Assembly: GCA_002919305.1 (NCBI GenBank)
Contig: PKFB01000015.1
Span: forward strand, 126,793-190,792
DNA: 64,000 nucleotides
Direction: 5' to 3'
DNA from: Actinomycetales bacterium
Lineage (GTDB): Bacteria; Actinomycetota; Actinomycetes; Mycobacteriales; Micromonosporaceae
Shown here: positions 1-64,000 of the stretch, piece by piece
Layout of the letters: every line of letters begins with the position of its first letter
Numbering within the stretch: the stretch's first letter is position 1
Translations under genes and position numbers: made by a program
The notes under the pieces: model-generated
The model's database searches: none
The model's input: the letters and a program-made list of their open reading frames with translations, nothing else
Told to the model about the DNA's origin: nothing

Positions 1-615
1 CTCCCGCAGCTGCTCGATCGTGATCGCTCCGCGCCGCAGCACCCGAGGGATATCGCGGGAGAGATCCACGATCGTGCTCGGGACGGAGTCCCGCAGTGGC
101 CCGGACTCCAGATATACCCGCACCGCGTACTTCAGCTGCTCCCGGGCTTCGGCGGCGGTGGACGCCGGAGGGCTGCCGGTCTGGTTGGCGCTGGAGACCG
201 CCATCGGCCCGGTCTGAGCCAGCACCTCCAGAGCCACCGGGTGCATCGGCATCCGGACCGCCACCGTGTCCCCGGTGTCGCCCAGATCCCAGGACAGGCT
301 AGGCGCGTGCGGAACGACGATCGTCAACGCTCCGGGCCAGAAGGCCGCGATCAAGTCGCGAGCCTGAGGGGACAGCTTACGCGCCAGTCCATCCAAGGTA
401 CGCCGGGAGCCAACCAAGATCGGCGGCGGTTTGTCTCGACCGCGCCGTTTGGCGCGTTGCAGGGAGTCCACGGCGTACGCGGTGAACGCGTCGGCACCGA
501 TCCCGTACAGGGTGTCGGTGGGCATAACGATCAGCTCGCCCCGTTTGACGGCCGCGACCGCCGCCTTGATGCCCTGATCCCGCTCACTGAGCGTACGACA
601 GTCGTAGAGCTTCAC
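1..615 (-). CDS. tsaC: Threonylcarbamoyl-AMP synthase (Sua5/YrdC/TsaC), 3' end outside the window
   Basis: Makes L-threonylcarbamoyladenylate from threonine, bicarbonate and ATP, the first step of the t6A37 modification of ANN-decoding tRNAs, in the cytoplasm. I translated 205 codons from a GTG at 615 to the window edge. The product begins MKLYDCRTLSERDQG and shows YrdC-family signatures: PTDTLYGIGADAF near residue 33, the FWPGALTIV segment near the middle, and SSANQTGSPP after it. About 205 residues are visible and the stop lies outside the window. No clear Shine-Dalgarno precedes the GTG, so the start is tentative. In actinobacteria this gene commonly follows prmC, which is also the nearest housekeeping gene upstream here, separated by an accessory lipoprotein gene and long non-coding DNA. 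Confidence 0.9.
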   Translation of the reverse strand, partial: MKLYDCRTLSERDQGIKAAVAAVKRGELIVMPTDTLYGIGADAFTAYAVDSLQRAKRRGRDKPPPILVGSRRTLDGLARKLSPQARDLIAAFWPGALTIVVPHAPSLSWDLGDTGDTVAVRMPMHPVALEVLAQTGPMAVSSANQTGSPPASTAAEAREQLKYAVRVYLESGPLRDSVPSTIVDLSRDIPRVLRRGAITIEQLRE

Positions 616-943
616 GGTTGAAGAGTCTGTCAGCCCAACCACAGCGCAGTGAAACCTGGTCCAGCCCTTCAGCACTGACCGCGGGCTTCACGACCGGAAC
701 CGCCGAGATGGCCGAGGCGATGATCTGACAGCTTCACCGGCCTCAGCTCGCCGGCGTACCGACGGAACCCTCTCCCGCGCCGCGCCGATCGACCGGCGGT
801 TTCCACGGCCTCTGGCCGGCGGCCTCAAGTCCGACACGTCCAAATGACACATCCAAATTAGGTAACGATCGCTCCCGTACGGCGTCCCTCCGAAAGCGCG
901 GGGTACCCAAGGAGCACCCCCGGACCGAACGGGAGGTGACACC
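616..943. other. Non-coding gap between tsaC and a divergent lipoprotein gene
   Basis: I see no convincing gene here. Short open frames on both strands lack family resemblance and good ribosome sites. The segment must hold the promoters of the two divergent genes. A short AT-richer patch (around 850-865) is the most likely promoter position, but I cannot assign -35/-10 boxes with confidence. Confidence 0.5.
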
Positions 944-1552
944 ATGCTGAGCGGCATACCGAGCGGACGATCCTCACATTTTCCTCATCCGGGACGCTTG
1001 GCCCTCACCGGTGGCCTCCTCCTCAGTCTCGTCCTGCCCACCGGCTGCGGCCCCCAACCCTTGGAGGAGGAGTCCGGCGTCACCGGATTCCCCACCGTGG
1101 CCGGGGATGTCTTCATCCATGACTTATACGTGGCCGATCCCCCCGGAGGCGCCTACGCCCCTGGGACCGACCCGATCGTGCACCTCACGCTCGTCAATCA
1201 GGGAACCCAGCCCGAAATCCTCACCGCAGCCCAGTCCCCGCTCGCCCGGGAAGTCCATATTCATTGGGATCGCTCCTGTGACGGGGAGGCGGAAGCGGTA
1301 GACGCGTTACCTCTGATCCCCCAAGAAGGGGGCGTGCCCGCCGCACCGGCGGCTCACCCCTTCGACGCTTACCACCTGCAGATCATCGATCTGAACGAGA
1401 CGGTACGCAGCGGCACTCACATCCCGCTCGTTCTCACCTTCCACCGCAGCGGAGAGCTGCAGGTTCAGGCACCGGTGGAGCCTCGTGAGGCCTACTGGCG
1501 CGACCGGGACCGGTTGTGCCACCCCGTCCCCGAAACCACGCCGATGGTGTAA
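944..1552 (+). CDS. Predicted lipoprotein, PCuAC/DUF461-like
   Basis: A 202-aa protein with an N-terminal export signal (hydrophobic stretch about residues 25-35) ending in a lipobox-like LPTGC, so Cys35 is the likely lipidated residue and the protein is expected on the outer face of the membrane. The mature part has the beta-sandwich style of small actinobacterial lipoproteins related to copper-chaperone-like PCuAC/DUF461 proteins: YVADPPGG followed by VHLTLVNQGTQPEILT and a VHIHWD segment. A good ribosome site (GGGAGGTGA) precedes the ATG. Met/His metal ligands typical of true PCuAC proteins are not evident, so copper binding is not claimed. A strong hairpin follows the stop, indicating a single-gene transcript. 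Confidence 0.7.
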   Translation: MLSGIPSGRSSHFPHPGRLALTGGLLLSLVLPTGCGPQPLEEESGVTGFPTVAGDVFIHDLYVADPPGGAYAPGTDPIVHLTLVNQGTQPEILTAAQSPLAREVHIHWDRSCDGEAEAVDALPLIPQEGGVPAAPAAHPFDAYHLQIIDLNETVRSGTHIPLVLTFHRSGELQVQAPVEPREAYWRDRDRLCHPVPETTPMV

Positions 1553-2433
1553 AACACACCTTCGTCGTTATCCGCCCCCTCCACGGGGCGCCCCGATACG
1601 GGTCGGGATCAGGGCTGCGGGGGAAGCCCTGATCCCGACGTCACACCGGCCCGTCCTCCCCGCGGAGACCGCGGACCGGAGCCTGTGAGCTCCTCAGTAC
1701 CCCTCGGGCCACGGCGGGCGTGAGGGTTGCTCGACCTCATGACCCAAGACACCCCCACCCCTTTGGGGCATACGACTCAATCGGAGCTATTTTCGCGAAT
1801 ATCCCCATGACACCCGGTATGGCACAGATACTTTTAGAAATCGAAAGACAAACCCGTTCACGGAACCATCCACAGACTTGGCGCTACATCTACTGTCGCA
1901 TGCGCTTTAAAGCGTGACCATGCCCACATGGACAGCGCACTTGGCTCGTATCGGCAGCCACCACAGGCCAGTCAGGCAGCACGCCTCGCTGACCGGAGAA
2001 TAAATCGCTTGATCACGGACGCCCCCGCCTCCGCGCTAGGTTCTGCTGGGTTCTCAGATCGTGTCGTGCGCGGCACTCCGTGGATTCACGCTTCGTCAAC
2101 TTTGACGCTTCTAATCGCGACCTAGAGTATCGCGCCGAGTACCTCAGGATCAACGCAGTGATATCACCACGTGAGACAAAAACGCGGCGATCACGTCTTT
2201 TCCCTGCCGCGCCACTCCTTGCTCGCCCTTCCGCTGAGCACATATCCACCCCGGGGACAGCCTGACGCCGCCGTCGGTCAGCATTGGATGTCCCCGGCAC
2301 ATTGGATGTCTTCCGGCAAGCACGTTCTGATCGTGTTCGACGACCGACCGAGGCGCACCGTGCGATCTCGCTGCCGCCGCCTCGTTTCCTGGGCCATACG
2401 GCGTACCGCCTCGCACCACGCCGTTAGCGCCGT
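1553..2433. other. Long non-coding, locally AT-richer spacer
   Basis: About 880 bases without a supportable gene. It contains the hairpin at 1602-1639, a 12-nt palindrome CGCTTTAAAGCG at 1903-1914, and a direct repeat CATTGGATGTC at 2282-2292 and 2300-2310 (period 18). The open frames present are short, lack ribosome sites and do not resemble known families. It lies between the 3' ends of two convergent genes and may be a graveyard of lost genes. Confidence 0.5.
1602..1639 (+). terminator. 15-bp stem hairpin after the lipoprotein gene
   Basis: Perfect 15-bp inverted repeat: GTCGGGATCAGGGCT at 1602-1616 pairs with 1625-1639 across an 8-nt loop. It begins 50 bases after the stop codon. There is no U-tract, as is usual in high-GC actinobacteria. 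It is likely a transcription terminator or 3'-end stabiliser. Confidence 0.75.
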
Positions 2434-3399
2434 CTAGCCCCGAATAGCGGTGGCGAAGCGTGGACGACCGGCGAGGTCCCGGTGGTCGTGTACCTCACTC
2501 CAGCCGAGGGCGGCCCGCAGCAACTCCGGCACCGCCTCCCCGTGAGAGTCGTCATGCTCCACCGCGAACGCTCCACCCGGGCGCAGTAAACGAGCGGCGG
2601 TGACGATCAAGGGCCGGATCACCTCCAACCCGTCCGGACCGGCGTACAGCGCTTCTGCGGGGTCATGAGCGACCTCGTCCGACAACGCCGTCGTGACAGG
2701 TACGTACGGTGGGTTAGACAACACAAGATCCACCTTGCCCGCCAGTCCCGGCAGGACATTCGGATCCGTGGCGTCCCCCACGACGACCGAGACCGCCGCT
2801 CCCCCGCTCCCCGCCTCGGCGGCGTTGCGGTGCAGCCAGGTGAGGGCGGAAGGGGCCTGCTCCACCGCGTACACGACCGCTCCGGGCCACTCCGTCGCCA
2901 CCGCGATGCCCACAGCGCCTGTCCCGGCACACAGATCCACCACCACGGGGGCGGACACCTGGTGGGACCGTAGCCACGACAGTCCCCACTCCACCAACAG
3001 CTCCGTTTCGGGTCGGGGAATGAACACCCCCGGCCCGACAGCGAGTTCGATGTGCCGGAATGGGGCGTGTCCGGTCAGGTGCTGGAGCGGTTCACGGCGC
3101 TCCCGCCGTGCGATCAGATCGGCATACCGAGCCGCCTGCTGCGGGGTGAACCCCTCCACCAACGCCAGACGCCCCCGGTTGACCCCCAGCACGTGCGCCG
3201 CGAGAATCTCCGCGTCGACGCGGGGAGAGGCGACCCCAGCCGCCGCCAGACGAGCGGTCGCCCGCGTCACTATCCGACGCAGCGGCTCATCTACTCCAAC
3301 CTCAACATCCGACCACGTGCGGTGAGATGCGGTGACCTCGGACAGTGGGGTCTCTGATGCCCCCGGTACTTGTGGGTTACCCCCAGAACGCGCGTACAC
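2434..3399 (-). CDS. prmC: Peptide chain release factor N5-glutamine methyltransferase
   Basis: Methylates the Gln of the GGQ motif in release factors RF1 and RF2 using SAM. The N-terminal helical domain (MDEP-like segment, then ARLAAAGVASPRVDAEIL) is followed by a Rossmann methyltransferase domain with the SAM-binding VDLCAGTGAVGIA and the diagnostic NPPYVP that cradles the substrate glutamine. The frame is open further upstream, to 3528, but that would overlap the divergent gene. I chose the GTG at 3399, although a CTG nearer the conserved core is possible. Its substrate gene prfA lies upstream. Normally adjacent, the two are separated here by a plus-strand diguanylate cyclase gene. Confidence 0.92.
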   Translation of the reverse strand: MYARSGGNPQVPGASETPLSEVTASHRTWSDVEVGVDEPLRRIVTRATARLAAAGVASPRVDAEILAAHVLGVNRGRLALVEGFTPQQAARYADLIARRERREPLQHLTGHAPFRHIELAVGPGVFIPRPETELLVEWGLSWLRSHQVSAPVVVDLCAGTGAVGIAVATEWPGAVVYAVEQAPSALTWLHRNAAEAGSGGAAVSVVVGDATDPNVLPGLAGKVDLVLSNPPYVPVTTALSDEVAHDPAEALYAGPDGLEVIRPLIVTAARLLRPGGAFAVEHDDSHGEAVPELLRAALGWSEVHDHRDLAGRPRFATAIRG

Positions 3400-3442
3400 C
3401 CCATAATCTTGCGTGACGCAACCTCTAAAGGAGGACGACGGC

Positions 3443-4993
3443 GTGACAAGGCCGGGTCCCGAAGTTGGCGCCACGGTGACGGTCGGTGGCGGTATCGAGG
3501 ATGTCAGGCGCCTGATCGTCAGTGGCAAGTCCTCGGCCGCCCTGGAACTGATTGACTATCTCGTCACCCAGTCATCCGATCCACACACCGTGGCCCGGGC
3601 TGAGACGCGGCGCCTGGCCGCGTTGCTGAATCTGGACCGGATAGCCGAACTGCCGCCCGCCGTCGACCGGGCCTTCACCGCTGTCCAGGCGGCTCCGGCC
3701 CCGGCCACGATGGGGCTGTTCCACGCATTGGCCGGCATGGTGGCCCATCTGCGGGGCTCTCTGGAGCGCTGCGTCACCCATCTGGTCCGTGGGGCTCGCA
3801 TGCTGGAGAAAGCTGACACCGCCTCCCTGGACGCCGCCGATGGCTGGCGGAATCTCGCCATCGCCTACTCGATCATCGGTTTCCACGGCCAGGCTCTGGA
3901 CACGGCCGAACGGTCCCGACAGGTGGCGGCCGCGGCAGGGCTGCCCGCATCGGAGTACGGCACGCCTGAGATCCGGATCAGGTTAGCGCTCAGCCTGGAT
4001 CACCGCGGAGATACCGACGGCTGCCTGCGGGTGCTGCGAGACGTCGTCGCCGATCTTCGTCGGCAGGCCGGCCGACACCCCACCCCGGACAGTGGCCTGC
4101 CCGGCGTCCCCCCGTGTGACCACGCCTACCTGGGGTACGCGGTGGCGCGGCTGCACGCGCTCGGCGAACCGACCGGGTTAGACCCGGCGGCGTTATTCAT
4201 GGTGGCGGGACACGACGCCTCCGCTAGTGATCTGCGGCAACTCGGCGCGATCTGCACTGCGATCGCCCAAGGACGGCCCGACAAGGCGCTGGAGGAGATC
4301 CGGACGTGCGTGATATCGCCGTCCACCCTCGGCCAGGCGGAGATCGCCCGTTTAAAGTCGCTGGCGTTCAGTGCCGCCGGCGACCCGGTGGCGGCTCACG
4401 CGGCAGACCGACAAGCCTTCCGCCTCACCGGACAGCCGACCGACCGGCTCCGAGACCTGTTCGTGGAAGGAGTCGCCGCCCGGATCGACCATGAGGATCT
4501 GCGGCGCACCGTCGCCCGGTACGCCGACGAGGCCCTGACCGACCCGCTGACTGGCCTGCCTAACCGGCGTCACCTGGAACAACACGTGGAGATGATGAGC
4601 CGGCAGGGGGTACGCGGGGTGCTCGGGGTGGTGGATCTAGACGCGTTCAAGGCGGTCAACACCGTCCACGGCCACCTGTCGGGAGACCTGGTGCTCCAAC
4701 GCGTCGCTGGGATCTTGGCCCGCATGGTACGCCGAGGCGACTTCGTCGCCCGCTTTGGGGGCGACGAGTTCGTCGTGGTGCTGCCGGGCACGACGTTGAC
4801 CGAGGCACATGAGATCGGGCGCCGGCTGGCGCTGGCGGTCAGTAGTGAAGACTGGGACGCCCTCGTACCGGGCACCCCGGTGGGGGTGAGTGTCGGTTGG
4901 GCGGAGCTGGACGGACGGGCGGGCCTGACGACCGCCTTCGAACTGGCCGACCGCGCGATGCTTGACGCTAAGCGCGCCCTACGCGCCTCCTGA
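3443..4993 (+). CDS. Diguanylate cyclase with N-terminal helical-repeat sensor region
   Basis: Predicted to make cyclic di-GMP from two GTP. The 516-aa product has about 350 N-terminal residues of TPR-like alpha-helical repeats without membrane segments, then a GGDEF domain from about residue 370 (LTDPLTGLPNRRHLE, then VDLDAFKAVN). The signature RFGGDEF is intact near residue 438, so the domain should be active. An RxxD inhibitory site (RRGD) sits exactly five residues before GGDEF, so product feedback inhibition is expected. The start is the GTG at 3443, set by a strong AAAGGAGG eight bases upstream. It is a cytoplasmic protein, and the helical region probably senses a protein partner. The gene interrupts the usual prmC-prfA pairing on the opposite strand. 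Confidence 0.9.
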   Translation: MTRPGPEVGATVTVGGGIEDVRRLIVSGKSSAALELIDYLVTQSSDPHTVARAETRRLAALLNLDRIAELPPAVDRAFTAVQAAPAPATMGLFHALAGMVAHLRGSLERCVTHLVRGARMLEKADTASLDAADGWRNLAIAYSIIGFHGQALDTAERSRQVAAAAGLPASEYGTPEIRIRLALSLDHRGDTDGCLRVLRDVVADLRRQAGRHPTPDSGLPGVPPCDHAYLGYAVARLHALGEPTGLDPAALFMVAGHDASASDLRQLGAICTAIAQGRPDKALEEIRTCVISPSTLGQAEIARLKSLAFSAAGDPVAAHAADRQAFRLTGQPTDRLRDLFVEGVAARIDHEDLRRTVARYADEALTDPLTGLPNRRHLEQHVEMMSRQGVRGVLGVVDLDAFKAVNTVHGHLSGDLVLQRVAGILARMVRRGDFVARFGGDEFVVVLPGTTLTEAHEIGRRLALAVSSEDWDALVPGTPVGVSVGWAELDGRAGLTTAFELADRAMLDAKRALRAS

Positions 4994-5014
4994 CCGTCGC
5001 GCGGCGCGTAGGGC
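4976..5014. terminator. Bidirectional hairpin between the GGDEF gene and prfA
   Basis: GCCCTACGCGCC (4976-4987) pairs with GGCGCGTAGGGC (5003-5014), a perfect 12-bp stem. The left arm lies in the last codons of the cyclase gene. The flanking genes converge here, so one structure can serve both. Confidence 0.7.
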
Positions 5015-5043
5015 GAGCCGACGTCACAGGTGTCAAAGGTTTC

Positions 5044-6138
5044 TCACCGCCGGGTCAACTGCTCCTGACCAGCCAACCGGGCGGCCCGGTCGGCCTCTGC
5101 GAGCGCGTCGAGTACCGCGTCCAACTCCCCGGCCAGCACCTGGTCAAGGTTGTAGGCGGTGTACCCGATCCGGTGATCGGTGATCCGGTTCTGGGGGAAG
5201 TTATAGGTGCGGATGCGTTCCGAACGGTCAACGGTCCGGACCTGAGAGCGCCGGGCGTCGCTCGCCGCCGCCTCGGCCTCCTGCTGGGCGAGCGCCAGCA
5301 GTCGGGCCCGCAGAATCCGCATCGCCTGTTCCCGGTTCTGCAGCTGGCTTTTCTCGTTCTGACAGGAGACCGTGATCCCGGTGGGGAGGTGGGTGATCCG
5401 CACCGCGGAGTCGGTGGTGTTCACACTCTGACCACCCGGGCCGGACGAGCGGAACACATCGATCCGCAGGTCAGAGGGGTCGATCTTGACCTCGACCTCC
5501 TCGGCTTCGGGCATCACCAGGACGCCCACCGCGGAGGTGTGGATCCGCCCCTGCGACTCGGTCACCGGGACCCGCTGCACCCGGTGCACGCCGCCCTCAA
5601 ACTTCAAGCGGGCCCAAACCCCATTCCCGTCGGACGGCATGCCCTTGAGCTTGATCGCGACGGCCACGTCCTTATAGCCGCCCAGGTCGGTCTCTGTGGC
5701 GGAGAGTATCTCCGCCTGCCAGCCGCGCCGCTCGGCGTACCGCAGGTACATCCGTAATAGGTCGCCGGCGAACAGCGCCGACTCCTCGCCACCCTCGCCG
5801 GCCTTGATCTCCAAGATCACGTCCTTGAGGTCGTTGGGGTCGCGTGGCAGGAGTAACTCGGCCAGCCGTTCCTCCAAGCGAGGAAGCCGTTTTGCGATCT
5901 CCTCGGCCTCGGCGGCGAAGGCGGGATCCTCGGCCGCCAGCTCCTGGGCCACGGTCAGATCCGCGCGCGCCTGCTCCAGCTCCCGAGCCGTGGTCACCAC
6001 CGGAGTCAGCGCGGCGTACCGCCGACCGACCCGCCGGGCTGCCGCGGCGTCTGTGTGCAGCGAGGGGTCGGTGAGCTTCCGTTCGAGTTCGGCGTACTCC
6101 TGAAGGAGCTCATCCAGACGAACAGCCTGCGTAGTCAT
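5044..6138 (-). CDS. prfA: Peptide chain release factor 1
   Basis: Recognises UAA and UAG stop codons and triggers peptide release on the ribosome. The 364-aa length is normal. The N-terminal coiled domain is followed by the stop-recognition domain with [14 protein letters not shown] (the PxT tripeptide of RF1) and the catalytic domain with [10 protein letters not shown], whose Gln is the PrmC target. It is downstream of rpmE in the same direction, but a strong hairpin lies between them, so prfA probably has its own promoter in 6139-6300. Confidence 0.97.
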
Positions 6139-6305
6139 GTCTTCCTACTTTGATGCGATGAGGTGCCGGATGGGGACGGTCGGGCCGGTAGGTGAGCCCC
6201 GGCCGAAACGGTCAAGCCGCGGAACAACCGGGTAGTGAGTGCCGGATCTCGGGTGCCACAGGTCCGGATACAGGGAACCAGGCACAGGGAACCGGACACA
6301 TGGCA

Positions 6306-6353
6306 ACGGCGCCCGTCCCACGACCGTATCCGCGGCCATGGGACGGGCGCCGT
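6306..6353 (-). terminator. Terminator after rpmE
   Basis: Perfect 15-bp inverted repeat (6306-6320 with 6339-6353) around an 18-nt loop, starting seven bases past the rpmE stop and before prfA. It should uncouple the two genes. Confidence 0.75.
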
Positions 6354-6360
6354 CGAAATG

Positions 6361-6591
6361 CTAGGAAGACTTCTTGCCGGCCTGAGCGACCTTGGCGTAC
6401 TTGCGCTGGAACCGAGCGACTCGACCGCCGGTGTCCAGGATCCGCTGCTTACCGGTGTAGAACGGGTGGCACTCCGAGCAGGTTTCGGCGTGAATCACCC
6501 CGTTCGGTGCGGTGCTGCGGGTGACGAACGTGTTCCCGCAGGAGCACGTGACTACGGTCCGCTGATATGGGGGGTGGATGCCTGACTTCAT
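6361..6591 (-). CDS. rpmE: 50S ribosomal protein L31, zinc-binding form
   Basis: A 76-aa ribosomal protein of the large subunit. It begins [12 protein letters not shown] and carries two cysteine pairs, TCSCGNTF and CSECHPF, so it is the zinc-ribbon (C+) type rather than the zinc-free paralogue. The open frame extends upstream, but the ATG at 6591 is right: an AGAGGAA ribosome site precedes it and the family N-terminus starts there. The usual neighbour rho lies further upstream, separated by two accessory genes. Confidence 0.95.
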
Positions 6592-6797
6592 GTTCCTCTT
6601 CTTTCTGGTCGCCGGGTCGCCCGCGTTCACTGGGCGTGAACCGGAACCATCGTCGTCTCGCGTACCCACATAGTTTGCCACGGCGCTGAGTGCCATCCCG
6701 CGCCCTAGCCCCGCTTTGCAACAACCCCTACCGCTCTGTTATGCCCGCTGGGGCACACAGGTGGCGCAGCGGGTAGCGTCAGCGACCCGTGCCACCG

Positions 6798-9700
6798 TCA
6801 ACGGGTAACGGTGATGGTGGCCTGGTGGGTGACGCCGTTGACCGTGACCGAGAGGATGATCGTGCCGGGGCGGAACGCGTGGAGTTCCCCGGTGACCGGA
6901 TCGAACGCCGCCACGTGCCGGTGCCGCGCCGCCGACGCCGGCCCGATGATCAGATTCGCCGACCCTTCCCACTGTGCGCTCACCGGGTAGGCCACCGGCA
7001 CCTGGCGTTCGTGCTGAAGCACCGTGGCGGTGAGCTGGACGGTGGTCCCGGCCGTCACCCGAGGCGGCGCCTCCAGGCGCAGGGTGTCCACATGTGGCCG
7101 CACCTCCACGGCGACCCAGTCGGCACAGCCGGCGTAGGGATCGCGGCGGCAGGAGCGCGCCTGACGCTCGGTGAGCTCATCCACCCCGATCAGACTCCAG
7201 CCGGTAAAGCCTCCCTGGTCGGCAGGGGTAGCGGGGTTCTTCCCCGCGTTGCCGTTGATCAGATAAGGGACGCCGTCGACGTGGGAGGCCGCGAACGTCC
7301 CCACGTGTGAGTTGATCACCAAGACACCCTTGCCGGTGGTACGCCGGAAGTCAGCCAGCCACTGTTCGATCAGCGCCGCTTCGTACCGGTCACCCAGCTG
7401 ACTGGCCTGAGCGGGCGTGGGGTCCCGGGGCGGGTGGTGGAACATCACCACGACCGACCCGATCTCCCGAGAGGAGGCGGCGTCGTCAAGCGCTTCCCGC
7501 AGCATGTGCACCTGCGCGAAGCCACCGCCCCGCAGCGTCCCGGTGGAGGAGTCCAAGAGGATGAACCGCGTCCCCCGGTGGTCGAAGGTGCGGTAGGTGT
7601 CTCCGAACTCCTGCCGGAAATTGCTGGTGTCGCCAGGGCCGTAGATCTCGTGGTTGCCCGGTATGTAGTACCAGGGCACCTGGTCCCCCAGCTCTTCCTC
7701 CAGCAGGCGACGTGCCAGGTCGAAGTCCGCCGGATAACCGGTGTCGACAAAGTCACCGTTGATGACCACGAAGTCCGGGTTTGCCGCCCGGATCTCCCGT
7801 AGGGTGCGGCGGGCCTGGGCGACAAATTCGCTGTCCGGGTCGGCGGCGATGAACTGCGCGTCAGACAGCACCGCAAACCGCCAGTCACGGCCGGCCACGT
7901 CCTCCGGGGTCGACACCACCGGGTCGACCACCACCGGCTCAGGGGGTGTCTGCACCGAGGGTGGTACGCGCGCGATGAGCTCATCGATGCGGACCTCACC
8001 GTGGTAGCTCGCGCTGGCCGCGGTCTCCGCTACGTAGAACCGCCGTATCCGCACCGGGTAGGCGACCCCGGTCGGGACCGTCAGCTCCACCTGGCGCCAG
8101 CCTTCCCAGGTGACGTACGGGCCCCGTAGCACGATGTCCTGATCGAGCGCGTCCACCAGGTGCAGGGACGGCCACTCACCGTTTCCCGCGCCGTGGATCC
8201 ACAGACTGAAGCTCTGCGGTTGACCGGGCACCTCAATCCACTGCGCCGGGTTGGCGTACGCGGCCCGGGTGGCGGTGGACTGCGTGAAGTCATAACTGAG
8301 CCGCAGTCCTTCCCCGTGGTACCCGGACGGGTCGGTCTCCACCGTGGCGGTGCAGCGGGCGCAGCTGGCGGTCCAGGTTTCGGAGTCCTCGAAGTCCGCG
8401 ATCACCACCTCCTGTAACCCGATCGTCACCGGCACCACGGTGGTGTGCTCTCCCACGTGGACAGTGATCAGCCCGGAGCCGATCTCCTGCCGCGCGCTCA
8501 CCTGGAAGGAGCCGTCTGGCTGAGCGGTGATCGTCAGGAGAGAGTCGTCGTACTCCAGCCGCACGTCCGCCGGTTCGATCGGCGCGGTGGTACCGGTCGC
8601 GTCGTATCCCACGACCCCGAAGCTCGCGGCGGCACCGGCGCCCGCCAGACTCAACCGTTCCGTGGTGGCGTCGATCCGCGCCAGCGGTCCGAGCACGGTC
8701 AGGTCGATGGAGCCCACCGCGTTCCCCCGATACGCGGTGACCGTGACCTCACCTGACCGGCGGGCGCGGAACACCCCTGAGTTATCGACGTTTCCTGCGG
8801 CTCCGTTATTGGTACGCCACCGGGGCGTTCCCTCCGCGGGGCCGTAGGTTTCGTCATAACCGCTGGCGGTCAGCCGTCGGGACAGTCCGGGGAAGACCCG
8901 GTCGGGACGCCCACCGGGCACCGGCGCGTCCGTGGCCGCGGTCAGGGGATCGATCGCGGTCTCCACCCAGAATCCGGTCAGCCGGCCCGATCCTTCAGGC
9001 GCGAGGATGGCCAGGCCGTTGGGGACCGGACGCTCTCCGCCGTCGGATGGGCTGTTGGCAATCTCCAACTGCTCCGATCCCGGCTCCCGGGCGACCAGGG
9101 TAGAGGAGCCACCCCCGTCGAGGTTGAGGGCGTTGTAGGCCCCTAGCTCGACCATCATGTCGGCCAACTCATCGAGGGTGACGCCCCGACTGGCCGCCTG
9201 CCGACCGTCCACTGTGAGCAGAAACATCCGGGTCCCGTCCGCTGAGAACCCCACCGCTGTGCGGGGGTGGACCGCGGTATCGGTGAAGTGCTGCGCCTGC
9301 CCGTTGACGACCAGGATGTGGTTCCCACCTAGTGCGGTCTGCAGCGCCACATTCTCAGTGGTGCGAGGGCGGTACTCGACGGTGACCCGGTCCCCGGGAC
9401 GGAGCGTCGCCAAGGCCCGCGCTCCGGCCTCCCGCCCCAGCAGGATCAGAGAGTCCGAGGGGATCGGACCACTACCGGCGGTCGATGTGACCGATGTCAC
9501 CACTCCGTCGGTGAGAACCACTTCGGTCACCTCGGTCGCGCCGGCCACGGCCTGTGCCCGGGGATAGTCACCCCACAGGGAGGTGAACACCCCCACCCCC
9601 TCCGGCTGGATGGCGTAGGTGTTGAACTGGGTCAACGGCACGGTGCCGTCGGGCAATGTGGCGGTGCCTTCGAAAAAGACCTGAAGCACCCGGCCGAGCC

Positions 9701-10235
9701 CATCCGGGGTGATTCCGATGGCGTTGTGGTGCCCGTTCACCGGCGCCTGGATCAGTTCCCCGTCTTGAATCCCCACACCTCGCGCGGCACCAGAGTTGTT
9801 GATGTCGAAGAAGTCTCCGTTGATCGCCGCCACCGCGCCGATCCGGGTCGCCTGGGTGGAGACCGGTTCGGTGGCCGCCACGTGGCCTGGGAACAGGTAC
9901 TCCACTGTGGACCCGCCGGTGAGATCGACACTAAGGACGTCGGCCCGCAGCCATCCGAGACTGTCCAGCCGGTCAAAGGAGATCAGCTCCACCCCGGGCG
10001 CCACCGGACGGGTGACCCGAGCCGTGTCGATGCTCTCGGCGTCCGTGGCGGTTGCGGTCGCCGGGACGGTGGTGAACGGCGCCGTCCTTACCGCGGGCGC
10101 GACATGGACCACCGGGGCGGCGACGGCCGGTTCGACCTGCGCCGGGACCCCCGTCAGAGTTAACGCGAGGATCCCAGCGGCGGTGAGCCCGCGGTGACCG
10201 TACCGGTCAGCGTGACGGCGACGAGAGCGGAGCAC
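6798..10235 (-). CDS. Secreted phosphodiester glycosidase (NAGPA)/metallophosphoesterase fusion
   Basis: A 1145-aa exported protein with a long basic N-terminus and signal peptide (about residues 1-40, ending near AVAAP). The first half is a NAGPA/DUF2233 phosphodiester glycosidase domain: NGDFFDINNSGAARGVGIQ and, later, ALNLDGGGSSTL. Ig-like and jelly-roll carbohydrate-binding-like segments follow. The C-terminal third is a calcineurin-like phosphoesterase with its metal-site motifs in order: LSDAQF, INGDFVD, PGNHEIYG, FHHPPRD and NSHVG. A final Ig-like module ends ATITVTR. It probably acts outside the cell on sugar-phosphodiester polymers such as teichoic-acid or capsule linkages, with sequential uncapping and phosphate removal. 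That substrate is inference. It sits between rpmE and rho, which are normally close neighbours. Confidence 0.85.
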   Translation of the reverse strand: MLRSRRRHADRYGHRGLTAAGILALTLTGVPAQVEPAVAAPVVHVAPAVRTAPFTTVPATATATDAESIDTARVTRPVAPGVELISFDRLDSLGWLRADVLSVDLTGGSTVEYLFPGHVAATEPVSTQATRIGAVAAINGDFFDINNSGAARGVGIQDGELIQAPVNGHHNAIGITPDGLGRVLQVFFEGTATLPDGTVPLTQFNTYAIQPEGVGVFTSLWGDYPRAQAVAGATEVTEVVLTDGVVTSVTSTAGSGPIPSDSLILLGREAGARALATLRPGDRVTVEYRPRTTENVALQTALGGNHILVVNGQAQHFTDTAVHPRTAVGFSADGTRMFLLTVDGRQAASRGVTLDELADMMVELGAYNALNLDGGGSSTLVAREPGSEQLEIANSPSDGGERPVPNGLAILAPEGSGRLTGFWVETAIDPLTAATDAPVPGGRPDRVFPGLSRRLTASGYDETYGPAEGTPRWRTNNGAAGNVDNSGVFRARRSGEVTVTAYRGNAVGSIDLTVLGPLARIDATTERLSLAGAGAAASFGVVGYDATGTTAPIEPADVRLEYDDSLLTITAQPDGSFQVSARQEIGSGLITVHVGEHTTVVPVTIGLQEVVIADFEDSETWTASCARCTATVETDPSGYHGEGLRLSYDFTQSTATRAAYANPAQWIEVPGQPQSFSLWIHGAGNGEWPSLHLVDALDQDIVLRGPYVTWEGWRQVELTVPTGVAYPVRIRRFYVAETAASASYHGEVRIDELIARVPPSVQTPPEPVVVDPVVSTPEDVAGRDWRFAVLSDAQFIAADPDSEFVAQARRTLREIRAANPDFVVINGDFVDTGYPADFDLARRLLEEELGDQVPWYYIPGNHEIYGPGDTSNFRQEFGDTYRTFDHRGTRFILLDSSTGTLRGGGFAQVHMLREALDDAASSREIGSVVVMFHHPPRDPTPAQASQLGDRYEAALIEQWLADFRRTTGKGVLVINSHVGTFAASHVDGVPYLINGNAGKNPATPADQGGFTGWSLIGVDELTERQARSCRRDPYAGCADWVAVEVRPHVDTLRLEAPPRVTAGTTVQLTATVLQHERQVPVAYPVSAQWEGSANLIIGPASAARHRHVAAFDPVTGELHAFRPGTIILSVTVNGVTHQATITVTR

Positions 10236-10380
10236 GACTGCCTCCCGCGAACCGAGTCGAGGTTAGTCAGCAGTCAACCCGAGTACGGCCAGTATTTTCA
10301 AGAGCTGGCGTTAAACTGGAGAAAAATTCCAGATGACCATCGCGGGATGCACCCCGGCGGCCACCCTCCATGATGGGAAT

Positions 10381-11094
10381 ATGCCGCGTCCCACCCGTCT
10401 CATCGTCGCTGTCTTAACAGCGCTGTTCCTGGCGGGCTGCGACATCTCCATCTCCTTCGGCCCACCCTCCGATGAGGATGTCGGTACGCCCGCACCGCTA
10501 CCTTCGGGTGTGCTCCCTCCCACCGAAGCCCGCTTCGTGCTGGAGTCCTTGACCATCGCCGAAGCCGGCCCCATGGACGGCTACGAGCGTTCCTGCGCTG
10601 AAGGGGACGCTTGTGTGTTCGGTCCGGCCTGGGCCGATGTGGATCGCAACGGCTGCGATACCCGCAACGACATCCTCAGACGGGACCTCATCGGCGACGT
10701 CGCCCGGGAAGGCACCCACGGCTGCGTCATTGAGTACGGAATCCTGTACGACCCTTACACCGGGCAAATGGTGGAATTCGAACGAGGCCCAGACAGTGAC
10801 GAGGTCCAGATCGATCACGTGGTGGCACTGGCTGACGCCTGGCGCTCCGGCGCCGCCTCCTGGCCCCAAGAACAACGCCAGTGGTTCGCCAACGACCCGC
10901 GCAATCTGCGCGCCACGATCGGCGAGATCAATCAGGAGAAGGGGGATTCCGGGCCGGCCGAATGGCGGCCACCGAACGAGGAGTACTGGTGCGAGTACGC
11001 GGCCACGTACGTCACCGTCAAATTTGAGTACCGGCTCACCGTCACCCCCGAGGACGCTGACGCCCTCGCCGACATGCTCGCCGACTGCGCTTGA
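10381..11094 (+). CDS. Lipoprotein with HNH-type (GmrSD C-terminal/DUF1524-like) nuclease domain
   Basis: The product from the ATG at 10381 is 237 aa. It starts MPRPTRLIVAVLTALFLAGC, a signal peptide with lipobox LAGC, so it should be anchored outside the membrane. The mature domain has the hallmarks of actinobacterial secreted HNH proteins: CDTRNDILRRDL, a catalytic IDHVVALADAWRSGA, then FANDPRNLRA, N..KGDSGPAEW and a paired-Cys C-terminus. The DHV histidine and the downstream Asn and Lys form the HNH-like site. Such proteins are thought to degrade extracellular DNA for nutrient recovery, but no function is proved for this one. An in-frame ATG at 10333 would bury the signal, so I rejected it. 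Confidence 0.85.
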   Translation: MPRPTRLIVAVLTALFLAGCDISISFGPPSDEDVGTPAPLPSGVLPPTEARFVLESLTIAEAGPMDGYERSCAEGDACVFGPAWADVDRNGCDTRNDILRRDLIGDVAREGTHGCVIEYGILYDPYTGQMVEFERGPDSDEVQIDHVVALADAWRSGAASWPQEQRQWFANDPRNLRATIGEINQEKGDSGPAEWRPPNEEYWCEYAATYVTVKFEYRLTVTPEDADALADMLADCA

Positions 11095-11191
11095 ACGGCG
11101 CGTCTTTCGCTTGAACCTGAGCGACGCGCCGACCTGCGTCGACTTCAGCGGTGGGACAGCCGGCGCGCCATCGCGGTAGGACCTGATAGTG

Positions 11192-11237
11192 GTACGCGGA
11201 GCGGAGCCGCGTTACTCCTCGGCCCCGCTCCGCGTAC
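11192..11237. terminator. Bidirectional hairpin between the HNH gene and rho
   Basis: GTACGCGGAGCGG (11192-11204) pairs with 11225-11237, extended by GCCG/CGGC after one mismatch, giving a 17-pair imperfect stem in the convergent gap. The rest of 11095-11437 shows no gene. Confidence 0.75.
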
Positions 11238-11437
11238 TGTGTGAGTCAGATGAACCGCACGCGACGTCATCACGCGCTGACAGGCTTGCGAAGACGTGAC
11301 GCCCCGACACAGCCCGTTGACTGTGATCCGGAGCAGCTTGCCGCTCGGTCAGGCGCTCCACGGTCGGTTCCGCATGAGGGCCTTGCCGGGCCCAATCTCC
11401 TTCAGTGCTCCGACCGGCTGTGAACAAGCCCGCGGGC

Positions 11438-13480
<2,043 letters not shown>

Positions 13481-13842
13481 TGGATTCCTTCCCTCGAAGA
13501 GCCGGGGCTGTCCGTGGCGTGATGACGATCGGACGACCCGCGGATACACCCGCGGCGATGTCGCGGGACCTGAGACCAGCCGGGTGGTGGATGGTGCAGG
13601 GACACCGTGTCAGATCTTCGGTAAAGACCCTGTGAACACCGTGCCAGAGCACATCCCACCGCCAGCGAGCGATCGGTTCGGGTGCGGAGCGGATGCCACG
13701 GAGGCAGGAGGTACCACAGGAAATTGGGGTCGCTGCCCCACGAACATCGCACGCCCTTGGCGGCTGCTCTCGTGCAAAGCGTAGTCAACGCTAGCTACCA
13801 GCGGCAACACCTACCCCCTCCGGCGTGTTCCCGCCAGGGAGG
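13481..13842 (-). other. rho upstream region
   Basis: About 360 bases between thrB and rho with no supportable gene. Rho is often autoregulated through a long leader, and this length fits, but I cannot identify a specific attenuator. Minus-strand TTGCCG and TACGCT, 18 bases apart near 13775-13800, could be a promoter (weak). Confidence 0.35.
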
Positions 13843-14748
13843 TTACGTGGGCAAAACCACGGCCCCGCTTGAGTCCACTGACAAAGAACATACCGCGAAT
13901 CCCGTCGTCGCGAATCCCCGGAGGTCCTGGTCAGGAGCGCCGAAGGCGAGAACGGTAGGTCCTGCCCCGCTGATCACGGCGGGTACGCCCGCCGCCCGGA
14001 GATGCCGCAACAAAGCCGCGCTGTGCGGAAATGCCGGCGCGCGGTACTCCTGATGCAACCGGTCCTCGGTGGCCGCCAATAGCAAGTCCGGTTGGCGAGT
14101 CAGGGCGTGAGTGAGCAACGCCGCACGACCGGCGTTAAGGGCCGCGTCGACATGGGGCACCCGTTCCGGGAGGAGTCCCCGAGCCTGCTCGGTCAAACTC
14201 TGCTGTTGTGGAATGAACACCACCGGCCGAATGTGTTCCGCCGGTTCCAGCCGGACCGCGTGGGCCCCTCCAGGCCCAGTCCAGGCGATAGTGAAGCCGC
14301 CCAGCAGGCAGGGGGCCACGTTATCGGGGTGCCCCTCCAGGCTGGCGGCAAGGCGCAGCAGGGCCGCGGCGTCCAGCATCCGGTCCCCGTCAACGACGAG
14401 CGCGCGAGCCGCGAGCAGGCCGGCGACGATCGCAGCCGAGGAGGAGCCCAACCCCCGCGCTTGAGGGATCCGGTTGTGACAGACGACCTCCAAACCCGGC
14501 GGTCGACCCCCGAGGAGGTCAAAACAGGCGTACATCGCCCGTACCACCAGGTGTTGTTCATCTAGTGGGAGGGTGCCCGCGCCCTCCCCCTTGACCGTGA
14601 CCGACACCCCGGCGGGTACGACTCGCGCCTCCACTTCGTCATGGAGCGCCAACGCCAAACCCAACGCGTCGAAACCAGGACCGAGGTTGGCGCTGGTAGC
14701 CGGTACCCGTACCCGCACCGCGTCGGGCCGGAAGGTGCTGCTGGTCAT
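13843..14748 (-). CDS. thrB: Homoserine kinase
   Basis: Phosphorylates homoserine to O-phosphohomoserine, the substrate of ThrC, in threonine synthesis. The 301-aa GHMP kinase has all three motifs: VPATSANLGPGFDALGLAL (motif 1), the ATP loop IPQARGLGSSSAA (motif 2) and a C-terminal AVISGAGPTVLAF (motif 3). A good GAAGGAG precedes the ATG. The normal upstream partner thrC is almost 9 kb away because the RiPP-like cluster lies between them. No clear terminator separates thrB from the same-strand methyltransferase gene 162 bases upstream, so read-through from the cluster's minus-strand operon is possible. Confidence 0.96.
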   Translation of the reverse strand: MTSSTFRPDAVRVRVPATSANLGPGFDALGLALALHDEVEARVVPAGVSVTVKGEGAGTLPLDEQHLVVRAMYACFDLLGGRPPGLEVVCHNRIPQARGLGSSSAAIVAGLLAARALVVDGDRMLDAAALLRLAASLEGHPDNVAPCLLGGFTIAWTGPGGAHAVRLEPAEHIRPVVFIPQQQSLTEQARGLLPERVPHVDAALNAGRAALLTHALTRQPDLLLAATEDRLHQEYRAPAFPHSAALLRHLRAAGVPAVISGAGPTVLAFGAPDQDLRGFATTGFAVCSLSVDSSGAVVLPT

Positions 14749-14910
14749 CGCGCTCCTTCACACCAGGAGATCCGAAGCATTATCTCGGTTACCTCGGTCA
14801 CGGTGGGGCGCGGGCTAGAGCGTTTCATCTGGTGACAGTTTTCCCTCAGAACCCGCTCGGCCGGCACCGGTCACGGCAGAATGGTTCCTCCCGACATGGC
14901 GCCTGTGTCC

Positions 14911-15624
14911 TCAGTCTTGACGCGCGAAGATCAATGTCACCCAGCGTGCCCTCGGCCGCCCCTGCTCCACATACCGAACCTGGTGTTGCCGCATGCGCTC
15001 CAACAGCCGTTCTCGCTCCGGCCGGTCCGGATACCGCAGACCCCACTCGTACGCAGCCCGCCACTGCGCTGAGTAGTAGGCATCCCATTCGTCATCGCTG
15101 CCGTGGATCATCCCTATGAGGTCAAGTCCGTTCTCCGCGCCGGCACGGACCCGTTTCGCGAGATCTTGATCGTTCTGGTAGGCGTCACCCACCAGGATGC
15201 GCCCGTGAGGCCGCGTCGCCTTAGCCATCTGCACGATCGCGGAGAAGAATCCCCCCATTGCGTCTGAGGCGCCCACACACGTGACAATGTCGTATTGGGC
15301 CACAGGGGGAACGTAGGAGGCCAGATCCGCGATGACGAAATCTAAAAGCCCACCCACCCCTCGTGCGTCGGCGTCCTGTCGGGCGAGGGCGATGAAGTCC
15401 TGGTTGATGTCCACGCCGGTGCCCTGAACGCGGAACCGCTCGGCCCAGTCACACAGCAGGCGTCCTCTGCCGCACCCCAGATCGAGGACACGCTCCGCGT
15501 CGTCGACCCTGAGGTAGTCGGCGGCACGGCGCAGCTTCTCCTCGGACATCGGATTCCAGATCATGGGGTCCTGGCTGCCCGCCAGCACCTCGTACAACAC
15601 CTGCGTGTCCTGGGAATCGCTCAT
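14911..15624 (-). CDS. Class I SAM-dependent methyltransferase of the RiPP-like cluster
   Basis: A 237-aa soluble protein with a Rossmann methyltransferase core: ERVLDLGCGRGRLLCDWAE (motif I) about residues 44-62, GTGVDIN (motif II) and FVIADLASYVP (motif post-II/III). The substrate is unknown. It is the last gene of a minus-strand operon (S9 peptidase, B2-like, this gene), beginning one base after the B2-like stop, so translation is coupled. Its place in the cluster suggests that it modifies the peptide (for example an N-terminal amine or carboxylate), but it could act on something else. Sequence style resembles small-molecule or peptide methyltransferases. I see no radical-SAM or cobalamin motifs. 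Confidence 0.82.
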   Translation of the reverse strand: MSDSQDTQVLYEVLAGSQDPMIWNPMSEEKLRRAADYLRVDDAERVLDLGCGRGRLLCDWAERFRVQGTGVDINQDFIALARQDADARGVGGLLDFVIADLASYVPPVAQYDIVTCVGASDAMGGFFSAIVQMAKATRPHGRILVGDAYQNDQDLAKRVRAGAENGLDLIGMIHGSDDEWDAYYSAQWRAAYEWGLRYPDRPERERLLERMRQHQVRYVEQGRPRARWVTLIFARQD

Positions 15625-15625
15625 G

Positions 15626-16054
15626 TCACACCCCGGTGGTCGATGTCTCGGAAACCGGTTGGGCTTGAGGCAGGGACGCTACGGGCGTGTACAGCTCCTC
15701 CACAGGGATCCCCGTGGACACCACGACCCCATCCACGGTCACCCAATACAGGTAGTCAGCCGCTGCTGTAGGCGCCGTCCGCCGCCCTACCACGACGGCG
15801 GCGTCGTGGCCGAGAGTGAGTAGGGCCGCGGTCAAAAAGAGCGCTTCATCCCGCACGGGGCGTGCGGCGCCCCCGGAGAGCCGCCAGCACAGCCGCAGCC
15901 ACCGCAGATCGGTATCCAGGCGTCGAGCGCGCGGCCGCGCGGACCGAGCGAGCGTGTTCAGCGCCTGCTGCAGGTCACCGGCTCCTGGCCTGCGGCGCGT
16001 ACCGACCACCCTGCGTCCGGCGCGGACGGCCTTAAACAGCGGGAAGAGCAACAT
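15626..16054 (-). CDS. Lasso B2-like (transglutaminase-fold) protein lacking the catalytic Cys and His
   Basis: The 142-aa length equals the B2 leader peptidases of split lasso systems. The fold signature is recognisable: an amphipathic N-terminus, then RPVRDEALFLTAALLTLGHD followed by a YLYWVTVDGVVV strand and a Tyr-rich end. In active B2 proteins the first segment reads like RCLPRSLAL (nucleophile Cys) and the second like HAWVEVDG (catalytic His). Here the Cys position is Pro/Val and the His position is Leu/Tyr. The only Cys is residue 56, too far upstream, and the only His is residue 83. So this is probably a non-catalytic remnant or a leader-handling chaperone. The start ATG directly abuts the S9 peptidase stop. 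The family assignment is by pattern and context, moderate confidence. Confidence 0.6.
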   Translation of the reverse strand: MLLFPLFKAVRAGRRVVGTRRRPGAGDLQQALNTLARSARPRARRLDTDLRWLRLCWRLSGGAARPVRDEALFLTAALLTLGHDAAVVVGRRTAPTAAADYLYWVTVDGVVVSTGIPVEELYTPVASLPQAQPVSETSTTGV

Positions 16055-18232
16055 TCAGACCTCCGTGGCGGCGAGTGACGTGACGGCCCCCGGGTGAGAC
16101 ACGTCAGCGAGGGGTGGGGTGGCCGGTCCGGCCCATCGGTGTAGCCACGACAGCTCCTCCCGAGCCGCTGTCAACAGCCCTTCGCGGGTATGCAGGATGT
16201 GCCCTTCGTTGTGGAGGACGACCAGCCGAGCCGGGGTCCCGGCGACCCGCAGCGCCTCGTAGAACGACCGCGCCTGCTCCACCGTGGTGGCGCTGTTCGG
16301 ATCGGCCGCCCCTTGGATCAGCAGAACCGGAGTAGTGATCCGATCCGCCCGGTAGGCGAGGGTGAACCCGTCATAAACATCCCTTGCTTGCCACAAGGTC
16401 CGGCGTTCGTGTTGGAAACCGCCGGGGGTCAGGGTGCGGTTATAGGCGCCGTTGCGCAGGACGGCGCCCCGGAACAGATGGCCCACCCGCGAAAGCAGCA
16501 TCGCCGCCGCGGCGGCTCCGAAGCTGTGGCCTCCCACCAGCAGCCGCCGGGTGTCCACGTCGGGTGTCTCCGATAGCACCCCCACCATCTCCCGCAGCGC
16601 GCGGTCCAGCTCGTCCTCCAGCTGGGCGAAGCGGGTGTCGTCTTCCCACCGCACCGGACACGTCAGGATGGCCACGGCGGCGTGGGGCAGGTACGTCCAC
16701 GCCGGCGTTCCTGGGCGTACCTGGACCGGGCTGAACATGGGTTCTTTCTTCGTCGCCTCACCAGGGCCAGCGATACTCCTTACTGGGGAAAACCACACCA
16801 CCGCCGGCATCGACTGCGAACCGGATGAAGCGGGACGGATGATCTGGTAAGTGGCCCCCTGGGGCAACTGCCCGTGCGTGACCTGGAGGGCTGGTGCCGT
16901 GGGAGCGGTTCGCGTTTCGTGAATCGTGCGGGTCGCCTTCCCGGCGCTGTACTCCAGCCTGGCGTACCCCTCCTGCTGCCGCTCGATCAATCGCGTGGCA
17001 CCGGCGACCAGCACAAGCCGGACCCCGGCCGGTTGCCCTTCTATCGCCGAATCGGTGGAGGCGTCTGTGTTTATTACATACTGTCGCTTTCCCTGGTCGA
17101 TAGTTCGCACCGTTACCGCGACCAGCGCCGCGTCCGGGGCACCGGCCGTCGCCAGCTCCTCCACCGACCCTGGGAGCCGACGGGAAGCGGTACGCCCGGT
17201 TCGGGTATCGATGAGGACCACGTGGTCGGGTGCGGATCGCGGAACGACGACCAACGTGTTGGAGGCGACAGGTACCCACCGAAGCACCCCATCGGGCAGC
17301 GCGGCGATCTGGTGTGGATCTTCTCCAAGGCGGGCGGACCAGAACTCGGTGTGCCGGCCGGTGTCATCGCAGAAGATCAGCGTCGCGGGCTCATCGACCG
17401 CCCAGGCCAGGCTGCCACACCGCAGTGTCCCTAGGTCTTGGACCGCATGCGTCGACGTCGCCAGCTGGTACACCCGGTAAGGCACCACGTCGTGGGTCAA
17501 CAGCCGGCGTAGGCCGTCGAGGTCGGACACTCCCCCGACGAGCACGTGCTGGCCGTCCGGTGCCACAGCAAACTCCTGACACACCTGTCGGGGGGTCAGC
17601 ACAGTCACCGTTCCGTCTGGATTCAGGAGCGTCATCTCGGCGGCTGCGGCCGTGAACAGGTCGGTCAGCACGGGAGAGGGCCATAGTTTCTCGTCGCTGT
17701 CGAAGATCAGGTCCCGTGCCTCGTCGTCGATGGCAGCCCGGACCACCAATAACCGCCCCCCGGCCAGCCAACCCAGGGGGACTTGGACGCGACCACGCAG
17801 TCCAAGCAAGGAGTGACTGACAGGGATCTGGGAGTACCGATTGAACGGAGAGCCGGACGCTCTGGCGCTCCAGGGCACGATGCGGTCGTCGAGATGGACA
17901 AGTCCGGCCAGCCACTCCCCGGCGGCGTCCCAGACCACCGGGCCCGCGGAGGGGCGTGGCCACCCGGATCCCGCCGGCGCCCCGCTGGGGACCTGGCGCA
18001 CGGTCACCTCGTCGGCCAGCGGAAATATTTCGGGCAGTACGCGGTACGTGAGGTCATAGGCGAAGCGGCCGTGTCGTAATAGGCGGCGGGGCCGTCGCGG
18101 TCGAGTGGGGTATCCCTCACCGACACGTACCGCGATCCGATGACCGGTAGGAGCGGGGTGGTACGCCACCCGAAATCGGGCATCGAGATCGGAAGCGAGT
18201 TCCTCAATGGCCTGGCTAAACGCCTGCGACAC
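16055..18232 (-). CDS. S9 (prolyl-oligopeptidase) family peptidase of the RiPP-like cluster
   Basis: A 725-aa protein without signal peptide, hence cytoplasmic. About 450 residues of beta-propeller-like repeats precede an alpha/beta-hydrolase domain with an intact triad: Ser570 in GGHSFGAA, Asp644 in GAADPNSAT and His678 in HNEGHILH. Start: GTG at 18232 with AAAGGA five bases upstream. Relatives in lasso clusters act as lasso-peptide isopeptidases. Other S9 enzymes cleave after Pro. The precursor peptide in this cluster has a Pro-Pro just before its Cys-rich part, so a post-proline leader cleavage is an attractive, unproven role, especially because the B2-like protein looks inactive. It heads the divergent operon S9, B2-like, methyltransferase. 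Confidence 0.88.
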   Translation of the reverse strand: MSQAFSQAIEELASDLDARFRVAYHPAPTGHRIAVRVGEGYPTRPRRPRRLLRHGRFAYDLTYRVLPEIFPLADEVTVRQVPSGAPAGSGWPRPSAGPVVWDAAGEWLAGLVHLDDRIVPWSARASGSPFNRYSQIPVSHSLLGLRGRVQVPLGWLAGGRLLVVRAAIDDEARDLIFDSDEKLWPSPVLTDLFTAAAAEMTLLNPDGTVTVLTPRQVCQEFAVAPDGQHVLVGGVSDLDGLRRLLTHDVVPYRVYQLATSTHAVQDLGTLRCGSLAWAVDEPATLIFCDDTGRHTEFWSARLGEDPHQIAALPDGVLRWVPVASNTLVVVPRSAPDHVVLIDTRTGRTASRRLPGSVEELATAGAPDAALVAVTVRTIDQGKRQYVINTDASTDSAIEGQPAGVRLVLVAGATRLIERQQEGYARLEYSAGKATRTIHETRTAPTAPALQVTHGQLPQGATYQIIRPASSGSQSMPAVVWFSPVRSIAGPGEATKKEPMFSPVQVRPGTPAWTYLPHAAVAILTCPVRWEDDTRFAQLEDELDRALREMVGVLSETPDVDTRRLLVGGHSFGAAAAAMLLSRVGHLFRGAVLRNGAYNRTLTPGGFQHERRTLWQARDVYDGFTLAYRADRITTPVLLIQGAADPNSATTVEQARSFYEALRVAGTPARLVVLHNEGHILHTREGLLTAAREELSWLHRWAGPATPPLADVSHPGAVTSLAATEV

Positions 18233-18338
18233 GACTGTCCTTTCGCGACAGTTGACCGTTCATTAATGACCTCTAAACCGCCATGATCATGACCTATGGC
18301 CATTGATCGTCGTCAACACTATGTTACGGGCGTATTAC

Positions 18339-18366
18339 TTGACAACCCTCTATAGCGTGCTACGTT
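18339..18366 (+). promoter_or_regulatory. Predicted promoter of the precursor gene
   Basis: Consensus -35 TTGACA (18339-18344), 16-base spacer, -10-like TACGTT (18361-18366). Transcription would start near 18373, just before the 18-nt palindrome. A consensus -35 is uncommon in this genome, which suggests strong expression. Confidence 0.55.
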
Positions 18367-18373
18367 CAGCACT

Positions 18374-18391
18374 AGTCGACATATGTCGACT
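18374..18391. promoter_or_regulatory. 18-nt perfect palindrome, candidate operator
   Basis: AGTCGACATATGTCGACT is a perfect inverted repeat between the predicted transcription start and the ribosome site of the precursor gene. The position would let a dimeric repressor block initiation. No regulator gene is in the cluster, so it would be controlled from elsewhere. Alternatively it forms a small 5'-UTR hairpin. Confidence 0.5.
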
Positions 18392-18409
18392 GCGCAGAAA
18401 GGAGGTCCC

Positions 18410-18619
18410 ATGCCCGGTTTCATTCACCGGAGCGATGCGGCGCATCACACCGATGACGCCCTCGTCAGCGCCCACCTGGCCCAGGAAACCGCCCCTCCGC
18501 TGGAGTGCTGCGGCTGCCCGGATGACAACGCCTGCCGGCAGTACTGCGTAGCGAACTACGGCGCTCGTGGCGGTTACTGCGAAGGGTTCCTGGACCTGCG
18601 TTGCGTCTGCGTCTACTGA
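18410..18619 (+). CDS. Precursor peptide with CS-alpha-beta (defensin-like) cysteine pattern
   Basis: A 69-aa peptide starting at the ATG at 18410, fixed by a near-perfect AAGGAGGT just upstream. An in-frame ATG at 18383 lies inside the operator palindrome and is rejected. Residues 1-30 are a His/Asp/Ala-rich leader without a signal peptide, ending QETAPP. The C-terminal part has eight Cys (33, 34, 36, 42, 46, 57, 65, 67). Six match the CS-alpha-beta fold: Cys36, Cys42-x3-Cys46, GGYC (57) and Cys65-x-Cys67, with loop lengths 5, 3, 10, 7 and 1 like insect-type defensins. Cys33/34 are extra. The Cys-rich part is slightly acidic (5 Asp/Glu, 3 Arg), unlike cationic defensins. The context (PqqD-like protein, cyclase-like protein, disulfide protein, exporter) marks it as a RiPP-type precursor. 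The activity is unknown: toxin, bacteriocin or signal. Confidence 0.85.
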   Translation: MPGFIHRSDAAHHTDDALVSAHLAQETAPPLECCGCPDDNACRQYCVANYGARGGYCEGFLDLRCVCVY

Positions 18620-18640
18620 CGCGACGCAGGCCTTGCCTGT

Positions 18641-18668
18641 GAGATGACACCCGCGAGGGTGGCATCTC
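18641..18668 (+). terminator. First hairpin after the precursor gene
   Basis: GAGATG/CATCTC plus CACCC/GGGTG with one A·G mismatch and a GCGA tetraloop. It begins 22 bases after the precursor stop, probably a partial terminator or mRNA-stabilising structure. Confidence 0.65.
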
Positions 18669-18693
18669 GGGCTGGCGGGTAATGATCAAGAAT

Positions 18694-18728
18694 CTCCGTG
18701 GAGGTGCCCCTGACCCGCCTCCACGGAG
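18694..18728 (+). terminator. Strong terminator/attenuator after the precursor gene
   Basis: Perfect 11-bp stem CTCCGTGGAGG (18694-18704) with CCTCCACGGAG (18718-18728), 13-nt loop, then CCCTTCTTT. It should make the precursor transcript short and abundant relative to the enzyme genes downstream. Confidence 0.8.
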
Positions 18729-18761
18729 CCCTTCTTTGCGAGCGCGTACTTCAGTTAACTT

Positions 18762-18925
18762 TTTAAAGAAGCTTTAAACGCGAGGCGCCAGACGGGCTGG
18801 CGCCGGCTTCTTGTTAACGCGCGCTACCCCATCCTGCTGCCCGAGTCCCATCGCGGCATATCACACCCGACTATCGTCGGGTCTTTCTATGGACACCCTG
18901 GGGCCCGGCGAGCTTTTAACTCGCC
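18762..18925 (+). other. Series of four further hairpins in the precursor-cyclase gap
   Basis: In the gene-free 18620-19066 interval, after the terminator, there are stems at 18762-18778 (TTTAAAG/CTTTAAA), 18784-18804 (GGCGCCAG/CTGGCGCC), 18865-18882 (ACCCGAC/GTCGGGT, tail CTTTCT) and 18907-18925 (GGCGAG/CTCGCC, tail CTCTTTT). Two have terminator-like tails. Such stacking points to strong insulation, an attenuator, or a small structured RNA. Confidence 0.55.
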
Positions 18926-18934
18926 CTCTTTTCT

Positions 18935-18961
18935 CACTTAATTGAGTGGGAATTCTCACTC
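18935..18961. promoter_or_regulatory. Overlapping inverted repeats upstream of the cyclase operon
   Basis: CACTTAATTGAGTG (18935-18948, one mismatched pair) shares its right arm with GAGTGGGAATTCTCACTC (18944-18961, one mismatched pair). They lie about 110 bases before the cyclase start in the AT-rich zone that must hold its promoter (TTGAGT at 18943 could be a -35). Candidate regulator sites. Confidence 0.4.
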
Positions 18962-19066
18962 CCATGGGATATAAGCATGCTTTCATATAGCTCCGCTTTG
19001 TCCTATGTAGACGGACCGGAAATCTGGCGGGAAAGAGCTTCCCATTGAGGCTACGGAGGATCTACC

Positions 19067-20569
19067 GTGAGCCGCGGAATCAGGATCGACACGCCTTATC
19101 TCATCCGCGTCGATCTCACCCAGGGTGAGCTGTCAACCGACGGTGGTCCCCCGTCGCCATTGACCGAAGAGGTGAGATTGCCGGGCCAGCGCTCCCGCGG
19201 CACGCTCCGGTTCGCCTCCGGCTGGCTCGTGGTGGACCGCTCCCGGTCAACCCAGGGCGACCTGTTCCTGCGATACCACGCCGGCACGGTCGAGATCAGC
19301 GACAGCCTGAGCCTGCTGTGCCCCCAGCCGACAGCCGACGACGTCGCCGCCCTCACCCTGCTCAGCTCCTGCCTGGGCCTCCGCCCCGGGCCCGACCGGA
19401 CCCACCTGCGTGACATCCGCCGGCTGCCCTGTCTGTCGGTGGCCCGGATAGCGGCCGACGGCTCCAGCGTGGTGCGTCAGGACCTGTCCATTCTCACGGC
19501 CGACGGACGGAAGCGGGGTTCCTCCCGGACAGTCGGAGTCGATGAGCTGCTGCGGCGCCTCCTCGCCGACATTCCGTCCCCAACGCTGGTCGCCGCCAGC
19601 GGTGGCCTGGCCTCTCGGGCGTTACGCACCCTCCTGGGCGCGGATGCGCTCGTCGGGTCAGCTCAGCTGACGGGCCCGGTGTCCATCCGGATCCCGGAGC
19701 CCACCGGTGTGGTCCCCCAGCCCATACCTGTCTACTTCGATCAGCTGCGTACCACCCGGGTATGGCCGCCCCTCGGCAACCGGCACCTGGGCACCGCCGC
19801 CATCCTCAGCGTCTCCTCGCTCACCGGAGCCAACGCGGTGGTGGCCGGGCATCATCTGCGCCTGTTGCTGGGCACCGGCCCGGAGGAGTGCCAGGGCGTG
19901 GCGGGACCGTTGACCAGACTGACCAGCGAGCGCCTCGGCACCCGGACCGAGTGGCGCCTTCCGTGGCGCCGTCGGGAACACAACCACGACCACGGCTCAT
20001 CGCCGGCCGAGCGAGGCCAGCTCCCGCCGTGGCTCAGCGACGACGGGCGCCGGGAGATCCACACCCTGAATCTCGCGAACCGGGCAGCATGGGCGGATTG
20101 GTTCAGGGACGTCCCACCCCGGACCGCACGCGTGCTGTGGGCCCTGACCGATCCTGCGCTCGCCTGGCTATGGGACCTCTCCCACGAGATGGCGGTACCG
20201 CTACATCTCCCCGGCGGGACCCCGGAAGCCCTCTCGGCCCTGCTGCACCTACCCGTACGGGCGCGGGGCCAGGTGGTGGGCGGACGCTTCCTCGACGCGC
20301 CGATCCTGCGTCGCCTCGCTCCCGACGCGCTGTACTACGCCGATGGCGCCCACCGCCACCGCATCGCCGCGGCGACATGGGTGACCCAGGCGGCGCAGAC
20401 GATCCGGGAAGTGGCCCATGACGGCAGCTTCGCCCGGCTCGGGCTGATCAAGCCGGCCGAGGTCACGCGGATCCTGGACAACCCCTTCCTCCGCGTGGAG
20501 TACGCGCCTGCCCTACGGCAGATGACCGAAGCCGATCAGTGGCTGACCAATCTGGGAGGGCGCCGGTGA
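19067..20569 (+). CDS. Lasso-cyclase/asparagine-synthetase-like protein with degenerate ATP site
   Basis: The 500-aa layout is that of lasso macrolactam synthetases: an N-terminal glutaminase-like beta domain without the catalytic Cys (about 1-145), then an asparagine-synthetase ATP-pyrophosphatase domain. The PP-loop, normally SGGLDS, reads SGGLAS at 178-183, so the conserved Asp is Ala182. The second nucleotide motif (G-DE type) is replaced by VVAGHHLRLLL, and the C-terminal YKPLL-like lysine motif by GGRFLDA. ATP-driven amide formation is therefore doubtful, and it may instead act as a scaffold or peptide-folding partner. Start: GTG at 19067 with CGGAGGA. The stop overlaps the next start (GTGA). 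Family assignment rests on the PP-loop remnant, size and neighbours. Confidence 0.65.
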   Translation: MSRGIRIDTPYLIRVDLTQGELSTDGGPPSPLTEEVRLPGQRSRGTLRFASGWLVVDRSRSTQGDLFLRYHAGTVEISDSLSLLCPQPTADDVAALTLLSSCLGLRPGPDRTHLRDIRRLPCLSVARIAADGSSVVRQDLSILTADGRKRGSSRTVGVDELLRRLLADIPSPTLVAASGGLASRALRTLLGADALVGSAQLTGPVSIRIPEPTGVVPQPIPVYFDQLRTTRVWPPLGNRHLGTAAILSVSSLTGANAVVAGHHLRLLLGTGPEECQGVAGPLTRLTSERLGTRTEWRLPWRRREHNHDHGSSPAERGQLPPWLSDDGRREIHTLNLANRAAWADWFRDVPPRTARVLWALTDPALAWLWDLSHEMAVPLHLPGGTPEALSALLHLPVRARGQVVGGRFLDAPILRRLAPDALYYADGAHRHRIAAATWVTQAAQTIREVAHDGSFARLGLIKPAEVTRILDNPFLRVEYAPALRQMTEADQWLTNLGGRR

Positions 20570-20874
20570 CCGCCTCGACACCGAAACACCCCAACGCGTC
20601 TCAACCGCTGACGGGCAGGGTCACCTGGGCCCTGAGCCCGTCGGTCCGGCTCACCCCGCTGCCGTTCGGTGGGCAGGTCCTGGTGGAGTTACCCACCCTG
20701 ACCTGTCACGAACTGTTGGACGAGGCCGCCCGCCTGCTCACCCTGCCCGTGGGCACCCCGGTGTCTCTCGGCGCTCCCGAGCGGGAATTCCTCACCATCG
20801 CGGCGTCCGCGGGCTGGATCGTCGACGTGTCGTACGCCACAGACCCCGTAGTGGCGCTCGCAGACCGACGCTGA
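20566..20874 (+). CDS. PqqD/lasso B1-like leader-binding (RRE) protein
   Basis: The 102-aa product starts at the GTG at 20566, overlapping the preceding stop (GTGA), so translation is coupled. A longer frame from 20539 exists but would run deep into the cyclase gene. The middle has the B1/PqqD strand-helix pattern: LPFGGQVLVELPTLTCHELL followed by DEAARLLTL and a C-terminal helix AASAGWIVD. Such RRE domains bind RiPP leader peptides and hand them to the tailoring enzymes. Similarity is weak and the usual W-x-L-N region is missing, so the call leans on position between the cyclase-like gene and the exporter. Confidence 0.5.
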   Translation: MTASTPKHPNASQPLTGRVTWALSPSVRLTPLPFGGQVLVELPTLTCHELLDEAARLLTLPVGTPVSLGAPEREFLTIAASAGWIVDVSYATDPVVALADRR

Positions 20875-20885
20875 TCGGAGTCCTC

Positions 20886-21665
20886 ATGCTGTGGTATCCG
20901 CTCCTTGTACCGGCCGGCGTCCTGCTCGGCTCCGCCGCCGCCAAACTGATCGCCTCGCTTCGGGGCGAGCTGTCTTGGCCCCGTGGTCCCGTCCTACTGT
21001 GGTGGGCGATTCCGGCGTGGGTCGTTATTACCCTGGAGGCCACGGCGGCCCTGACCGGGGCCCTGCTCCCGGCGCCGTGGTTACTCGGGTCCCTCCTCGC
21101 CATGGCCTACGGTCTACTTACCGTCGGCGCGGTGACGATGCGGGGCCGCTCCTGCGCCTGCTTCGGCGTCACCGGCCGCAAGATCGGCGGCGGACACATC
21201 GCCGCCAACGCCGGCGTGGCCGTGATCTCACTCACCCTGGGTCTGCTCCCCCAGAGCGCTTCCCAACCCGGGGTGTGGACCCGTCTGGCGATCGTCGCGC
21301 TGGTTGGGTTGGCGGTGGCCGGCGGCTCGTTCGTGGCGATGCTGCGGCGCGCCGCCACCGGGGCCAGCAAGGACGCGGCCTGTGTCCGCGACGCCGACTC
21401 GATCCTGATCCTGACCATGCAAGGGTGCCCGGCCTGCTCGGCGCTGCACATGCTGCTCGACGGGGTCAGCGGGCAGGCGATCCGCTGGCACATGGTGTCG
21501 GGTCAGGAGGACCCGTACGCCGTGCTTGCAGACGGTCAGTACCCGTGCGCCGTCCCCCTTGATGCCGGCGACACCCCGACCTGCTCGCCGCGCTGGGGGC
21601 TGTCCGATATCAAGCGGTTGGTCGACACCTTCCTCGACCGTGACTTGGTTCGCGTGGCCCCATGA
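20886..21665 (+). CDS. MauE-like membrane protein fused to a thioredoxin-like domain
   Basis: A 259-aa protein. Residues 1-155 form about four to five membrane segments of the MauE/DoxX class, with the conserved CACFG motif (Cys90 and Cys92). The C-terminal 100 residues are thioredoxin-like with a redox-active CPAC (Cys181, Cys184) after a LILTMQG strand. MauE proteins support disulfide formation in methylamine dehydrogenase, and fusions with thioredoxin domains behave like disulfide relays. Here the obvious client is the eight-Cys peptide. Which side of the membrane the thioredoxin domain faces is not resolved. The stop overlaps the ABC exporter start by 4 bases (ATGA). Confidence 0.82.
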   Translation: MLWYPLLVPAGVLLGSAAAKLIASLRGELSWPRGPVLLWWAIPAWVVITLEATAALTGALLPAPWLLGSLLAMAYGLLTVGAVTMRGRSCACFGVTGRKIGGGHIAANAGVAVISLTLGLLPQSASQPGVWTRLAIVALVGLAVAGGSFVAMLRRAATGASKDAACVRDADSILILTMQGCPACSALHMLLDGVSGQAIRWHMVSGQEDPYAVLADGQYPCAVPLDAGDTPTCSPRWGLSDIKRLVDTFLDRDLVRVAP

Positions 21666-23503
21666 CCATCGCCATCCCCATCGACGCGACACAGCCACAG
21701 CCGCCTCTCCGGGCGGGCACGATCAGACGCATTCTGCGGTACGCCCGCCCGCACACGCCGGCCCTGTGCGCCCTGCTCGGCATCATCATCGTCGAAGGCC
21801 TGTTAGGGATCATTCCGCCCCTGTTGTTCCAGCGCATCGTCGACCAGGGCGTCCTGGCCGGGAACGGCGCCCTCATCACCACGCTCTCCCTGTTGGCGAT
21901 CGCCGTGCTCATCCTGAGCAGCGCCGCCACGCTCGGCATGCGCTGGTTGAGCGCGCAGATCGGCCAGAATCTGATCTTCCGGCTCCGCGCCGACGTGTTC
22001 GCGCATCTGCAACGGCTCCCGATCGCCTTCTTCACCCATAACCCGGGCGGAGCCCTCATCTCCCGGCTCAGCACTGACGTGACCGGCGCCCAAGGCGCCA
22101 TCAGCGGGGTCCTGCCCCAGGTGGTGTCCAACCTCACCGGGCTGGCCTTCGTGATCGGCACCATGCTGTACCTGTCATGGCCGGTCGCCCTCCTGGCCCT
22201 GTCCCTGCCGCCACTGTTGCTGCTGCCCGCCCGACAGATGGGGCGCCGGATGCGCCGCATCTCCCATCAACGCCTGGAGGCGGTCTCCGATCTGACGGCC
22301 TTCATGACTGAGCGGCTTAACGTGGCCGGTGCCCTCCTGGTCCGGCTCTACGGTCATCGCGACCGGGAGCATGCGGCGTTCACCACCTACAGCGCCCGTG
22401 ACCGGGACCTCGGGGTTCGGATCGTCCTCACGGGAGGGATCTACTCGACGGTGCTGATGGCGGTCAGCTCCCTGTCGGTCGTGCTGGTGTACTGGGTGGG
22501 CGGCCACTTGGCGCTGTCCGGGACGCTCTCGGTGGGCACCCTCATCGCGTTCACGGCGCTGCTGGCGCGGCTCTACGGTCCGGTCACCTCCCTGTCCACT
22601 GCCCGGGTGGAGGTGATGACCTCCATCGCGAGTTTCGAACGCATCTTTGAGGTTCTGGACGAACCGGTCACCGTGGTGGAGAAGCCGGGCGCCCCGCCCC
22701 TCCCCCGCGACGCCGCCGACATCGAGTTCGACCAGGTCAGCTTCAGCTACCCCCCTCGGCGTACCCTCGGCACCGATCCCTCCGCCTCCTCTTCGGCCCC
22801 GACACCGGTGCTGCGGCACGTCAGCTTCCGAGTACGCCCGGGCCAGAAGGTGGCGATCGTCGGGCCTTCCGGCGCGGGGAAAAGCACCATCGCTGGCCTG
22901 GTGGCGCGGCTGCACGACGTCGACGAGGGTGCCGTCCGGATCGCCGGGCGCGACGTGCGGGAGGTGAGCCTGGAATCGCTACGCGCCACCGTCGGGGTGC
23001 TGACCCAGGACGCCCACCTGTTCCACGACACCATCGCCGCCAACCTGCGCCTGGCGGCGCCTGACGCCACCGATGAGGAGCTGATCCAGGCCTGCCGCGC
23101 GGCTCAGATCTGGCCGTTGATCGAGAGCCTGCCTGAGGGTTTGCAGACCGTCGTCGGTGACCGTGGCTATCGGCTGTCGGGTGGGGAGAAACAGCGCCTG
23201 GCGATCGCGCGCCTGCTGCTGAAGGCCCCCACCATCGTCGTGCTCGATGAGGCCACCGCGCACCTGGACACCGAAAGCGAGGCCGCGGTCCAGCACGCGC
23301 TCACCCACGCCTTGCGCGGGCGAACCATGCTCGTCATCGCCCACCGGCTGTCAACGGTGCGGGACGCCGACCTGATCCTGGTCCTCGATCAGGGCCGCAT
23401 CGTCGAACGCGGCACCCACGAGGAGCTCCTCACCGCCGGTGGCCTGTATGCCCTGCTGTGCCGCACCCAGCTGGCGACGGATGAGGATCTGGCGCCCCGC
23501 TGA
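21662..23503 (+). CDS. ABC exporter, fused membrane and ATPase domains
   Basis: The 613-aa half-transporter has six N-terminal membrane helices and an ATPase domain with Walker A GPSGAGKST (about residue 400), signature LSGGEKQRLAIARLLL (about 505) and Walker B IVVLDEATAHLD (about 527). It would act as a homodimer. No N-terminal C39 peptidase domain is present, so leader removal must be done by another protein. It is the last gene of the operon and is likely to export the mature Cys-rich peptide and provide self-protection. A 7-bp GC hairpin follows. Confidence 0.92.
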   Translation: MTIAIPIDATQPQPPLRAGTIRRILRYARPHTPALCALLGIIIVEGLLGIIPPLLFQRIVDQGVLAGNGALITTLSLLAIAVLILSSAATLGMRWLSAQIGQNLIFRLRADVFAHLQRLPIAFFTHNPGGALISRLSTDVTGAQGAISGVLPQVVSNLTGLAFVIGTMLYLSWPVALLALSLPPLLLLPARQMGRRMRRISHQRLEAVSDLTAFMTERLNVAGALLVRLYGHRDREHAAFTTYSARDRDLGVRIVLTGGIYSTVLMAVSSLSVVLVYWVGGHLALSGTLSVGTLIAFTALLARLYGPVTSLSTARVEVMTSIASFERIFEVLDEPVTVVEKPGAPPLPRDAADIEFDQVSFSYPPRRTLGTDPSASSSAPTPVLRHVSFRVRPGQKVAIVGPSGAGKSTIAGLVARLHDVDEGAVRIAGRDVREVSLESLRATVGVLTQDAHLFHDTIAANLRLAAPDATDEELIQACRAAQIWPLIESLPEGLQTVVGDRGYRLSGGEKQRLAIARLLLKAPTIVVLDEATAHLDTESEAAVQHALTHALRGRTMLVIAHRLSTVRDADLILVLDQGRIVERGTHEELLTAGGLYALLCRTQLATDEDLAPR

Positions 23504-23511
23504 CCGTTCTT

Positions 23512-23535
23512 CCGGCCCGCACCCCACAGGGCCGG
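23512..23535 (+). terminator. Hairpin after the ABC exporter
   Basis: CCGGCCC (23512-23518) and GGGCCGG (23529-23535) form a 7-bp GC stem with a 10-nt loop in the convergent gap to thrC. Confidence 0.5.
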
Positions 23536-23552
23536 TCCGACTCCTGTTCCTA

Positions 23553-23582
23553 GGGTGGGTCAGGCTCTTGGGGTGGGTCAGG
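23553..23582. repeat. 12-bp direct repeat at the thrC end
   Basis: GGGTGGGTCAGG occurs at 23553-23564 and 23571-23582 (period 18), spanning the thrC stop codon. It marks the right edge of the inserted cluster. I did not find a copy near thrB, so it is not a proven target duplication. Confidence 0.6.
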
Positions 23583-24627
23583 TCAACTCCAGCGCTTTGG
23601 CGGCCGCGGTCACGTCGACCTCGATCGTGGTGGGCGCCGGCGCGATCGACACCGCCCAGTCGGGGTCCTTCAAGCCGTGTCCGGTGACGGTGCACACCAC
23701 CGTCTCCCCCGGCTGCACCAACCCGTTCTGGGCCGCCTGGAGCAGGCCCGCCACGCTCGCCGCGCTCGCCAGCTCCACGAAGACCCCTTCGGTCCGGGCC
23801 AGCAGCTTGTACGCGGCCAGGATCTCCCGGTCCGTCACCGCCTGAATGGCGCCCCCGGACTCATCGCGGGCCGCCACCGCCTTCGTCCAGCTCGCCGGAT
23901 CACCGATCCGGATAGCGGTAGCGATCGTGGTCGGTTCCCGCACCGCCTCACCGCGCACGATCGGGGCCGCACCCGAGGCCTGGAAGCCCAACATTCGCGG
24001 GCGGCGGGTGGCCCGCCCCACCTCGTAGTCCTCCTTGTACCCCTTCCAGTACGCCGTGATGTTGCCGGCGTTGCCCACCGGAATGCAGTGAACATGCGGC
24101 GCGTCACCCAGGGCGTTGACAATCTCGAAAGCGGCGGTCTTCTGCCCCTCGATGCGGTCGGGGTTGATGGAGTTGACCAGCGACACCGGGTATTCCTGGG
24201 CCAGCTTGCTGGCCAGGTTCAGACAGTCGTCGAAGTTGCCGTCCACCTGCAACAGCCGGGCTCCGTGGACCAGCGCCTGGGCGAGCTTCCCCAGAGCGAT
24301 CTTGCCCCGCGGCACCAGGACCGCACAGGTCAGGCCGGCCCGCACCGCGTACGCCGCCGCACTGGCCGAGGTGTTGCCGGTGGAGGCACAGATCACCGCC
24401 TTGCTGCCCGCCTCGACCGCCTTGGAGATCGCCACGGTCATCCCCCGGTCCTTGAACGAACCGGTGGGATTGGCCCCCTCGACCTTCAGATACACCTCGC
24501 ACCCGGTCCGCTCTGACAGCCCGGGCGCGGGCAGCAGCGGGGTTCCCCCCTCGTACAGCGTGATCACAGGGGTGTGTTCAGTGACCGGCAGCCGGTCGGC
24601 GAACTCATGGATGATCCCTCGCCACAT
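23578..24627 (-). CDS. thrC: Threonine synthase
   Basis: PLP enzyme converting O-phosphohomoserine to threonine. The 349-aa short form is typical of actinobacteria. The PLP lysine is in [11 protein letters not shown], the cofactor-phosphate loop is [15 protein letters not shown], and the adenine-like [14 protein letters not shown] segment is intact. It is 27 bases after hom in the operon argS-lysA-hom-thrC. The usual downstream gene thrB has been displaced by the RiPP-like cluster. Confidence 0.97.
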
Positions 24628-24654
24628 GTTCGTGTCCCATTCGCGCAGATGTCT

Positions 24655-25965
24655 CTACTGCTCGCCTTCGACCCGCATCACTCCGGCGACCTGACGCACG
24701 GTATCGAGTTCCGCCAAAGCCTGCACCGTCGCCCTCAACGCAGCGTCGGTGGCCTGGTGCGTCACGATCACCAGAAGGGCGTCCTCACCCCTACCCTCCT
24801 GGCGTACCGCCTGGATGCTCACCCCGTGATCGGCGAAGACATGGGCCACGGTGGCCAGCACGCCGGCACGGTCGTCGACGTCGAGTGAGATGTGGTAGCG
24901 AGTCCGCACCTCGCCCATGGGGCGAATCCGCAGCGCCGCGTAGTTGGACTCGCTGGCCGCCCGGGCACCGGCGAGCCGGTTGCGGGCCACCGCCACCAGA
25001 TCCCCCAGCACGGCGCTGGCGGTCGGGGCGCCACCGGCGCCAGGGCCGTAGAACATCAACCGACCGGCGGCCTCGGCCTCCACAAAGACCGCGTTGAACG
25101 CTTCACCGACACCGGCCAAAGGATGGGTACGCGGGATCATCGCCGGGTGTACCCGCACCGAGACGCTCTCGGGCTCGTCCGGATCGGTATGGCGCTCGGC
25201 GACACACAGCAGCTTGACCACACACCCCATCGCCTCGGCGCTGGCCACGTCCGCCGCTGAGACCTCGGTGATGCCCTCCCGGTAGACGTCCGCCACCGTG
25301 ACCCGGGTATGGAACGCCAACGACGCCAGAATCGCCGCCTTCGCCGCGGCGTCGAATCCTTCGATGTCAGCGGTTGGGTCCGCCTCCGCGTACCCCAGGG
25401 CGGTGGCCTCCTCCAACGCCTCGGTGAAGCCAGCGCCGGTCGCGTGCATCCGCGACAGGATGTAGTTGGTGGTGCCGTTGACGATGCCGATCACACGGGT
25501 GATCCGGTCCCCGTGCAAAGACTCCCGCAATGGGCGCAGCAGCGGGATCGCACCAGCCACCGACGCCTCATAGAACAGGTCGGCGTTCCCTTCGGCAGCC
25601 GCCTCGTGCAGGGTCGCCCCGTCCTCCGCGAGCAGCGCCTTGTTGGCGGTCACCACGCTCTTGCCCGACTTCAACGCCGTCGTCAACCAGGTCCGGGCCG
25701 GTTCGATACCGCCGACCACCTCGACGACCACGTCGACGTCGTCGCGTTCCACCAGCCCCATGGCGTCATCGGTGAGCAGCTCCGAGGGCACGACCCCGGC
25801 GCGGCGGTGCCGGTCCAAGCGGCGTACCGCGACACCGACCAGTTCCAACGGCGCCCCCACCCGGGCTGTGAGGTCGGCCGCTTGGGTACGCAGCAGACGC
25901 ACCACCTCGGTGCCGACCGTTCCACACCCCAATAGGGCAACTTTGACGGATTTACCGCTTCTCAT
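24655..25965 (-). CDS. hom: Homoserine dehydrogenase with C-terminal ACT domain
   Basis: NAD(P)-dependent reduction of aspartate semialdehyde to homoserine, the branch to threonine and methionine. The protein has an N-terminal Rossmann motif VALLGCGTVGTEV, the catalytic core with GIVNGTTNYIL and GYAEADPTADIEG, and an ACT regulatory domain (YHISLDVDDRAGVLATVA) that should give threonine feedback control. About 436 aa. I start at the ATG at 25965. A TTG two codons upstream (25971) is also possible. It lies 28 bases after lysA. Confidence 0.96.
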   Translation of the reverse strand: MRSGKSVKVALLGCGTVGTEVVRLLRTQAADLTARVGAPLELVGVAVRRLDRHRRAGVVPSELLTDDAMGLVERDDVDVVVEVVGGIEPARTWLTTALKSGKSVVTANKALLAEDGATLHEAAAEGNADLFYEASVAGAIPLLRPLRESLHGDRITRVIGIVNGTTNYILSRMHATGAGFTEALEEATALGYAEADPTADIEGFDAAAKAAILASLAFHTRVTVADVYREGITEVSAADVASAEAMGCVVKLLCVAERHTDPDEPESVSVRVHPAMIPRTHPLAGVGEAFNAVFVEAEAAGRLMFYGPGAGGAPTASAVLGDLVAVARNRLAGARAASESNYAALRIRPMGEVRTRYHISLDVDDRAGVLATVAHVFADHGVSIQAVRQEGRGEDALLVIVTHQATDAALRATVQALAELDTVRQVAGVMRVEGEQ

Positions 25966-25993
25966 GCTCAACCCAACAGTTCATGGTCCACTC

Positions 25994-27391
25994 TCAGCCG
26001 ACGTCCAGACGGAGCAGATCGTCCTCGGTCTCCCGACGCACGATCAACCGCGCACCGCCGTCCCGCACCGCTACCACCGGCGGCCGTGGCACGTGGTTGT
26101 AATTGCTCGCCAGACTCCGGCAGTACGCGCCCGTCCCCGGCACCGCGAGAAGATCTCCGGGTGCGATGTCCGCTGGCAGGAATTCATCCTTCACGAGAAC
26201 GTCCCCGGCCTCGCAATGCTTTCCCACAACGCGGGCCAGGATCGCCCTCGCTGACGATCTTCGGGAGGCGAGCGTCGCTGAGTAGGACGCGTCGTACAGC
26301 GCGGTCCGGATGTTGTCGCTCATCCCGCCGTCAACCGACACATAGTGCCGGGTGGCGCCGGCGTCGAGCGTGATCTCCTTGACCGTGCCGACCTCATAAA
26401 GCGTGAACATGCTGGGTCCGACGATGGCCCGTCCCGGCTCCACCGACAACCTCGGCAACGGCAGGTCGTACGCGGCGCATTCGTGCGCCACGATCTTCTC
26501 CAGCTGTTCGGCGATCTCGTACGGGGACGCCGGATCGTCCTGGGAGGTGTAGGCGATTCCGAAGCCGCCTCCCAGGTCCAGCTCCGGCAATTCGATGTCG
26601 TGTTCGTCACGGATCCGGGCCGCCAAGCCCAACACGCGCCGGGCCGCCACCTCGAAGGCGGAGGTATCGAAGATCTGGGACCCGATGTGCGAATGCAGCC
26701 CCAGGAGGTGGAAACACCCAGCGCGCAGAATTCGGCGTACCGCCTCCTCCGCCGCGCCCGAGGCGAGAGAGAAGCCGAACTTCTGATCTTCGTGAGCCGT
26801 GGCGATGTACTCGTGGGTGTGTGCCTCCACCCCCACAGTCACCCGCACCATGACCCGGGGTGTCACGTCCAAATCGCTGGCCAACGCCACCAACCGGTCG
26901 ATCTCGTCGAAGGAGTCGACGATGATGCGCCCCACCCCGGCCTGTAGGGCGCGGGTCAGTTCCGACAACGACTTGTTGTTGCCGTGGAGGCCGATCCGCT
27001 CCGGCGGGAACCCCGCCGCCAACGCCACCGCCAGCTCACCGCCGGTGCACACGTCCAGCGACAGCCCTTCCTCAGCCACGATTTGGGCCACCGCCCGACA
27101 CAGGAAGGCCTTACCGGCGTAGAAGACGTCGGCGTTGTCGAAGGCGTCCCGGTACTGCCGGCACCGCGTACGGAAGTCGTCTTCGTCGAAGATGTACGCA
27201 GGAGTGCCGTACTCCGCCGCCAACGTGACAACGTCGACCCCGGCGACCTGGAGTACTCCGTCGGCTCCCCGGGACACGTTCCGTGGCCACAGTTGGGGCA
27301 GGAGCTGATTGACATCCGCGGGTTCCCGCAGCCACGCCGGGCCGGGGTGCCCGATGTCGGCGTGCAGAGCTCCCGCCTCATGAGCGCGCAT
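25994..27391 (-). CDS. lysA: Diaminopimelate decarboxylase
   Basis: PLP-dependent last step of lysine synthesis (meso-DAP to lysine). The 465-aa product begins at the ATG at 27391 with GTAGGAAG before it. The frame extends upstream into argS and was trimmed. The alanine-racemase-like barrel has the PLP lysine in YAGKAFLC, the GGG phosphate loop ELDLGGGFGIAY and the substrate/dimer motif EPGRAIVGPS, with the C-terminal catalytic region VGKHCEAGD. It is 8 bases after argS, the common actinobacterial argS-lysA-hom order. Confidence 0.96.
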   Translation of the reverse strand: MRAHEAGALHADIGHPGPAWLREPADVNQLLPQLWPRNVSRGADGVLQVAGVDVVTLAAEYGTPAYIFDEDDFRTRCRQYRDAFDNADVFYAGKAFLCRAVAQIVAEEGLSLDVCTGGELAVALAAGFPPERIGLHGNNKSLSELTRALQAGVGRIIVDSFDEIDRLVALASDLDVTPRVMVRVTVGVEAHTHEYIATAHEDQKFGFSLASGAAEEAVRRILRAGCFHLLGLHSHIGSQIFDTSAFEVAARRVLGLAARIRDEHDIELPELDLGGGFGIAYTSQDDPASPYEIAEQLEKIVAHECAAYDLPLPRLSVEPGRAIVGPSMFTLYEVGTVKEITLDAGATRHYVSVDGGMSDNIRTALYDASYSATLASRRSSARAILARVVGKHCEAGDVLVKDEFLPADIAPGDLLAVPGTGAYCRSLASNYNHVPRPPVVAVRDGGARLIVRRETEDDLLRLDVG

Positions 27392-27399
27392 CGTGCTTC

Positions 27400-29049
27400 C
27401 TACATCCTGTCTGGTGCGGAGACACCCAACAGTTCCAGGCCGCTGGCCAACACGATCCGGGAGGCCTCGACCAGCCACAGCCGTGCCCGGTGCAGGTCAG
27501 TGGTGGCCTCGTCCCCTCGGGGCAGGATCCGGCACGCGTCGTAGAAGCGGTGATAGGTGCCGGCCAGCTCCTCCAGGTACCGCGCTATCCGGTGCGGCTC
27601 CCGCAGCTCCGCCGCGGTCTGGACCACCTCCGGGAACTCCCCCAGCGCCTTGAGCAGGTCACTCTCCCGCGGGTGATCCAGCAGCGCGGGGTTGAACGGC
27701 TCCCGGTCGACCCCCAGCTCGGCGGCGTTACGCAGCAGAGACGCGATCCGGGCGTGCGCGTACTGCACGTAGTAGACCGGGTTGTCGTTGGTGGTACGCG
27801 TCCACAGGTCGATATCCAGGTCAATCGGCGAGTCGAGGGAGTAACGCGCCAGGGCGTACCGCGCGGCGTCAACCCCGATGGCCTCCACCAGGTCCTCGAG
27901 GGTGATGATCGTGCCGGCGCGCTTGCTCGACCGGACTGGTTCCCCGTCACGGAGCAGATTGACGAACTGCCCGATCCTGACCTCCAAGGTCTGGTCGGGA
28001 TCATCGCCGAAGCAGGCCGCCATCGCCCGCAGCCGGCCGACGTAGCCGTGGTGGTCAGCGCCCAACAGAAGCACGACCCGGTCAAATCCACGCTGCCGCT
28101 TATCCAGGTAGTACGCGCAGTCGGCCGCGAAATAAGTCCATGATCCATTACTGCGGACCAGCACCCGGTCTCGGTCATCTCCGAAATCTGTAGTCCGCAG
28201 CCAGACCGCGCCGTCGGCCTCATATACGTGCCCCTCGGCCCGCAGCCGGTCCAGCGCCGCCTGCAACTCACCCCGCCGGTGCAGGTCCGACTCGCTGAAG
28301 AACACATCGAAGTGGACCCCGAAATCGGCCAGCGAGGTCTCAATCTCCTCCAGCATCAGGCGCAGCCCCTCGGCCCGGAAGATCGCCTGAGGGTCGGGGG
28401 ACGACAACGCGTCGGGGCGGGCCTTCAGGACGGCCTGGGCGACATCCTCGATGTACTGGCCCTTGTAACCGTCCTCCGGGACCGGTTCTCCACGGGCAGC
28501 GGCGAGCAGGGAGGCCGCAAACCGGTCAACCTGGCTCCCCGCGTCATTGACGTAGTATTCGGCGGTCACATCCGCGCCGACCGCCCGCAACAGGCGGACC
28601 AGAGCATCCCCCACGGCGGCCCACCGCGCCCCACCGATGTGAATCGGGCCGGTCGGGTTGGCCGAAACGAATTCCAGATTCACACGTTGCTTGGCGTGTC
28701 GGTCAGAACGCCCGTACGCGCGTCCCGCAGTCACGATCGTCCGCGCGAGCTCACCGGCGGCCGCGGCCTGCAAGCGGATATTCAGAAAACCCGGCCCGGC
28801 GACCTCGACATCGGCGATTCCTGGTTCCTCGCGGAGCCGTTCGGCAACCCAGCCAGCCAATTCCCTTGGCGCCACCCCGGCCCGCTTGGCGACCTGCAGG
28901 ACCAACGTGGAGGCGTAATCACCGTGGGCAGGATTGCGGGGACGCTCCACGGTGGTATTTTCGGGCAGGACCGAAGTATCCAACCCACGTGCGGTGAAGA
29001 CCGACACGACGGCGGAGAGAACGGCATCAGCAAGCTTGGCGGGAGTCAC
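27400..29049 (-). CDS. argS: Arginyl-tRNA synthetase
   Basis: Charges tRNA-Arg. The 549-aa class I synthetase has the N-terminal additional domain, the HIGH-like motif [12 protein letters not shown], and a C-terminal anticodon-binding DALR domain ([15 protein letters not shown]). The KMSKS-equivalent region reads [16 protein letters not shown], as in many bacterial ArgRS. Start GTG at 29049 without a clear ribosome site, perhaps leaderless. It is the first gene of the argS-lysA-hom-thrC operon. A tRNA-Arg gene lies 3 kb away. Confidence 0.96.
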
Positions 29050-29147
29050 CGCGCCATGCTAACGAGGGTAGAGTCGAAGTCCTTGCGGTATCCCAGGGTT
29101 TGAGCGCCCTGGACTCCCCGTCCCGACCCCGGAGCGTGGAAAGCCCC

Positions 29148-30152
29148 ATGAGCACGAACACGACATCGAGTGGCCGTCCGCGACGCAACTCGGGCAAGTC
29201 CGCCTCACGGTCGGCGGCCAAGGCCGGCTCCTCGAAGACTCGCTCGGCGAAGGAGAGCCCGAGCAAGGCCAACAAGTCGACCGTGGCCACTGTAGAGGAG
29301 CCTGTCGAGACCACGCCGGTAGAGAACGAGGAATCCACCGAGCAGAAGGCTACCGGGGCCACGGAGAAGGAGCCCGCAGGGAAGCGTAATAGCGCCGACA
29401 CCAAGTCGGAGCGTACCTCGCCGTCGAAGACGGCTTCCCGGCCCGGTGGTTCCGCCGGGAAGCGCCCTGCCGCCCGGACCACCCCAGGCGCGCGGAAGAA
29501 CACCGGACGCCGCCCGATCGCGCCGGTGAAGGTCTCCGCTGGACGCCCATGGGGCATGATCGCGCTGTTCACTTCGGTCGGACTCCTCGCCGCCGCGATC
29601 ATCGGTTGGACCGCCTACACCGCCTGGTTCGACAGCTTGAGCTGGGAGGAGCAGGCCGCTCGAATCCCCGGAATCATCAACTACCGCGAGGAAAACCCTG
29701 ACATTCTGACCCGTACCCACGTCGCCGATGACCTCACCTACTCGGTGACGCCGCCGGTGGGTGGTGACCACAACAGCTACTGGCAGAACTGCATGGGCGA
29801 CGTCTACGACGAGCCCATCGCCGATGAGCACGCCGTCCACAGCCTGGAGCACGGCGCGGTGTGGATCACCTACGACCCCGAACGGGTCTCCGAAGCCGAC
29901 ATCGAGCTGCTCGCCGACCGCGTCGAAGGCACCGACTACATGCTGCTAAGCCCGTACCCCGGCCAGGAATCCCCCATCTCCCTCCAGGCCTGGGGCTACC
30001 AGCTACGCATCGACTCCGCCTCCGACGAGCGCATCGACGACTTCATCCAGGCGCTCCGCCTCAACGCCTCCGTGGAGCCCGGTGCCGCCTGCTCCGGCGG
30101 TATCACGGTCACCGGCACTCAGCCACGGAACCTCGATGGCGGGGGCATGTGA
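29148..30152 (+). CDS. DUF3105 membrane-anchored protein, long Lys/Ser-rich tail (copy 1)
   Basis: The 334-aa product starts at the ATG at 29148, after TGGAAAG. An upstream in-frame start at 29100 is less likely. Residues 1-125 are a low-complexity, Ser/Lys/Thr-rich cytoplasmic region, followed by one membrane helix (MIALFTSVGLLAAAIIGW) and an external DUF3105 domain with VTPPVGGDHNSYWQNCMG, EHAVHSLEHGAVWITY and LLSPYPGQ. The conserved Cys, His and Glu residues suggest a metal or redox role, but the function of DUF3105 is unknown. The C-terminal half is almost identical in DNA to the second copy 1.9 kb downstream. A DUF305 gene lies between them. Confidence 0.85.
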   Translation: MSTNTTSSGRPRRNSGKSASRSAAKAGSSKTRSAKESPSKANKSTVATVEEPVETTPVENEESTEQKATGATEKEPAGKRNSADTKSERTSPSKTASRPGGSAGKRPAARTTPGARKNTGRRPIAPVKVSAGRPWGMIALFTSVGLLAAAIIGWTAYTAWFDSLSWEEQAARIPGIINYREENPDILTRTHVADDLTYSVTPPVGGDHNSYWQNCMGDVYDEPIADEHAVHSLEHGAVWITYDPERVSEADIELLADRVEGTDYMLLSPYPGQESPISLQAWGYQLRIDSASDERIDDFIQALRLNASVEPGAACSGGITVTGTQPRNLDGGGM

Positions 30153-30195
30153 CACAACCGTGATCCTTCACCGGTGAACGGACGAGGTCGCAGGG

Positions 30196-30930
30196 ATGGC
30201 CATGACGAGTGAATCCGGCAACCAGAACCTGGTGATGGACCCCGACCACGCTGATCCCGACCCTGTCGAGGCCGACCTCGACGCGAGGGCCGCGGCCTCC
30301 CCGGACCCATCGTCCGCAACCAGTCGGCGGCGCAGCCTCCTGACGGCCCTGGCCGCCAGCCTGCTGGCGTTGATCATTGGCTTCGGGGTCGGTGTCCTGG
30401 TAGGTCGACCGGACTACCCGGACGCCGACTCCCCCGAGGCGGGTTTCCTCCGCGACATGTCTGTCCACCACGGTCAGGCCGTCACCATGGGGATGACGGC
30501 CTACCAGCGCGCGGCGACCCAAGAGGTACGCCAGGTGGGCTACGACATCGCCACCACTCAACAGGCCCAGATCGGCATCATGCGCGCCTGGCTGGACACC
30601 TGGGAGGTGCCGCTGACCGGGGATGAGCCGGCGATGTCGTGGATGCCGGAGGGGATGAACGAGCTGCTCCCCGACGGCCGGATGCCGGGCATGGCTTCCA
30701 ACGAGGAACTCGCCGAACTCAGCGCCGCCGAGGGGACCGACGTCGACATCCTCTTCTGCCAGCTCATGATCACCCACCACATCGCGGGCGTTCACATGGC
30801 CCAGGAAATCCTGAGGATTTCGGACCAGCCGGATGTGATCTGGCTTGCCGAACAGATCGTGAGCGGTCAGCAAAGCGAGATCGACCTGCTGACCCGCCTC
30901 CTCAACGGCCTCGGCGCCTCCCCACGCTGA
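30196..30930 (+). CDS. DUF305 membrane-anchored protein
   Basis: The 244-aa protein has one membrane helix (LLTALAASLLALIIGFGVGV, about residues 52-75) and an external DUF305 four-helix domain. It has both family signatures: FLRDMSVHHGQAVTMGM and LMITHHIAGVHMAQE. These paired His/Met sites are ferritin-like, and metal (copper) binding has been suggested for the family. The gap to the preceding DUF3105 gene is 43 bases, so they are probably co-transcribed. DUF305 and DUF3105 genes often neighbour each other in actinobacteria. The start could also be the ATG at 30202. Confidence 0.88.
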   Translation: MAMTSESGNQNLVMDPDHADPDPVEADLDARAAASPDPSSATSRRRSLLTALAASLLALIIGFGVGVLVGRPDYPDADSPEAGFLRDMSVHHGQAVTMGMTAYQRAATQEVRQVGYDIATTQQAQIGIMRAWLDTWEVPLTGDEPAMSWMPEGMNELLPDGRMPGMASNEELAELSAAEGTDVDILFCQLMITHHIAGVHMAQEILRISDQPDVIWLAEQIVSGQQSEIDLLTRLLNGLGASPR

Positions 30931-31053
30931 CGCCCGTTCCCTCAGGCCTACCTGTGATTTTTGGAACAATATCGGCCCACGACCAGTCTTGAGCCCATCT
31001 CTCAGATTCGGGCGATACGGTGACTTTTTGCCGATAAGCGACAGGATGGTGCG

Positions 31054-32016
31054 GTGTCCGATTCGCAGCAGTCTCCTCATCCCTGGGCGCGTCCGGAGTC
31101 CGGTTCCTCACCGGGGTATCCGGCGGCCCCTCTGACCGAAAGCGCAGCCTCACCCTCATGGAACCCCACCCTCGGCTGGGAGGCCGGAACACCACCGAAC
31201 CCCACCTGGGATGCCCCACCGAATCCTTCCCTGGACGCACCCTCACCTGATCCCGCGTGGTCTTCCTCACAAGATCCCGCGTGGAACCAGCCGCAGGACC
31301 CTGCGTGGACTAACCCACCCGGCCCTGCCTGGAACCCCCCGATGCCCCCTGGGCCCACGACGGGCACCCCACCGACCGACGCGTCGTGGCCCACGCCACC
31401 CGCCCCCAACGTCCTGATCCCACCCCGCCCCACCAGCCGCTCGCCCAAGGCGCTCATCATCTCGCTGATCGTCCTCGGGCTGCTGGGCATGCTGGGCGTG
31501 GGAGGGTTCATCCTCTACTCCCGGCCCAACCCCGGGTATGGGGACGCCCTTGTTAATTACCGCGAGACACGCCCGGAGATCCTGACCCGTGAGCATGTAA
31601 TGGGGGACATCAACTACCCGGTCACGCCACCGGTGGGCGGTAACCACCACCCCATGTGGCAAAGCTGCATGGGCGACGTCTACGACGAGCGGATTCCCGA
31701 CGAGCACGCCGTCCACAGCCTGGAGCACGGCGCGGTGTGGATCACCTACGACCCCGAACGGGTCACGGCAGACGACATCAGACTGCTCGCCGAGCGTGTC
31801 GAAGGTATCGACTTCATGATGCTGAGCCCGTACCCCGGCCAGGAATCCCCCATCTCCCTCCAGGCCTGGGGCTACCAGCTACGCGTCGCCACCGCCACCG
31901 ACGAACGCATCGACAGATTCATCCAGGACTACCGGATAACCGCCTCGATTGAGGCCGGCGCGGCGTGCTCAGCAGGGGTCAACATCACCGGTACCACCCC
32001 GCTGGACCTCTACTGA
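31054..32016 (+). CDS. DUF3105 membrane-anchored protein, Pro-rich tail (copy 2)
   Basis: A 320-aa product with a GTG start (SDSQQSPHPWARPES). Residues 1-130 are rich in Pro/Trp with repeated WN-P-DPAW units, then one membrane helix (ALIISLIVLGLLGMLGVGGF) and the DUF3105 domain: VTPPVGGNHHPMWQSCMGD, EHAVHSLEHGAVWITY, LLSPYPGQ-type motif. Only the cytoplasmic tail differs from copy 1 (Pro/Trp-rich here, Lys/Ser-rich there), suggesting different partners for the same external domain. Long blocks of DNA are identical to copy 1. Confidence 0.85.
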   Translation: MSDSQQSPHPWARPESGSSPGYPAAPLTESAASPSWNPTLGWEAGTPPNPTWDAPPNPSLDAPSPDPAWSSSQDPAWNQPQDPAWTNPPGPAWNPPMPPGPTTGTPPTDASWPTPPAPNVLIPPRPTSRSPKALIISLIVLGLLGMLGVGGFILYSRPNPGYGDALVNYRETRPEILTREHVMGDINYPVTPPVGGNHHPMWQSCMGDVYDERIPDEHAVHSLEHGAVWITYDPERVTADDIRLLAERVEGIDFMMLSPYPGQESPISLQAWGYQLRVATATDERIDRFIQDYRITASIEAGAACSAGVNITGTTPLDLY

Positions 32017-32102
32017 CCTCGGTGACGTATCCATCGCGGTACATCCAGGACGCCCCCGCCAGCACCCTGCCCGGTCGACCTGATATCGTTCAGAAGGCGC
32101 CA

Positions 32103-32174
32103 GCCCCCGTAGCTCAGGGGATAGAGCACCGCCCTCCGGAGGCGGGTGCGCAGGTTCGAATCCTGCCGGGGGCA
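32103..32174 (+). tRNA. tRNA-Arg, anticodon CCG
   Basis: A complete cloverleaf: acceptor stem GCCCCCG/CGGGGGC, D arm GCTCAGGGGATAGAGC, anticodon stem CCGCC/GGCGG with loop CTCCGGA (anticodon CCG, reads CGG), and T arm with GGTTCGAATCC. The discriminator is A. CCA is not encoded. It is followed by a clear terminator. Confidence 0.97.
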
Positions 32175-32192
32175 CCCACTCTGACCAGTTCG

Positions 32193-32217
32193 AATGCTCG
32201 GCACAACGCCGAGCATT
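32193..32217 (+). terminator. tRNA-Arg terminator
   Basis: AATGCTCGGC/GCCGAGCATT 10-bp stem with ACAAC loop, followed by TTGGCTTTTT, a textbook intrinsic terminator. Confidence 0.9.
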
Positions 32218-32304
32218 TGGCTTTTTGACCTCATGTGTGACACCAGTTACGGGTCTCGGTTTCCCCACTGGTTGTCGTCTACTCCATGTGGCTTTCAGGG
32301 CCCG

Positions 32305-32324
32305 GGGTACGCCGCGGCGTACCC
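32305..32324. repeat. 20-nt perfect palindrome
   Basis: GGGTACGCCGCGGCGTACCC is fully self-complementary. It lies in the 250-base gap after tRNA-Arg. It could be a protein-binding site or cruciform. No gene is evident in 32218-32467. Confidence 0.55.
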
Positions 32325-32467
32325 GTACAGCGTCAGACGCTCAGTCGACCGCATAGCTGCCTCGGATCGCTCGGTCATGGGGTGACCAGCGCGATCGCGG
32401 CGCTGGCCTCATAGGGCTGTCGGACACGGGATTGCCACCACGTAGTGGTACTTGATACGCCTCCCCC

Positions 32468-33560
32468 GTGTCCGAACAGGATCAATCAACCAGGCGATGG
32501 CGAAAGCTGCGTCAATCACAGCGTAGTGCGCTAAAGCGCCTCGTATCTGCCCGAAAGGGCGACCGCGGAGTGGCTGCGATCCCCGTCAGGGATGTTCTGC
32601 GAAATCGCTCTGGGGTAGTCGCTGGGGTAGCCCTGGCGTTGCTTGTGGGATATGTGCTACTGCTGTTGCTCGGCAGCCCGGATTTCACCCCCGTCAATAA
32701 GACTCTCGATCCTAGGTACACACTCGATCTCGTCAGGCTCAGTTTCGGAATCGTCGCTGGTGTCGGCGGTGTCGCCGCCCTGGTGCTGACCATGCGCCGG
32801 CAGCGTGTCAACGAAGCCGAACATCGCCTCAACCAATCCAGCCAAGAGCGCGAAAACACCAAGCTTTACAACGAGCGCTTTACCCGAGCCTCAGAACAGC
32901 TCGACTCCGATAAAGCCGCGGTCCGACTCGCCGGGGTGTATGCGATGGCCAGCCTCGCCGACGACTGGAAAGCGGGCCGGCAACAATGCATCGACATGCT
33001 CTGCGCATACCTGCGTATGCCCTACACCCCACCCACCGATCCCAACGACGACGAAGCACGAGAAGCCGCCGACGTCGACGACAAGGAGAAACGGCGGGAG
33101 CTACAAGAACAGCACACTCAAGAACGCCAAGTACGGCACACCATCATCCGGGTTATCCGCGACCGCCTGCGCCTGCCCACGACCAACTCTTGTTCCTAGC
33201 AGGGGCACGATTTCGACTTCACCGGCGCTGTCTTCGATGGCGGTGACTTCAGCGACACGGTATTCGCCGACGTCACAATCGGCTTCACCAACGCAACGTT
33301 CTCCGCAGGCACAGTGAACTTCAGCCACGTGACGTTCGCTAGCGGCGCCATGCGTTTTTTAACGCGACGTTCTCCGGTAGCACGGTGAACTTCAACAACG
33401 CACGTTCCCCGGCGGCACAGTAAACTTCAACCATACGGCTTTATATGGCAGTAAGCTGGACTTCAGCGACGCGAAGTTCTCCGGCGGGATTGTTGACTTG
33501 TCCCGCGTAAGTCACTGCAGCGTTCCCCGATCTTCGACAAAGAGGTCCTCGCCAACCCCC
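32468..33560 (+). pseudogene. Frameshifted pentapeptide-repeat membrane protein
   Basis: The first 243 codons (32468-33199) encode two membrane helices (VAGVALALLVGYVLLLLLG and LSFGIVAGVGGVAALVL) and the segment YNERFTRASEQLDSDKAAVR typical of Streptomyces-type membrane proteins with C-terminal pentapeptide repeats. The frame then stops, but the repeats continue in another frame: DFDFTGAVFDGGDFS and NATFSAGTVNFSHVTF. A second shift near 33400 (lost base) is followed by more repeats, LDFSDAKFSGG. At least two frameshifts mean the gene is dead or the N-terminal part survives alone. Beyond 33560 the sequence decays. Confidence 0.8.
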
Positions 33561-34122
33561 AGACGGACTCCGTCTCCCGGAACAGCATTCTCGAAATAGA
33601 TAAAATGCCTCATCCGTACCTGGACCAACAATCGAGACACCATCAACACCAAGCCCTCAATAAGCGCGGCACCGTTGAAGGCTCAAATAGGCAATGAATA
33701 CCCAGAGCCCGCCCCTGCGCCCGCCTTGAGCGTGTTCGTGCGTTTGCAGTTTCCCTTCGTGACTGGCAACCAGCGGGTCGACACACCACGTCGACCCGCT
33801 GACGGAAAGGTGGGGTGTGTAGTGGACGCTGGTTGGCCTGGAGGTAGCCATCCCACGGCCGGTACACAGGTTTGGGTCTTGTCGGGACACCCTTCCTACA
33901 GCCGCGAGGAGCCCGTGACGAGCGGTACGCGGTCAGGGGTACACCATCAGACACATCACATCGAACTTTATCTATCAAATCACTCTGCCCCATCACCGCG
34001 GCGCTGATCATCACCGCAGGTCAGAAGGGCTCTCGCCCCGCCACCTCCGTAATGCGGATCACCCCAAAGCGCAGGTAAAAAGCGCTTGACTTAAAGTTCG
34101 GTTGAAGATTGAGGCTGTGGGC
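33561..34122. other. Decayed or non-coding region before the MFS gene
   Basis: No supportable gene. It includes a perfect 11-bp hairpin AGCGGGTCGAC/GTCGACCCGCT at 33772-33800. Near the end, TTGACT at 34086-34091 with the nearby CTTAAAGTTCGGTTGAAG (an imperfect inverted repeat of MerR/SoxR-operator style) probably forms part of the promoter of the MFS gene. This part is tentative. Confidence 0.45.
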
Positions 34123-35502
34123 ATGACGACCGCGCAGCCCACTACTCACACCACATCGGCCAGGCCTAAGCCTGGCCTGCTCAACGCCCGCTACCGTGCC
34201 TTCACGGTGGGATCCATCGCGTTGACCTCTCTGTCAGCGTTTGAGGCGCTCGCGGTGGCGACCGCGATGCCCACGGTGGCTGAGGCGCTTCATGGTTTGG
34301 CCCTGTATGCCCTCGCCTTTGGTATGCCGATGGCCGCCAGCGTCGTCGGCATGGTGACCTCCGGGGTCTGGAGCGACGCTCGGGGTCCTGTGGCTCCGAT
34401 GCTGCATGGCATCGGCTGGTTCGCTCTTGGCCTGCTGATCGCGGGGACCGCACCAGCCATGGAGATGGTGGTTGTGGGACGCGCGGTGCAGGGTTTCGGT
34501 ACAGGCATGTTCTCTGTCGCGCTGTACGTCGTCGTCGCCCGCCTGTATCCCTCAGAACTCCATCCGAAGATCTTCGGGACATTCGCCGCGGCCTGGGTAG
34601 TGCCTTCCCTCATCGGTCCCGCCATCGCCGGCGGAATCGTGGAGTATCTGCACTGGCGCTTGATCTTCCTGGCGGCTCCCGCGCTGATCGTCGTGGCGGC
34701 GCTGCTGATGTGGCCCGGACTGCGGAACCTTCCTCCGACCACTCCCACCAGCCTGGCATCCGGTTCTCTGCAACGGATCGGCTGGGCGGCCGGTGCGGCT
34801 GTCAGCGCGGCGCTGCTGCACTACGCGGGGCAGCAGCGCAACCTGATGGCCGGTGTGCTCCTAGTCGTGGCGCTGATCGGGCTCACCATCTGCGCACCCC
34901 GGTTGCTCCCCGCCGGCTTCCTGCGTGCCCGCCGGGGCATCCCCGCGGTGGTGTTGCTGCGTGCCCTGACCGCCTCCGCTTTCTTCGGCGCCGAGGTCTT
35001 CATCCCCTTGATGCTGTCGCGCGAACGCGGGCTGCCTCCCGCCCTGGCCGGGTTGGCGTTGACGATGGCTTCGTTGGCCTGGGCGGCGGGGTCCTGGCTG
35101 CAGGGCTGGTCACGGCAACCCCTGTCCCGTACGGCTCTGCTGCGGCTGGGCCTCCTGCTGATCGCGTCGGGTATCGGGGTGGCCGCTTTGACCGTGACTG
35201 AGCTGGTGCCGGTGTTCGTCGGCATTCTGGGTTGGGGTGTCGCTGGGCTTGGAATGGGGGTGTTCTACCCGATCCTGTCGGTGCTCATCCTCGAGCTGTC
35301 CTCCCCTGAGGAGCAGGGCCGCAACAGTTCCGCGCTGCAGCTTGGGGAGTCTTTGTGGGCCGCCGTCACGCTTGCGCTGGTGGGCACTTTGTTCGCGGCG
35401 TCCGCCGACCCCGGCCTGGGCACGTACCTGACGGGCTTCGCCTTGACGGGTGCGCTCGCGCTGTTCGCCGCCACGCTGACTTCACGGGTACGCCCGGCCT
35501 GA
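34123..35502 (+). CDS. Major facilitator superfamily transporter (drug exporter type)
   Basis: The 459-aa protein is almost wholly hydrophobic with about 12-14 predicted helices. The first helix carries ALTSLSAFEALAVATAMPTV, the antiporter-like motif region of DHA-type exporters, and the loop between helices 2 and 3 reads GVWSDARGP, a variant of the DRxGRR motif. The substrate is unknown, and drug or metabolite efflux by proton antiport is likely. I chose the ATG at 34123. An in-frame TTG at 34102 is less likely. A hairpin follows the stop. There is no adjacent regulator gene. Confidence 0.85.
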   Translation: MTTAQPTTHTTSARPKPGLLNARYRAFTVGSIALTSLSAFEALAVATAMPTVAEALHGLALYALAFGMPMAASVVGMVTSGVWSDARGPVAPMLHGIGWFALGLLIAGTAPAMEMVVVGRAVQGFGTGMFSVALYVVVARLYPSELHPKIFGTFAAAWVVPSLIGPAIAGGIVEYLHWRLIFLAAPALIVVAALLMWPGLRNLPPTTPTSLASGSLQRIGWAAGAAVSAALLHYAGQQRNLMAGVLLVVALIGLTICAPRLLPAGFLRARRGIPAVVLLRALTASAFFGAEVFIPLMLSRERGLPPALAGLALTMASLAWAAGSWLQGWSRQPLSRTALLRLGLLLIASGIGVAALTVTELVPVFVGILGWGVAGLGMGVFYPILSVLILELSSPEEQGRNSSALQLGESLWAAVTLALVGTLFAASADPGLGTYLTGFALTGALALFAATLTSRVRPA

Positions 35503-35514
35503 GCGTTCCCGGTG

Positions 35515-35543
35515 CTGTGGGGCCGGCCTGGCCAGCCCCACAG
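35515..35543. terminator. Bidirectional hairpin between the MFS and VWA genes
   Basis: CTGTGGGGC (35515-35523) pairs with GCCCCACAG (35535-35543), with inner GGCC complementarity. It sits in the 48-base convergent gap. Confidence 0.7.
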
Positions 35544-35550
35544 TCACGCG

Positions 35551-36717
35551 TCAGCTCGTTCCGACGAAGTCACGCAGATCACGGCGTTCAATCGCGGCAG
35601 CCATCAGGTCCGGAAACCGATCCGGGGTGCAGGCGAAGGTCGGCACCCCGGAGGCCGCCAAGGCCGCGGCGTTGGCGCGGTGGTACGCCTGCCGCCCGTC
35701 ATCGGACAGGGCGAGCAGCACCACAACCTGAACCCCGGCGGTCATCAGCGCCGCGATCCGGCGCAGCAGCTCCTCGCGTACCCCACCCTCATACAGGTCG
35801 CTGATCAGGACGAAGATGGTGTCCCGAGGGCGGGTGATCAAGCCCTGGCAGTACGCGACGGCGCGGTTGATGTTCGTGCCGCCTCCCAGCTGGGTGCCGA
35901 AGAGAGTCTCAACCGGATCCCGCAGCTCCGGGGTCAGGTCGACCACCTCGGTGTCGAACACCACCAGGAAGGTGCGTAGAGCGCGCATCGAGGCGAGGAC
36001 CGCACCGAACACGCTGGCGTAGACCACCGACTCCGCCATCGAGCCGGACTGATCCACGCACAACACCACGTCCCGCTGCACCGCGGTGACGCGGCGTCCA
36101 TGACCGATCAGCCGTTCCGGTATGACGGTGCGGTACTCCGGCTGGTAGTGCTTCAAGTTCGCCCGGATCGTACGGTTCCAGTCGATGTCGTGGTGTCGGG
36201 GCCGGCTGATCCTGGCAGCCCGGTTGAGGGCTCCGGTGACGGCGGCGCGTGTCTGCTGTGCGATCCGCTGCTCCAGCTCCTCAACGACCTTCCGGACCAC
36301 GATGCGGGCGGTCTGCTTGGTCCGCTCCGGCATCACCTGGTTGAGCGAGAGCAGTGTGCTCACAAGGTGGATGTCCGGCTCGACCGCCTCCAGCAGCTCC
36401 GGCTCCATCAGCAGCCGGTTGAGGTTGAGGCGTTCAAGGGCGTCGCGTTGCATCACTTGAACCACGCTGGTAGGGAAGTAGGTCCGGATGTCCCCCAACC
36501 AGCGGGCGACCCTGGGGGCCGACGCCCTCAGACTGCCCTGTCGCCGGCCCCCGGTCGCCTCCTCCTCAGGGGAGCGGTACAGCGCCGCGAGAACGTTATC
36601 GATCGCGGCGTCGTCCCCGGTGAGCTGGCAGCCGGTACCCTCTCCAGCCGGATCCCCGCCGAGTACCAGCCGCCACCGCCGCAGCCGCTCCTGGTCACTG
36701 GTCAGGTCGCTGGTCAT
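35551..36717 (-). CDS. VWA (von Willebrand A) domain protein of a five-gene MoxR system
   Basis: A 388-aa cytoplasmic protein. The C-terminal VWA domain has an intact metal-ion site: VVLCVDQSGSMAES (MIDAS DxSxS), a TNINRAV turn and VLISDLYEGG. The N-terminal half is helical, of the CoxE/YehL-like type. VWA proteins of this kind act with MoxR AAA ATPases as metal-dependent adaptors or chaperones. It is the last gene of the operon, overlapping the DUF5682 gene by 4 bases. Confidence 0.9.
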   Translation of the reverse strand: MTSDLTSDQERLRRWRLVLGGDPAGEGTGCQLTGDDAAIDNVLAALYRSPEEEATGGRRQGSLRASAPRVARWLGDIRTYFPTSVVQVMQRDALERLNLNRLLMEPELLEAVEPDIHLVSTLLSLNQVMPERTKQTARIVVRKVVEELEQRIAQQTRAAVTGALNRAARISRPRHHDIDWNRTIRANLKHYQPEYRTVIPERLIGHGRRVTAVQRDVVLCVDQSGSMAESVVYASVFGAVLASMRALRTFLVVFDTEVVDLTPELRDPVETLFGTQLGGGTNINRAVAYCQGLITRPRDTIFVLISDLYEGGVREELLRRIAALMTAGVQVVVLLALSDDGRQAYHRANAAALAASGVPTFACTPDRFPDLMAAAIERRDLRDFVGTS

Positions 36718-39053
36718 GCCACCTCCGCTGAGCTGGTCACCCCATCGGGGGTGGGGGTCGGGCTGGTCGCTTCGTCGAGGATCGCGGTGAGGGTGGGCAG
36801 CACCCAGGCCACGCGCTCCGAATCGAGCTTCTCCTCCGCGTCGCTGTCGAGGCGCGGCCCGCTACCCCGGCGGATCCGTTCGCCGATCAGGCGCCGCTCC
36901 GGGGCGGTGAAGGTGGCGAAAGCGCGCCGTAACAGCGGGAGCACCTTGATGAAGGTGTCCGGTGGGACCGCGGTGAGCCAACCGTCCACGAGCGACAGCA
37001 GCTTCTCGTCGTGCACCAGCAGCAGTCCGCTGCCTGACAGGAAACCCTCGATCCAGGCGACAGCGTGTGCCGGCGGCACCCCTACCGTGAGGATGCGCGC
37101 CATGCGTCGCTCCACCGTCGGGGAGTCCAGCCACCTGTCGTCGTGGAGCAGCCGGTTGATACGCCCCACGACCAGGCCGTGCAGGTCGGACCGGTCCGCC
37201 AGCCCGGCGAGCATGTCCAGCCAGCGGTCCCGGACCGGGACAATGTCGGCGACCAGGTTCAGGGCTGCCTGCACCGCCTCCACCCGCTGGCACATCGCCG
37301 CGGCGGCCGTGTCGTCGAGGTTCGTCAGGGCCGGTGGGAGCCCGACGGTGATCCGCACCGCCATACCGGTGACCACGTCCGTCAACGCGGTGGTGTCCGT
37401 GCCCCGTACGTCGCCGTACCGCAGGGTCCGGGCCAGCGCCGGCAGGCTGTCCATCAGACGTACGACGTCCACGTCGACCGCCATCCGGTCCCGGAGGGCG
37501 GTCAGTACCGGCCCGAGAGCCTCCGGCAGATCCGCCATCAGGCAGCTCTCCACCAGGCTGGTGATCTCCGCAAGATCGCTGGCCTGGTCGGCGGCCTCCC
37601 GCGCCTTCCGGGTGGCGGCGCTGGCGACGGTGGTGCCGTACGCGCTGGCGGCGATGAGGTCCACTGTGTACTTCGGACGCCATTCCAGGCGCCATGTCTC
37701 CCGGAAGGTGCCTCTCCCGCGTCGGCTCTGGATCGGCGTACCCCAGGTAACCCCGAGCAGCCGGAGCCGGTGCAGCAGTCGGCTACGGGCCAGATCGGTC
37801 TGCTCCCGCAGGTCCAGGTTCAGCTCCCGGACCTGGGCCTCCGGCTTCAGCCTGAGCCGTCGCTGCGCGGCGGCGAGATCCCGCATCAGCGGCACCGACG
37901 GGGTCTCCTCGGGAACCCTCCCCAGCTGCTCCCCGACCACCAGCCGCTCAAAGACCAGCTTCAGCCGCGTCTCGTCGCCCTCGCACAGCACCGCGCGGGT
38001 GGCCTCGGTCATCTCGGCGAGGCCGGGCAGCGGCCGTCCCCGCAGCGTCGCCAGCGCCTCGGCGAGCCGAACGGCCTCGATGACGTGGGCGGTGGAGACC
38101 GGCAGGTCCTCATCCCGCAACAGCTCGGCCACCTGCACCAACCACCGCTCCACCACCCGGTCGGGCGTGGTGAACAGATGGTGGTACCAGCCGGGGGAGG
38201 CCACCCCCGCGCCGTACCCTCGCCAGGACGCCAGGCGGCCGTGGGTCCACGGCACCCAGGTGGCCGTCACCGGGATCTTCTTCGGCAGCCGCCCCAGTAG
38301 GGCGGCATCCTGCGCGGCGGGCGGCATCGGATCGGTGAGGGCGGGCACGTGCCACGCGCCGCAGACCACCGCGATGACGCGGTACCCCTCTTTACAGGCG
38401 GCCCGCAGCACCGACCGCATGTACGCCTCACGGACCTCATCGGTCACCACCGGCCGACCAGTCTCCGGCTCCGGTTGTACGGTGTCGGCCGCCGGTGTCG
38501 TCTGGGTGCGCTGGACGGTGGCCCTGACGGCCGCCATCGCCTCGGCGATCGCGGCGAACGGGGGTACGCCGTCACGGCGGTGCTCGATGATGTCTTCCCA
38601 CCACCGCTCGGCGTCGTCGTACCCGGCCACCGCGGCCAGTTCGGCGATCGGGTCAACCCGCAGCCCGTCTAGCTCCAGTTCGGCCATTCCGAACCGGTAC
38701 GCGGCGGGCAGGTCGCAGAACCGCAGCGGGATGTGGTTGTCCACCGCGTACCGGATCGCCTGCCATTCGGGGGAGAACACCGCGAAGGGCCAGAACGCGG
38801 ACCGGATCTGGGGTCCGCCGGTGGTGTCCGCCGCGGCAGATCGGAGCTGAGGTTCGTCGGTGTACACCAGCAGCGCCACCGGGGGGACCAGGTCGCGGGA
38901 CGCCGCCAGCGGAACCAGGTCATCGGCCTCCGGGGGCCCTTCCACCAGGATCAGATCGGGGCGCAGCTCGGCTAACGCGCGCGTCACCGCCCGGGCCGAC
39001 CCTGGTCCGTGGTGCCGAACCCCGAGAATGTGGATCTGTGAGGTCGCGGTCAT
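36714..39053 (-). CDS. DUF5682 family protein
   Basis: A 779-aa soluble protein. It starts IHILGVRHHGPGSARAV and continues with LILVEGPPEADDLVPLA, the DUF5682 signature that resembles the TraB/ChaN-like (erythromycin-esterase-related) fold. GAWHVPAL in the middle and a long helical C-terminus follow. The biochemical activity is unknown. It appears consistently with MoxR, VWA, DUF5691 and SWIM proteins in actinobacteria, and the overlaps (4 bases on both sides) argue for one protein complex. Confidence 0.85.
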   Translation of the reverse strand: MTATSQIHILGVRHHGPGSARAVTRALAELRPDLILVEGPPEADDLVPLAASRDLVPPVALLVYTDEPQLRSAAADTTGGPQIRSAFWPFAVFSPEWQAIRYAVDNHIPLRFCDLPAAYRFGMAELELDGLRVDPIAELAAVAGYDDAERWWEDIIEHRRDGVPPFAAIAEAMAAVRATVQRTQTTPAADTVQPEPETGRPVVTDEVREAYMRSVLRAACKEGYRVIAVVCGAWHVPALTDPMPPAAQDAALLGRLPKKIPVTATWVPWTHGRLASWRGYGAGVASPGWYHHLFTTPDRVVERWLVQVAELLRDEDLPVSTAHVIEAVRLAEALATLRGRPLPGLAEMTEATRAVLCEGDETRLKLVFERLVVGEQLGRVPEETPSVPLMRDLAAAQRRLRLKPEAQVRELNLDLREQTDLARSRLLHRLRLLGVTWGTPIQSRRGRGTFRETWRLEWRPKYTVDLIAASAYGTTVASAATRKAREAADQASDLAEITSLVESCLMADLPEALGPVLTALRDRMAVDVDVVRLMDSLPALARTLRYGDVRGTDTTALTDVVTGMAVRITVGLPPALTNLDDTAAAAMCQRVEAVQAALNLVADIVPVRDRWLDMLAGLADRSDLHGLVVGRINRLLHDDRWLDSPTVERRMARILTVGVPPAHAVAWIEGFLSGSGLLLVHDEKLLSLVDGWLTAVPPDTFIKVLPLLRRAFATFTAPERRLIGERIRRGSGPRLDSDAEEKLDSERVAWVLPTLTAILDEATSPTPTPDGVTSSAEVA

Positions 39054-40138
39054 TCCGCTTCCCGAGCCGCACGGTAGAAGTCCTGCCAGCCTTCCCGTTC
39101 CCGGACCACGGCCTCCAGGTACTCCTCCCAGATCACCTCATCCGATTCCGAATCTCGAACCACGGCGCCACGGATCCCGGCGGCGACGTCGGAGGCCCGC
39201 AGAACGCCGTCGCCGAAGTGCGCGGCGAGCGCCATGCCGTTGGTCACCACTGAGATCGCTTCAGCGGTGGACAGAGTGCCGCTGGGGGTTTTGAGTTTGG
39301 TACGGCCGTCGATGGTGACGCCGTCACGCAGCTCCCGGAAGATGGTGACGACCCGCCGGATCTCCTCGGTCGCCGCCGACACCTCAGGCAGCTCCAGGGC
39401 TCTCCCCAGCGCGTTGACCCGCTGGGAGACGATGTCCACCTCCTCCTCCACTGAGGCAGGCACCGGCAACACCACGGTGTTGAAGCGCCGCCGCAGCGCC
39501 GCTGAGAGCTCGTTGACGCCCCGATCCCGGTCGTTGGCGGTGGCGATGATGTTGAAGCCTTTGACGGCCTGCACCTCCTGCCCCAGCTCGGGGATCGGCA
39601 TCGTCTTCTCCGACAGGATCGTGATCAGGGTGTCCTGGATGTCGGAGGGGATCCGGGTGAGTTCCTCGATCCGGGCGATCGCGCCGATTTGCATCGCCCG
39701 CATCACCGGGCTCGGTACCAGGGCGGCCGGCGACGGGCCCTCCGCGAGCAGGCGGGCGTAGTTCCAGCCGTAGCGGATGGCCTCCTCCGGGGTTCCGGCG
39801 GTGCCCTGCACCAGCAGGGTGGAGTCACCGCTGATCGCGGCCGCTAAGTGCTCAGAGACCCAGGTCTTCGCGGTGCCCGGTACCCCGATGAGCAGCAGCG
39901 CCCGGTCGGTCGCCAGGGTCGCGACCGCCACCTCGATCAGGCGGCGCGGGCCGATGTACTTCGGGGTGATCCCCGCCTCGACGTCCCCGAGCAGATAGGT
40001 CACGACCGCGTGCGGCGACAGCCGCCACCCGGGTGGGCGCGGCCGGTCATCGGCCTTTGCGAGCGCCACGAGTTCGGCGACGAACTGATCCTCAGCATGG
40101 GCGCGTAGAACTGGGGAAGACGCAACGGCAGTGGTCAC
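39050..40138 (-). CDS. MoxR-family AAA+ ATPase
   Basis: A 362-aa ATPase. Walker A is LIGVPGTAKTWVSEHLAAA. The Walker B region reads IARIEELTRIP, where the usual DE is EE, a conservative substitution also seen in this subfamily. Sensor 1 is FNIIATANDRDRG and the arginine-finger region is ALRRRFNTVVLPVP. MoxR proteins remodel or activate partner complexes, typically with a VWA protein, here encoded two genes downstream. 4-base overlaps at both ends. Confidence 0.93.
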   Translation of the reverse strand: MTTAVASSPVLRAHAEDQFVAELVALAKADDRPRPPGWRLSPHAVVTYLLGDVEAGITPKYIGPRRLIEVAVATLATDRALLLIGVPGTAKTWVSEHLAAAISGDSTLLVQGTAGTPEEAIRYGWNYARLLAEGPSPAALVPSPVMRAMQIGAIARIEELTRIPSDIQDTLITILSEKTMPIPELGQEVQAVKGFNIIATANDRDRGVNELSAALRRRFNTVVLPVPASVEEEVDIVSQRVNALGRALELPEVSAATEEIRRVVTIFRELRDGVTIDGRTKLKTPSGTLSTAEAISVVTNGMALAAHFGDGVLRASDVAAGIRGAVVRDSESDEVIWEEYLEAVVREREGWQDFYRAAREAE

Positions 40139-41616
40139 GCCAGCTCCTTGTGTATCTGGAACCGAATGCTCAAGGTGGTGACAACATTCCGGTAGATGGC
40201 GGATACCGGCCCGTCAGGACGGATCGCGGTGGTGGCGTCCAGGCGCCGCTTCGCCTCATCCGCGAGGGCGGGATCAAGCCCCATGGCGACGTAGGGCAAC
40301 GTGTTCCAGCTGATGGCGGCAGCGCCCAGGGCCGTGAGCGCGGCCTCCGCGAGCTTCGCCGGCCACGGTGTCGGGCAATGCTCCAGCACGGCAATGATCT
40401 GGGACGAGCCACCTTTGAAATTCGCCGCCGCGTACTCGACGAGTTGGTCCTGAGGCACCAGACGCAACAGCTGGACCGGAGCCTCCGGAGGGGCGAACGT
40501 CCTGCCTTGACTGATCCAGTAGTCAAAGAACGCGCTGGCCCAGACCGAGTCGTTTTGGCGATCGATAGCCTCCGCCCACCCCGCTTCCAGGACCTCAGCC
40601 CCGCTTCCGTACCTTTCCCGCCTCAGCAGGCTGGACGGATCGGGGTCGAGGGTCTCCCAGGCAGCCAGCGGAGTGTGAGCCACCACCTGCCTGAGCCACC
40701 AGACCGGCTTGCTGGAGCGATCAGGAGGCTCGGGCAGCACACCATCACGAATCATGTCCTGGTCGCAGGTCGTGGGTGGTGTCACCACGATCTGCCCCAC
40801 CGCGTCGCGGCGGACGCAGGCTAAGGCACGCGCGGTCATGCGTTCGCGGTACGCCGAGCCGGGGAGCAGCGCGAGTAGGGCGGCGGCCTGCGTACGCAGT
40901 TTCCAAAGCCGGCTGTCCAGGGCGCGTTCGCACAGCTCCTCGTCCTCAGGGCCGAGGTTCACAGCCAATGCGCTCAGCAGGGCCGCGCGGTGTGCCGGAT
41001 GCTCAGCAGACCACGCTTTCATGAGCCGCTCCCGGGCGGCGGCGGGATCCCGACGGCGCAGCGCTTTCAGATACGCGACCCGCTCCGGGAGGGGACCGTC
41101 ACGCCACACCGCCTCGTCGAGGATGTCGGTCTCCTGCTTGAGCAGCCAGCCCCATTCGGCGCGTTGCGAGGCGAGCCAACGCGCCCGCTCACCGCCGACC
41201 GCGCCGACCAGGGGCCGCAGGTGTTGCTTCCGGGTGGCGAGGTCGAGGAGAGCCGGCAACAAGCTGGGCGGCACCCGGTAGCCCCGACGACTGGCGAGCG
41301 TGAGCGTCTCCTGGATCAGCGTGAACGTCCTTATCCACACGGCGTCCTTGCATTCAGGAGACAGCAGCTGCGCCAGCCACCTGGCCGCGATCGGCGGCAT
41401 CACAGGCCGGGTGTCCGGGGGCGCGGGGTCCGGGGTTGCCTGTCGGTGAGGGAGCACGCCGGCCCGTCGAGCCACGGTGACCGCCCCCGCGGCCTCCAGG
41501 ACTCCCGACACCGGGAGCGTATCCAGGGGAGGCGCCAAAGTCGGCAGCGCGCTCTGGTACCGGTCAGTGCCGACCAGGGCGACCGAAAGCAGCTGCGTCC
41601 AGACGTCACCGCTCAC
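40135..41616 (-). CDS. DUF5691 family protein
   Basis: A 493-aa cytoplasmic protein, mostly alpha-helical, HEAT-like in appearance. N-terminal WTQLLSVALVGTDR is the family hallmark. The function is unknown. It occurs in the SWIM-DUF5691-MoxR-DUF5682-VWA gene order. No enzymatic motif is visible. It may be a scaffold or substrate adaptor for the ATPase. Confidence 0.85.
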   Translation of the reverse strand: MSGDVWTQLLSVALVGTDRYQSALPTLAPPLDTLPVSGVLEAAGAVTVARRAGVLPHRQATPDPAPPDTRPVMPPIAARWLAQLLSPECKDAVWIRTFTLIQETLTLASRRGYRVPPSLLPALLDLATRKQHLRPLVGAVGGERARWLASQRAEWGWLLKQETDILDEAVWRDGPLPERVAYLKALRRRDPAAARERLMKAWSAEHPAHRAALLSALAVNLGPEDEELCERALDSRLWKLRTQAAALLALLPGSAYRERMTARALACVRRDAVGQIVVTPPTTCDQDMIRDGVLPEPPDRSSKPVWWLRQVVAHTPLAAWETLDPDPSSLLRRERYGSGAEVLEAGWAEAIDRQNDSVWASAFFDYWISQGRTFAPPEAPVQLLRLVPQDQLVEYAAANFKGGSSQIIAVLEHCPTPWPAKLAEAALTALGAAAISWNTLPYVAMGLDPALADEAKRRLDATTAIRPDGPVSAIYRNVVTTLSIRFQIHKELA

Positions 41617-42944
41617 GGCAGGAACACCTCACCATCGGCGAAGTAGGTGAGCGGCCGCACCCCCTCGGGGCCGTACTCGACGGCGATCGTCACCGGGTGT
41701 CCCCCAGAAGCCGCGAGGAGACGCCACGGCTCGCCCGCCTCGGGATGCAGCGCCAGAGCGTCCCCGGCGGGGTCGACCAGGTGCCACCGCTGCCCCGGCA
41801 CCACCGTCCCGGCGATCAGGGCGGGCCACTCGGTCAGCCACGGATCAGCGGCCAGCGCCCGGGCGTACCCCTCCAACAGGGTTCGGATCCCAACGACGGG
41901 TGACGGCTCAGGGACAACCGTCGGCGCGCCGTGCCGGGCCGCCACGAGCGCGCGCAGCGGCACTAAGCCCGGGTAGAAGCAAAGATCAGCGTCGATCTGG
42001 GTGCCGACGACGAGGTCCGTGGCCGCCACCCGGACAGTGCTCCCGAAGGAGAGCACCAACGCATAACGCCCGCTGGTCCGGCCGACCAGCCAGACCCGAC
42101 GGGTCCTCAGATTGTTTTCGATGGTCTCCCGTACCCCGATCACCTGCCACAGGTCCCGCACCGATGGCGTGGCGAGCACCTCCTCGGTCGCGACCGGGAA
42201 CCCGACCCTGGTGCGGACGGTCGCCGCCAGGGTCTCCGGCAGGGTGTCGATGCGGCGGTACGCCCTGGTCAGCAGCTGCAGTAGCCCCAGCTCGCTCAGC
42301 AGCCGTCCTTCCCGGTCGGCACCGCCGATGTCCGCGAGCCGCCGCACCGCTTCCGCGAGCGCCGGTGCCTGGTTGTCCACCAGCCGGGCCGCCATGGTGT
42401 CCCAAGGCGCGTCACCGCCCCGGTCCATCCCGGCGATGCCGTGCTGGATCTGGTTCTCCAACCACTGTTCCAGCTCGGTGATCCCGGCCGCTACCCGGTT
42501 GGCCCGCTGTGTCGCGCGCCGCTGAGCGGCCTTTGCCTTGGCGGGCTCAGGCTTCTCACCGGCCCGCCGGGCGATCCGTGCCGCTTCGGCCGCGGCACGG
42601 ATCTGCCGACTGGCGTGCCACTCAGTGACCCAGTCCGGCGGTGTGCCTCCTTGCGTCACCGCTTTGGAGGACCACATCAGCAGAAGCGCGAGGATGTGTT
42701 TGCACGGGAACTTCCGACTCGGGCAGGAGCACTGGTAGGCGGGTTCAGCCACATCCACGCAGGTCTGGCGAGGCGTGGCGCCTCTGGTGTCGACCTTCCA
42801 TGAGCACCACAGCACGGTGGAAGGCAGCTCCGCGGCCCCCAGTTCTCGCCACTGCGCCCTCATAACAAGGTTGTAGGCGGCGTTCAAGGAGGCGGCGTCG
42901 GGAGCGAGCGTGTGGATCTGATCGACGCTCCAAGGCTCCGGCAT
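41613..42944 (-). CDS. SWIM zinc-finger protein
   Basis: A 443-aa protein. The SWIM zinc motif is CSCPSRKFPCKH near residue 75 (CxC...CxH), followed by ILALLLMW. The remainder is helical, with Arg-rich stretches and a C-terminal beta-rich region. SWIM domains bind DNA or proteins. First gene of the operon, so its promoter should be in 42945-43000. It starts at MPEPWSVDQIH. Confidence 0.88.
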   Translation of the reverse strand: MPEPWSVDQIHTLAPDAASLNAAYNLVMRAQWRELGAAELPSTVLWCSWKVDTRGATPRQTCVDVAEPAYQCSCPSRKFPCKHILALLLMWSSKAVTQGGTPPDWVTEWHASRQIRAAAEAARIARRAGEKPEPAKAKAAQRRATQRANRVAAGITELEQWLENQIQHGIAGMDRGGDAPWDTMAARLVDNQAPALAEAVRRLADIGGADREGRLLSELGLLQLLTRAYRRIDTLPETLAATVRTRVGFPVATEEVLATPSVRDLWQVIGVRETIENNLRTRRVWLVGRTSGRYALVLSFGSTVRVAATDLVVGTQIDADLCFYPGLVPLRALVAARHGAPTVVPEPSPVVGIRTLLEGYARALAADPWLTEWPALIAGTVVPGQRWHLVDPAGDALALHPEAGEPWRLLAASGGHPVTIAVEYGPEGVRPLTYFADGEVFLP

Positions 42945-43087
42945 GCCCGCACGGTAGCCTTCCGGTACGACATCACCGCTTCAGTCGCCTCAGTGAGCTC
43001 TGACATGAATGGCCCACTGCGGTGTCGTATAGGCGACAGATCAGATACGAGGGCGAGAATCCAAACCCGGGTCAGACCCGTCGGGTT

Positions 43088-43120
43088 AGGCCTGTCGGTT
43101 CAGGCCTGTTGTCAGGCCTG
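43088..43120. repeat. Three spaced copies of AGGCCTG
   Basis: AGGCCTG at 43088, 43102 and 43114, running into the last codons of the VOC gene. This short degenerate repeat may have arisen by slippage. Confidence 0.4.
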
Positions 43121-43594
43121 CGCAGCCATCCACTCCCGCGCCGCCGCCGCGATCTCCTGGTACGGGATGTCCCGGTCGTGCCGCCCAATCCCCCAGCGCA
43201 CCCCGAACGGACACCGCACCACCCCCATACGGTCGCCGGAGAACACATCGGCCAGTGGGGACAGCACGGTCGCGCCGTGCTCCACCGCCTTGGCGAAGAC
43301 AGCGTCCACGTCCGACGTCCAGATCATGATCGTGAAGTTGTTGCCTTCGGCCGGCGGTGGCGTAATCCCATGCGCGGGATCCGGATCACTGAGCTCCACC
43401 ATCGAATCGCCGATACGCATCTCGGCGTGCAGCACGGTCCCGTCGGGCTCGTCCATCCGGTTCACCACCTGCGCGCCGAAGACCCGCTGGTAGAACTCCA
43501 GCGCCTTGGCGCAGTTGTTGACGGCGAAGTAGAGAGCCACGTTGTGGTAGCCGGGACGGGCCGGGCTGGGCTTGCGCTCGAATGTGTCGGTCAT
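43112..43594 (-). CDS. VOC (glyoxalase/PhnB-like) superfamily protein
   Basis: The 160-aa product starts at the ATG at 43594 (MTDTFERK). ATG 43603 is an alternative. It has a single-chain paired beta-alpha-beta-beta-beta fold: GYHNVALYFAVNNCAKALEF at the start and, in the second half, WTSDVDAVFAKAVEHGATVL with FGVRWGIGRH. PhnB-like members are common, and this one may bind a small hydrophobic substrate. Metal ligands are not all evident. It is divergent from an AraC regulator only 18 bases away, so the two probably share control. Confidence 0.85.
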   Translation of the reverse strand: MTDTFERKPSPARPGYHNVALYFAVNNCAKALEFYQRVFGAQVVNRMDEPDGTVLHAEMRIGDSMVELSDPDPAHGITPPPAEGNNFTIMIWTSDVDAVFAKAVEHGATVLSPLADVFSGDRMGVVRCPFGVRWGIGRHDRDIPYQEIAAAAREWMAAQA

Positions 43595-43612
43595 GGCATT
43601 CATCCTGGGAGC

Positions 43613-44482
43613 GTGAACGCGATTCGCCTTGGACAAACGCGACAGGCTCGCTCCCGCTGGGCGACGACGAGCGAGTACGGCCTGTTGCGGACCGGCGCCG
43701 TCGATACGGTTGACTATCGACTGGAGCGGCTCCCCGCCGCCGACGACCTGTCCGAGCTCATCGAACGGCACTGGCTGGTCCGGTGGGATCTGCCGTCGGG
43801 GCATCGCCGCAGGATCACCCTGCTACCCCATCCGTGTGTCAATCTCGTCTTCGACCGGGGCCGCCTCACCGTCGCCGGGGTGGGACGTGAGCGGTTCACG
43901 TACGAGTACACGGGGCGCGGCTACGTCTTCGGAGTGAAGTTTCGCCCTGGTGCTTTCCGGCCGTTTGTGGGTGGCTCCGTGAAGGCCTTGACGGACCGCA
44001 CCATTCCGTTGTCGGTGTGGTGGGGCGAGTCGGAGACCGAGCGGATGGCGCGTGACCTCGCCCAAGCCACCAGCTTCCCAGCGATGGTCGAGGTCGCCGA
44101 GCGGTATCTGCGCGCCCACTGGCCTCCGCCCGATCCCGACGTCTCCTTGATCGGGTGGATTGTCCATGCGCTGCTGTACGACCGGTCGGTCACCCGTGTG
44201 GACCAGGTCGCCGAACGGTTCGGGCTGTCCACGCGCTCCCTGCAGCGGCTCTTTGAGCGATACGTGGGGGTGAGCCCGAAGTGGGTGCTCAAGCGTTACC
44301 GCTTGCACGAGGCGGCGGCCCGGCTCGCTCAGGGTGGGAGTGGCACCTGGGCTGATGTGGCGGCCGAGTTGGGCTACTTCGACCAGTCCCACTTCATCCG
44401 GGACTTCACGCGTGCTGTCGGTCTAACCCCGGTGGAGTACGCGCGGGCGTGCCAGCGTCATAAGGCCCCGGTCAGTGCCTGA
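43613..44482 (+). CDS. AraC-family transcriptional regulator
   Basis: About 289 aa from a GTG at 43613. The open frame continues far upstream, but that part overlaps the VOC gene and lacks homology. The N-terminal half is a DUF6597-type sensor (ERLPAADDLSELIERHWLVRW region). The C-terminal AraC helix-turn-helix pair includes RVDQVAERFGLSTRSLQRLF and the LGYFDQSHFIRDFTRAVG motif. The start is uncertain: no good ribosome site, possibly leaderless. It likely controls the divergent VOC gene. Confidence 0.87.
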   Translation: MNAIRLGQTRQARSRWATTSEYGLLRTGAVDTVDYRLERLPAADDLSELIERHWLVRWDLPSGHRRRITLLPHPCVNLVFDRGRLTVAGVGRERFTYEYTGRGYVFGVKFRPGAFRPFVGGSVKALTDRTIPLSVWWGESETERMARDLAQATSFPAMVEVAERYLRAHWPPPDPDVSLIGWIVHALLYDRSVTRVDQVAERFGLSTRSLQRLFERYVGVSPKWVLKRYRLHEAAARLAQGGSGTWADVAAELGYFDQSHFIRDFTRAVGLTPVEYARACQRHKAPVSA

Positions 44483-44509
44483 GCCGGCCCAATACGGGGT
44501 GTGATACCG

Positions 44510-44763
44510 GCGACCGGTAGCACAATCCACCTTTTCCAGCGGAGATCAACCGCTTGAGTGATGTCGTGCTCCTGCGGACAACACCGCTCCAGCAGATACG
44601 CCAATGTGAAGGCGATGTTCTAGTGGTTCCGGCTTAGGGATGGCGACACGTACAGGACCCCGTCGAGGATCTCCCGACGAACCCCGTCGTCCGGGAGAAC
44701 CTCGAGGCCAGCAATGGTCCACTGCCCCTGAACCGGCGGATGCCAGGCGCTCACGGTGGTCAT
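44510..44763 (-). pseudogene. Uma2-family (DUF820) endonuclease-like gene, disrupted
   Basis: Starts well (GAGGAGCGGCA before ATG 44763): MTTVSAWHPPVQGQW, then EVLPDDGVRREILDGVLYVS, classic for Uma2 proteins. An in-frame TAG at 44620-44622 interrupts it at SRNH. Beyond the stop the same frame reads NIAFTLAYLLER and QEHDITQAVDLRWKR, clear Uma2 sequence, so a CAG to TAG change is the likely cause. The C-terminal half (catalytic region) is missing where the AraC gene ends. Confidence 0.75.
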
Positions 44764-44846
44764 TGCCGCTCCTCGTGGGGTCGTTGGCGCGCCATCCCGG
44801 ACATTACGCAGCACAACTTGCCCTTGTCAGCCGGTATCCGGGAAAC

Positions 44847-44865
44847 ATATCGGTATGACCGATAT
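44847..44865. promoter_or_regulatory. 19-nt palindrome, candidate operator
   Basis: ATATCGGTATGACCGATAT, an inverted repeat of ATATCGGT with a 3-base centre. It overlaps the start of a short 28-codon open frame (44855-44944) I cannot identify. It may be a left-over operator of a lost TetR/MarR-type system. Confidence 0.5.
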
Positions 44866-44953
44866 ACCCGCCCTCGCTTACACCCACCCCGTCACTATCG
44901 GGGTCACCAGCCGGCGGCACGGCGAACGGCCAGCCATTGAGTGAATGAGCGGC

Positions 44954-45907
44954 TCATTCGCCGATCGGGATCACCGCCTGGAACTCGCTCAGCCACTTTC
45001 CGGTGACGCAGTCTCGTCCTCGGATCACCACCGCGGTGTCGTACACGTCAACGACCACCCCCTGTGACCAGTCAGGCCGAAAGACCAGCCCGAACCGGTC
45101 GCTGGATTGGCGTACTACTTCATTGACGTATGTGGTCGCGCTGGTGTGGATCCGCCAGTACCCCTCCTCATTCCCCAACAGACGCCGGTCCGGCACGGTG
45201 GTGGCCGCGCGCAGGTCCCGATGCCAATGCCCAAAGAAAAGGAACAGATTGGGTACGCCCGCCAGCAGCTGTCGCAGCGCCGCGGTGCGGTCGGTGTCCT
45301 CGGGAGGCTGGTGCAGGAACACCAGGGTGGGCCGGTCCACCCGTGCCACCCTTGAGAGGGTGTCCTCCAACCAGGCGAGCTGAGCGTCGGTGATTAAAGC
45401 GGTGGAGGTGTGAGGGCTCTCCTCTCCAGGGACGATCCCCTCCGACCCTAAAAACACCAGCGGGTATCCCCGGACCTCCTTGTAGTAGTAGACCGTGGAG
45501 CGTCCGATGTGTTCCAGGAAGCGGTCACGCATGACCGCGGGGTCCTCGACGGCGTGATACTCGTGGTTGCCGATACACAGCAGCACCCGATCGGGATGCG
45601 GGCTGGTGGCGAGTGCCACCTCGAACAGCCGGTAATCCTGTGCCCGACCGTACTCGGTGAGGTCTCCTGTGATCACCAATGCGTCGGGCTGGGGTGCGGA
45701 ACGAATGAGATCCCACAGCGCCACCCTCATGTCCCGCATCGTCATGGGGTACACGTCGCTGATGTGGGTGTCGCTGAGTACGTGGAGGCGCAACCGACGC
45801 CGCTGACCGGGAAGATCAACAATGGCCGATGCACTGGGAGCCATGCTCCACAGCGTGACCGCGGCCGCCCCCGCACTCAACAGCGTTCGTCGGCGTGCTC
45901 CAATCAT
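44954..45907 (-). CDS. Exported calcineurin-like metallophosphoesterase
   Basis: The 317-aa product starts at the ATG at 45907 (MIGARRRTLLSAGAAAVTL) and has a Tat-like signal (RRRTLLSAG) ending APSASA. All phosphoesterase motifs are present: LHVLSDTHISD, VITGDLTEYG, CIGNHEYH, FLHQPPED and FFGHWHRD. It acts outside the cytoplasm on an unknown phosphoester. The start overlaps the stop of the upstream 5'-nucleotidase-domain gene by 4 bases. The long open frame beyond 45907 is a shadow. Confidence 0.9.
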   Translation of the reverse strand: MIGARRRTLLSAGAAAVTLWSMAPSASAIVDLPGQRRRLRLHVLSDTHISDVYPMTMRDMRVALWDLIRSAPQPDALVITGDLTEYGRAQDYRLFEVALATSPHPDRVLLCIGNHEYHAVEDPAVMRDRFLEHIGRSTVYYYKEVRGYPLVFLGSEGIVPGEESPHTSTALITDAQLAWLEDTLSRVARVDRPTLVFLHQPPEDTDRTAALRQLLAGVPNLFLFFGHWHRDLRAATTVPDRRLLGNEEGYWRIHTSATTYVNEVVRQSSDRFGLVFRPDWSQGVVVDVYDTAVVIRGRDCVTGKWLSEFQAVIPIGE

Positions 45908-46575
45908 GACCCCACCGTCCGGGTAATCCGATCCAGCGTCGGCAGCGGCACGACCTGGTATCTGCCCAGGTACGCGGCCAGCAGGTCCAGGTGTTGGCCG
46001 GTCAATGGGGCGCTGGGGATCGGCGTCCCGTTGGAGAAAGCCCGAAATCCATCCCCGCCGGCCCACAGGAAAGTGCTGATGGTGACGCGGTAGTCGGTCG
46101 TCGCCACGACCGGTGTGCCATTGATCGTGACGGATGCCGGGTCGACCCGACGCCCCGGCGGCGCGGTCGGATCCCACCGGTAACGCAGTCCATGCGAGAC
46201 CTGCAGGATGGTGTGCCTGCCGGGGTGTGGATTGTCGAACTGCTGCTCCAAAGCGGCGCACAGATCGGCGCCTGTCAGGCTGATGGTGATCAGGCTCTGC
46301 CGCAGCGGGAGCGCGCGCAGCGCGTCCTCCAAGGTGATCTCGACCGGACCCGGCGCCGGGTTCGGGCATGGGAACGGCGGCAGATCGTAATGCAGCTCGG
46401 TGGGGCTGATCAGCGCGGCGACGTTTCCGCCCCAGGTCTCGGTGCCGACCTGGATGGCGTCGGCGACGACATCGCCGAGTGTTGACTCACCGGCGTCGTT
46501 CGGGCGACGCGTCAGTGGACCGGCCACGCGACCGATCACACGGGCGGTCCATGGTCGGACCGAAACAACATCCAC
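45904..46575 (-). CDS. Orphan 5'-nucleotidase C-terminal domain protein
   Basis: The 223-aa product corresponds to the 5_nucleotid_C domain alone: VIGRVAGPLTRRPNDAGEST, LGDVVADAIQ, the substrate loop ITISLTGADLCAALEQQF and the STFLWAGGDGFRAF motif. Complete enzymes have an N-terminal metallophosphoesterase domain and signal peptide before this. Both are missing here. The next gene is a metallophosphoesterase, but of a different class and already carrying its own signal. So this is either a truncated remnant or a split partner. Start uncertain. Confidence 0.75.
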   Translation of the reverse strand: MDVVSVRPWTARVIGRVAGPLTRRPNDAGESTLGDVVADAIQVGTETWGGNVAALISPTELHYDLPPFPCPNPAPGPVEITLEDALRALPLRQSLITISLTGADLCAALEQQFDNPHPGRHTILQVSHGLRYRWDPTAPPGRRVDPASVTINGTPVVATTDYRVTISTFLWAGGDGFRAFSNGTPIPSAPLTGQHLDLLAAYLGRYQVVPLPTLDRITRTVGS

Positions 46576-46767
46576 GTTGTGTAAGCGTTACATAACACAG
46601 TGACACCGAAGTGATCAATCCCTGAACGTCTCATTCGCCGGTTGGACACACCCTCGTGACGTTCGTCGCGGCTCCACTCGCTGAAGATCACCACGCTGGC
46701 CGAGGTACGGCACACTGGAACCTCGCCATGATCAACATCGAGGCCGATGTTGCAGGAGAGGAGTGTC

Positions 46768-47205
46768 ATGTCAGAGGAAGCGCCGGTCAGTGAGCTGCGC
46801 CTGGTGGTGACGGTGGAGGACTATGACGAGGCGCTGCGGTTCTACCGGGATGTGCTGGGTCTGCGGGAACGCGCGGCGTTCTCCTCCCCCGGGGGTCGGG
46901 TCACGATCCTGGAGGCGGGGCGCGCCACGCTGGAGCTGACCGATCCGACCCACGCGGCTTTCATCGATCAGGTGGAAGTGGGGCGCCGGGTAGCCGGGCA
47001 CATCCGGGTGGCTTTCCAGGTTCCCGATTCATCGGCCGCGACGGCGAAGCTCGCCGAGGCTGGTGCCACGGTTATCGCCGAGCCCACCCGCACTCCCTGG
47101 AACTCGCTGAACTCCCGGTTGAACGCGCCAGGGGGTCTGCAGCTAACGCTGTTTGAAGAGTTGTCTGAAGTCTCTGACTCCACGGCCACCGACTCCGACC
47201 AGTAA
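46768..47205 (+). CDS. VOC (glyoxalase) superfamily protein
   Basis: The 145-aa product begins at the ATG at 46768 with GGAGAGGAG upstream. Fold elements: LRLVVTVEDYDEALRFYRDV (first module) and HIRVAFQVPDSSAATAKLAEAG (second), with NAPGGLQLTLFEE. A likely lyase, dioxygenase or antibiotic-binding member; the substrate is unknown. A Ser/Thr/Asp-rich C-terminal tail follows the fold. It has its own gene unit. Confidence 0.87.
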   Translation: MSEEAPVSELRLVVTVEDYDEALRFYRDVLGLRERAAFSSPGGRVTILEAGRATLELTDPTHAAFIDQVEVGRRVAGHIRVAFQVPDSSAATAKLAEAGATVIAEPTRTPWNSLNSRLNAPGGLQLTLFEELSEVSDSTATDSDQ

Positions 47206-47437
47206 CTGGTTCTGGCGTCGGCCCATGCCGCGGCCATGGCGGCCGTAATGGTGTCATCCGCACGGCTACAGACACGGGTATCGCTCCCACTACGAGTGGT
47301 TGCCTCCGCGCCCACAATACGGGAATATTGTTTTTGGAAGCCGGAAGTGGGATTCAACGAACTGATTCCGGATGTTTCCTGTTTCGTTTTCCAGATTCGG
47401 CGCACTACCTCCGTTCCCTCCTTTTAAGGAGAGGATC

Positions 47438-47857
47438 GTGCTTCGACGTCTGGCTCTCCCGGTGGTCACCGCCTTCGCCATGCTGCTGGCTTCCATGGCC
47501 GTGGCCGCTGGCCCAGCCCACGCCGCGTCGTCTTCCCTCGCCGTCGCCTCCCCCGCCCGGCTCGCCTGCACCATAGTGGCGAAGTGGGACAACGGTTATG
47601 TCCTGTCGTGCGACGTCTACAACTCGGGTGCGCCTCAGCGTTGGGTTCTGGAGTTCGCTCTCCCGGTCGGCACACAGGTGATCGGCAGCTGGAATGTCAG
47701 CGTGTCCCAGGCCGGGCAGCACTACACGGTCCGCCCGTCGGCCTCGACGTCCCCTGTCCCCGTCCCTGAGGATCCTTATTCCTTCGGTCTGGTCTTCCAC
47801 GGCACGGGCCTGCCGTACCGTTGCTTGTTCAACGGTGAGCCCTGTCGGCTCGTCTGA
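47438..47857 (+). CDS. Small secreted protein with CBM2-like domain
   Basis: The 139-aa product starts at a GTG at 47438 after AAGGAGAG. The signal peptide LRRLALPVVTAFAMLLASMA ends at AHA. The mature part resembles a cellulose/chitin-binding CBM2: CTIVAKWDNGYVLSC, then RWVLEFALPVG and IGSWNVSVSQAG, with a paired Cys near the end. It stands alone, without a catalytic domain. The exposed Trp residues that bind polysaccharide are partly present. It could be an adhesin or matrix protein. Confidence 0.75.
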   Translation: MLRRLALPVVTAFAMLLASMAVAAGPAHAASSSLAVASPARLACTIVAKWDNGYVLSCDVYNSGAPQRWVLEFALPVGTQVIGSWNVSVSQAGQHYTVRPSASTSPVPVPEDPYSFGLVFHGTGLPYRCLFNGEPCRLV

Positions 47858-47917
47858 GGTCTCTGACGCCGGCGCTTCGCACCACCGGTCCGACACAGTC
47901 ATGTCCTGAACGGTGAA

Positions 47918-47959
47918 GCGGGGCGTGGGGTGAACCCCCACCCTCTCCCCACGCCCCGC
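47918..47959. terminator. Bidirectional terminator
   Basis: GCGGGGCGTGGGG (47918-47930) with 47947-47959, perfect 13-bp stem, 16-nt loop, between the convergent CBM2-like and nrdB genes. Confidence 0.8.
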
Positions 47960-48010
47960 GACGTGCCCGGAGCATGATCCGACTCCGGGGTTGCCCGTCG
48001 ATGGACGGCC

Positions 48011-49027
48011 TCAGAAGTCCTCATCCAAGGTCACGTTTCCAGTTACGGCGACCTGGTACGCGGTGGGGCGCCGCTCAAAGAAGTTGGTCAGTTCCTGTAC
48101 GTCCTGAAGCGCCATGAAGCTAAACGGATTGGTCGCCCCGAACCGGGTCGGCATTCTCAGTCTGGCCAGGCGTTGATCGGCGACATAGCACAGGTAGGAG
48201 TGCATGTCCGCCACGGTCATCCCGGGCAGCCCGTCCCCACACAGGTCCCGAGCGAACTGGGTTTCGGCCTCGACCGCCTCCTCCAGCATCGCGGTGACCT
48301 GACGGGTCAATTCCGCGTCGAACAGCTCAGGTTCCTCGTGGCGTACCGTGTCCACCACGCTGAAGGCGAAGGCCATGTGCGCTGATTCATCCCGGAAAAC
48401 CCAGTTGGTTCCAGTGGCCAGGCCGTCGAGAAACCCACGGGACCGCAGCCAGTAGACGTAGGCGAAAGCGCCGTAGAAGAACAGTCCTTCGATGCAGGAC
48501 GCGAAACAGATGAGATTGAGCAGGAAGGCGCGCCGCTCCTCCCGGGTCCGCAGCGTCGTCAATTCCTGGATGGAGTCGATCCACCGGAAGCAGAATTCCG
48601 CCTTATCGCGGATCGAGGGGATGTTTTCGACCGCGGCGAAGGCCTGGGTCCGGTCCTCGGGATCCGGAAGATAGGTGTCCAGCAGCGTCAGATAGAACTG
48701 GACGTGCACAGCCTCCTCAAATAGTTGGCGGGACAGATACAGCCGTGCCTCCGGCGCGTTGATGTGCCGGTACAGGTTGAGCACCAGGTTGTTGGCGACG
48801 ATGGTGTCGCCGGTGGCGAAGAAGGCCACGAGCCGGTTGACCAGATGCCGTTCCCCGGGGGCCAGACGCTCCAGGTCGGGCAGGTCGGAGGCGAGGTCCA
48901 CCTCCTCGACGGTCCAAGTGTTGCGGATCGCGGCGCGGTACTGCTCGTAGAAGTGCGGGTAGCGCATCGGACGCAGGGTCAGGCTCATCCCTGGATCGAG
49001 CAGCATGGTTCGGTCGGTCACTGGCAC
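48011..49027 (-). CDS. nrdB: Ribonucleotide reductase class I, small (R2) subunit
   Basis: Holds the diiron-tyrosyl radical cofactor for NrdA. The 338-aa helix bundle has iron-ligand motifs in FEEAVHVQFY (ExxH, with the radical Tyr four after His) and RDESAHMAFAF, plus the first ligand Asp in ATGDTIV. The C-terminal tail VTLDEDF should dock on NrdA. A GTG start overlaps the nrdA stop by 10 bases. Confidence 0.95.
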   Translation of the reverse strand: MPVTDRTMLLDPGMSLTLRPMRYPHFYEQYRAAIRNTWTVEEVDLASDLPDLERLAPGERHLVNRLVAFFATGDTIVANNLVLNLYRHINAPEARLYLSRQLFEEAVHVQFYLTLLDTYLPDPEDRTQAFAAVENIPSIRDKAEFCFRWIDSIQELTTLRTREERRAFLLNLICFASCIEGLFFYGAFAYVYWLRSRGFLDGLATGTNWVFRDESAHMAFAFSVVDTVRHEEPELFDAELTRQVTAMLEEAVEAETQFARDLCGDGLPGMTVADMHSYLCYVADQRLARLRMPTRFGATNPFSFMALQDVQELTNFFERRPTAYQVAVTGNVTLDEDF

Positions 49028-51339
49028 GCCTCACAGATCTCGGGGTTTTCCAGGGAGCAGGCCTCCACAGAGGACAGTGATGACTGAGGGGACGACGAGG
49101 TCACGTCGACGGCGGAGACCGTGGTCTGAGCGATTCGGGTGGCCGGTCGGGAGCGCAGGTAATAGGTGGTCTTCAGGCCTTTGCGCCAGGCGTACATGTA
49201 CATCGACGACAACTTGCCGATGGTCGGGGTGGCCATAAACAGATTCAGCGATTGAGACTGGTCGATGTACGGGGCCCGGGCCGCGGCCAGGTCGATCAAA
49301 GCCCGCTGCGGCAATTCCCATGCCGTGCGGTACAGCCGCCGCAGGTCATCCGGGATCTGGGGAATGTCGGCCACCGACCCTTCGGCACGCAGAATGGCCT
49401 GCCTGATCTGCTCCGTCCACAGGCCACGCGCTTTCAGGTCCGCCACCAGGTACCGGTTCACCTGGAGGAACTCGCCCGACAGCGTCTCCCGTTTGTACAC
49501 ATTGGACACAATGGGCTCGATACATTCGGCGCAGCCGGCGATGGAGGCGACGGTGGCGGTCGGCGCGATCGCGATCATCAGGGAGTTCCGCAGCCCGACC
49601 CGCGCGATCCGTTCCCGAAGCGCCTGCCACTCCTCGGGCTGGGTGGGGCGGGCGTCCGGCCAGTGATCAATGTGGAGCGTCCCCTGGGCGGTACGGGTCT
49701 CGGGGTACGCCGGATGCGGCCCGTACCGCTCCGCCAGGTCCGCGGAGGTCCGGTAGGCGGCCAACGCGATGTGCTCGGCGATCCGGGTAGACAGCTCCAG
49801 CGCCTCCGGGGAGTCGAACGGCAACCGCAGCCGGAAGAACACATCGGCCAGACCCATCACGCCCAGGCCGACCGGGCGCCATCGGCGGTTGGCCGCGGCC
49901 GCCTCAGGGGTCGGGTAGTAGGTCAGGTCGATGGAGCGGTCCAGCAACGTCAGTGCGCTCCGGACCGTCCGGGCCAGCGCGGCGAAGTCGATCCCGGTAT
50001 CGGTGCAGTGGGCGGCGAGGTTGATCGAGCCGAGGTTGCACACCGCCACCTCGCTGTCGGAGGTGACCTCCAGGATCTCGGTGCACAGGTTGGACAGATG
50101 GACCACGTTCTCCGGCCGGGCGGTCTGGTTGCAGGTCCGGTTGGCGGCGTCCTTGAACGTCATCCAGCCGTTGCCGGTCTGAGCGAGGGTCCGCATCATG
50201 CGGCCGTAGAGCGTCCGCGCCGGCAGGGTGCGGACCGCCTTACCGGCCGCCTCTGCGGCGGCGTACGCGGCGTCGAAACGCTCTCCCCACAGGTCCACCA
50301 ACTCCGGGGTGTCCTTCGGGTCGAACAGGGACCACTGGGCGTCAGCCTCCACGCGTCGCATGAACTCGTCCGGCACCCACACCGCCAGATTGAGGTTGTG
50401 GGTACGCCGGGTCTCATCCCCGGTGTTGTCGCGAAGTTCGAGAAATTCCTCGATGTCGGCGTGCCAGGGTTCCAGGTAGACGCACGCGGCGCCTTTGCGC
50501 CTGCCTCCCTGGTTGACCGCCGCCACACTGGCGTCCAGGGTCCTCAGCCACGGCACAATGCCGTTGGACAGCCCATTGGTGCCTCGGATCAGCGACCCCC
50601 GCGACCGGATCCGAGTCCAGGAGATCCCGATTCCCCCGGCGTACTTGGACAGTTTGGCCACCTGCGCGTACCGCTCGTATATGGACTCCAGTTCGTCGCG
50701 AGGTGAGTCCAACAGGAAACACGAGGACAGTTGTGGGCGTCGGGTCCCGGCGTTGAATAGCGTGGGTGAGCTGGGCAGATACTCCAGGTGGCTCATCATG
50801 CGGTAGGCGCGCGCCACCTCATCGACCGTTGCGGACAGTCCACACGCGACTCTGAGCCAGAAGTGCTGGGGCCGCTCCAGAACCCGGCGGGTGGTCGGAT
50901 GCCGCAGCAGGTAGCGGTCGTAGACCGTGCGCAAGCCGAAGTACTCAAACCGGTCGTCGGCGCTTTCGTCGACGAGGGCATCCAGCTCGGTGGCGTGCGC
51001 GGTGACGAAGGCGTACAGCGTGTCGGAGACCAAGCCAGCCTTATGGCAGGCCGCCACCGAGTCGCTGAACGAGGCGACGCCGGCCTCCTCCGCGATGTGG
51101 CTGGCGAGTAGCCGGGCGGCGAGGCGACTGTACGCCGGGTCGACGGTCACCAGCGCGGCCGCCGTCTCCATCGCGCGCTGCCGCAGGTCGGCCCGCGTCG
51201 CTCCTGGCCAGACCCCAGCGATGACCGGTCTGGTCACCGTGTCGGGGTCCACCCCCTCCAAACCGACGGCCCGAGCCTGAACCTCCTCGACGATCGAGTT
51301 CAGTGTGGCGGCGTCAGGCGGCGCCAATGACAAAGTCAC
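49018..51339 (-). CDS. nrdA: Ribonucleotide reductase class I, large (R1) subunit, with truncated ATP-cone
   Basis: Catalytic subunit converting ribonucleoside diphosphates to deoxyribonucleotides. The 773-aa protein has the catalytic Cys triad (SSCFLLD, HLSNLCTEI, AVCNLGSINL) and a C-terminal redox pair CEAC. The N-terminus, from a GTG at 51339 after GGGGAG, lacks the beta-strand start (KRDG...) of the ATP-cone. Only the second half (VTVDPAYSRLAARLLASHI) is present. So ATP/dATP activity regulation may be altered or lost. It is transcribed with nrdB. Confidence 0.95.
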   Translation of the reverse strand: MTLSLAPPDAATLNSIVEEVQARAVGLEGVDPDTVTRPVIAGVWPGATRADLRQRAMETAAALVTVDPAYSRLAARLLASHIAEEAGVASFSDSVAACHKAGLVSDTLYAFVTAHATELDALVDESADDRFEYFGLRTVYDRYLLRHPTTRRVLERPQHFWLRVACGLSATVDEVARAYRMMSHLEYLPSSPTLFNAGTRRPQLSSCFLLDSPRDELESIYERYAQVAKLSKYAGGIGISWTRIRSRGSLIRGTNGLSNGIVPWLRTLDASVAAVNQGGRRKGAACVYLEPWHADIEEFLELRDNTGDETRRTHNLNLAVWVPDEFMRRVEADAQWSLFDPKDTPELVDLWGERFDAAYAAAEAAGKAVRTLPARTLYGRMMRTLAQTGNGWMTFKDAANRTCNQTARPENVVHLSNLCTEILEVTSDSEVAVCNLGSINLAAHCTDTGIDFAALARTVRSALTLLDRSIDLTYYPTPEAAAANRRWRPVGLGVMGLADVFFRLRLPFDSPEALELSTRIAEHIALAAYRTSADLAERYGPHPAYPETRTAQGTLHIDHWPDARPTQPEEWQALRERIARVGLRNSLMIAIAPTATVASIAGCAECIEPIVSNVYKRETLSGEFLQVNRYLVADLKARGLWTEQIRQAILRAEGSVADIPQIPDDLRRLYRTAWELPQRALIDLAAARAPYIDQSQSLNLFMATPTIGKLSSMYMYAWRKGLKTTYYLRSRPATRIAQTTVSAVDVTSSSPQSSLSSVEACSLENPEICEACQ

Positions 51340-51517
51340 GGCATCTCCCCTTTATGTGGACATGGCAGCCCGTGGCCTCGTCGGGACGGTCAGGACGGCG
51401 GAGGCCACGGCAGGGCAGGGCGAGGCGGCGGGTACATGAGCACCCGCTTGTGGAGTGGCCACCGCACGTGCGCCTTGGTGGGTACGCGTCTGCACGACAG
51501 CCACGGCTCAGGGAGCA

Positions 51518-51561
51518 TACATCTAGTGGCTCCTAAGGCAAGTACCCCCTACAAGTTGTGG
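51518..51561. promoter_or_regulatory. nrdA regulatory: Two candidate NrdR boxes upstream of nrdA
   Basis: TACATCTAGTGG (51518-51529) and TACAAGTTGTGG (51550-51561) share TACAnnTnGTGG and are spaced 32 bases apart (three helical turns), the spacing known for tandem NrdR sites. They lie about 180 bases before the nrdA start. The rest of 51340-51856 contains no gene. Confidence 0.5.
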
Positions 51562-51751
51562 TTGCGTGACATCGTCGGCTCGGCGTGTCTCCCCGCCGCC
51601 GAGCCCAATCGGTGGTACTGCCCGCCGGATCCACCCAGCGCGCCCCGTTCTCGCTTCCGCCTCGCCCCTATCCGCACCCTCCACTCATCGGCTCGCCTCC
51701 CCCTGACGCCACACGGGGCAGAAGCGGCCCGTCAGCCCGCTCTATCCATGG

Positions 51752-51828
51752 AGACAAAAAATCCGTTGACCATGAGTTTTCGGGCGTATCTTCCGGAGTA
51801 ATACGCGGCAAAACCCCATGATCAACGG
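51752..51828 (-). terminator. Terminator for the gene ending at 51857
   Basis: Long imperfect inverted repeat: 51763-51789 against 51801-51828 (about 24 pairs, 11-nt loop). On the minus strand it is followed by ATTTTTTG, making an intrinsic terminator for the NmrA-like gene and isolating nrdA. Confidence 0.75.
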
Positions 51829-51856
51829 AGGTGTAACGCGCTGTACGAAACGCGTC

Positions 51857-52486
51857 TTAATACCCGATCCCCACGGCGACACCGATGCTGTCCGGGTCAT
51901 TCAGGCACTCCAGCGCGCAGTGCGCTAAATCCGCACGGGATATGCTGAACCCACCACGGACATTACGGTTGAAAGCCCGCCGGTAATGGCCGGTCAACGC
52001 CCCGTTGGTCAGCCTCGGGGGACGCAGAATGGTCCATTCCAGCCCGCTGTCCCGCACCTGGCTTTCCATTCTCACCACATCCGCGAACGGATGGCGGAGG
52101 ATCCACTGCACAATCGGCTTAATCAACACCTTAGTGAAGAATCCGTCCCCCTCAGAGAACGGCCCATTAGCGCTGACCACAATGAAACGGCGGACCCCCA
52201 CCGCCCGCATCGCGGTGATGATGCTGCGTGCGCTGTCCGTACACACGGTTGTCGGTTTTAAATCCCGAGGACCGATCGCCGATATCACGGCGTCCCGCCC
52301 CACGATGGCGGACTCGACCGCGCTGGGGTCCATGACGTTGGCGCGGACCACCGTCAGGTGAGGGTCAGTCCCTAACCCGGTGGCCTCGCCGCGTACCACG
52401 GCGGTCACCTCATGCCCGGCCGCCAAGGCCTGGCGCACCAGTTGCCGACCCGTCCCCCCAGTGGCTCCGAAGATTGTGAGCTTCAC
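51857..52486 (-). CDS. NAD(P)-binding NmrA/SDR-like oxidoreductase
   Basis: The 209-aa product starts at a GTG at 52486 with AGAGAGGGG. The frame extends further upstream without homology. Rossmann motif: VKLTIFGATGGTGRQLV, then a dinucleotide loop AVVRGEATG, and RRFIVVSANGPF in the middle. Such proteins are NAD(P)-dependent reductases or redox-sensing regulators. It is divergent from a double-domain MarR regulator, so that is its likely controller. Confidence 0.85.
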   Translation of the reverse strand: MKLTIFGATGGTGRQLVRQALAAGHEVTAVVRGEATGLGTDPHLTVVRANVMDPSAVESAIVGRDAVISAIGPRDLKPTTVCTDSARSIITAMRAVGVRRFIVVSANGPFSEGDGFFTKVLIKPIVQWILRHPFADVVRMESQVRDSGLEWTILRPPRLTNGALTGHYRRAFNRNVRGGFSISRADLAHCALECLNDPDSIGVAVGIGY

Positions 52487-52630
52487 GCGCGTACCCCTCT
52501 CTAACGCGAAACCGGCGAGCCGCGGCGGGTGGCCACCCAGCTGCCCTGTGACAGGGCCGGTGCCGCCACGGGGCCGTGGCGGCGCGACGGCATACGTGCC
52601 CGGGCACCCTGACAGTAAACGTTCACCACA

Positions 52631-52658
52631 GAAACCGTCAACCATTGAAACCATCAAC
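52631..52658. repeat. Direct repeat in the divergent regulatory region
   Basis: GAAACCGTCAAC (52631-52642) and GAAACCATCAAC (52647-52658), period 16 bases, between the NmrA-like gene and the double-MarR gene. Likely operator half-sites. Confidence 0.5.
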
Positions 52659-52712
52659 AGCGATAACTATTGAGGGGAGGAACGACTGGTACGCTGGGTG
52701 CCGGAGGTGGGA

Positions 52713-53612
52713 GTGCTCAGCGAAGGCGTGACGGAAAACGCGACCATCCCGGCGTCGCTCGCCGGCTACACCGGTTTTCTGCTGCGTCGCGTCTTCGTCT
52801 ACGCCACCCAGGTCATCCAGGAGCTCATGCCAGCGGGAACGCATCTCCGGGATGTCACGATCCTGAACGCGCTCGCCAACGGCGTGCCCCGGTCACAGCA
52901 GGAGCTGGCCTCCGCTTTAGGGATCAACCGGACGATCATGGTGAAGCTCATCGACCGGTTGGAGGGCGCTGGGTACGTCGAACGGCGCCGCAACCCTCAG
53001 GATCGCCGCTCCTACCTGCTGTCGGTGACCCCGGCCGGGCACCGGGCGCGTCAAGAGTTGACGCCGCTGGTGCTGGAAGGACAGCGGCGCGTCACCGCCC
53101 CCTTGGCACCTGCGGATATCGCTCGCCTCAGCACCCTGCTCGAGCGGCTCTTCCCGGAGTTCACATGGCCGATGCCGGAAGCGCCCAACTGGCGCTGCGT
53201 CGCCCTGGTGGCCTGCGGCTACCAGCAGTTGCGGAGCCGCACCGATGAGGCGTTGGCGGACACCGGTCTGCAGGTTCGTCACCTCGGCGTGCTGATCGTC
53301 CTTGCGGACCTGGAGCCATGTACCCAACAGCGACTGGCAGCGGAGCTTGGCCTCACCGAGCCGGTCATGGTGCAGCTGATCGACTACTTAGAACGCGGCG
53401 GGTTGGTCGACCGGCGCCGCCACCCTGAGGACCGACGTCGCTACGCGCTCACCCTCACCGCATCGGGGCGCGACCGGCTCCAGCGGGCACGCGCCGTCAT
53501 CGACGAGATCCAGGCGTGGATCCGCCACACCCTAGGTGAGCAGGAGCTGAAGGAGCTGCATCACCTGCTCCTCCAGCTCCTTCCTGAAACAACCGCGCCC
53601 GTCAGGCGGTGA
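52713..53612 (+). CDS. Double MarR-domain transcriptional regulator
   Basis: About 299 aa containing two complete MarR modules in tandem: the first around QELASALGINRTIMVKLIDR and RRRNPQDRRSYLLSVTPAG, the second around LAAELGLTEPVMVQLIDYLE and RRRHPEDRRRYALTLTASG. MarR proteins are normally about 150-aa dimers, so this is a covalent pseudo-dimer. GTG 52713 has GGAGGT close upstream. GTG 52698 is also open. The 3' end overlaps the convergent oxidoreductase gene by 11 bases. Confidence 0.88.
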   Translation: MLSEGVTENATIPASLAGYTGFLLRRVFVYATQVIQELMPAGTHLRDVTILNALANGVPRSQQELASALGINRTIMVKLIDRLEGAGYVERRRNPQDRRSYLLSVTPAGHRARQELTPLVLEGQRRVTAPLAPADIARLSTLLERLFPEFTWPMPEAPNWRCVALVACGYQQLRSRTDEALADTGLQVRHLGVLIVLADLEPCTQQRLAAELGLTEPVMVQLIDYLERGGLVDRRRHPEDRRRYALTLTASGRDRLQRARAVIDEIQAWIRHTLGEQELKELHHLLLQLLPETTAPVRR

Positions 53613-54549
53613 CGGTCAAAACGAGCTTGCCGCGGACCCGCCCGGACTCGCTGAGTTCGTGCAGCTTGGCCACCTCCGCCAGCGGCGCCGTGGCCGCGAC
53701 CTCCACACGCAGCCTGCCGGCCTCCACAAGGGAAACCAGTTCCCGCAGCCCGATGGGATCCGGCTCAACCAGCACGAATCCGGCCCACACCCCGCGCTCC
53801 TCGGCCTCGGCGGCCGACACCCCGGGCCCGGTGAGCTGAATGAGATACCCGCCGCGGCGCAGCGTCCGCAGCGAGCGGGTCGCGTAATCCCCGCCGATCG
53901 TGTCCAGCACCACGTCGACGTCGCTCACCACCTCGGCGAAGTCCACCTCGGTGTAGTCGATCACGTCATCGGCGCCGAGCGCGCGGACGAAGTCGTGGTT
54001 GACCCGACGCGCCGTGCCGATCACGTACGCGCCCCAGGCCTTGGCGATCTGCACGGCCAGGTGCCCCACGCCTCCGGCGGCGGCGTGCACCAGGACCCGC
54101 TGTCCCGGTTGGATATTGGCGGTGTCGACCAGCGCCTGCCACGCGGTGAGGCCGGCCAGTGGCAACCCGGCGGCCTGAACGTGATCCAGTGACGCCGGCT
54201 TGCGGACGAACTGGCGCGCCGGCGCGGTCACATACTCCGCGTACGCGCCCGCCGGGCGTGGGAACCACGGCATCCCGAATACCTCATCGCCCGGCTTGAA
54301 GATCGTGACTCCGGCCCCCACCTTCTCGACCACTCCTGAGACGTCGTGCCCCAGGATGAACGGCGGCTCCCCCAAGGTGCCCAGGCCACCGGTGCGGCGG
54401 GTCTTCCAGTCGATTGGGTTGATGCCGGCCGCATGCACCCGCACCTGGATCTCGGTGGGGAGCGGTTCGGGCCGCTCCACTTCCTGTTCGACGAGGACTT
54501 CCGGTCCCCCCAGGGCCGTCGCCACTACTGCACGCATGCGCACGGACAT
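53602..54549 (-). CDS. Zinc-free MDR-type NADPH:quinone oxidoreductase
   Basis: The 315-aa medium-chain reductase has GHDVSGVVEKVGAG in the catalytic domain and the nucleotide site QRVLVHAAAGGVGHLAVQIA. The zinc-ligand Cys residues of alcohol dehydrogenases are absent. It probably detoxifies quinones or reactive enones. Start ATG 54549 with GGGAG. It converges with the double MarR gene, and the next upstream gene is another MarR regulator, so a redox-responsive block is likely. Confidence 0.9.
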   Translation of the reverse strand: MSVRMRAVVATALGGPEVLVEQEVERPEPLPTEIQVRVHAAGINPIDWKTRRTGGLGTLGEPPFILGHDVSGVVEKVGAGVTIFKPGDEVFGMPWFPRPAGAYAEYVTAPARQFVRKPASLDHVQAAGLPLAGLTAWQALVDTANIQPGQRVLVHAAAGGVGHLAVQIAKAWGAYVIGTARRVNHDFVRALGADDVIDYTEVDFAEVVSDVDVVLDTIGGDYATRSLRTLRRGGYLIQLTGPGVSAAEAEERGVWAGFVLVEPDPIGLRELVSLVEAGRLRVEVAATAPLAEVAKLHELSESGRVRGKLVLTVTA

Positions 54550-54769
54550 CGCGTACTCCCTTTTCCATGACCAGTCAGGGCAGCCACATCACTATTTATC
54601 CGACTATCACAGAGTATGGCGAGAACCTCGGTTCCTATTGGAAAGAAAGATCAGGCGAAAACCACTCTTGTCCGACGGGCAGACGTTTTGTGAATTCCCG
54701 CCTTCTCAACGCCGACCGAACCGGACACCACGACGGTTACCTGCGAATATGCCCGGCTCGCGGGACCGC

Positions 54770-55243
54770 TCACGCATCACGCTGCCTGGCTTTCTGGTTG
54801 TGGTACTCCAACACCCGGGTCAGCAACCGGATCAGGAGCTGACGCTCCTCCGGAGACAGCGGAGCGAGCAGCTCATCCTGGATCCGTTCCAGCTGCTTAT
54901 CCAATCTGCGCAGGTACCGCCGCCCCGCCGGCGTGATGGTGATGATGTTGCGCCGTCGATCGGACGGATCAGGGGCGCGTCGCACCAGTTCCCGCTCGAC
55001 GAGCTCGTTGATCGTCTCCACGATGTCGCTGAAGTGGATACCGCTGCGCCGCCCCAGCGTGGCCTGGCTGGCCGGCCCGACCTCTTCCAGGGTCGCCAAC
55101 AGGCGGTAGTGGTAACGACGGGCATCGACGGCCGCCAACCCGTCGTTCACCAAGCGGGTGGCGTACGCGGCGGATTGATTCAGTAACCAGCTCGGCTGGC
55201 TCGTCAACCTGGTGGGAGCCGCGTCCTCGGTCGACACCTCCAT
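54770..55243 (-). CDS. MarR-family transcriptional regulator
   Basis: A 157-aa winged-helix dimer: ATLGRRSGIHFSDIVETINE is the recognition region and RRAPDPSDRRRNIITITPAG the wing. The ATG at 55243 has no good ribosome site. A -10-like TAGACT lies a few bases before it, so a leaderless transcript is likely. Divergent from the hemerythrin gene with palindromes between. Confidence 0.9.
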   Translation of the reverse strand: MEVSTEDAAPTRLTSQPSWLLNQSAAYATRLVNDGLAAVDARRYHYRLLATLEEVGPASQATLGRRSGIHFSDIVETINELVERELVRRAPDPSDRRRNIITITPAGRRYLRRLDKQLERIQDELLAPLSPEERQLLIRLLTRVLEYHNQKARQRDA

Positions 55244-55263
55244 GTGAGGAGTCTAACAAGTTC

Positions 55264-55335
55264 GTTGGTGCCGCTAATGTTCTCAGAAATCATTAGAGCC
55301 ACTAACGTTAGTGGCACCAACGTTAGTTGGACTAA
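55264..55335. promoter_or_regulatory. Cluster of related palindromic operator-like sites
   Basis: GCCACTAACGTTAGTGGC (55298-55315) is a perfect 18-nt palindrome. CCAACGTTAGTTGG follows at 55318-55331. The inverse copy GTTGGTGCCGCTAATGTT (55264-55281) matches the reverse complement of 55304-55321 at 16 of 18 positions. They lie between the MarR start and the hemerythrin gene, so are probable MarR binding sites controlling both. Confidence 0.7.
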
Positions 55336-55441
55336 TGATATGAGCGGTCACCGAACCGCTCCCTCCGCGATGAGTGTCCGCACGAATCAGCGAAGCGGTG
55401 GCTTGAACCCCACCGCTGAACACCACCGGCTAGGAGAAGCC

Positions 55442-56092
55442 ATGACCAGCAGACCCTTCCGTCTGAACATGGGCATGATGTACGCCGTCCACGACGCCTT
55501 CCGGCGTGACCTGGAGCAGCTCGCGCGTATCGCGGCCCGCACCGACGACGATCCCCGCCGCATTTTGCGCACCGCCGCCGGGTGGGAGATGTTCAAGACC
55601 TACCTAATCACGCACCATGTAACCGAGGACGAGGCGCTGTGGCCCGTCACGCGCCACATCGTGACCGACCAGGATCGCCCCGACGATCTCGCTCTGTTGG
55701 ACGCCATGGAGGCTGAGCACGCCGCCATCGATCCGATGCTGGAGGCGGTGGATGCGGCGTTAGCCGATCGAGAGTCCGGACCGCAGCGGCTCGGCGATCT
55801 AATCGACGCCTTACACAGCGAGCTCACCAAGCACCTTCAACACGAAGAGGAGCAGGCGTTACCGCTGCTCGACGACGTCCTGACCGAGGAGCAGTGGCGC
55901 CATTTCGGTGATCGACACCGGGAACGGATCGGCACCCACGCCCCGCGCTACCTGCCCTGGGTCCTCGACGGCCTGTCCCCGGACCGGGCCGCCCCCATCC
56001 TCGCCGGGCTCCCGGCGCCTATCCGCACCGCCTACCAGGACGAATGGCTCCCCGCGTACACCCGCCTGAACCGTTGGGAGCCCGCTGACTGA
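55442..56092 (+). CDS. Hemerythrin-domain protein
   Basis: The 216-aa product starts at the ATG at 55442 after TAGGAGAAG. The frame extends upstream across the operators and is not used. Diiron-site residues are seen in YAVHDAFRRD, YLITHHVTEDEALWP and LTKHLQHEEEQALPL. Oxygen or nitric-oxide binding, or sensing, is plausible. Regulated by the divergent MarR. Confidence 0.9.
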   Translation: MTSRPFRLNMGMMYAVHDAFRRDLEQLARIAARTDDDPRRILRTAAGWEMFKTYLITHHVTEDEALWPVTRHIVTDQDRPDDLALLDAMEAEHAAIDPMLEAVDAALADRESGPQRLGDLIDALHSELTKHLQHEEEQALPLLDDVLTEEQWRHFGDRHRERIGTHAPRYLPWVLDGLSPDRAAPILAGLPAPIRTAYQDEWLPAYTRLNRWEPAD

Positions 56093-56158
56093 GGGTCGCA
56101 AAGATAAAGTCGCGCAGCTCATCAGCGAATTCGACGAGTCACATCGTCGTTCATTACG

Positions 56159-56190
56159 TTCTCCATGATCACCCTAATCATCATGGAGAA
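56159..56190. promoter_or_regulatory. 11-bp inverted repeat covering the ribosome site of the EACC1-like gene
   Basis: TTCTCCATGAT (56159-56169) with ATCATGGAGAA (56180-56190), 10-nt loop. The right arm contains the GGAGAA ribosome site of the next gene. It could be an operator, or an RNA hairpin that hides the ribosome site. Confidence 0.55.
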
Positions 56191-56195
56191 TTGTC

Positions 56196-56576
56196 GTGAT
56201 AGGCGTAGGCTTCACCATCAGGTTCGACGCGCTGGAGGGTGAGGATGACGATGCCTTATGGAACCTCACCCAACAGCTAGCCGATGACTTAGCCGACGTA
56301 TGCGAAGTTGACTACCTCAGCTCCGCAGCGCCGCTCAGTAAAAGCAGCATTGGAGAGTTCATCCTGGGCGCTCTGACGGTGTTCACCTCGTTGGAGCTGA
56401 CTCAACTTCAGGACGTCATGCAGACCATCGTGGCGTTCCTCAGCCGTCACCAGGGACGACGGGCCACCCTGGAAGTGGGAGACCTGAAGTTCGAACTGAC
56501 GCAGCCGACTCAAGAGGAGGTCGCTCGGCTCATCGAGATCGTGCGAGCCGCGGTTGAGGAGGAGACCCGCCACTGA
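56196..56576 (+). CDS. EACC1-like (effector-associated constant component) protein, orphan
   Basis: A 126-aa acidic, soluble protein with GTG start. The pattern (an N-terminal strand-helix, GEFILGALTVFTSLELTQLQ, FLSRHQGRRATLEVGDLKFE and a final amphipathic helix) resembles EACC1 proteins of actinobacterial conflict systems, small modules usually encoded beside a caspase- or trypsin-type effector. No effector gene is adjacent, so this copy is orphan. The family call is by pattern only. Confidence 0.6.
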   Translation: MIGVGFTIRFDALEGEDDDALWNLTQQLADDLADVCEVDYLSSAAPLSKSSIGEFILGALTVFTSLELTQLQDVMQTIVAFLSRHQGRRATLEVGDLKFELTQPTQEEVARLIEIVRAAVEEETRH

Positions 56577-56664
56577 CCGGATGGTACGCCCACGCCTGAC
56601 CCGCGCCGTGGTGCTGCCCGGCCGAGCCGGACCAGCCAACCTGCCACCGGCCAACCGCCCACGG

Positions 56665-57168
56665 TCAGCCCGTGCCCCGGCCGTGCAGCACCAACCCCCA
56701 CGTCAACAGCCCGAACCCGATCGTGCTGGTCACGGCGCGGATAAGGTTCCACCGCACCCAGGTCGCCTCGAACCGTTCCCGAATCGCCGCCAGATCCGTG
56801 ATCTGATCAACGCCTCCAGCCGCGGCCAGCTGATCATTCAGCGGCACATTCACCATGCCGGTGATAAGAAACGTGGCCAGGTAAAGGACGAACGCGGCCC
56901 CGATCCACACCAACGCCGACCGATCAGGGCCCCGCAGGTGCACCACGCCGGCCACGGCGGTCAACAGCAGCGCCCCGATGAAGATGGTCATGAACCAGCC
57001 GTTGAGAATCGCGCTGTTGATGTTCTGCATCGTGGTGACGAAGGTACGGTCATCGGTCCTGGCGAGCCCGGGCATGACCGAGTAGCTGAAGCCGGCGAAC
57101 AGGCCGGCCGCCAGCCCCATGGCCACGGTCGCCGCGATCAGCGACGCCGTACGGGCGAAATCGAACAT
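56665..57168 (-). CDS. DUF1772 (anthrone-oxygenase-like) membrane protein
   Basis: A 167-aa four-helix membrane protein. Typical DUF1772 features: GLFAGFSYSVMPGLA in the first helix, MQNINSAILN in the first loop, and RFEATWVRWNLIRAVTS before the last helix. Some relatives are oxygenase components, most are uncharacterised. It lies 62 bases after the NmrA-like gene on the same strand, so likely the same operon. Confidence 0.87.
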   Translation of the reverse strand: MFDFARTASLIAATVAMGLAAGLFAGFSYSVMPGLARTDDRTFVTTMQNINSAILNGWFMTIFIGALLLTAVAGVVHLRGPDRSALVWIGAAFVLYLATFLITGMVNVPLNDQLAAAGGVDQITDLAAIRERFEATWVRWNLIRAVTSTIGFGLLTWGLVLHGRGTG

Positions 57169-57230
57169 CGCTTATTCCTCACCCCGCTCACATGCGGACA
57201 TCGAGCGGTGTCCCTCCGGTATGGGCGTCA

Positions 57231-58064
57231 TCAGCCCGCCCAGATCCCGGTAGCGGCGACCCGCCGGGCATAGTCGCTGAAGTCGCGGGGCTGCCGCCCC
57301 AGCGCACGCTGCACCCCGTCGCCCAGATAGGCGTTGCGCCCATCGAGCACCACCGTGAACAGCTCACATAGCAGATCCACCACATCCTTGGGCACCTGGT
57401 GCTGGGCGAGCAGCGCCGCGTACTCCGTGAGGGATACCCGCTGCAGCCGCACCGGACGCCCTGCCGCCTGCGCGATCTCCGCGAGGGCATCGGTGAAGGT
57501 CAGCAGCCTCGGGCCGGTCACCTCATACACCTGTCCGGCGTGCCGGTCCTCGGTCAACGCCGCCGTCACCACCTCAGCGATGTCATCGGCGTCGATGAAT
57601 GGCTCCGGCACGTCCTGGACCGGAAGCGCCACCTGCCCACTGCGCACCGCGTCGAGCAGGACCCCTTCATCGAAGTTCTGCATAAACCAGCTGGCCCGTA
57701 CGACCGTCCACTCTGGAATCCCGGACTGCTGGAGCTTCAGTTCGCTGCGCTGCGCCTCCGGTTCTCCCCGCCCCGACAGCAGCACCAGCCGCCGCACTCC
57801 ACTGTCCACCGCGATCCGGCTGAGCTGTTCGATCGCCTCGGCAGCGCCCGGCACCGCCAGGTCAGGGGCGTAGGTCAGGTACGCCGCGTCCGCACCGCGC
57901 AGCGCCGCCTCCCATGTGGTGGGGTCCTCCCAGTCGAATCGAGGCTGTCCAAACCGTGATCCCATCCGCACGGTCAGGCCACGTTCCGCCAGCAGCCGCC
58001 CCACCCGGCGCCCCGTCTTGCCAGTACCACCTGTGACCAGAATCTGCTGTATCCGCTCTCCCAT
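57231..58064 (-). CDS. NmrA-like NAD(P)H-binding protein (atypical SDR)
   Basis: A 277-aa Rossmann protein: QQILVTGGTGKTGRRVGRLL, substrate-side RRLVLLSGRGEPEAQ and RASWFMQNFDEG, typical of quinone-reductase-like NmrA proteins. With the DUF1772 gene downstream and a divergent AraC regulator, it forms a common actinobacterial oxidative or aromatic detoxification module. Confidence 0.9.
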   Translation of the reverse strand: MGERIQQILVTGGTGKTGRRVGRLLAERGLTVRMGSRFGQPRFDWEDPTTWEAALRGADAAYLTYAPDLAVPGAAEAIEQLSRIAVDSGVRRLVLLSGRGEPEAQRSELKLQQSGIPEWTVVRASWFMQNFDEGVLLDAVRSGQVALPVQDVPEPFIDADDIAEVVTAALTEDRHAGQVYEVTGPRLLTFTDALAEIAQAAGRPVRLQRVSLTEYAALLAQHQVPKDVVDLLCELFTVVLDGRNAYLGDGVQRALGRQPRDFSDYARRVAATGIWAG

Positions 58065-58146
58065 GTCAGCCAGTGAACCGCCTGCACAGTCACTCTGACC
58101 ATGGTTGAGACGCTCGGGGGCATAAGTGTGCGTCTACGATGGGCGG

Positions 58147-59112
58147 ATGGACGCACTCTCCGGGTTGATGGAGGGCACCAGAGCCAGAGGGGCTTTCCTG
58201 CTACGTTCCGTAATGTCGTCACCCTGGTCGATCCGGGTCCAGGACCAGGCACCCCTCACCATCATGATCATGACGCGGGGACAGGGGTGGCTCATCCCCG
58301 ACTCCGGTGCCCCCTTACGGTTCGGGACCGGGGATGTGGCGGTGGCCCGCGGTCCAGACCCGTACACGGTCGCCGACGACCCGACCACTCCGCCTCAGGT
58401 GGTGATCCATCCCGGGGAACGCAGCGCCACCCTCGACGGTCAGGCGCTCTGTGACGTGATGGATCTGGGGGTACGCACCTGGGGCAACGACCCTACCGGC
58501 GACTGTGAGTTCCTCGTCGGCACCTATCAGATGCGGGGCGAGGTGAGCGGTCGTCTGCTGCGGGCCCTGCCTCCCATGCTGGTGCTGTCGGCCGACACCT
58601 GGAGCTGTCCCCTTCTTCCGCTGTTGCACGAAGAGATCAATAAAGACGAACCAGGCCAGGCTGTGATCTTGGATCGGCTGCTGGATCTGGTGCTGCTCGC
58701 CACCTTGCGCGCCTGGTTCTCCCGCCCCGAAGCCGAGGCACCGGCTTGGTACCGGGCCTACGGCGATGCGGTGGTGGGCACGGCGCTGCGCCTGCTGCAC
58801 ACCACCCCGGCGGCGCCCTGGACGGTGGCTGAACTGGCCACCCGGGTGGGGGTATCCCGGGCCGCGCTGGCACGCCGGTTCACCGCGCTGGTCGGAGAAC
58901 CGCCCATGGCTTATCTGACCAGCTGGCGGCTCGCCCTGGCCGCTGACCTCCTCCACGATCCGGACCTCACGCTCGGCGCGGTCGCCCGCCAGGTCGGCTA
59001 CGGCAGCCCGTTCGCCCTCAGCGCCGCGTTCAAACGGCGGTACGGGGTCAGTCCGCAGGAGTACCGCCGGCGTGCCTTAAGCCCTGACCATCCCCTCGGT
59101 GAGGCCAGCTAG
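58147..59112 (+). CDS. AraC-family regulator with cupin sensor
   Basis: The 321-aa product starts at the ATG at 58147 (MDALSGLMEGTRARGAF). The N-terminal cupin domain (LTIMIMTRGQGWLIPDSGA) is followed by an AraC HTH: LATRVGVSRAALARRFTALV and VARQVGYGSPFALSAAFKRR. Divergent from the NmrA-like gene, its presumed target. Confidence 0.92.
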   Translation: MDALSGLMEGTRARGAFLLRSVMSSPWSIRVQDQAPLTIMIMTRGQGWLIPDSGAPLRFGTGDVAVARGPDPYTVADDPTTPPQVVIHPGERSATLDGQALCDVMDLGVRTWGNDPTGDCEFLVGTYQMRGEVSGRLLRALPPMLVLSADTWSCPLLPLLHEEINKDEPGQAVILDRLLDLVLLATLRAWFSRPEAEAPAWYRAYGDAVVGTALRLLHTTPAAPWTVAELATRVGVSRAALARRFTALVGEPPMAYLTSWRLALAADLLHDPDLTLGAVARQVGYGSPFALSAAFKRRYGVSPQEYRRRALSPDHPLGEAS

Positions 59113-59196
59113 GCGCGCCTCCGATCACCCATCGGCGAATCACACCGCCGCTCCCACCTCAAAACAGGTGATCAGGAGAGGAGCTCAAGGCAGGGA

Positions 59197-60162
59197 TCAG
59201 GCCGCTTCCAGCAGGTAGGCGGGCGCCCACCAGTAGTCGTACAGCAACCGCGGCTCGGCCAGCCGCGTAAAACCTGCGGCCCGCAGATCGGCCTGCCACG
59301 CGCTGACAGCCTGCTCGTATGTGGTACGGGTCCCCTCCCCCATGGGTGACTCGAAGTACCCCAACATCACCGGGATCAGAAAACCCTGCGCGACGAGCCC
59401 ACCGTCCCCGGCGTACTCGGCCAGGCCCTGCTCCATGCGACGCAGGCACCGGGCGTACCAGTCGGGTTCGAAGGGAGATTCCGCACCGGGCACGTCGAAC
59501 TCGACCAGCAGCAGCCGGTCGGTACGTGCCCGCAGCCAGGCCAGCGCTTCCCGGCGCTGGTGGTACGGCAGGGAATGCAGCGCGAAAGTTGACTGCGCCA
59601 ACGCCCAGCGCCGCTGTGGATACGCGGCGGCGAACTCGGCAAAGGTGCCTCGGAAAGCGCGGTGAGCGACGCCCCGCTCCCGCAAAGCCGCGACCAGCCG
59701 GTCCACCAGCTGATCCATCGGCTCGACCACCTCGACCTCGCCGACGTCCTCCGTCAGTGCCGGCAGCAGCGCCATCCCCTCACCGGTGCCGATGTCCAGG
59801 AGGGTCCGCGGCCTCAGACGCCGGTAACACTCACGTAGCGCCGCCGTGGTCGCCTCATAGAGCGCGACATTGCTCCCGCCCTGCACGAAGGCGGTGAACG
59901 CCTCGGGTGCCCGATACACATTGCCCACCTGTCCGGCGCGGAGAAAACGGGCCGTCTCGGTGAACACCCGGCGTTCGGGTTCAAGCGCGGCGGCGCGTTC
60001 GGCGTACCGGGTGGCGGCCGTCCGGTCCTGCCCCGCCCACGCCATAACGGCGAGGTAGAACACGGAATCGGCGTCCTCCGCCGCGCTTTCCCAGTCGGAC
60101 AGGGGCGCCGGTAACGGCTGTCCGGCGCCCTGCCAGGTCTTCCACAGCTGATCCACGCTCAC
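59197..60162 (-). CDS. SAM-dependent methyltransferase
   Basis: The 321-aa product starts at a GTG at 60162 (MSVDQLWKTWQGAG) six bases after GGGGGGAAG. The N-terminal 100 residues are helical, then a class I core RTLLDIGTGEGMALLPAL, VEVVEPMDQL and LAQSTFALHSLP. The substrate is unknown. It lies 83 bases after ahcY on the same strand, so the enzyme that removes S-adenosylhomocysteine is co-expressed. Confidence 0.8.
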   Translation of the reverse strand: MSVDQLWKTWQGAGQPLPAPLSDWESAAEDADSVFYLAVMAWAGQDRTAATRYAERAAALEPERRVFTETARFLRAGQVGNVYRAPEAFTAFVQGGSNVALYEATTAALRECYRRLRPRTLLDIGTGEGMALLPALTEDVGEVEVVEPMDQLVDRLVAALRERGVAHRAFRGTFAEFAAAYPQRRWALAQSTFALHSLPYHQRREALAWLRARTDRLLLVEFDVPGAESPFEPDWYARCLRRMEQGLAEYAGDGGLVAQGFLIPVMLGYFESPMGEGTRTTYEQAVSAWQADLRAAGFTRLAEPRLLYDYWWAPAYLLEAA

Positions 60163-60245
60163 CGTTGTCTTCCCCCCTTTACGTGCCCTGTCCCTGTCAA
60201 CGTGTGTTCCCCGCCGTGGACTGGGCCCCGGGGGAAACGGTGCGC

Positions 60246-61781
<1,536 letters not shown>

Positions 61782-61794
61782 TTAGATTTATGGA

Positions 61795-62238
61795 ATGCGA
61801 ATTACGGAAGCCGCCCGACGACTCGGTACCTCGCCCCGGATGCTGCGCTATCGGGAGGCTCTCGGGTTACTGCCGCCGGCTCGCGACCCCCACGGCAAAG
61901 CCAGGCACCGTCAGTACGCGGAGGAGGACTTAGAAGCGGTCCGGCTCGCCCTGGAGCTAGAGACGCGCTACGACGTCACCCCCGCCGCCCTAGCGTTCGG
62001 GCTGCGGGTGCTCACCGAGCCGGAGGTGGCCACCCGACTGCGTGAACTTGGCCGACGGATCGGTCGACTTCCTGGCCCTTCGCGCTCCGACCGCGCGACG
62101 GACCCGATCGGTGATGGGCGTACGCCCGATGGCCAGCCGGTGAACGGGGTACGGTCAACGGTTCCAGCCAGCCGTGCCCAGGACTTTGAGAAGGCGCGGG
62201 CGCTGCGTTGGCTCCAGTCGACCCGCCGCGATCTTTAA
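61795..62238 (+). CDS. MerR-family transcriptional regulator
   Basis: A 147-aa protein with the N-terminal MerR winged helix: MRITEAARRLGTSPRMLRYR and RQYAEEDLEAVRLALEL. The short C-terminal region has no metal-binding cysteines. The ATG has no ribosome site and a TTAGAT -10-like element lies 12 bases upstream, so it is probably leaderless. Divergent from ahcY with about 100 bases between. Confidence 0.88.
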   Translation: MRITEAARRLGTSPRMLRYREALGLLPPARDPHGKARHRQYAEEDLEAVRLALELETRYDVTPAALAFGLRVLTEPEVATRLRELGRRIGRLPGPSRSDRATDPIGDGRTPDGQPVNGVRSTVPASRAQDFEKARALRWLQSTRRDL

Positions 62239-62336
62239 CCCTCTATTCGTGGACAGGCGCTCTGGTGAGCCGTTCCCCACACCGAGGGTTTCCGGGTGCA
62301 GCGCCCCAGACCAGGCCACGCGGGAAAGTGATGGGC

Positions 62337-62371
62337 AAGGCCACAGCCCACGCTCTCCCGTGTGGCCTTTT
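62337..62371. terminator. Bidirectional terminator
   Basis: AAGGCCACA (62337-62345) with TGTGGCCTT (62361-62369), 15-nt loop, T-run on the plus strand, between convergent MerR and TetR genes. The remaining gap (62239-62428) holds no gene. Confidence 0.8.
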
Positions 62372-62428
62372 CGGCGCCCGTCGGTGCCCGCCTTTCAGCC
62401 GACCAGCGGCGCCCGGCACCGCACGCGC

Positions 62429-63043
62429 TCAGCGATGAGGCTCAGCTGTGGGTGAAGTGCCCGAGGGAGCGCAGGTGAGATCCTCAAGCGATGCGGGAAG
62501 TGGCTTGGTTAAGCCACTGAGCAGCTCGACCACCCAGGGCTCGGCCGGCACCGCGTCCGGCCCCACCACCCGCATCGTCGCCAACACCGTCAGCAGCATC
62601 CCGGACGCCATGAACTGACAGACCTCTTCGGCGCTCGCCCCGGTAATCTCGCGAACGACGTGGTAGATCCGCCCAAAGCACCGCCGGGCGACCGGCCCGA
62701 TCTCCGAGTCTGGACCAACGGCGAACCCGTGCAGCAGCACCACGAGCATGTCCCGCTCGGCGAGCATCTTGTTGTAGGCATCGGCGAGGCTCCCCAGGTT
62801 CGGCCGCACCGCCGCCGCCTCCCGGAATCTCTGCTCGATCTGGGCGGTCACGTGCTCAACCGCGGCGATGAACAGTCGCTGCTTCCCCCCGAACAGCCGC
62901 ACCACGTATGGCTGGGACACCCCCGCGATCCGCGCCACATCGTCGGTAGTGGTGCCGGCGTACCCCTTTTCAGCGAATGCCTTCACGGCCGCCGCCAGTA
63001 ACTGCTCGCTCCGCTCCGTCGCGGTCAGTCGTGTCCTCGCCAT
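62429..63043 (-). CDS. TetR-family transcriptional repressor
   Basis: A 204-aa protein. The N-terminal HTH is AEKGYAGTTTDDVARIAG followed by VSQPYVVRLFGGKQRLF. The C-terminal ligand domain is typical. Divergent from a DHA2-type exporter with two inverted-repeat sites between, so it is probably the exporter's repressor, released by the drug. Confidence 0.93.
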   Translation of the reverse strand: MARTRLTATERSEQLLAAAVKAFAEKGYAGTTTDDVARIAGVSQPYVVRLFGGKQRLFIAAVEHVTAQIEQRFREAAAVRPNLGSLADAYNKMLAERDMLVVLLHGFAVGPDSEIGPVARRCFGRIYHVVREITGASAEEVCQFMASGMLLTVLATMRVVGPDAVPAEPWVVELLSGLTKPLPASLEDLTCAPSGTSPTAEPHR

Positions 63044-63090
63044 CGCGTCTCCCCGGCCATGAAAAGGCCTTGTTACCTGCCCTATTGCAT

Positions 63091-63133
63091 GTTATCAGCC
63101 GATGACTTACTTTCCTAGTTATCAGTTGATGAC
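63091..63133. promoter_or_regulatory. Two TetR-type operator copies
   Basis: GTTATCAGCCGATGAC (63091-63106) and GTTATCAGTTGATGAC (63118-63133), each an imperfect inverted repeat of the form GTTATCA..TGATGAC, 27 bases apart. The second is just before the ribosome site of the exporter. Confidence 0.7.
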
Positions 63134-63148
63134 AAGAAAGGCTGCGGC

Positions 63149-64000
63149 ATGGCCCTTTCGCTTGCTCAAGAACCTGAAACACGTCCCACCCCGCCCCGGT
63201 CCGCCCGACCCGGACTGGCCGCTGTGCTGGCGGCGGTCGGAATCCCGATGTTCATGGTCACGCTCGATAACCTGGTGGTCACCACCGCGCTCCCCGTCAT
63301 CCGGGTCGAGCTTGACGCCTCCCTCACCGACCTGCAGTGGTTCGTCAACGCGTACACACTCCCGTTCGCCGCGTTGCTGCTCACCGCCGCCACGCTCGGC
63401 GACCGGCTCGGCCGGCGCCGGGTTTTCCTGGCCGGCATCGCGGTGTTCAGCGCCGCCTCCGCCGCCTGCGCCCTGGCCACCGAGCCGTGGATGCTGATCG
63501 CTGCCCGCGCCGTTCAAGGCAGCGCCGGAGCGGCCGTCATGCCGCTGTCGCTGACCCTGCTCGCCGCCGCTGTCCCACCGCAGATGCGGAACGCCGCGAT
63601 CGGTATCTGGAGCGGCATCAGCGGCCTTGGGGTCGCGGTGGGTCCGGTCGTGGGCGGCGCCGTCGCCGATGGCCTGGACTGGAACTGGATCTTCTGGATG
63701 AACGTCCCGATCGGAGTGATCGCCTTAGCGCTGGCCTGCTTCGTGCTGTCAGAGTCCCGGGGCGGGGCTGGGCGGCTGGACCCGCTGGGCCTTGCGCTGT
63801 GCTCCAGCGGGGTCCTGCTCGCGGTATGGGGCGTGGTGGAGGGCCCCGAGCACGGGTGGACGTCGACGCGGTCGCTCGTCGGCATCGGCCTCGGCTTGTT
63901 CTTGCTCGCCCTGTTCGTAGCGTGGGAGCGGCGCGCCACGGCCCCGATACTTCCGCTCGGCCTGTTCCGGTCCCTGGGCTTTTCTGTGGTGAACGCTGTG
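63149..64000 (+). CDS. DHA2-family (14-helix) drug exporter, 3' end outside the window
   Basis: The visible 284 residues start at the ATG at 63149 (MALSLAQEPETRP) after AAAGG. Motifs: VTLDNLVVTTALPVI in helix 1 (typical DHA2 motif D1), LGDRLGRRRVF (motif A) and a motif C-like GISGLGVAVGPVVGGAVAD in helix 5. It resembles EmrB/QacA proton antiporters. Probably repressed by the adjacent TetR. Confidence 0.93.
   Translation, partial: MALSLAQEPETRPTPPRSARPGLAAVLAAVGIPMFMVTLDNLVVTTALPVIRVELDASLTDLQWFVNAYTLPFAALLLTAATLGDRLGRRRVFLAGIAVFSAASAACALATEPWMLIAARAVQGSAGAAVMPLSLTLLAAAVPPQMRNAAIGIWSGISGLGVAVGPVVGGAVADGLDWNWIFWMNVPIGVIALALACFVLSESRGGAGRLDPLGLALCSSGVLLAVWGVVEGPEHGWTSTRSLVGIGLGLFLLALFVAWERRATAPILPLGLFRSLGFSVVNAV

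What the first reader, a model, noticed from the sequence alone, without database searches (positions are those of the whole stretch)
14911..23503. Candidate new RiPP-like system: defensin-like peptide with repurposed lasso-type machinery
One precursor (18410-18619) with a CS-alpha-beta cysteine pattern lies between two operons holding a lasso-cyclase-like protein, PqqD/B1-like, B2-like, S9 peptidase, methyltransferase, MauE-thioredoxin fusion and ABC exporter. Lasso gene clusters normally carry active cyclase and B2 protein and a precursor whose core has an acidic residue at ring position 7-9. Here the precursor does not fit that, and the cyclase and B2 lack key residues, while a disulfide-forming protein is added. 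I know of no described class combining these parts. Seen: gene set, motifs, missing residues. Inferred: that the final product is a disulfide-rich defensin-like peptide.
Basis: partly seen in the sequence, partly recalled or inferred. Interest (0 to 1): 0.95.

Follow-up and report, generated by a model that had tools for sequence, protein, structure and literature searches.

The report
Defensin cluster with retired lasso enzymes
An actinobacterium carries a gene cluster that encodes a small peptide resembling animal defensins next to relatives of lasso-peptide enzymes that lack their catalytic residues, and because the same gene set accompanies knottin-like peptides in other genomes, it likely serves as a dedicated folding and export line for disulfide-rich peptides.

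Summary
Window 14911-23503 encodes a 69-aa precursor with an 8-Cys defensin core, a lasso-cyclase-like protein, B1-like and B2-like proteins, an S9 peptidase, a MauE-thioredoxin fusion, an ABC exporter and a methyltransferase. The kind is not wholly unknown: NCBIfam relates three of the proteins to actinodefensin (actifensin) and its 'associated' proteins A and B, only B above its cut-off. I found in no paper searched what these helpers are. Here, profile and fold comparisons make the A-like protein a lasso-cyclase/asparagine-synthetase relative whose PP-loop Asp is replaced in 13 of 13 family members (present in 27 of 27 controls); the B2 relatives lack the catalytic Cys and His in 11 of 11 (present in 11 of 11 controls). 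The gene set occurs in 11 clusters, a second one in this genome. Each holds one Cys-rich precursor: four similar defensins, one many-Cys defensin-like peptide, six knottin-spaced peptides. Best reading: a lasso assembly line turned into a non-catalytic handling and oxidative-folding line for disulfide miniproteins. No product has been seen; a macrolactam is unlikely but not excluded, since core position 7 is acidic in 12 of 13 defensin precursors.

The parts
18410..18619 (+). precursor peptide, 69 aa; leader 1-32 (ends ...ETAPPLE), predicted core 33-69 (37 aa, 8 Cys, CS-alpha-beta pattern)
   Evidence: NF038042 42.7 bits, cut-off 65; 12 homologs; PDB defensins; calculated mass with 4 disulfides 4050.56 Da
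18400..18405 (+). AGGAGG ribosome-binding site of the precursor
   Evidence: sequence
18620..18745 (+). strong hairpins after the precursor stop (possible attenuator between precursor and operon)
   Evidence: -63.6 kcal/mol, z -4.05, 1 of 200 shuffles as good
19067..20569 (+). lasso-cyclase / asparagine-synthetase relative without the PP-loop Asp (pseudo-cyclase, 'C')
   Evidence: (NF038043 64.7 bits, cut-off 250)
19598..19615 (+). PP-loop motif SGGLAS (residues 178-183); Asp of SGGLDS replaced by Ala
20539..20874 (+). B1/PqqD-like protein, predicted leader-binding domain
   Evidence: NF038044 act_def_assoc_B 64.5 bits, cut-off 45 (no Pfam hit); the same model finds, below cut-off, proteins beside canonical lasso B2 genes
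20886..21665 (+). MauE-like membrane protein fused to a thioredoxin-type CxxC domain; predicted disulfide former
   Evidence: PF07291 24.6 bits, cut-off 27; CxCFG and CxxC in 11 of 11
21662..23503 (+). ABC exporter (membrane and ATPase domains)
   Evidence: PF00664, PF00005
16055..18232 (-). S9 prolyl-oligopeptidase-family peptidase, catalytic triad intact; predicted leader peptidase
   Evidence: PF00326 58.8 bits; NF033523 lasso isopeptidase 33.2 bits, cut-off 400
15626..16054 (-). lasso B2 relative without catalytic Cys and His (pseudo-B2)
14911..15624 (-). SAM methyltransferase, accessory (of the ten other clusters a counterpart was found only beside L008)

Best explanation
The cluster encodes a 69-residue defensin-like precursor and likely makes a four-disulfide peptide by a RiPP-like route in which relatives of the lasso proteins B1, B2 and C, the last two lacking their catalytic residues, would act as a non-catalytic carrier, a MauE-thioredoxin protein would form the disulfides, an S9 peptidase is predicted to cut the leader after Glu32, and an ABC protein would export the product. 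Shown: gene set, loss of catalytic residues, conservation of the set across 11 clusters, one Cys-rich precursor in each (defensin or knottin type), purifying selection on the two pseudo-enzymes in the two pairs tested. Inferred: that B1 binds the leader, that pseudo-B2 and pseudo-C hold or shape the core instead of cleaving and cyclising it, that S9 has taken over B2's cleavage, that no macrolactam forms, and that the product is an antibacterial peptide.
Confidence: 0.6

Rival explanations
1. The C-like protein is not a pseudo-enzyme but has gained another chemistry (other modification, other nucleotide or metal use), so the product carries a further covalent change.
For: In the PP-loop the second Gly and last Ser are kept in 13 of 13 and the first Ser in 11 of 13 although Asp is gone; the protein is under purifying selection in the two pairs tested; a methyltransferase sits in this cluster.
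Against: Replacement by Ala, Ser or Gly in 13 of 13 removes a residue that binds the metal in relatives (recalled); actifensin, the measured relative, shows no mass change beyond three disulfides, although its helper A was not compared here letter by letter.
Confidence: 0.2
2. It is a real lasso peptide cluster: catalysis is supplied by unusual residues or by canonical lasso enzymes in trans, giving a macrolactam plus disulfides.
For: B1, B2, C and S9-isopeptidase-type relatives all present; core position 7 acidic in 12 of 13 defensin precursors; lasso B2 model matches exist in 2 of 8 other producers.
Against: 0 of 13 cyclases keep the PP-loop Asp and 0 of 11 B2 keep Cys/His. No lasso B2 model match in this genome at E 1e-8 (the one PF13471 match over cut-off, lies in a long membrane transglutaminase-like protein) and none in 6 of 8 other producers. 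Five of six knottin cores have no acidic residue at positions 7-9 if the leader ends at Glu; the sixth, L071, depends on which Glu (sequences).
Confidence: 0.08
3. The peptide is an ordinary unmodified class II bacteriocin and the lasso-like genes are decaying leftovers.
For: A review classes actifensin as an unmodified class II bacteriocin (PMC7616364 passages); some defensin loci lack the machinery.
Against: Open frames and the same gene set in 11 clusters from several genera, and purifying selection in the two pairs tested.
Confidence: 0.12

Closest known systems
Actifensin / actinodefensin clusters (Actinomyces; NCBIfam NF038042-NF038044; PMC6989792)
   Same: 69-aa precursor, 32-aa leader ending in Glu, 37-aa CS-alpha-beta core; helper families A and B (by NCBIfam name; I saw no Actinomyces cluster); alpha/beta hydrolase and ABC genes nearby (paper)
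   Different: precursor and helper A score below the NCBIfam cut-offs (42.7 of 65, 64.7 of 250 bits); eight Cys, two of them vicinal, instead of six; no LuxR or subtilisin family among the eight ORFs scanned; MauE-thioredoxin and pseudo-B2 seen here; the published afnG-afnI are called hypothetical
Lasso peptide gene clusters
   Same: B1-like, B2-like, cyclase-like and S9 isopeptidase-like proteins with an ABC exporter
   Different: cyclase lacks PP-loop Asp, B2 lacks Cys and His, precursor is a disulfide miniprotein
Bacterial CS-alpha-beta defensins of the EMBO Mol Med 2021 and ACS Omega 2024 surveys (PMC8819291, PMC11561630)
   Same: defensin core; a Micromonospora member and a vicinal-Cys member (CBSIN-2) are reported in PMC8819291
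   Different: the word lasso occurs in neither main text; gene neighbours other than ABC transporters are not discussed in the passages seen
Inhibitor-cystine-knot peptides (knottins)
   Same: six related clusters encode precursors with knottin Cys spacing (C-x6-C-x5-CC); weak Pfam hits of most of them to knottin families, all below cut-off
   Different: actinobacterial, with a leader, coupled to the pseudo-lasso gene set; fold and pairing untested

Membership tests
lasso peptide cluster | cyclase with intact SGGxDS PP-loop | tested here: not met
   Asp absent in 13 of 13 family members, present in 27 of 27 profile-matched control frames (asparagine-synthetase type by motif, no family scan) and in 6 of 6 lasso-cyclase frames
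lasso peptide cluster | B2 with catalytic Cys and His | tested here: not met
   0 of 11 family, 11 of 11 lasso B2 controls
lasso peptide cluster | a B1 relative beside B2 and C | tested here: met
   NF038044 above cut-off; the same model finds, below cut-off, proteins beside canonical lasso B2 genes in G042, G032 and G062. Leader binding not tested; no Pfam hit
lasso peptide cluster | acidic ring residue at core position 7-9 | tested here: inconclusive
   position 7 acidic in 12 of 13 defensin precursors if cleavage follows Glu32; absent in five of six knottin cores
lasso peptide cluster | threaded macrolactam product | not testable with these tools
   no product
actinodefensin (actifensin) | precursor above NF038042 cut-off | tested here: not met
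   42.7 bits against 65, E 6.2e-11
actinodefensin (actifensin) | associated protein B | tested here: met
   64.5 bits against 45
actinodefensin (actifensin) | associated protein A above cut-off | tested here: not met
   64.7 bits against 250, C-terminal half only
actinodefensin (actifensin) | Glu just before the mature peptide | tested here: met
   E32 invariant in 13 of 13; the actual cleavage here is not known
actinodefensin (actifensin) | LuxR regulator and subtilisin-like protease in the cluster | tested here: not met
   no such family among the hits of the eight ORFs scanned; other ORFs nearby were not scanned
CS-alpha-beta (cis-) defensin | Cys pattern and similarity to solved defensins | tested here: met
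CS-alpha-beta (cis-) defensin | fold and disulfide pairing of the peptide | not tested

The most novel reading that the evidence does not exclude
A separate RiPP-like class: a lasso assembly line has lost its chemistry (B2 and C) and become a protein-guided folding line that oxidises and exports disulfide miniproteins of at least two unrelated scaffolds, defensins and knottins.
Probability: 0.55. Interest if true: 0.87.

Novelty: new variant of a known kind. Interest (0 to 1): 0.74.

Why it matters
[quoted passage not shown] If such neighbours are retired lasso enzymes, bacteria have a dedicated route for making defensins and knottins, scaffolds prized in medicine and agriculture and hard to fold by design. 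It also gives a clean case of a biosynthetic line turned into pseudo-enzymes, testable by gene deletion, and a genome-mining handle (the pseudo-cyclase profile) for disulfide-rich peptides that precursor searches miss.

Tried and rejected

Considered and rejected: chance pattern; lasso peptide by help in trans; the PF13471 match over cut-off in the window's genome as a lasso B2 (it lies in a frame of over 800 residues that reads as a membrane transglutaminase-like protein); insertion into a thr operon as proof of recent transfer (of 19 relatives' thrB loci, thrC lay within 143 bases in 8 and 1.3 kb away in one, and was not seen in 10; thr names are my reading of the sequence, no family call).

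First control for B2 was picked by a motif rule and so was biased; one search failed; one search repeats it with frames picked by the reported frame length; for L062 two frames had that length and the first was taken. Rows left out of the 11-cluster counts: L010, L011, L012 (precursor without machinery); L069 is L009 again; P0002 and P0003 are cyclases without fetched DNA and count only among the 13 cyclases. In several genome searches only a few candidates per genome were scored (3 to 15), so misses are possible. The B1-like proteins of L008 and L013 score below the NF038044 cut-off (33.9 and 37.9 bits; L008 frame seen); those of L050, L051, L070, L071 and L072 were found by BLAST only. Paper searches that showed no link between defensins or knottins and lasso machinery: (open-licence PMC only; listings seen, cut at 20 of 31, 20 of 166, 15 of 81, 10 of 12). 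Papers: PMC6989792 (outline, sections 9 and 10, first part of 11, passages), PMC8819291 (section 9, passages), PMC11561630, PMC12284004, PMC7616364 (passages), PMC13381572 (search listing and a term search with no hit).

Full report
What is there. The precursor has an AGGAGG site just upstream and strong hairpins just after its stop (z -4.05).

The peptide. Twelve homologs were found in a database of 5.8 billion proteins, among them proteins of Micromonospora rosaria, Saccharothrix algeriensis and Stackebrandtia albiflava. The 13 share ECCGCP, C-x3-C and GGYCEGFL. By sequence the core matches the scorpion defensin BmKDfsin3 and the mussel defensin MGD-1 in the PDB (organisms recalled). NCBIfam relates it to actinodefensin below the cut-off, the B1-like protein to actinodefensin-associated protein B above the cut-off and the C-like protein to associated protein A below it. 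So the finding belongs near a known kind, the actifensins. In the actifensin paper the mature peptide begins after a Glu, is 37 residues long and weighs its sequence minus six hydrogens, and three genes downstream are called hypothetical. In our family Glu32 is invariant, and in the window's precursor the part after it is also 37 residues long.

What the helpers are. In the order sample 206 of 397 genomes have a match to the C-like family profile; apart from the full-length members these are mostly frames of about 600 residues aligned over about positions 40-195, and of the 27 that were read all carry SGGxDS and 26 GQGADE, asparagine-synthetase motifs (motif names recalled). The AlphaFold model of the window's protein (pLDDT 76.8) matches TsnB9, beta-lactam synthetase and asparagine synthetase from end to end, and the family profile matches that of five lasso cyclases with 98.2% probability over 453 columns. 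The B2-like family matches lasso B2 by profile (E 4e-5, probability 70%) and one member by NCBIfam and Pfam, both below cut-off. The B1 model also finds, below cut-off, the proteins beside canonical lasso B2 genes in G042, G032 and G062.

What they have lost. In one alignment the Asp of SGGxDS is present in 27 of 27 control frames and in 0 of 13 family members (Ala, Ser or Gly instead), while the second Gly and last Ser are kept in 13 of 13. Lasso cyclases next to lasso B2 genes keep it in 6 of 6 frames found, from five clusters. The catalytic Cys and His of B2 are present in 11 of 11 lasso B2 controls and 0 of 11 family members. By contrast the S9 Ser-Asp-His columns are invariant in 11 of 11 and the MauE CxCFG and thioredoxin CxxC motifs occur in 11 of 11. 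The losses are therefore shared, not damage in one genome. In the close pair L051/L072 dN/dS is about 0.29 for C and 0.24 for B2, no higher than 0.33 and 0.26 for S9 and MauE; in L018/L050 it is about 0.33 and 0.35 for C and B2.

How far it reaches. A precursor search of genome contigs gave six loci: three carry the set (L007, L008, L009; the B1 of L008 below cut-off), three (two Corynebacterium, one Nannocystis) carry a defensin gene without it. The window's own genome has a second set (L013) with a 77-aa, many-Cys precursor that weakly matches the fungal defensin copsin in Pfam, below cut-off. Saccharothrix algeriensis has another set (L018) whose precursor is not a defensin but has knottin spacing. 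Profile searches with the C-like family found full-length members in 3 of 397 genomes of the order, 1 of 384 of the class (the window's own) and 6 of 260 of the family. Of the genomes so found, five were new (L050, L051, L070, L071, L072); all five have a knottin-spaced precursor directly before B2, C, B1, MauE, S9 and ABC. In all, 11 distinct clusters each hold one defensin or knottin match; 63 control loci (321 kb) hold none but a real Corynebacterium defensin; 3.87 Mb of shuffled DNA hold none (the patterns were written after the peptides had been seen, and miss the defensin-like genes of L011 and L012). In the tree the family is one group (99/95) with a defensin clade and a knottin clade, L013 outside both on a long branch whose place is unsure.

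Mechanism. Committed reading: B1 brings the precursor by its leader; pseudo-B2 and pseudo-C, still conserved, hold or shape the core rather than cut and cyclise it; the membrane MauE-thioredoxin protein oxidises the cysteines; S9, which keeps its triad, removes the leader after Glu; the ABC protein exports. Only the gene set and residues are shown; every step is inferred. A lasso B2 model match is absent from the window's genome and present in only 2 of 8 other producers, so help in trans is unlikely. Against: core position 7 is acidic in 12 of 13 defensin precursors, as a lasso ring would want; the knottin branch (five of six without an acidic residue at 7-9) and actifensin's mass speak the other way. 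Mass spectrometry decides.

Novelty. Defensin bacteriocins, and by NCBIfam name their association with two helper families, are known. Not found in the papers searched: that the helpers are degenerate lasso enzymes, that a pseudo-B2 and a MauE-thioredoxin protein belong to the set, and that the same set serves knottins. Host: G1181, a member of the window's family, is the Stackebrandtia albiflava genome (shared DNA), so the host probably lies in Micromonosporaceae in the GTDB sense (recalled).

Noticed in passing
L013 (G000:C3:69000-88900), 7224-14663: A second, divergent cluster of the same kind in the window's own genome, with a 77-aa many-Cys precursor (12124-12357 -) matching fungal defensin copsin below cut-off.
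   Followed up: yes
L018, L050, L051, L070, L071, L072: Six clusters with the same gene set and knottin-spaced precursors, with a Glu one or two residues before the first Cys.
   Followed up: partly
L010, L012 (Corynebacterium), L011 (Nannocystis sp. RBIL2): Defensin-like precursors without the pseudo-lasso machinery; in the two Corynebacterium loci an ABC ATPase frame follows directly; the L012 match lies in two pieces.
   Followed up: partly
window 13843-14748 and 23578-25971: The cluster lies between genes that read like thrB and thrC-hom (my reading, no family call); in 19 relatives' loci thrC lay within 143 bases of thrB in 8, so interruption of an operon is possible but not shown.
   Followed up: partly
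window 18620-18930: Strong hairpins between precursor and cyclase-like operon, possibly attenuation so that precursor transcripts exceed operon transcripts.
   Followed up: partly
P0002 and P0007: A cyclase-like protein and a defensin precursor both have 6919 bases as longest contig, perhaps one further cluster in a source that I could not fetch.
   Followed up: no
G062:C1:965145 (L019), G062:C1:6157009, G062:C1:4188975: Saccharothrix algeriensis also has three matches to the lasso B2 model above cut-off, beside two clusters of the degenerate kind.
   Followed up: no
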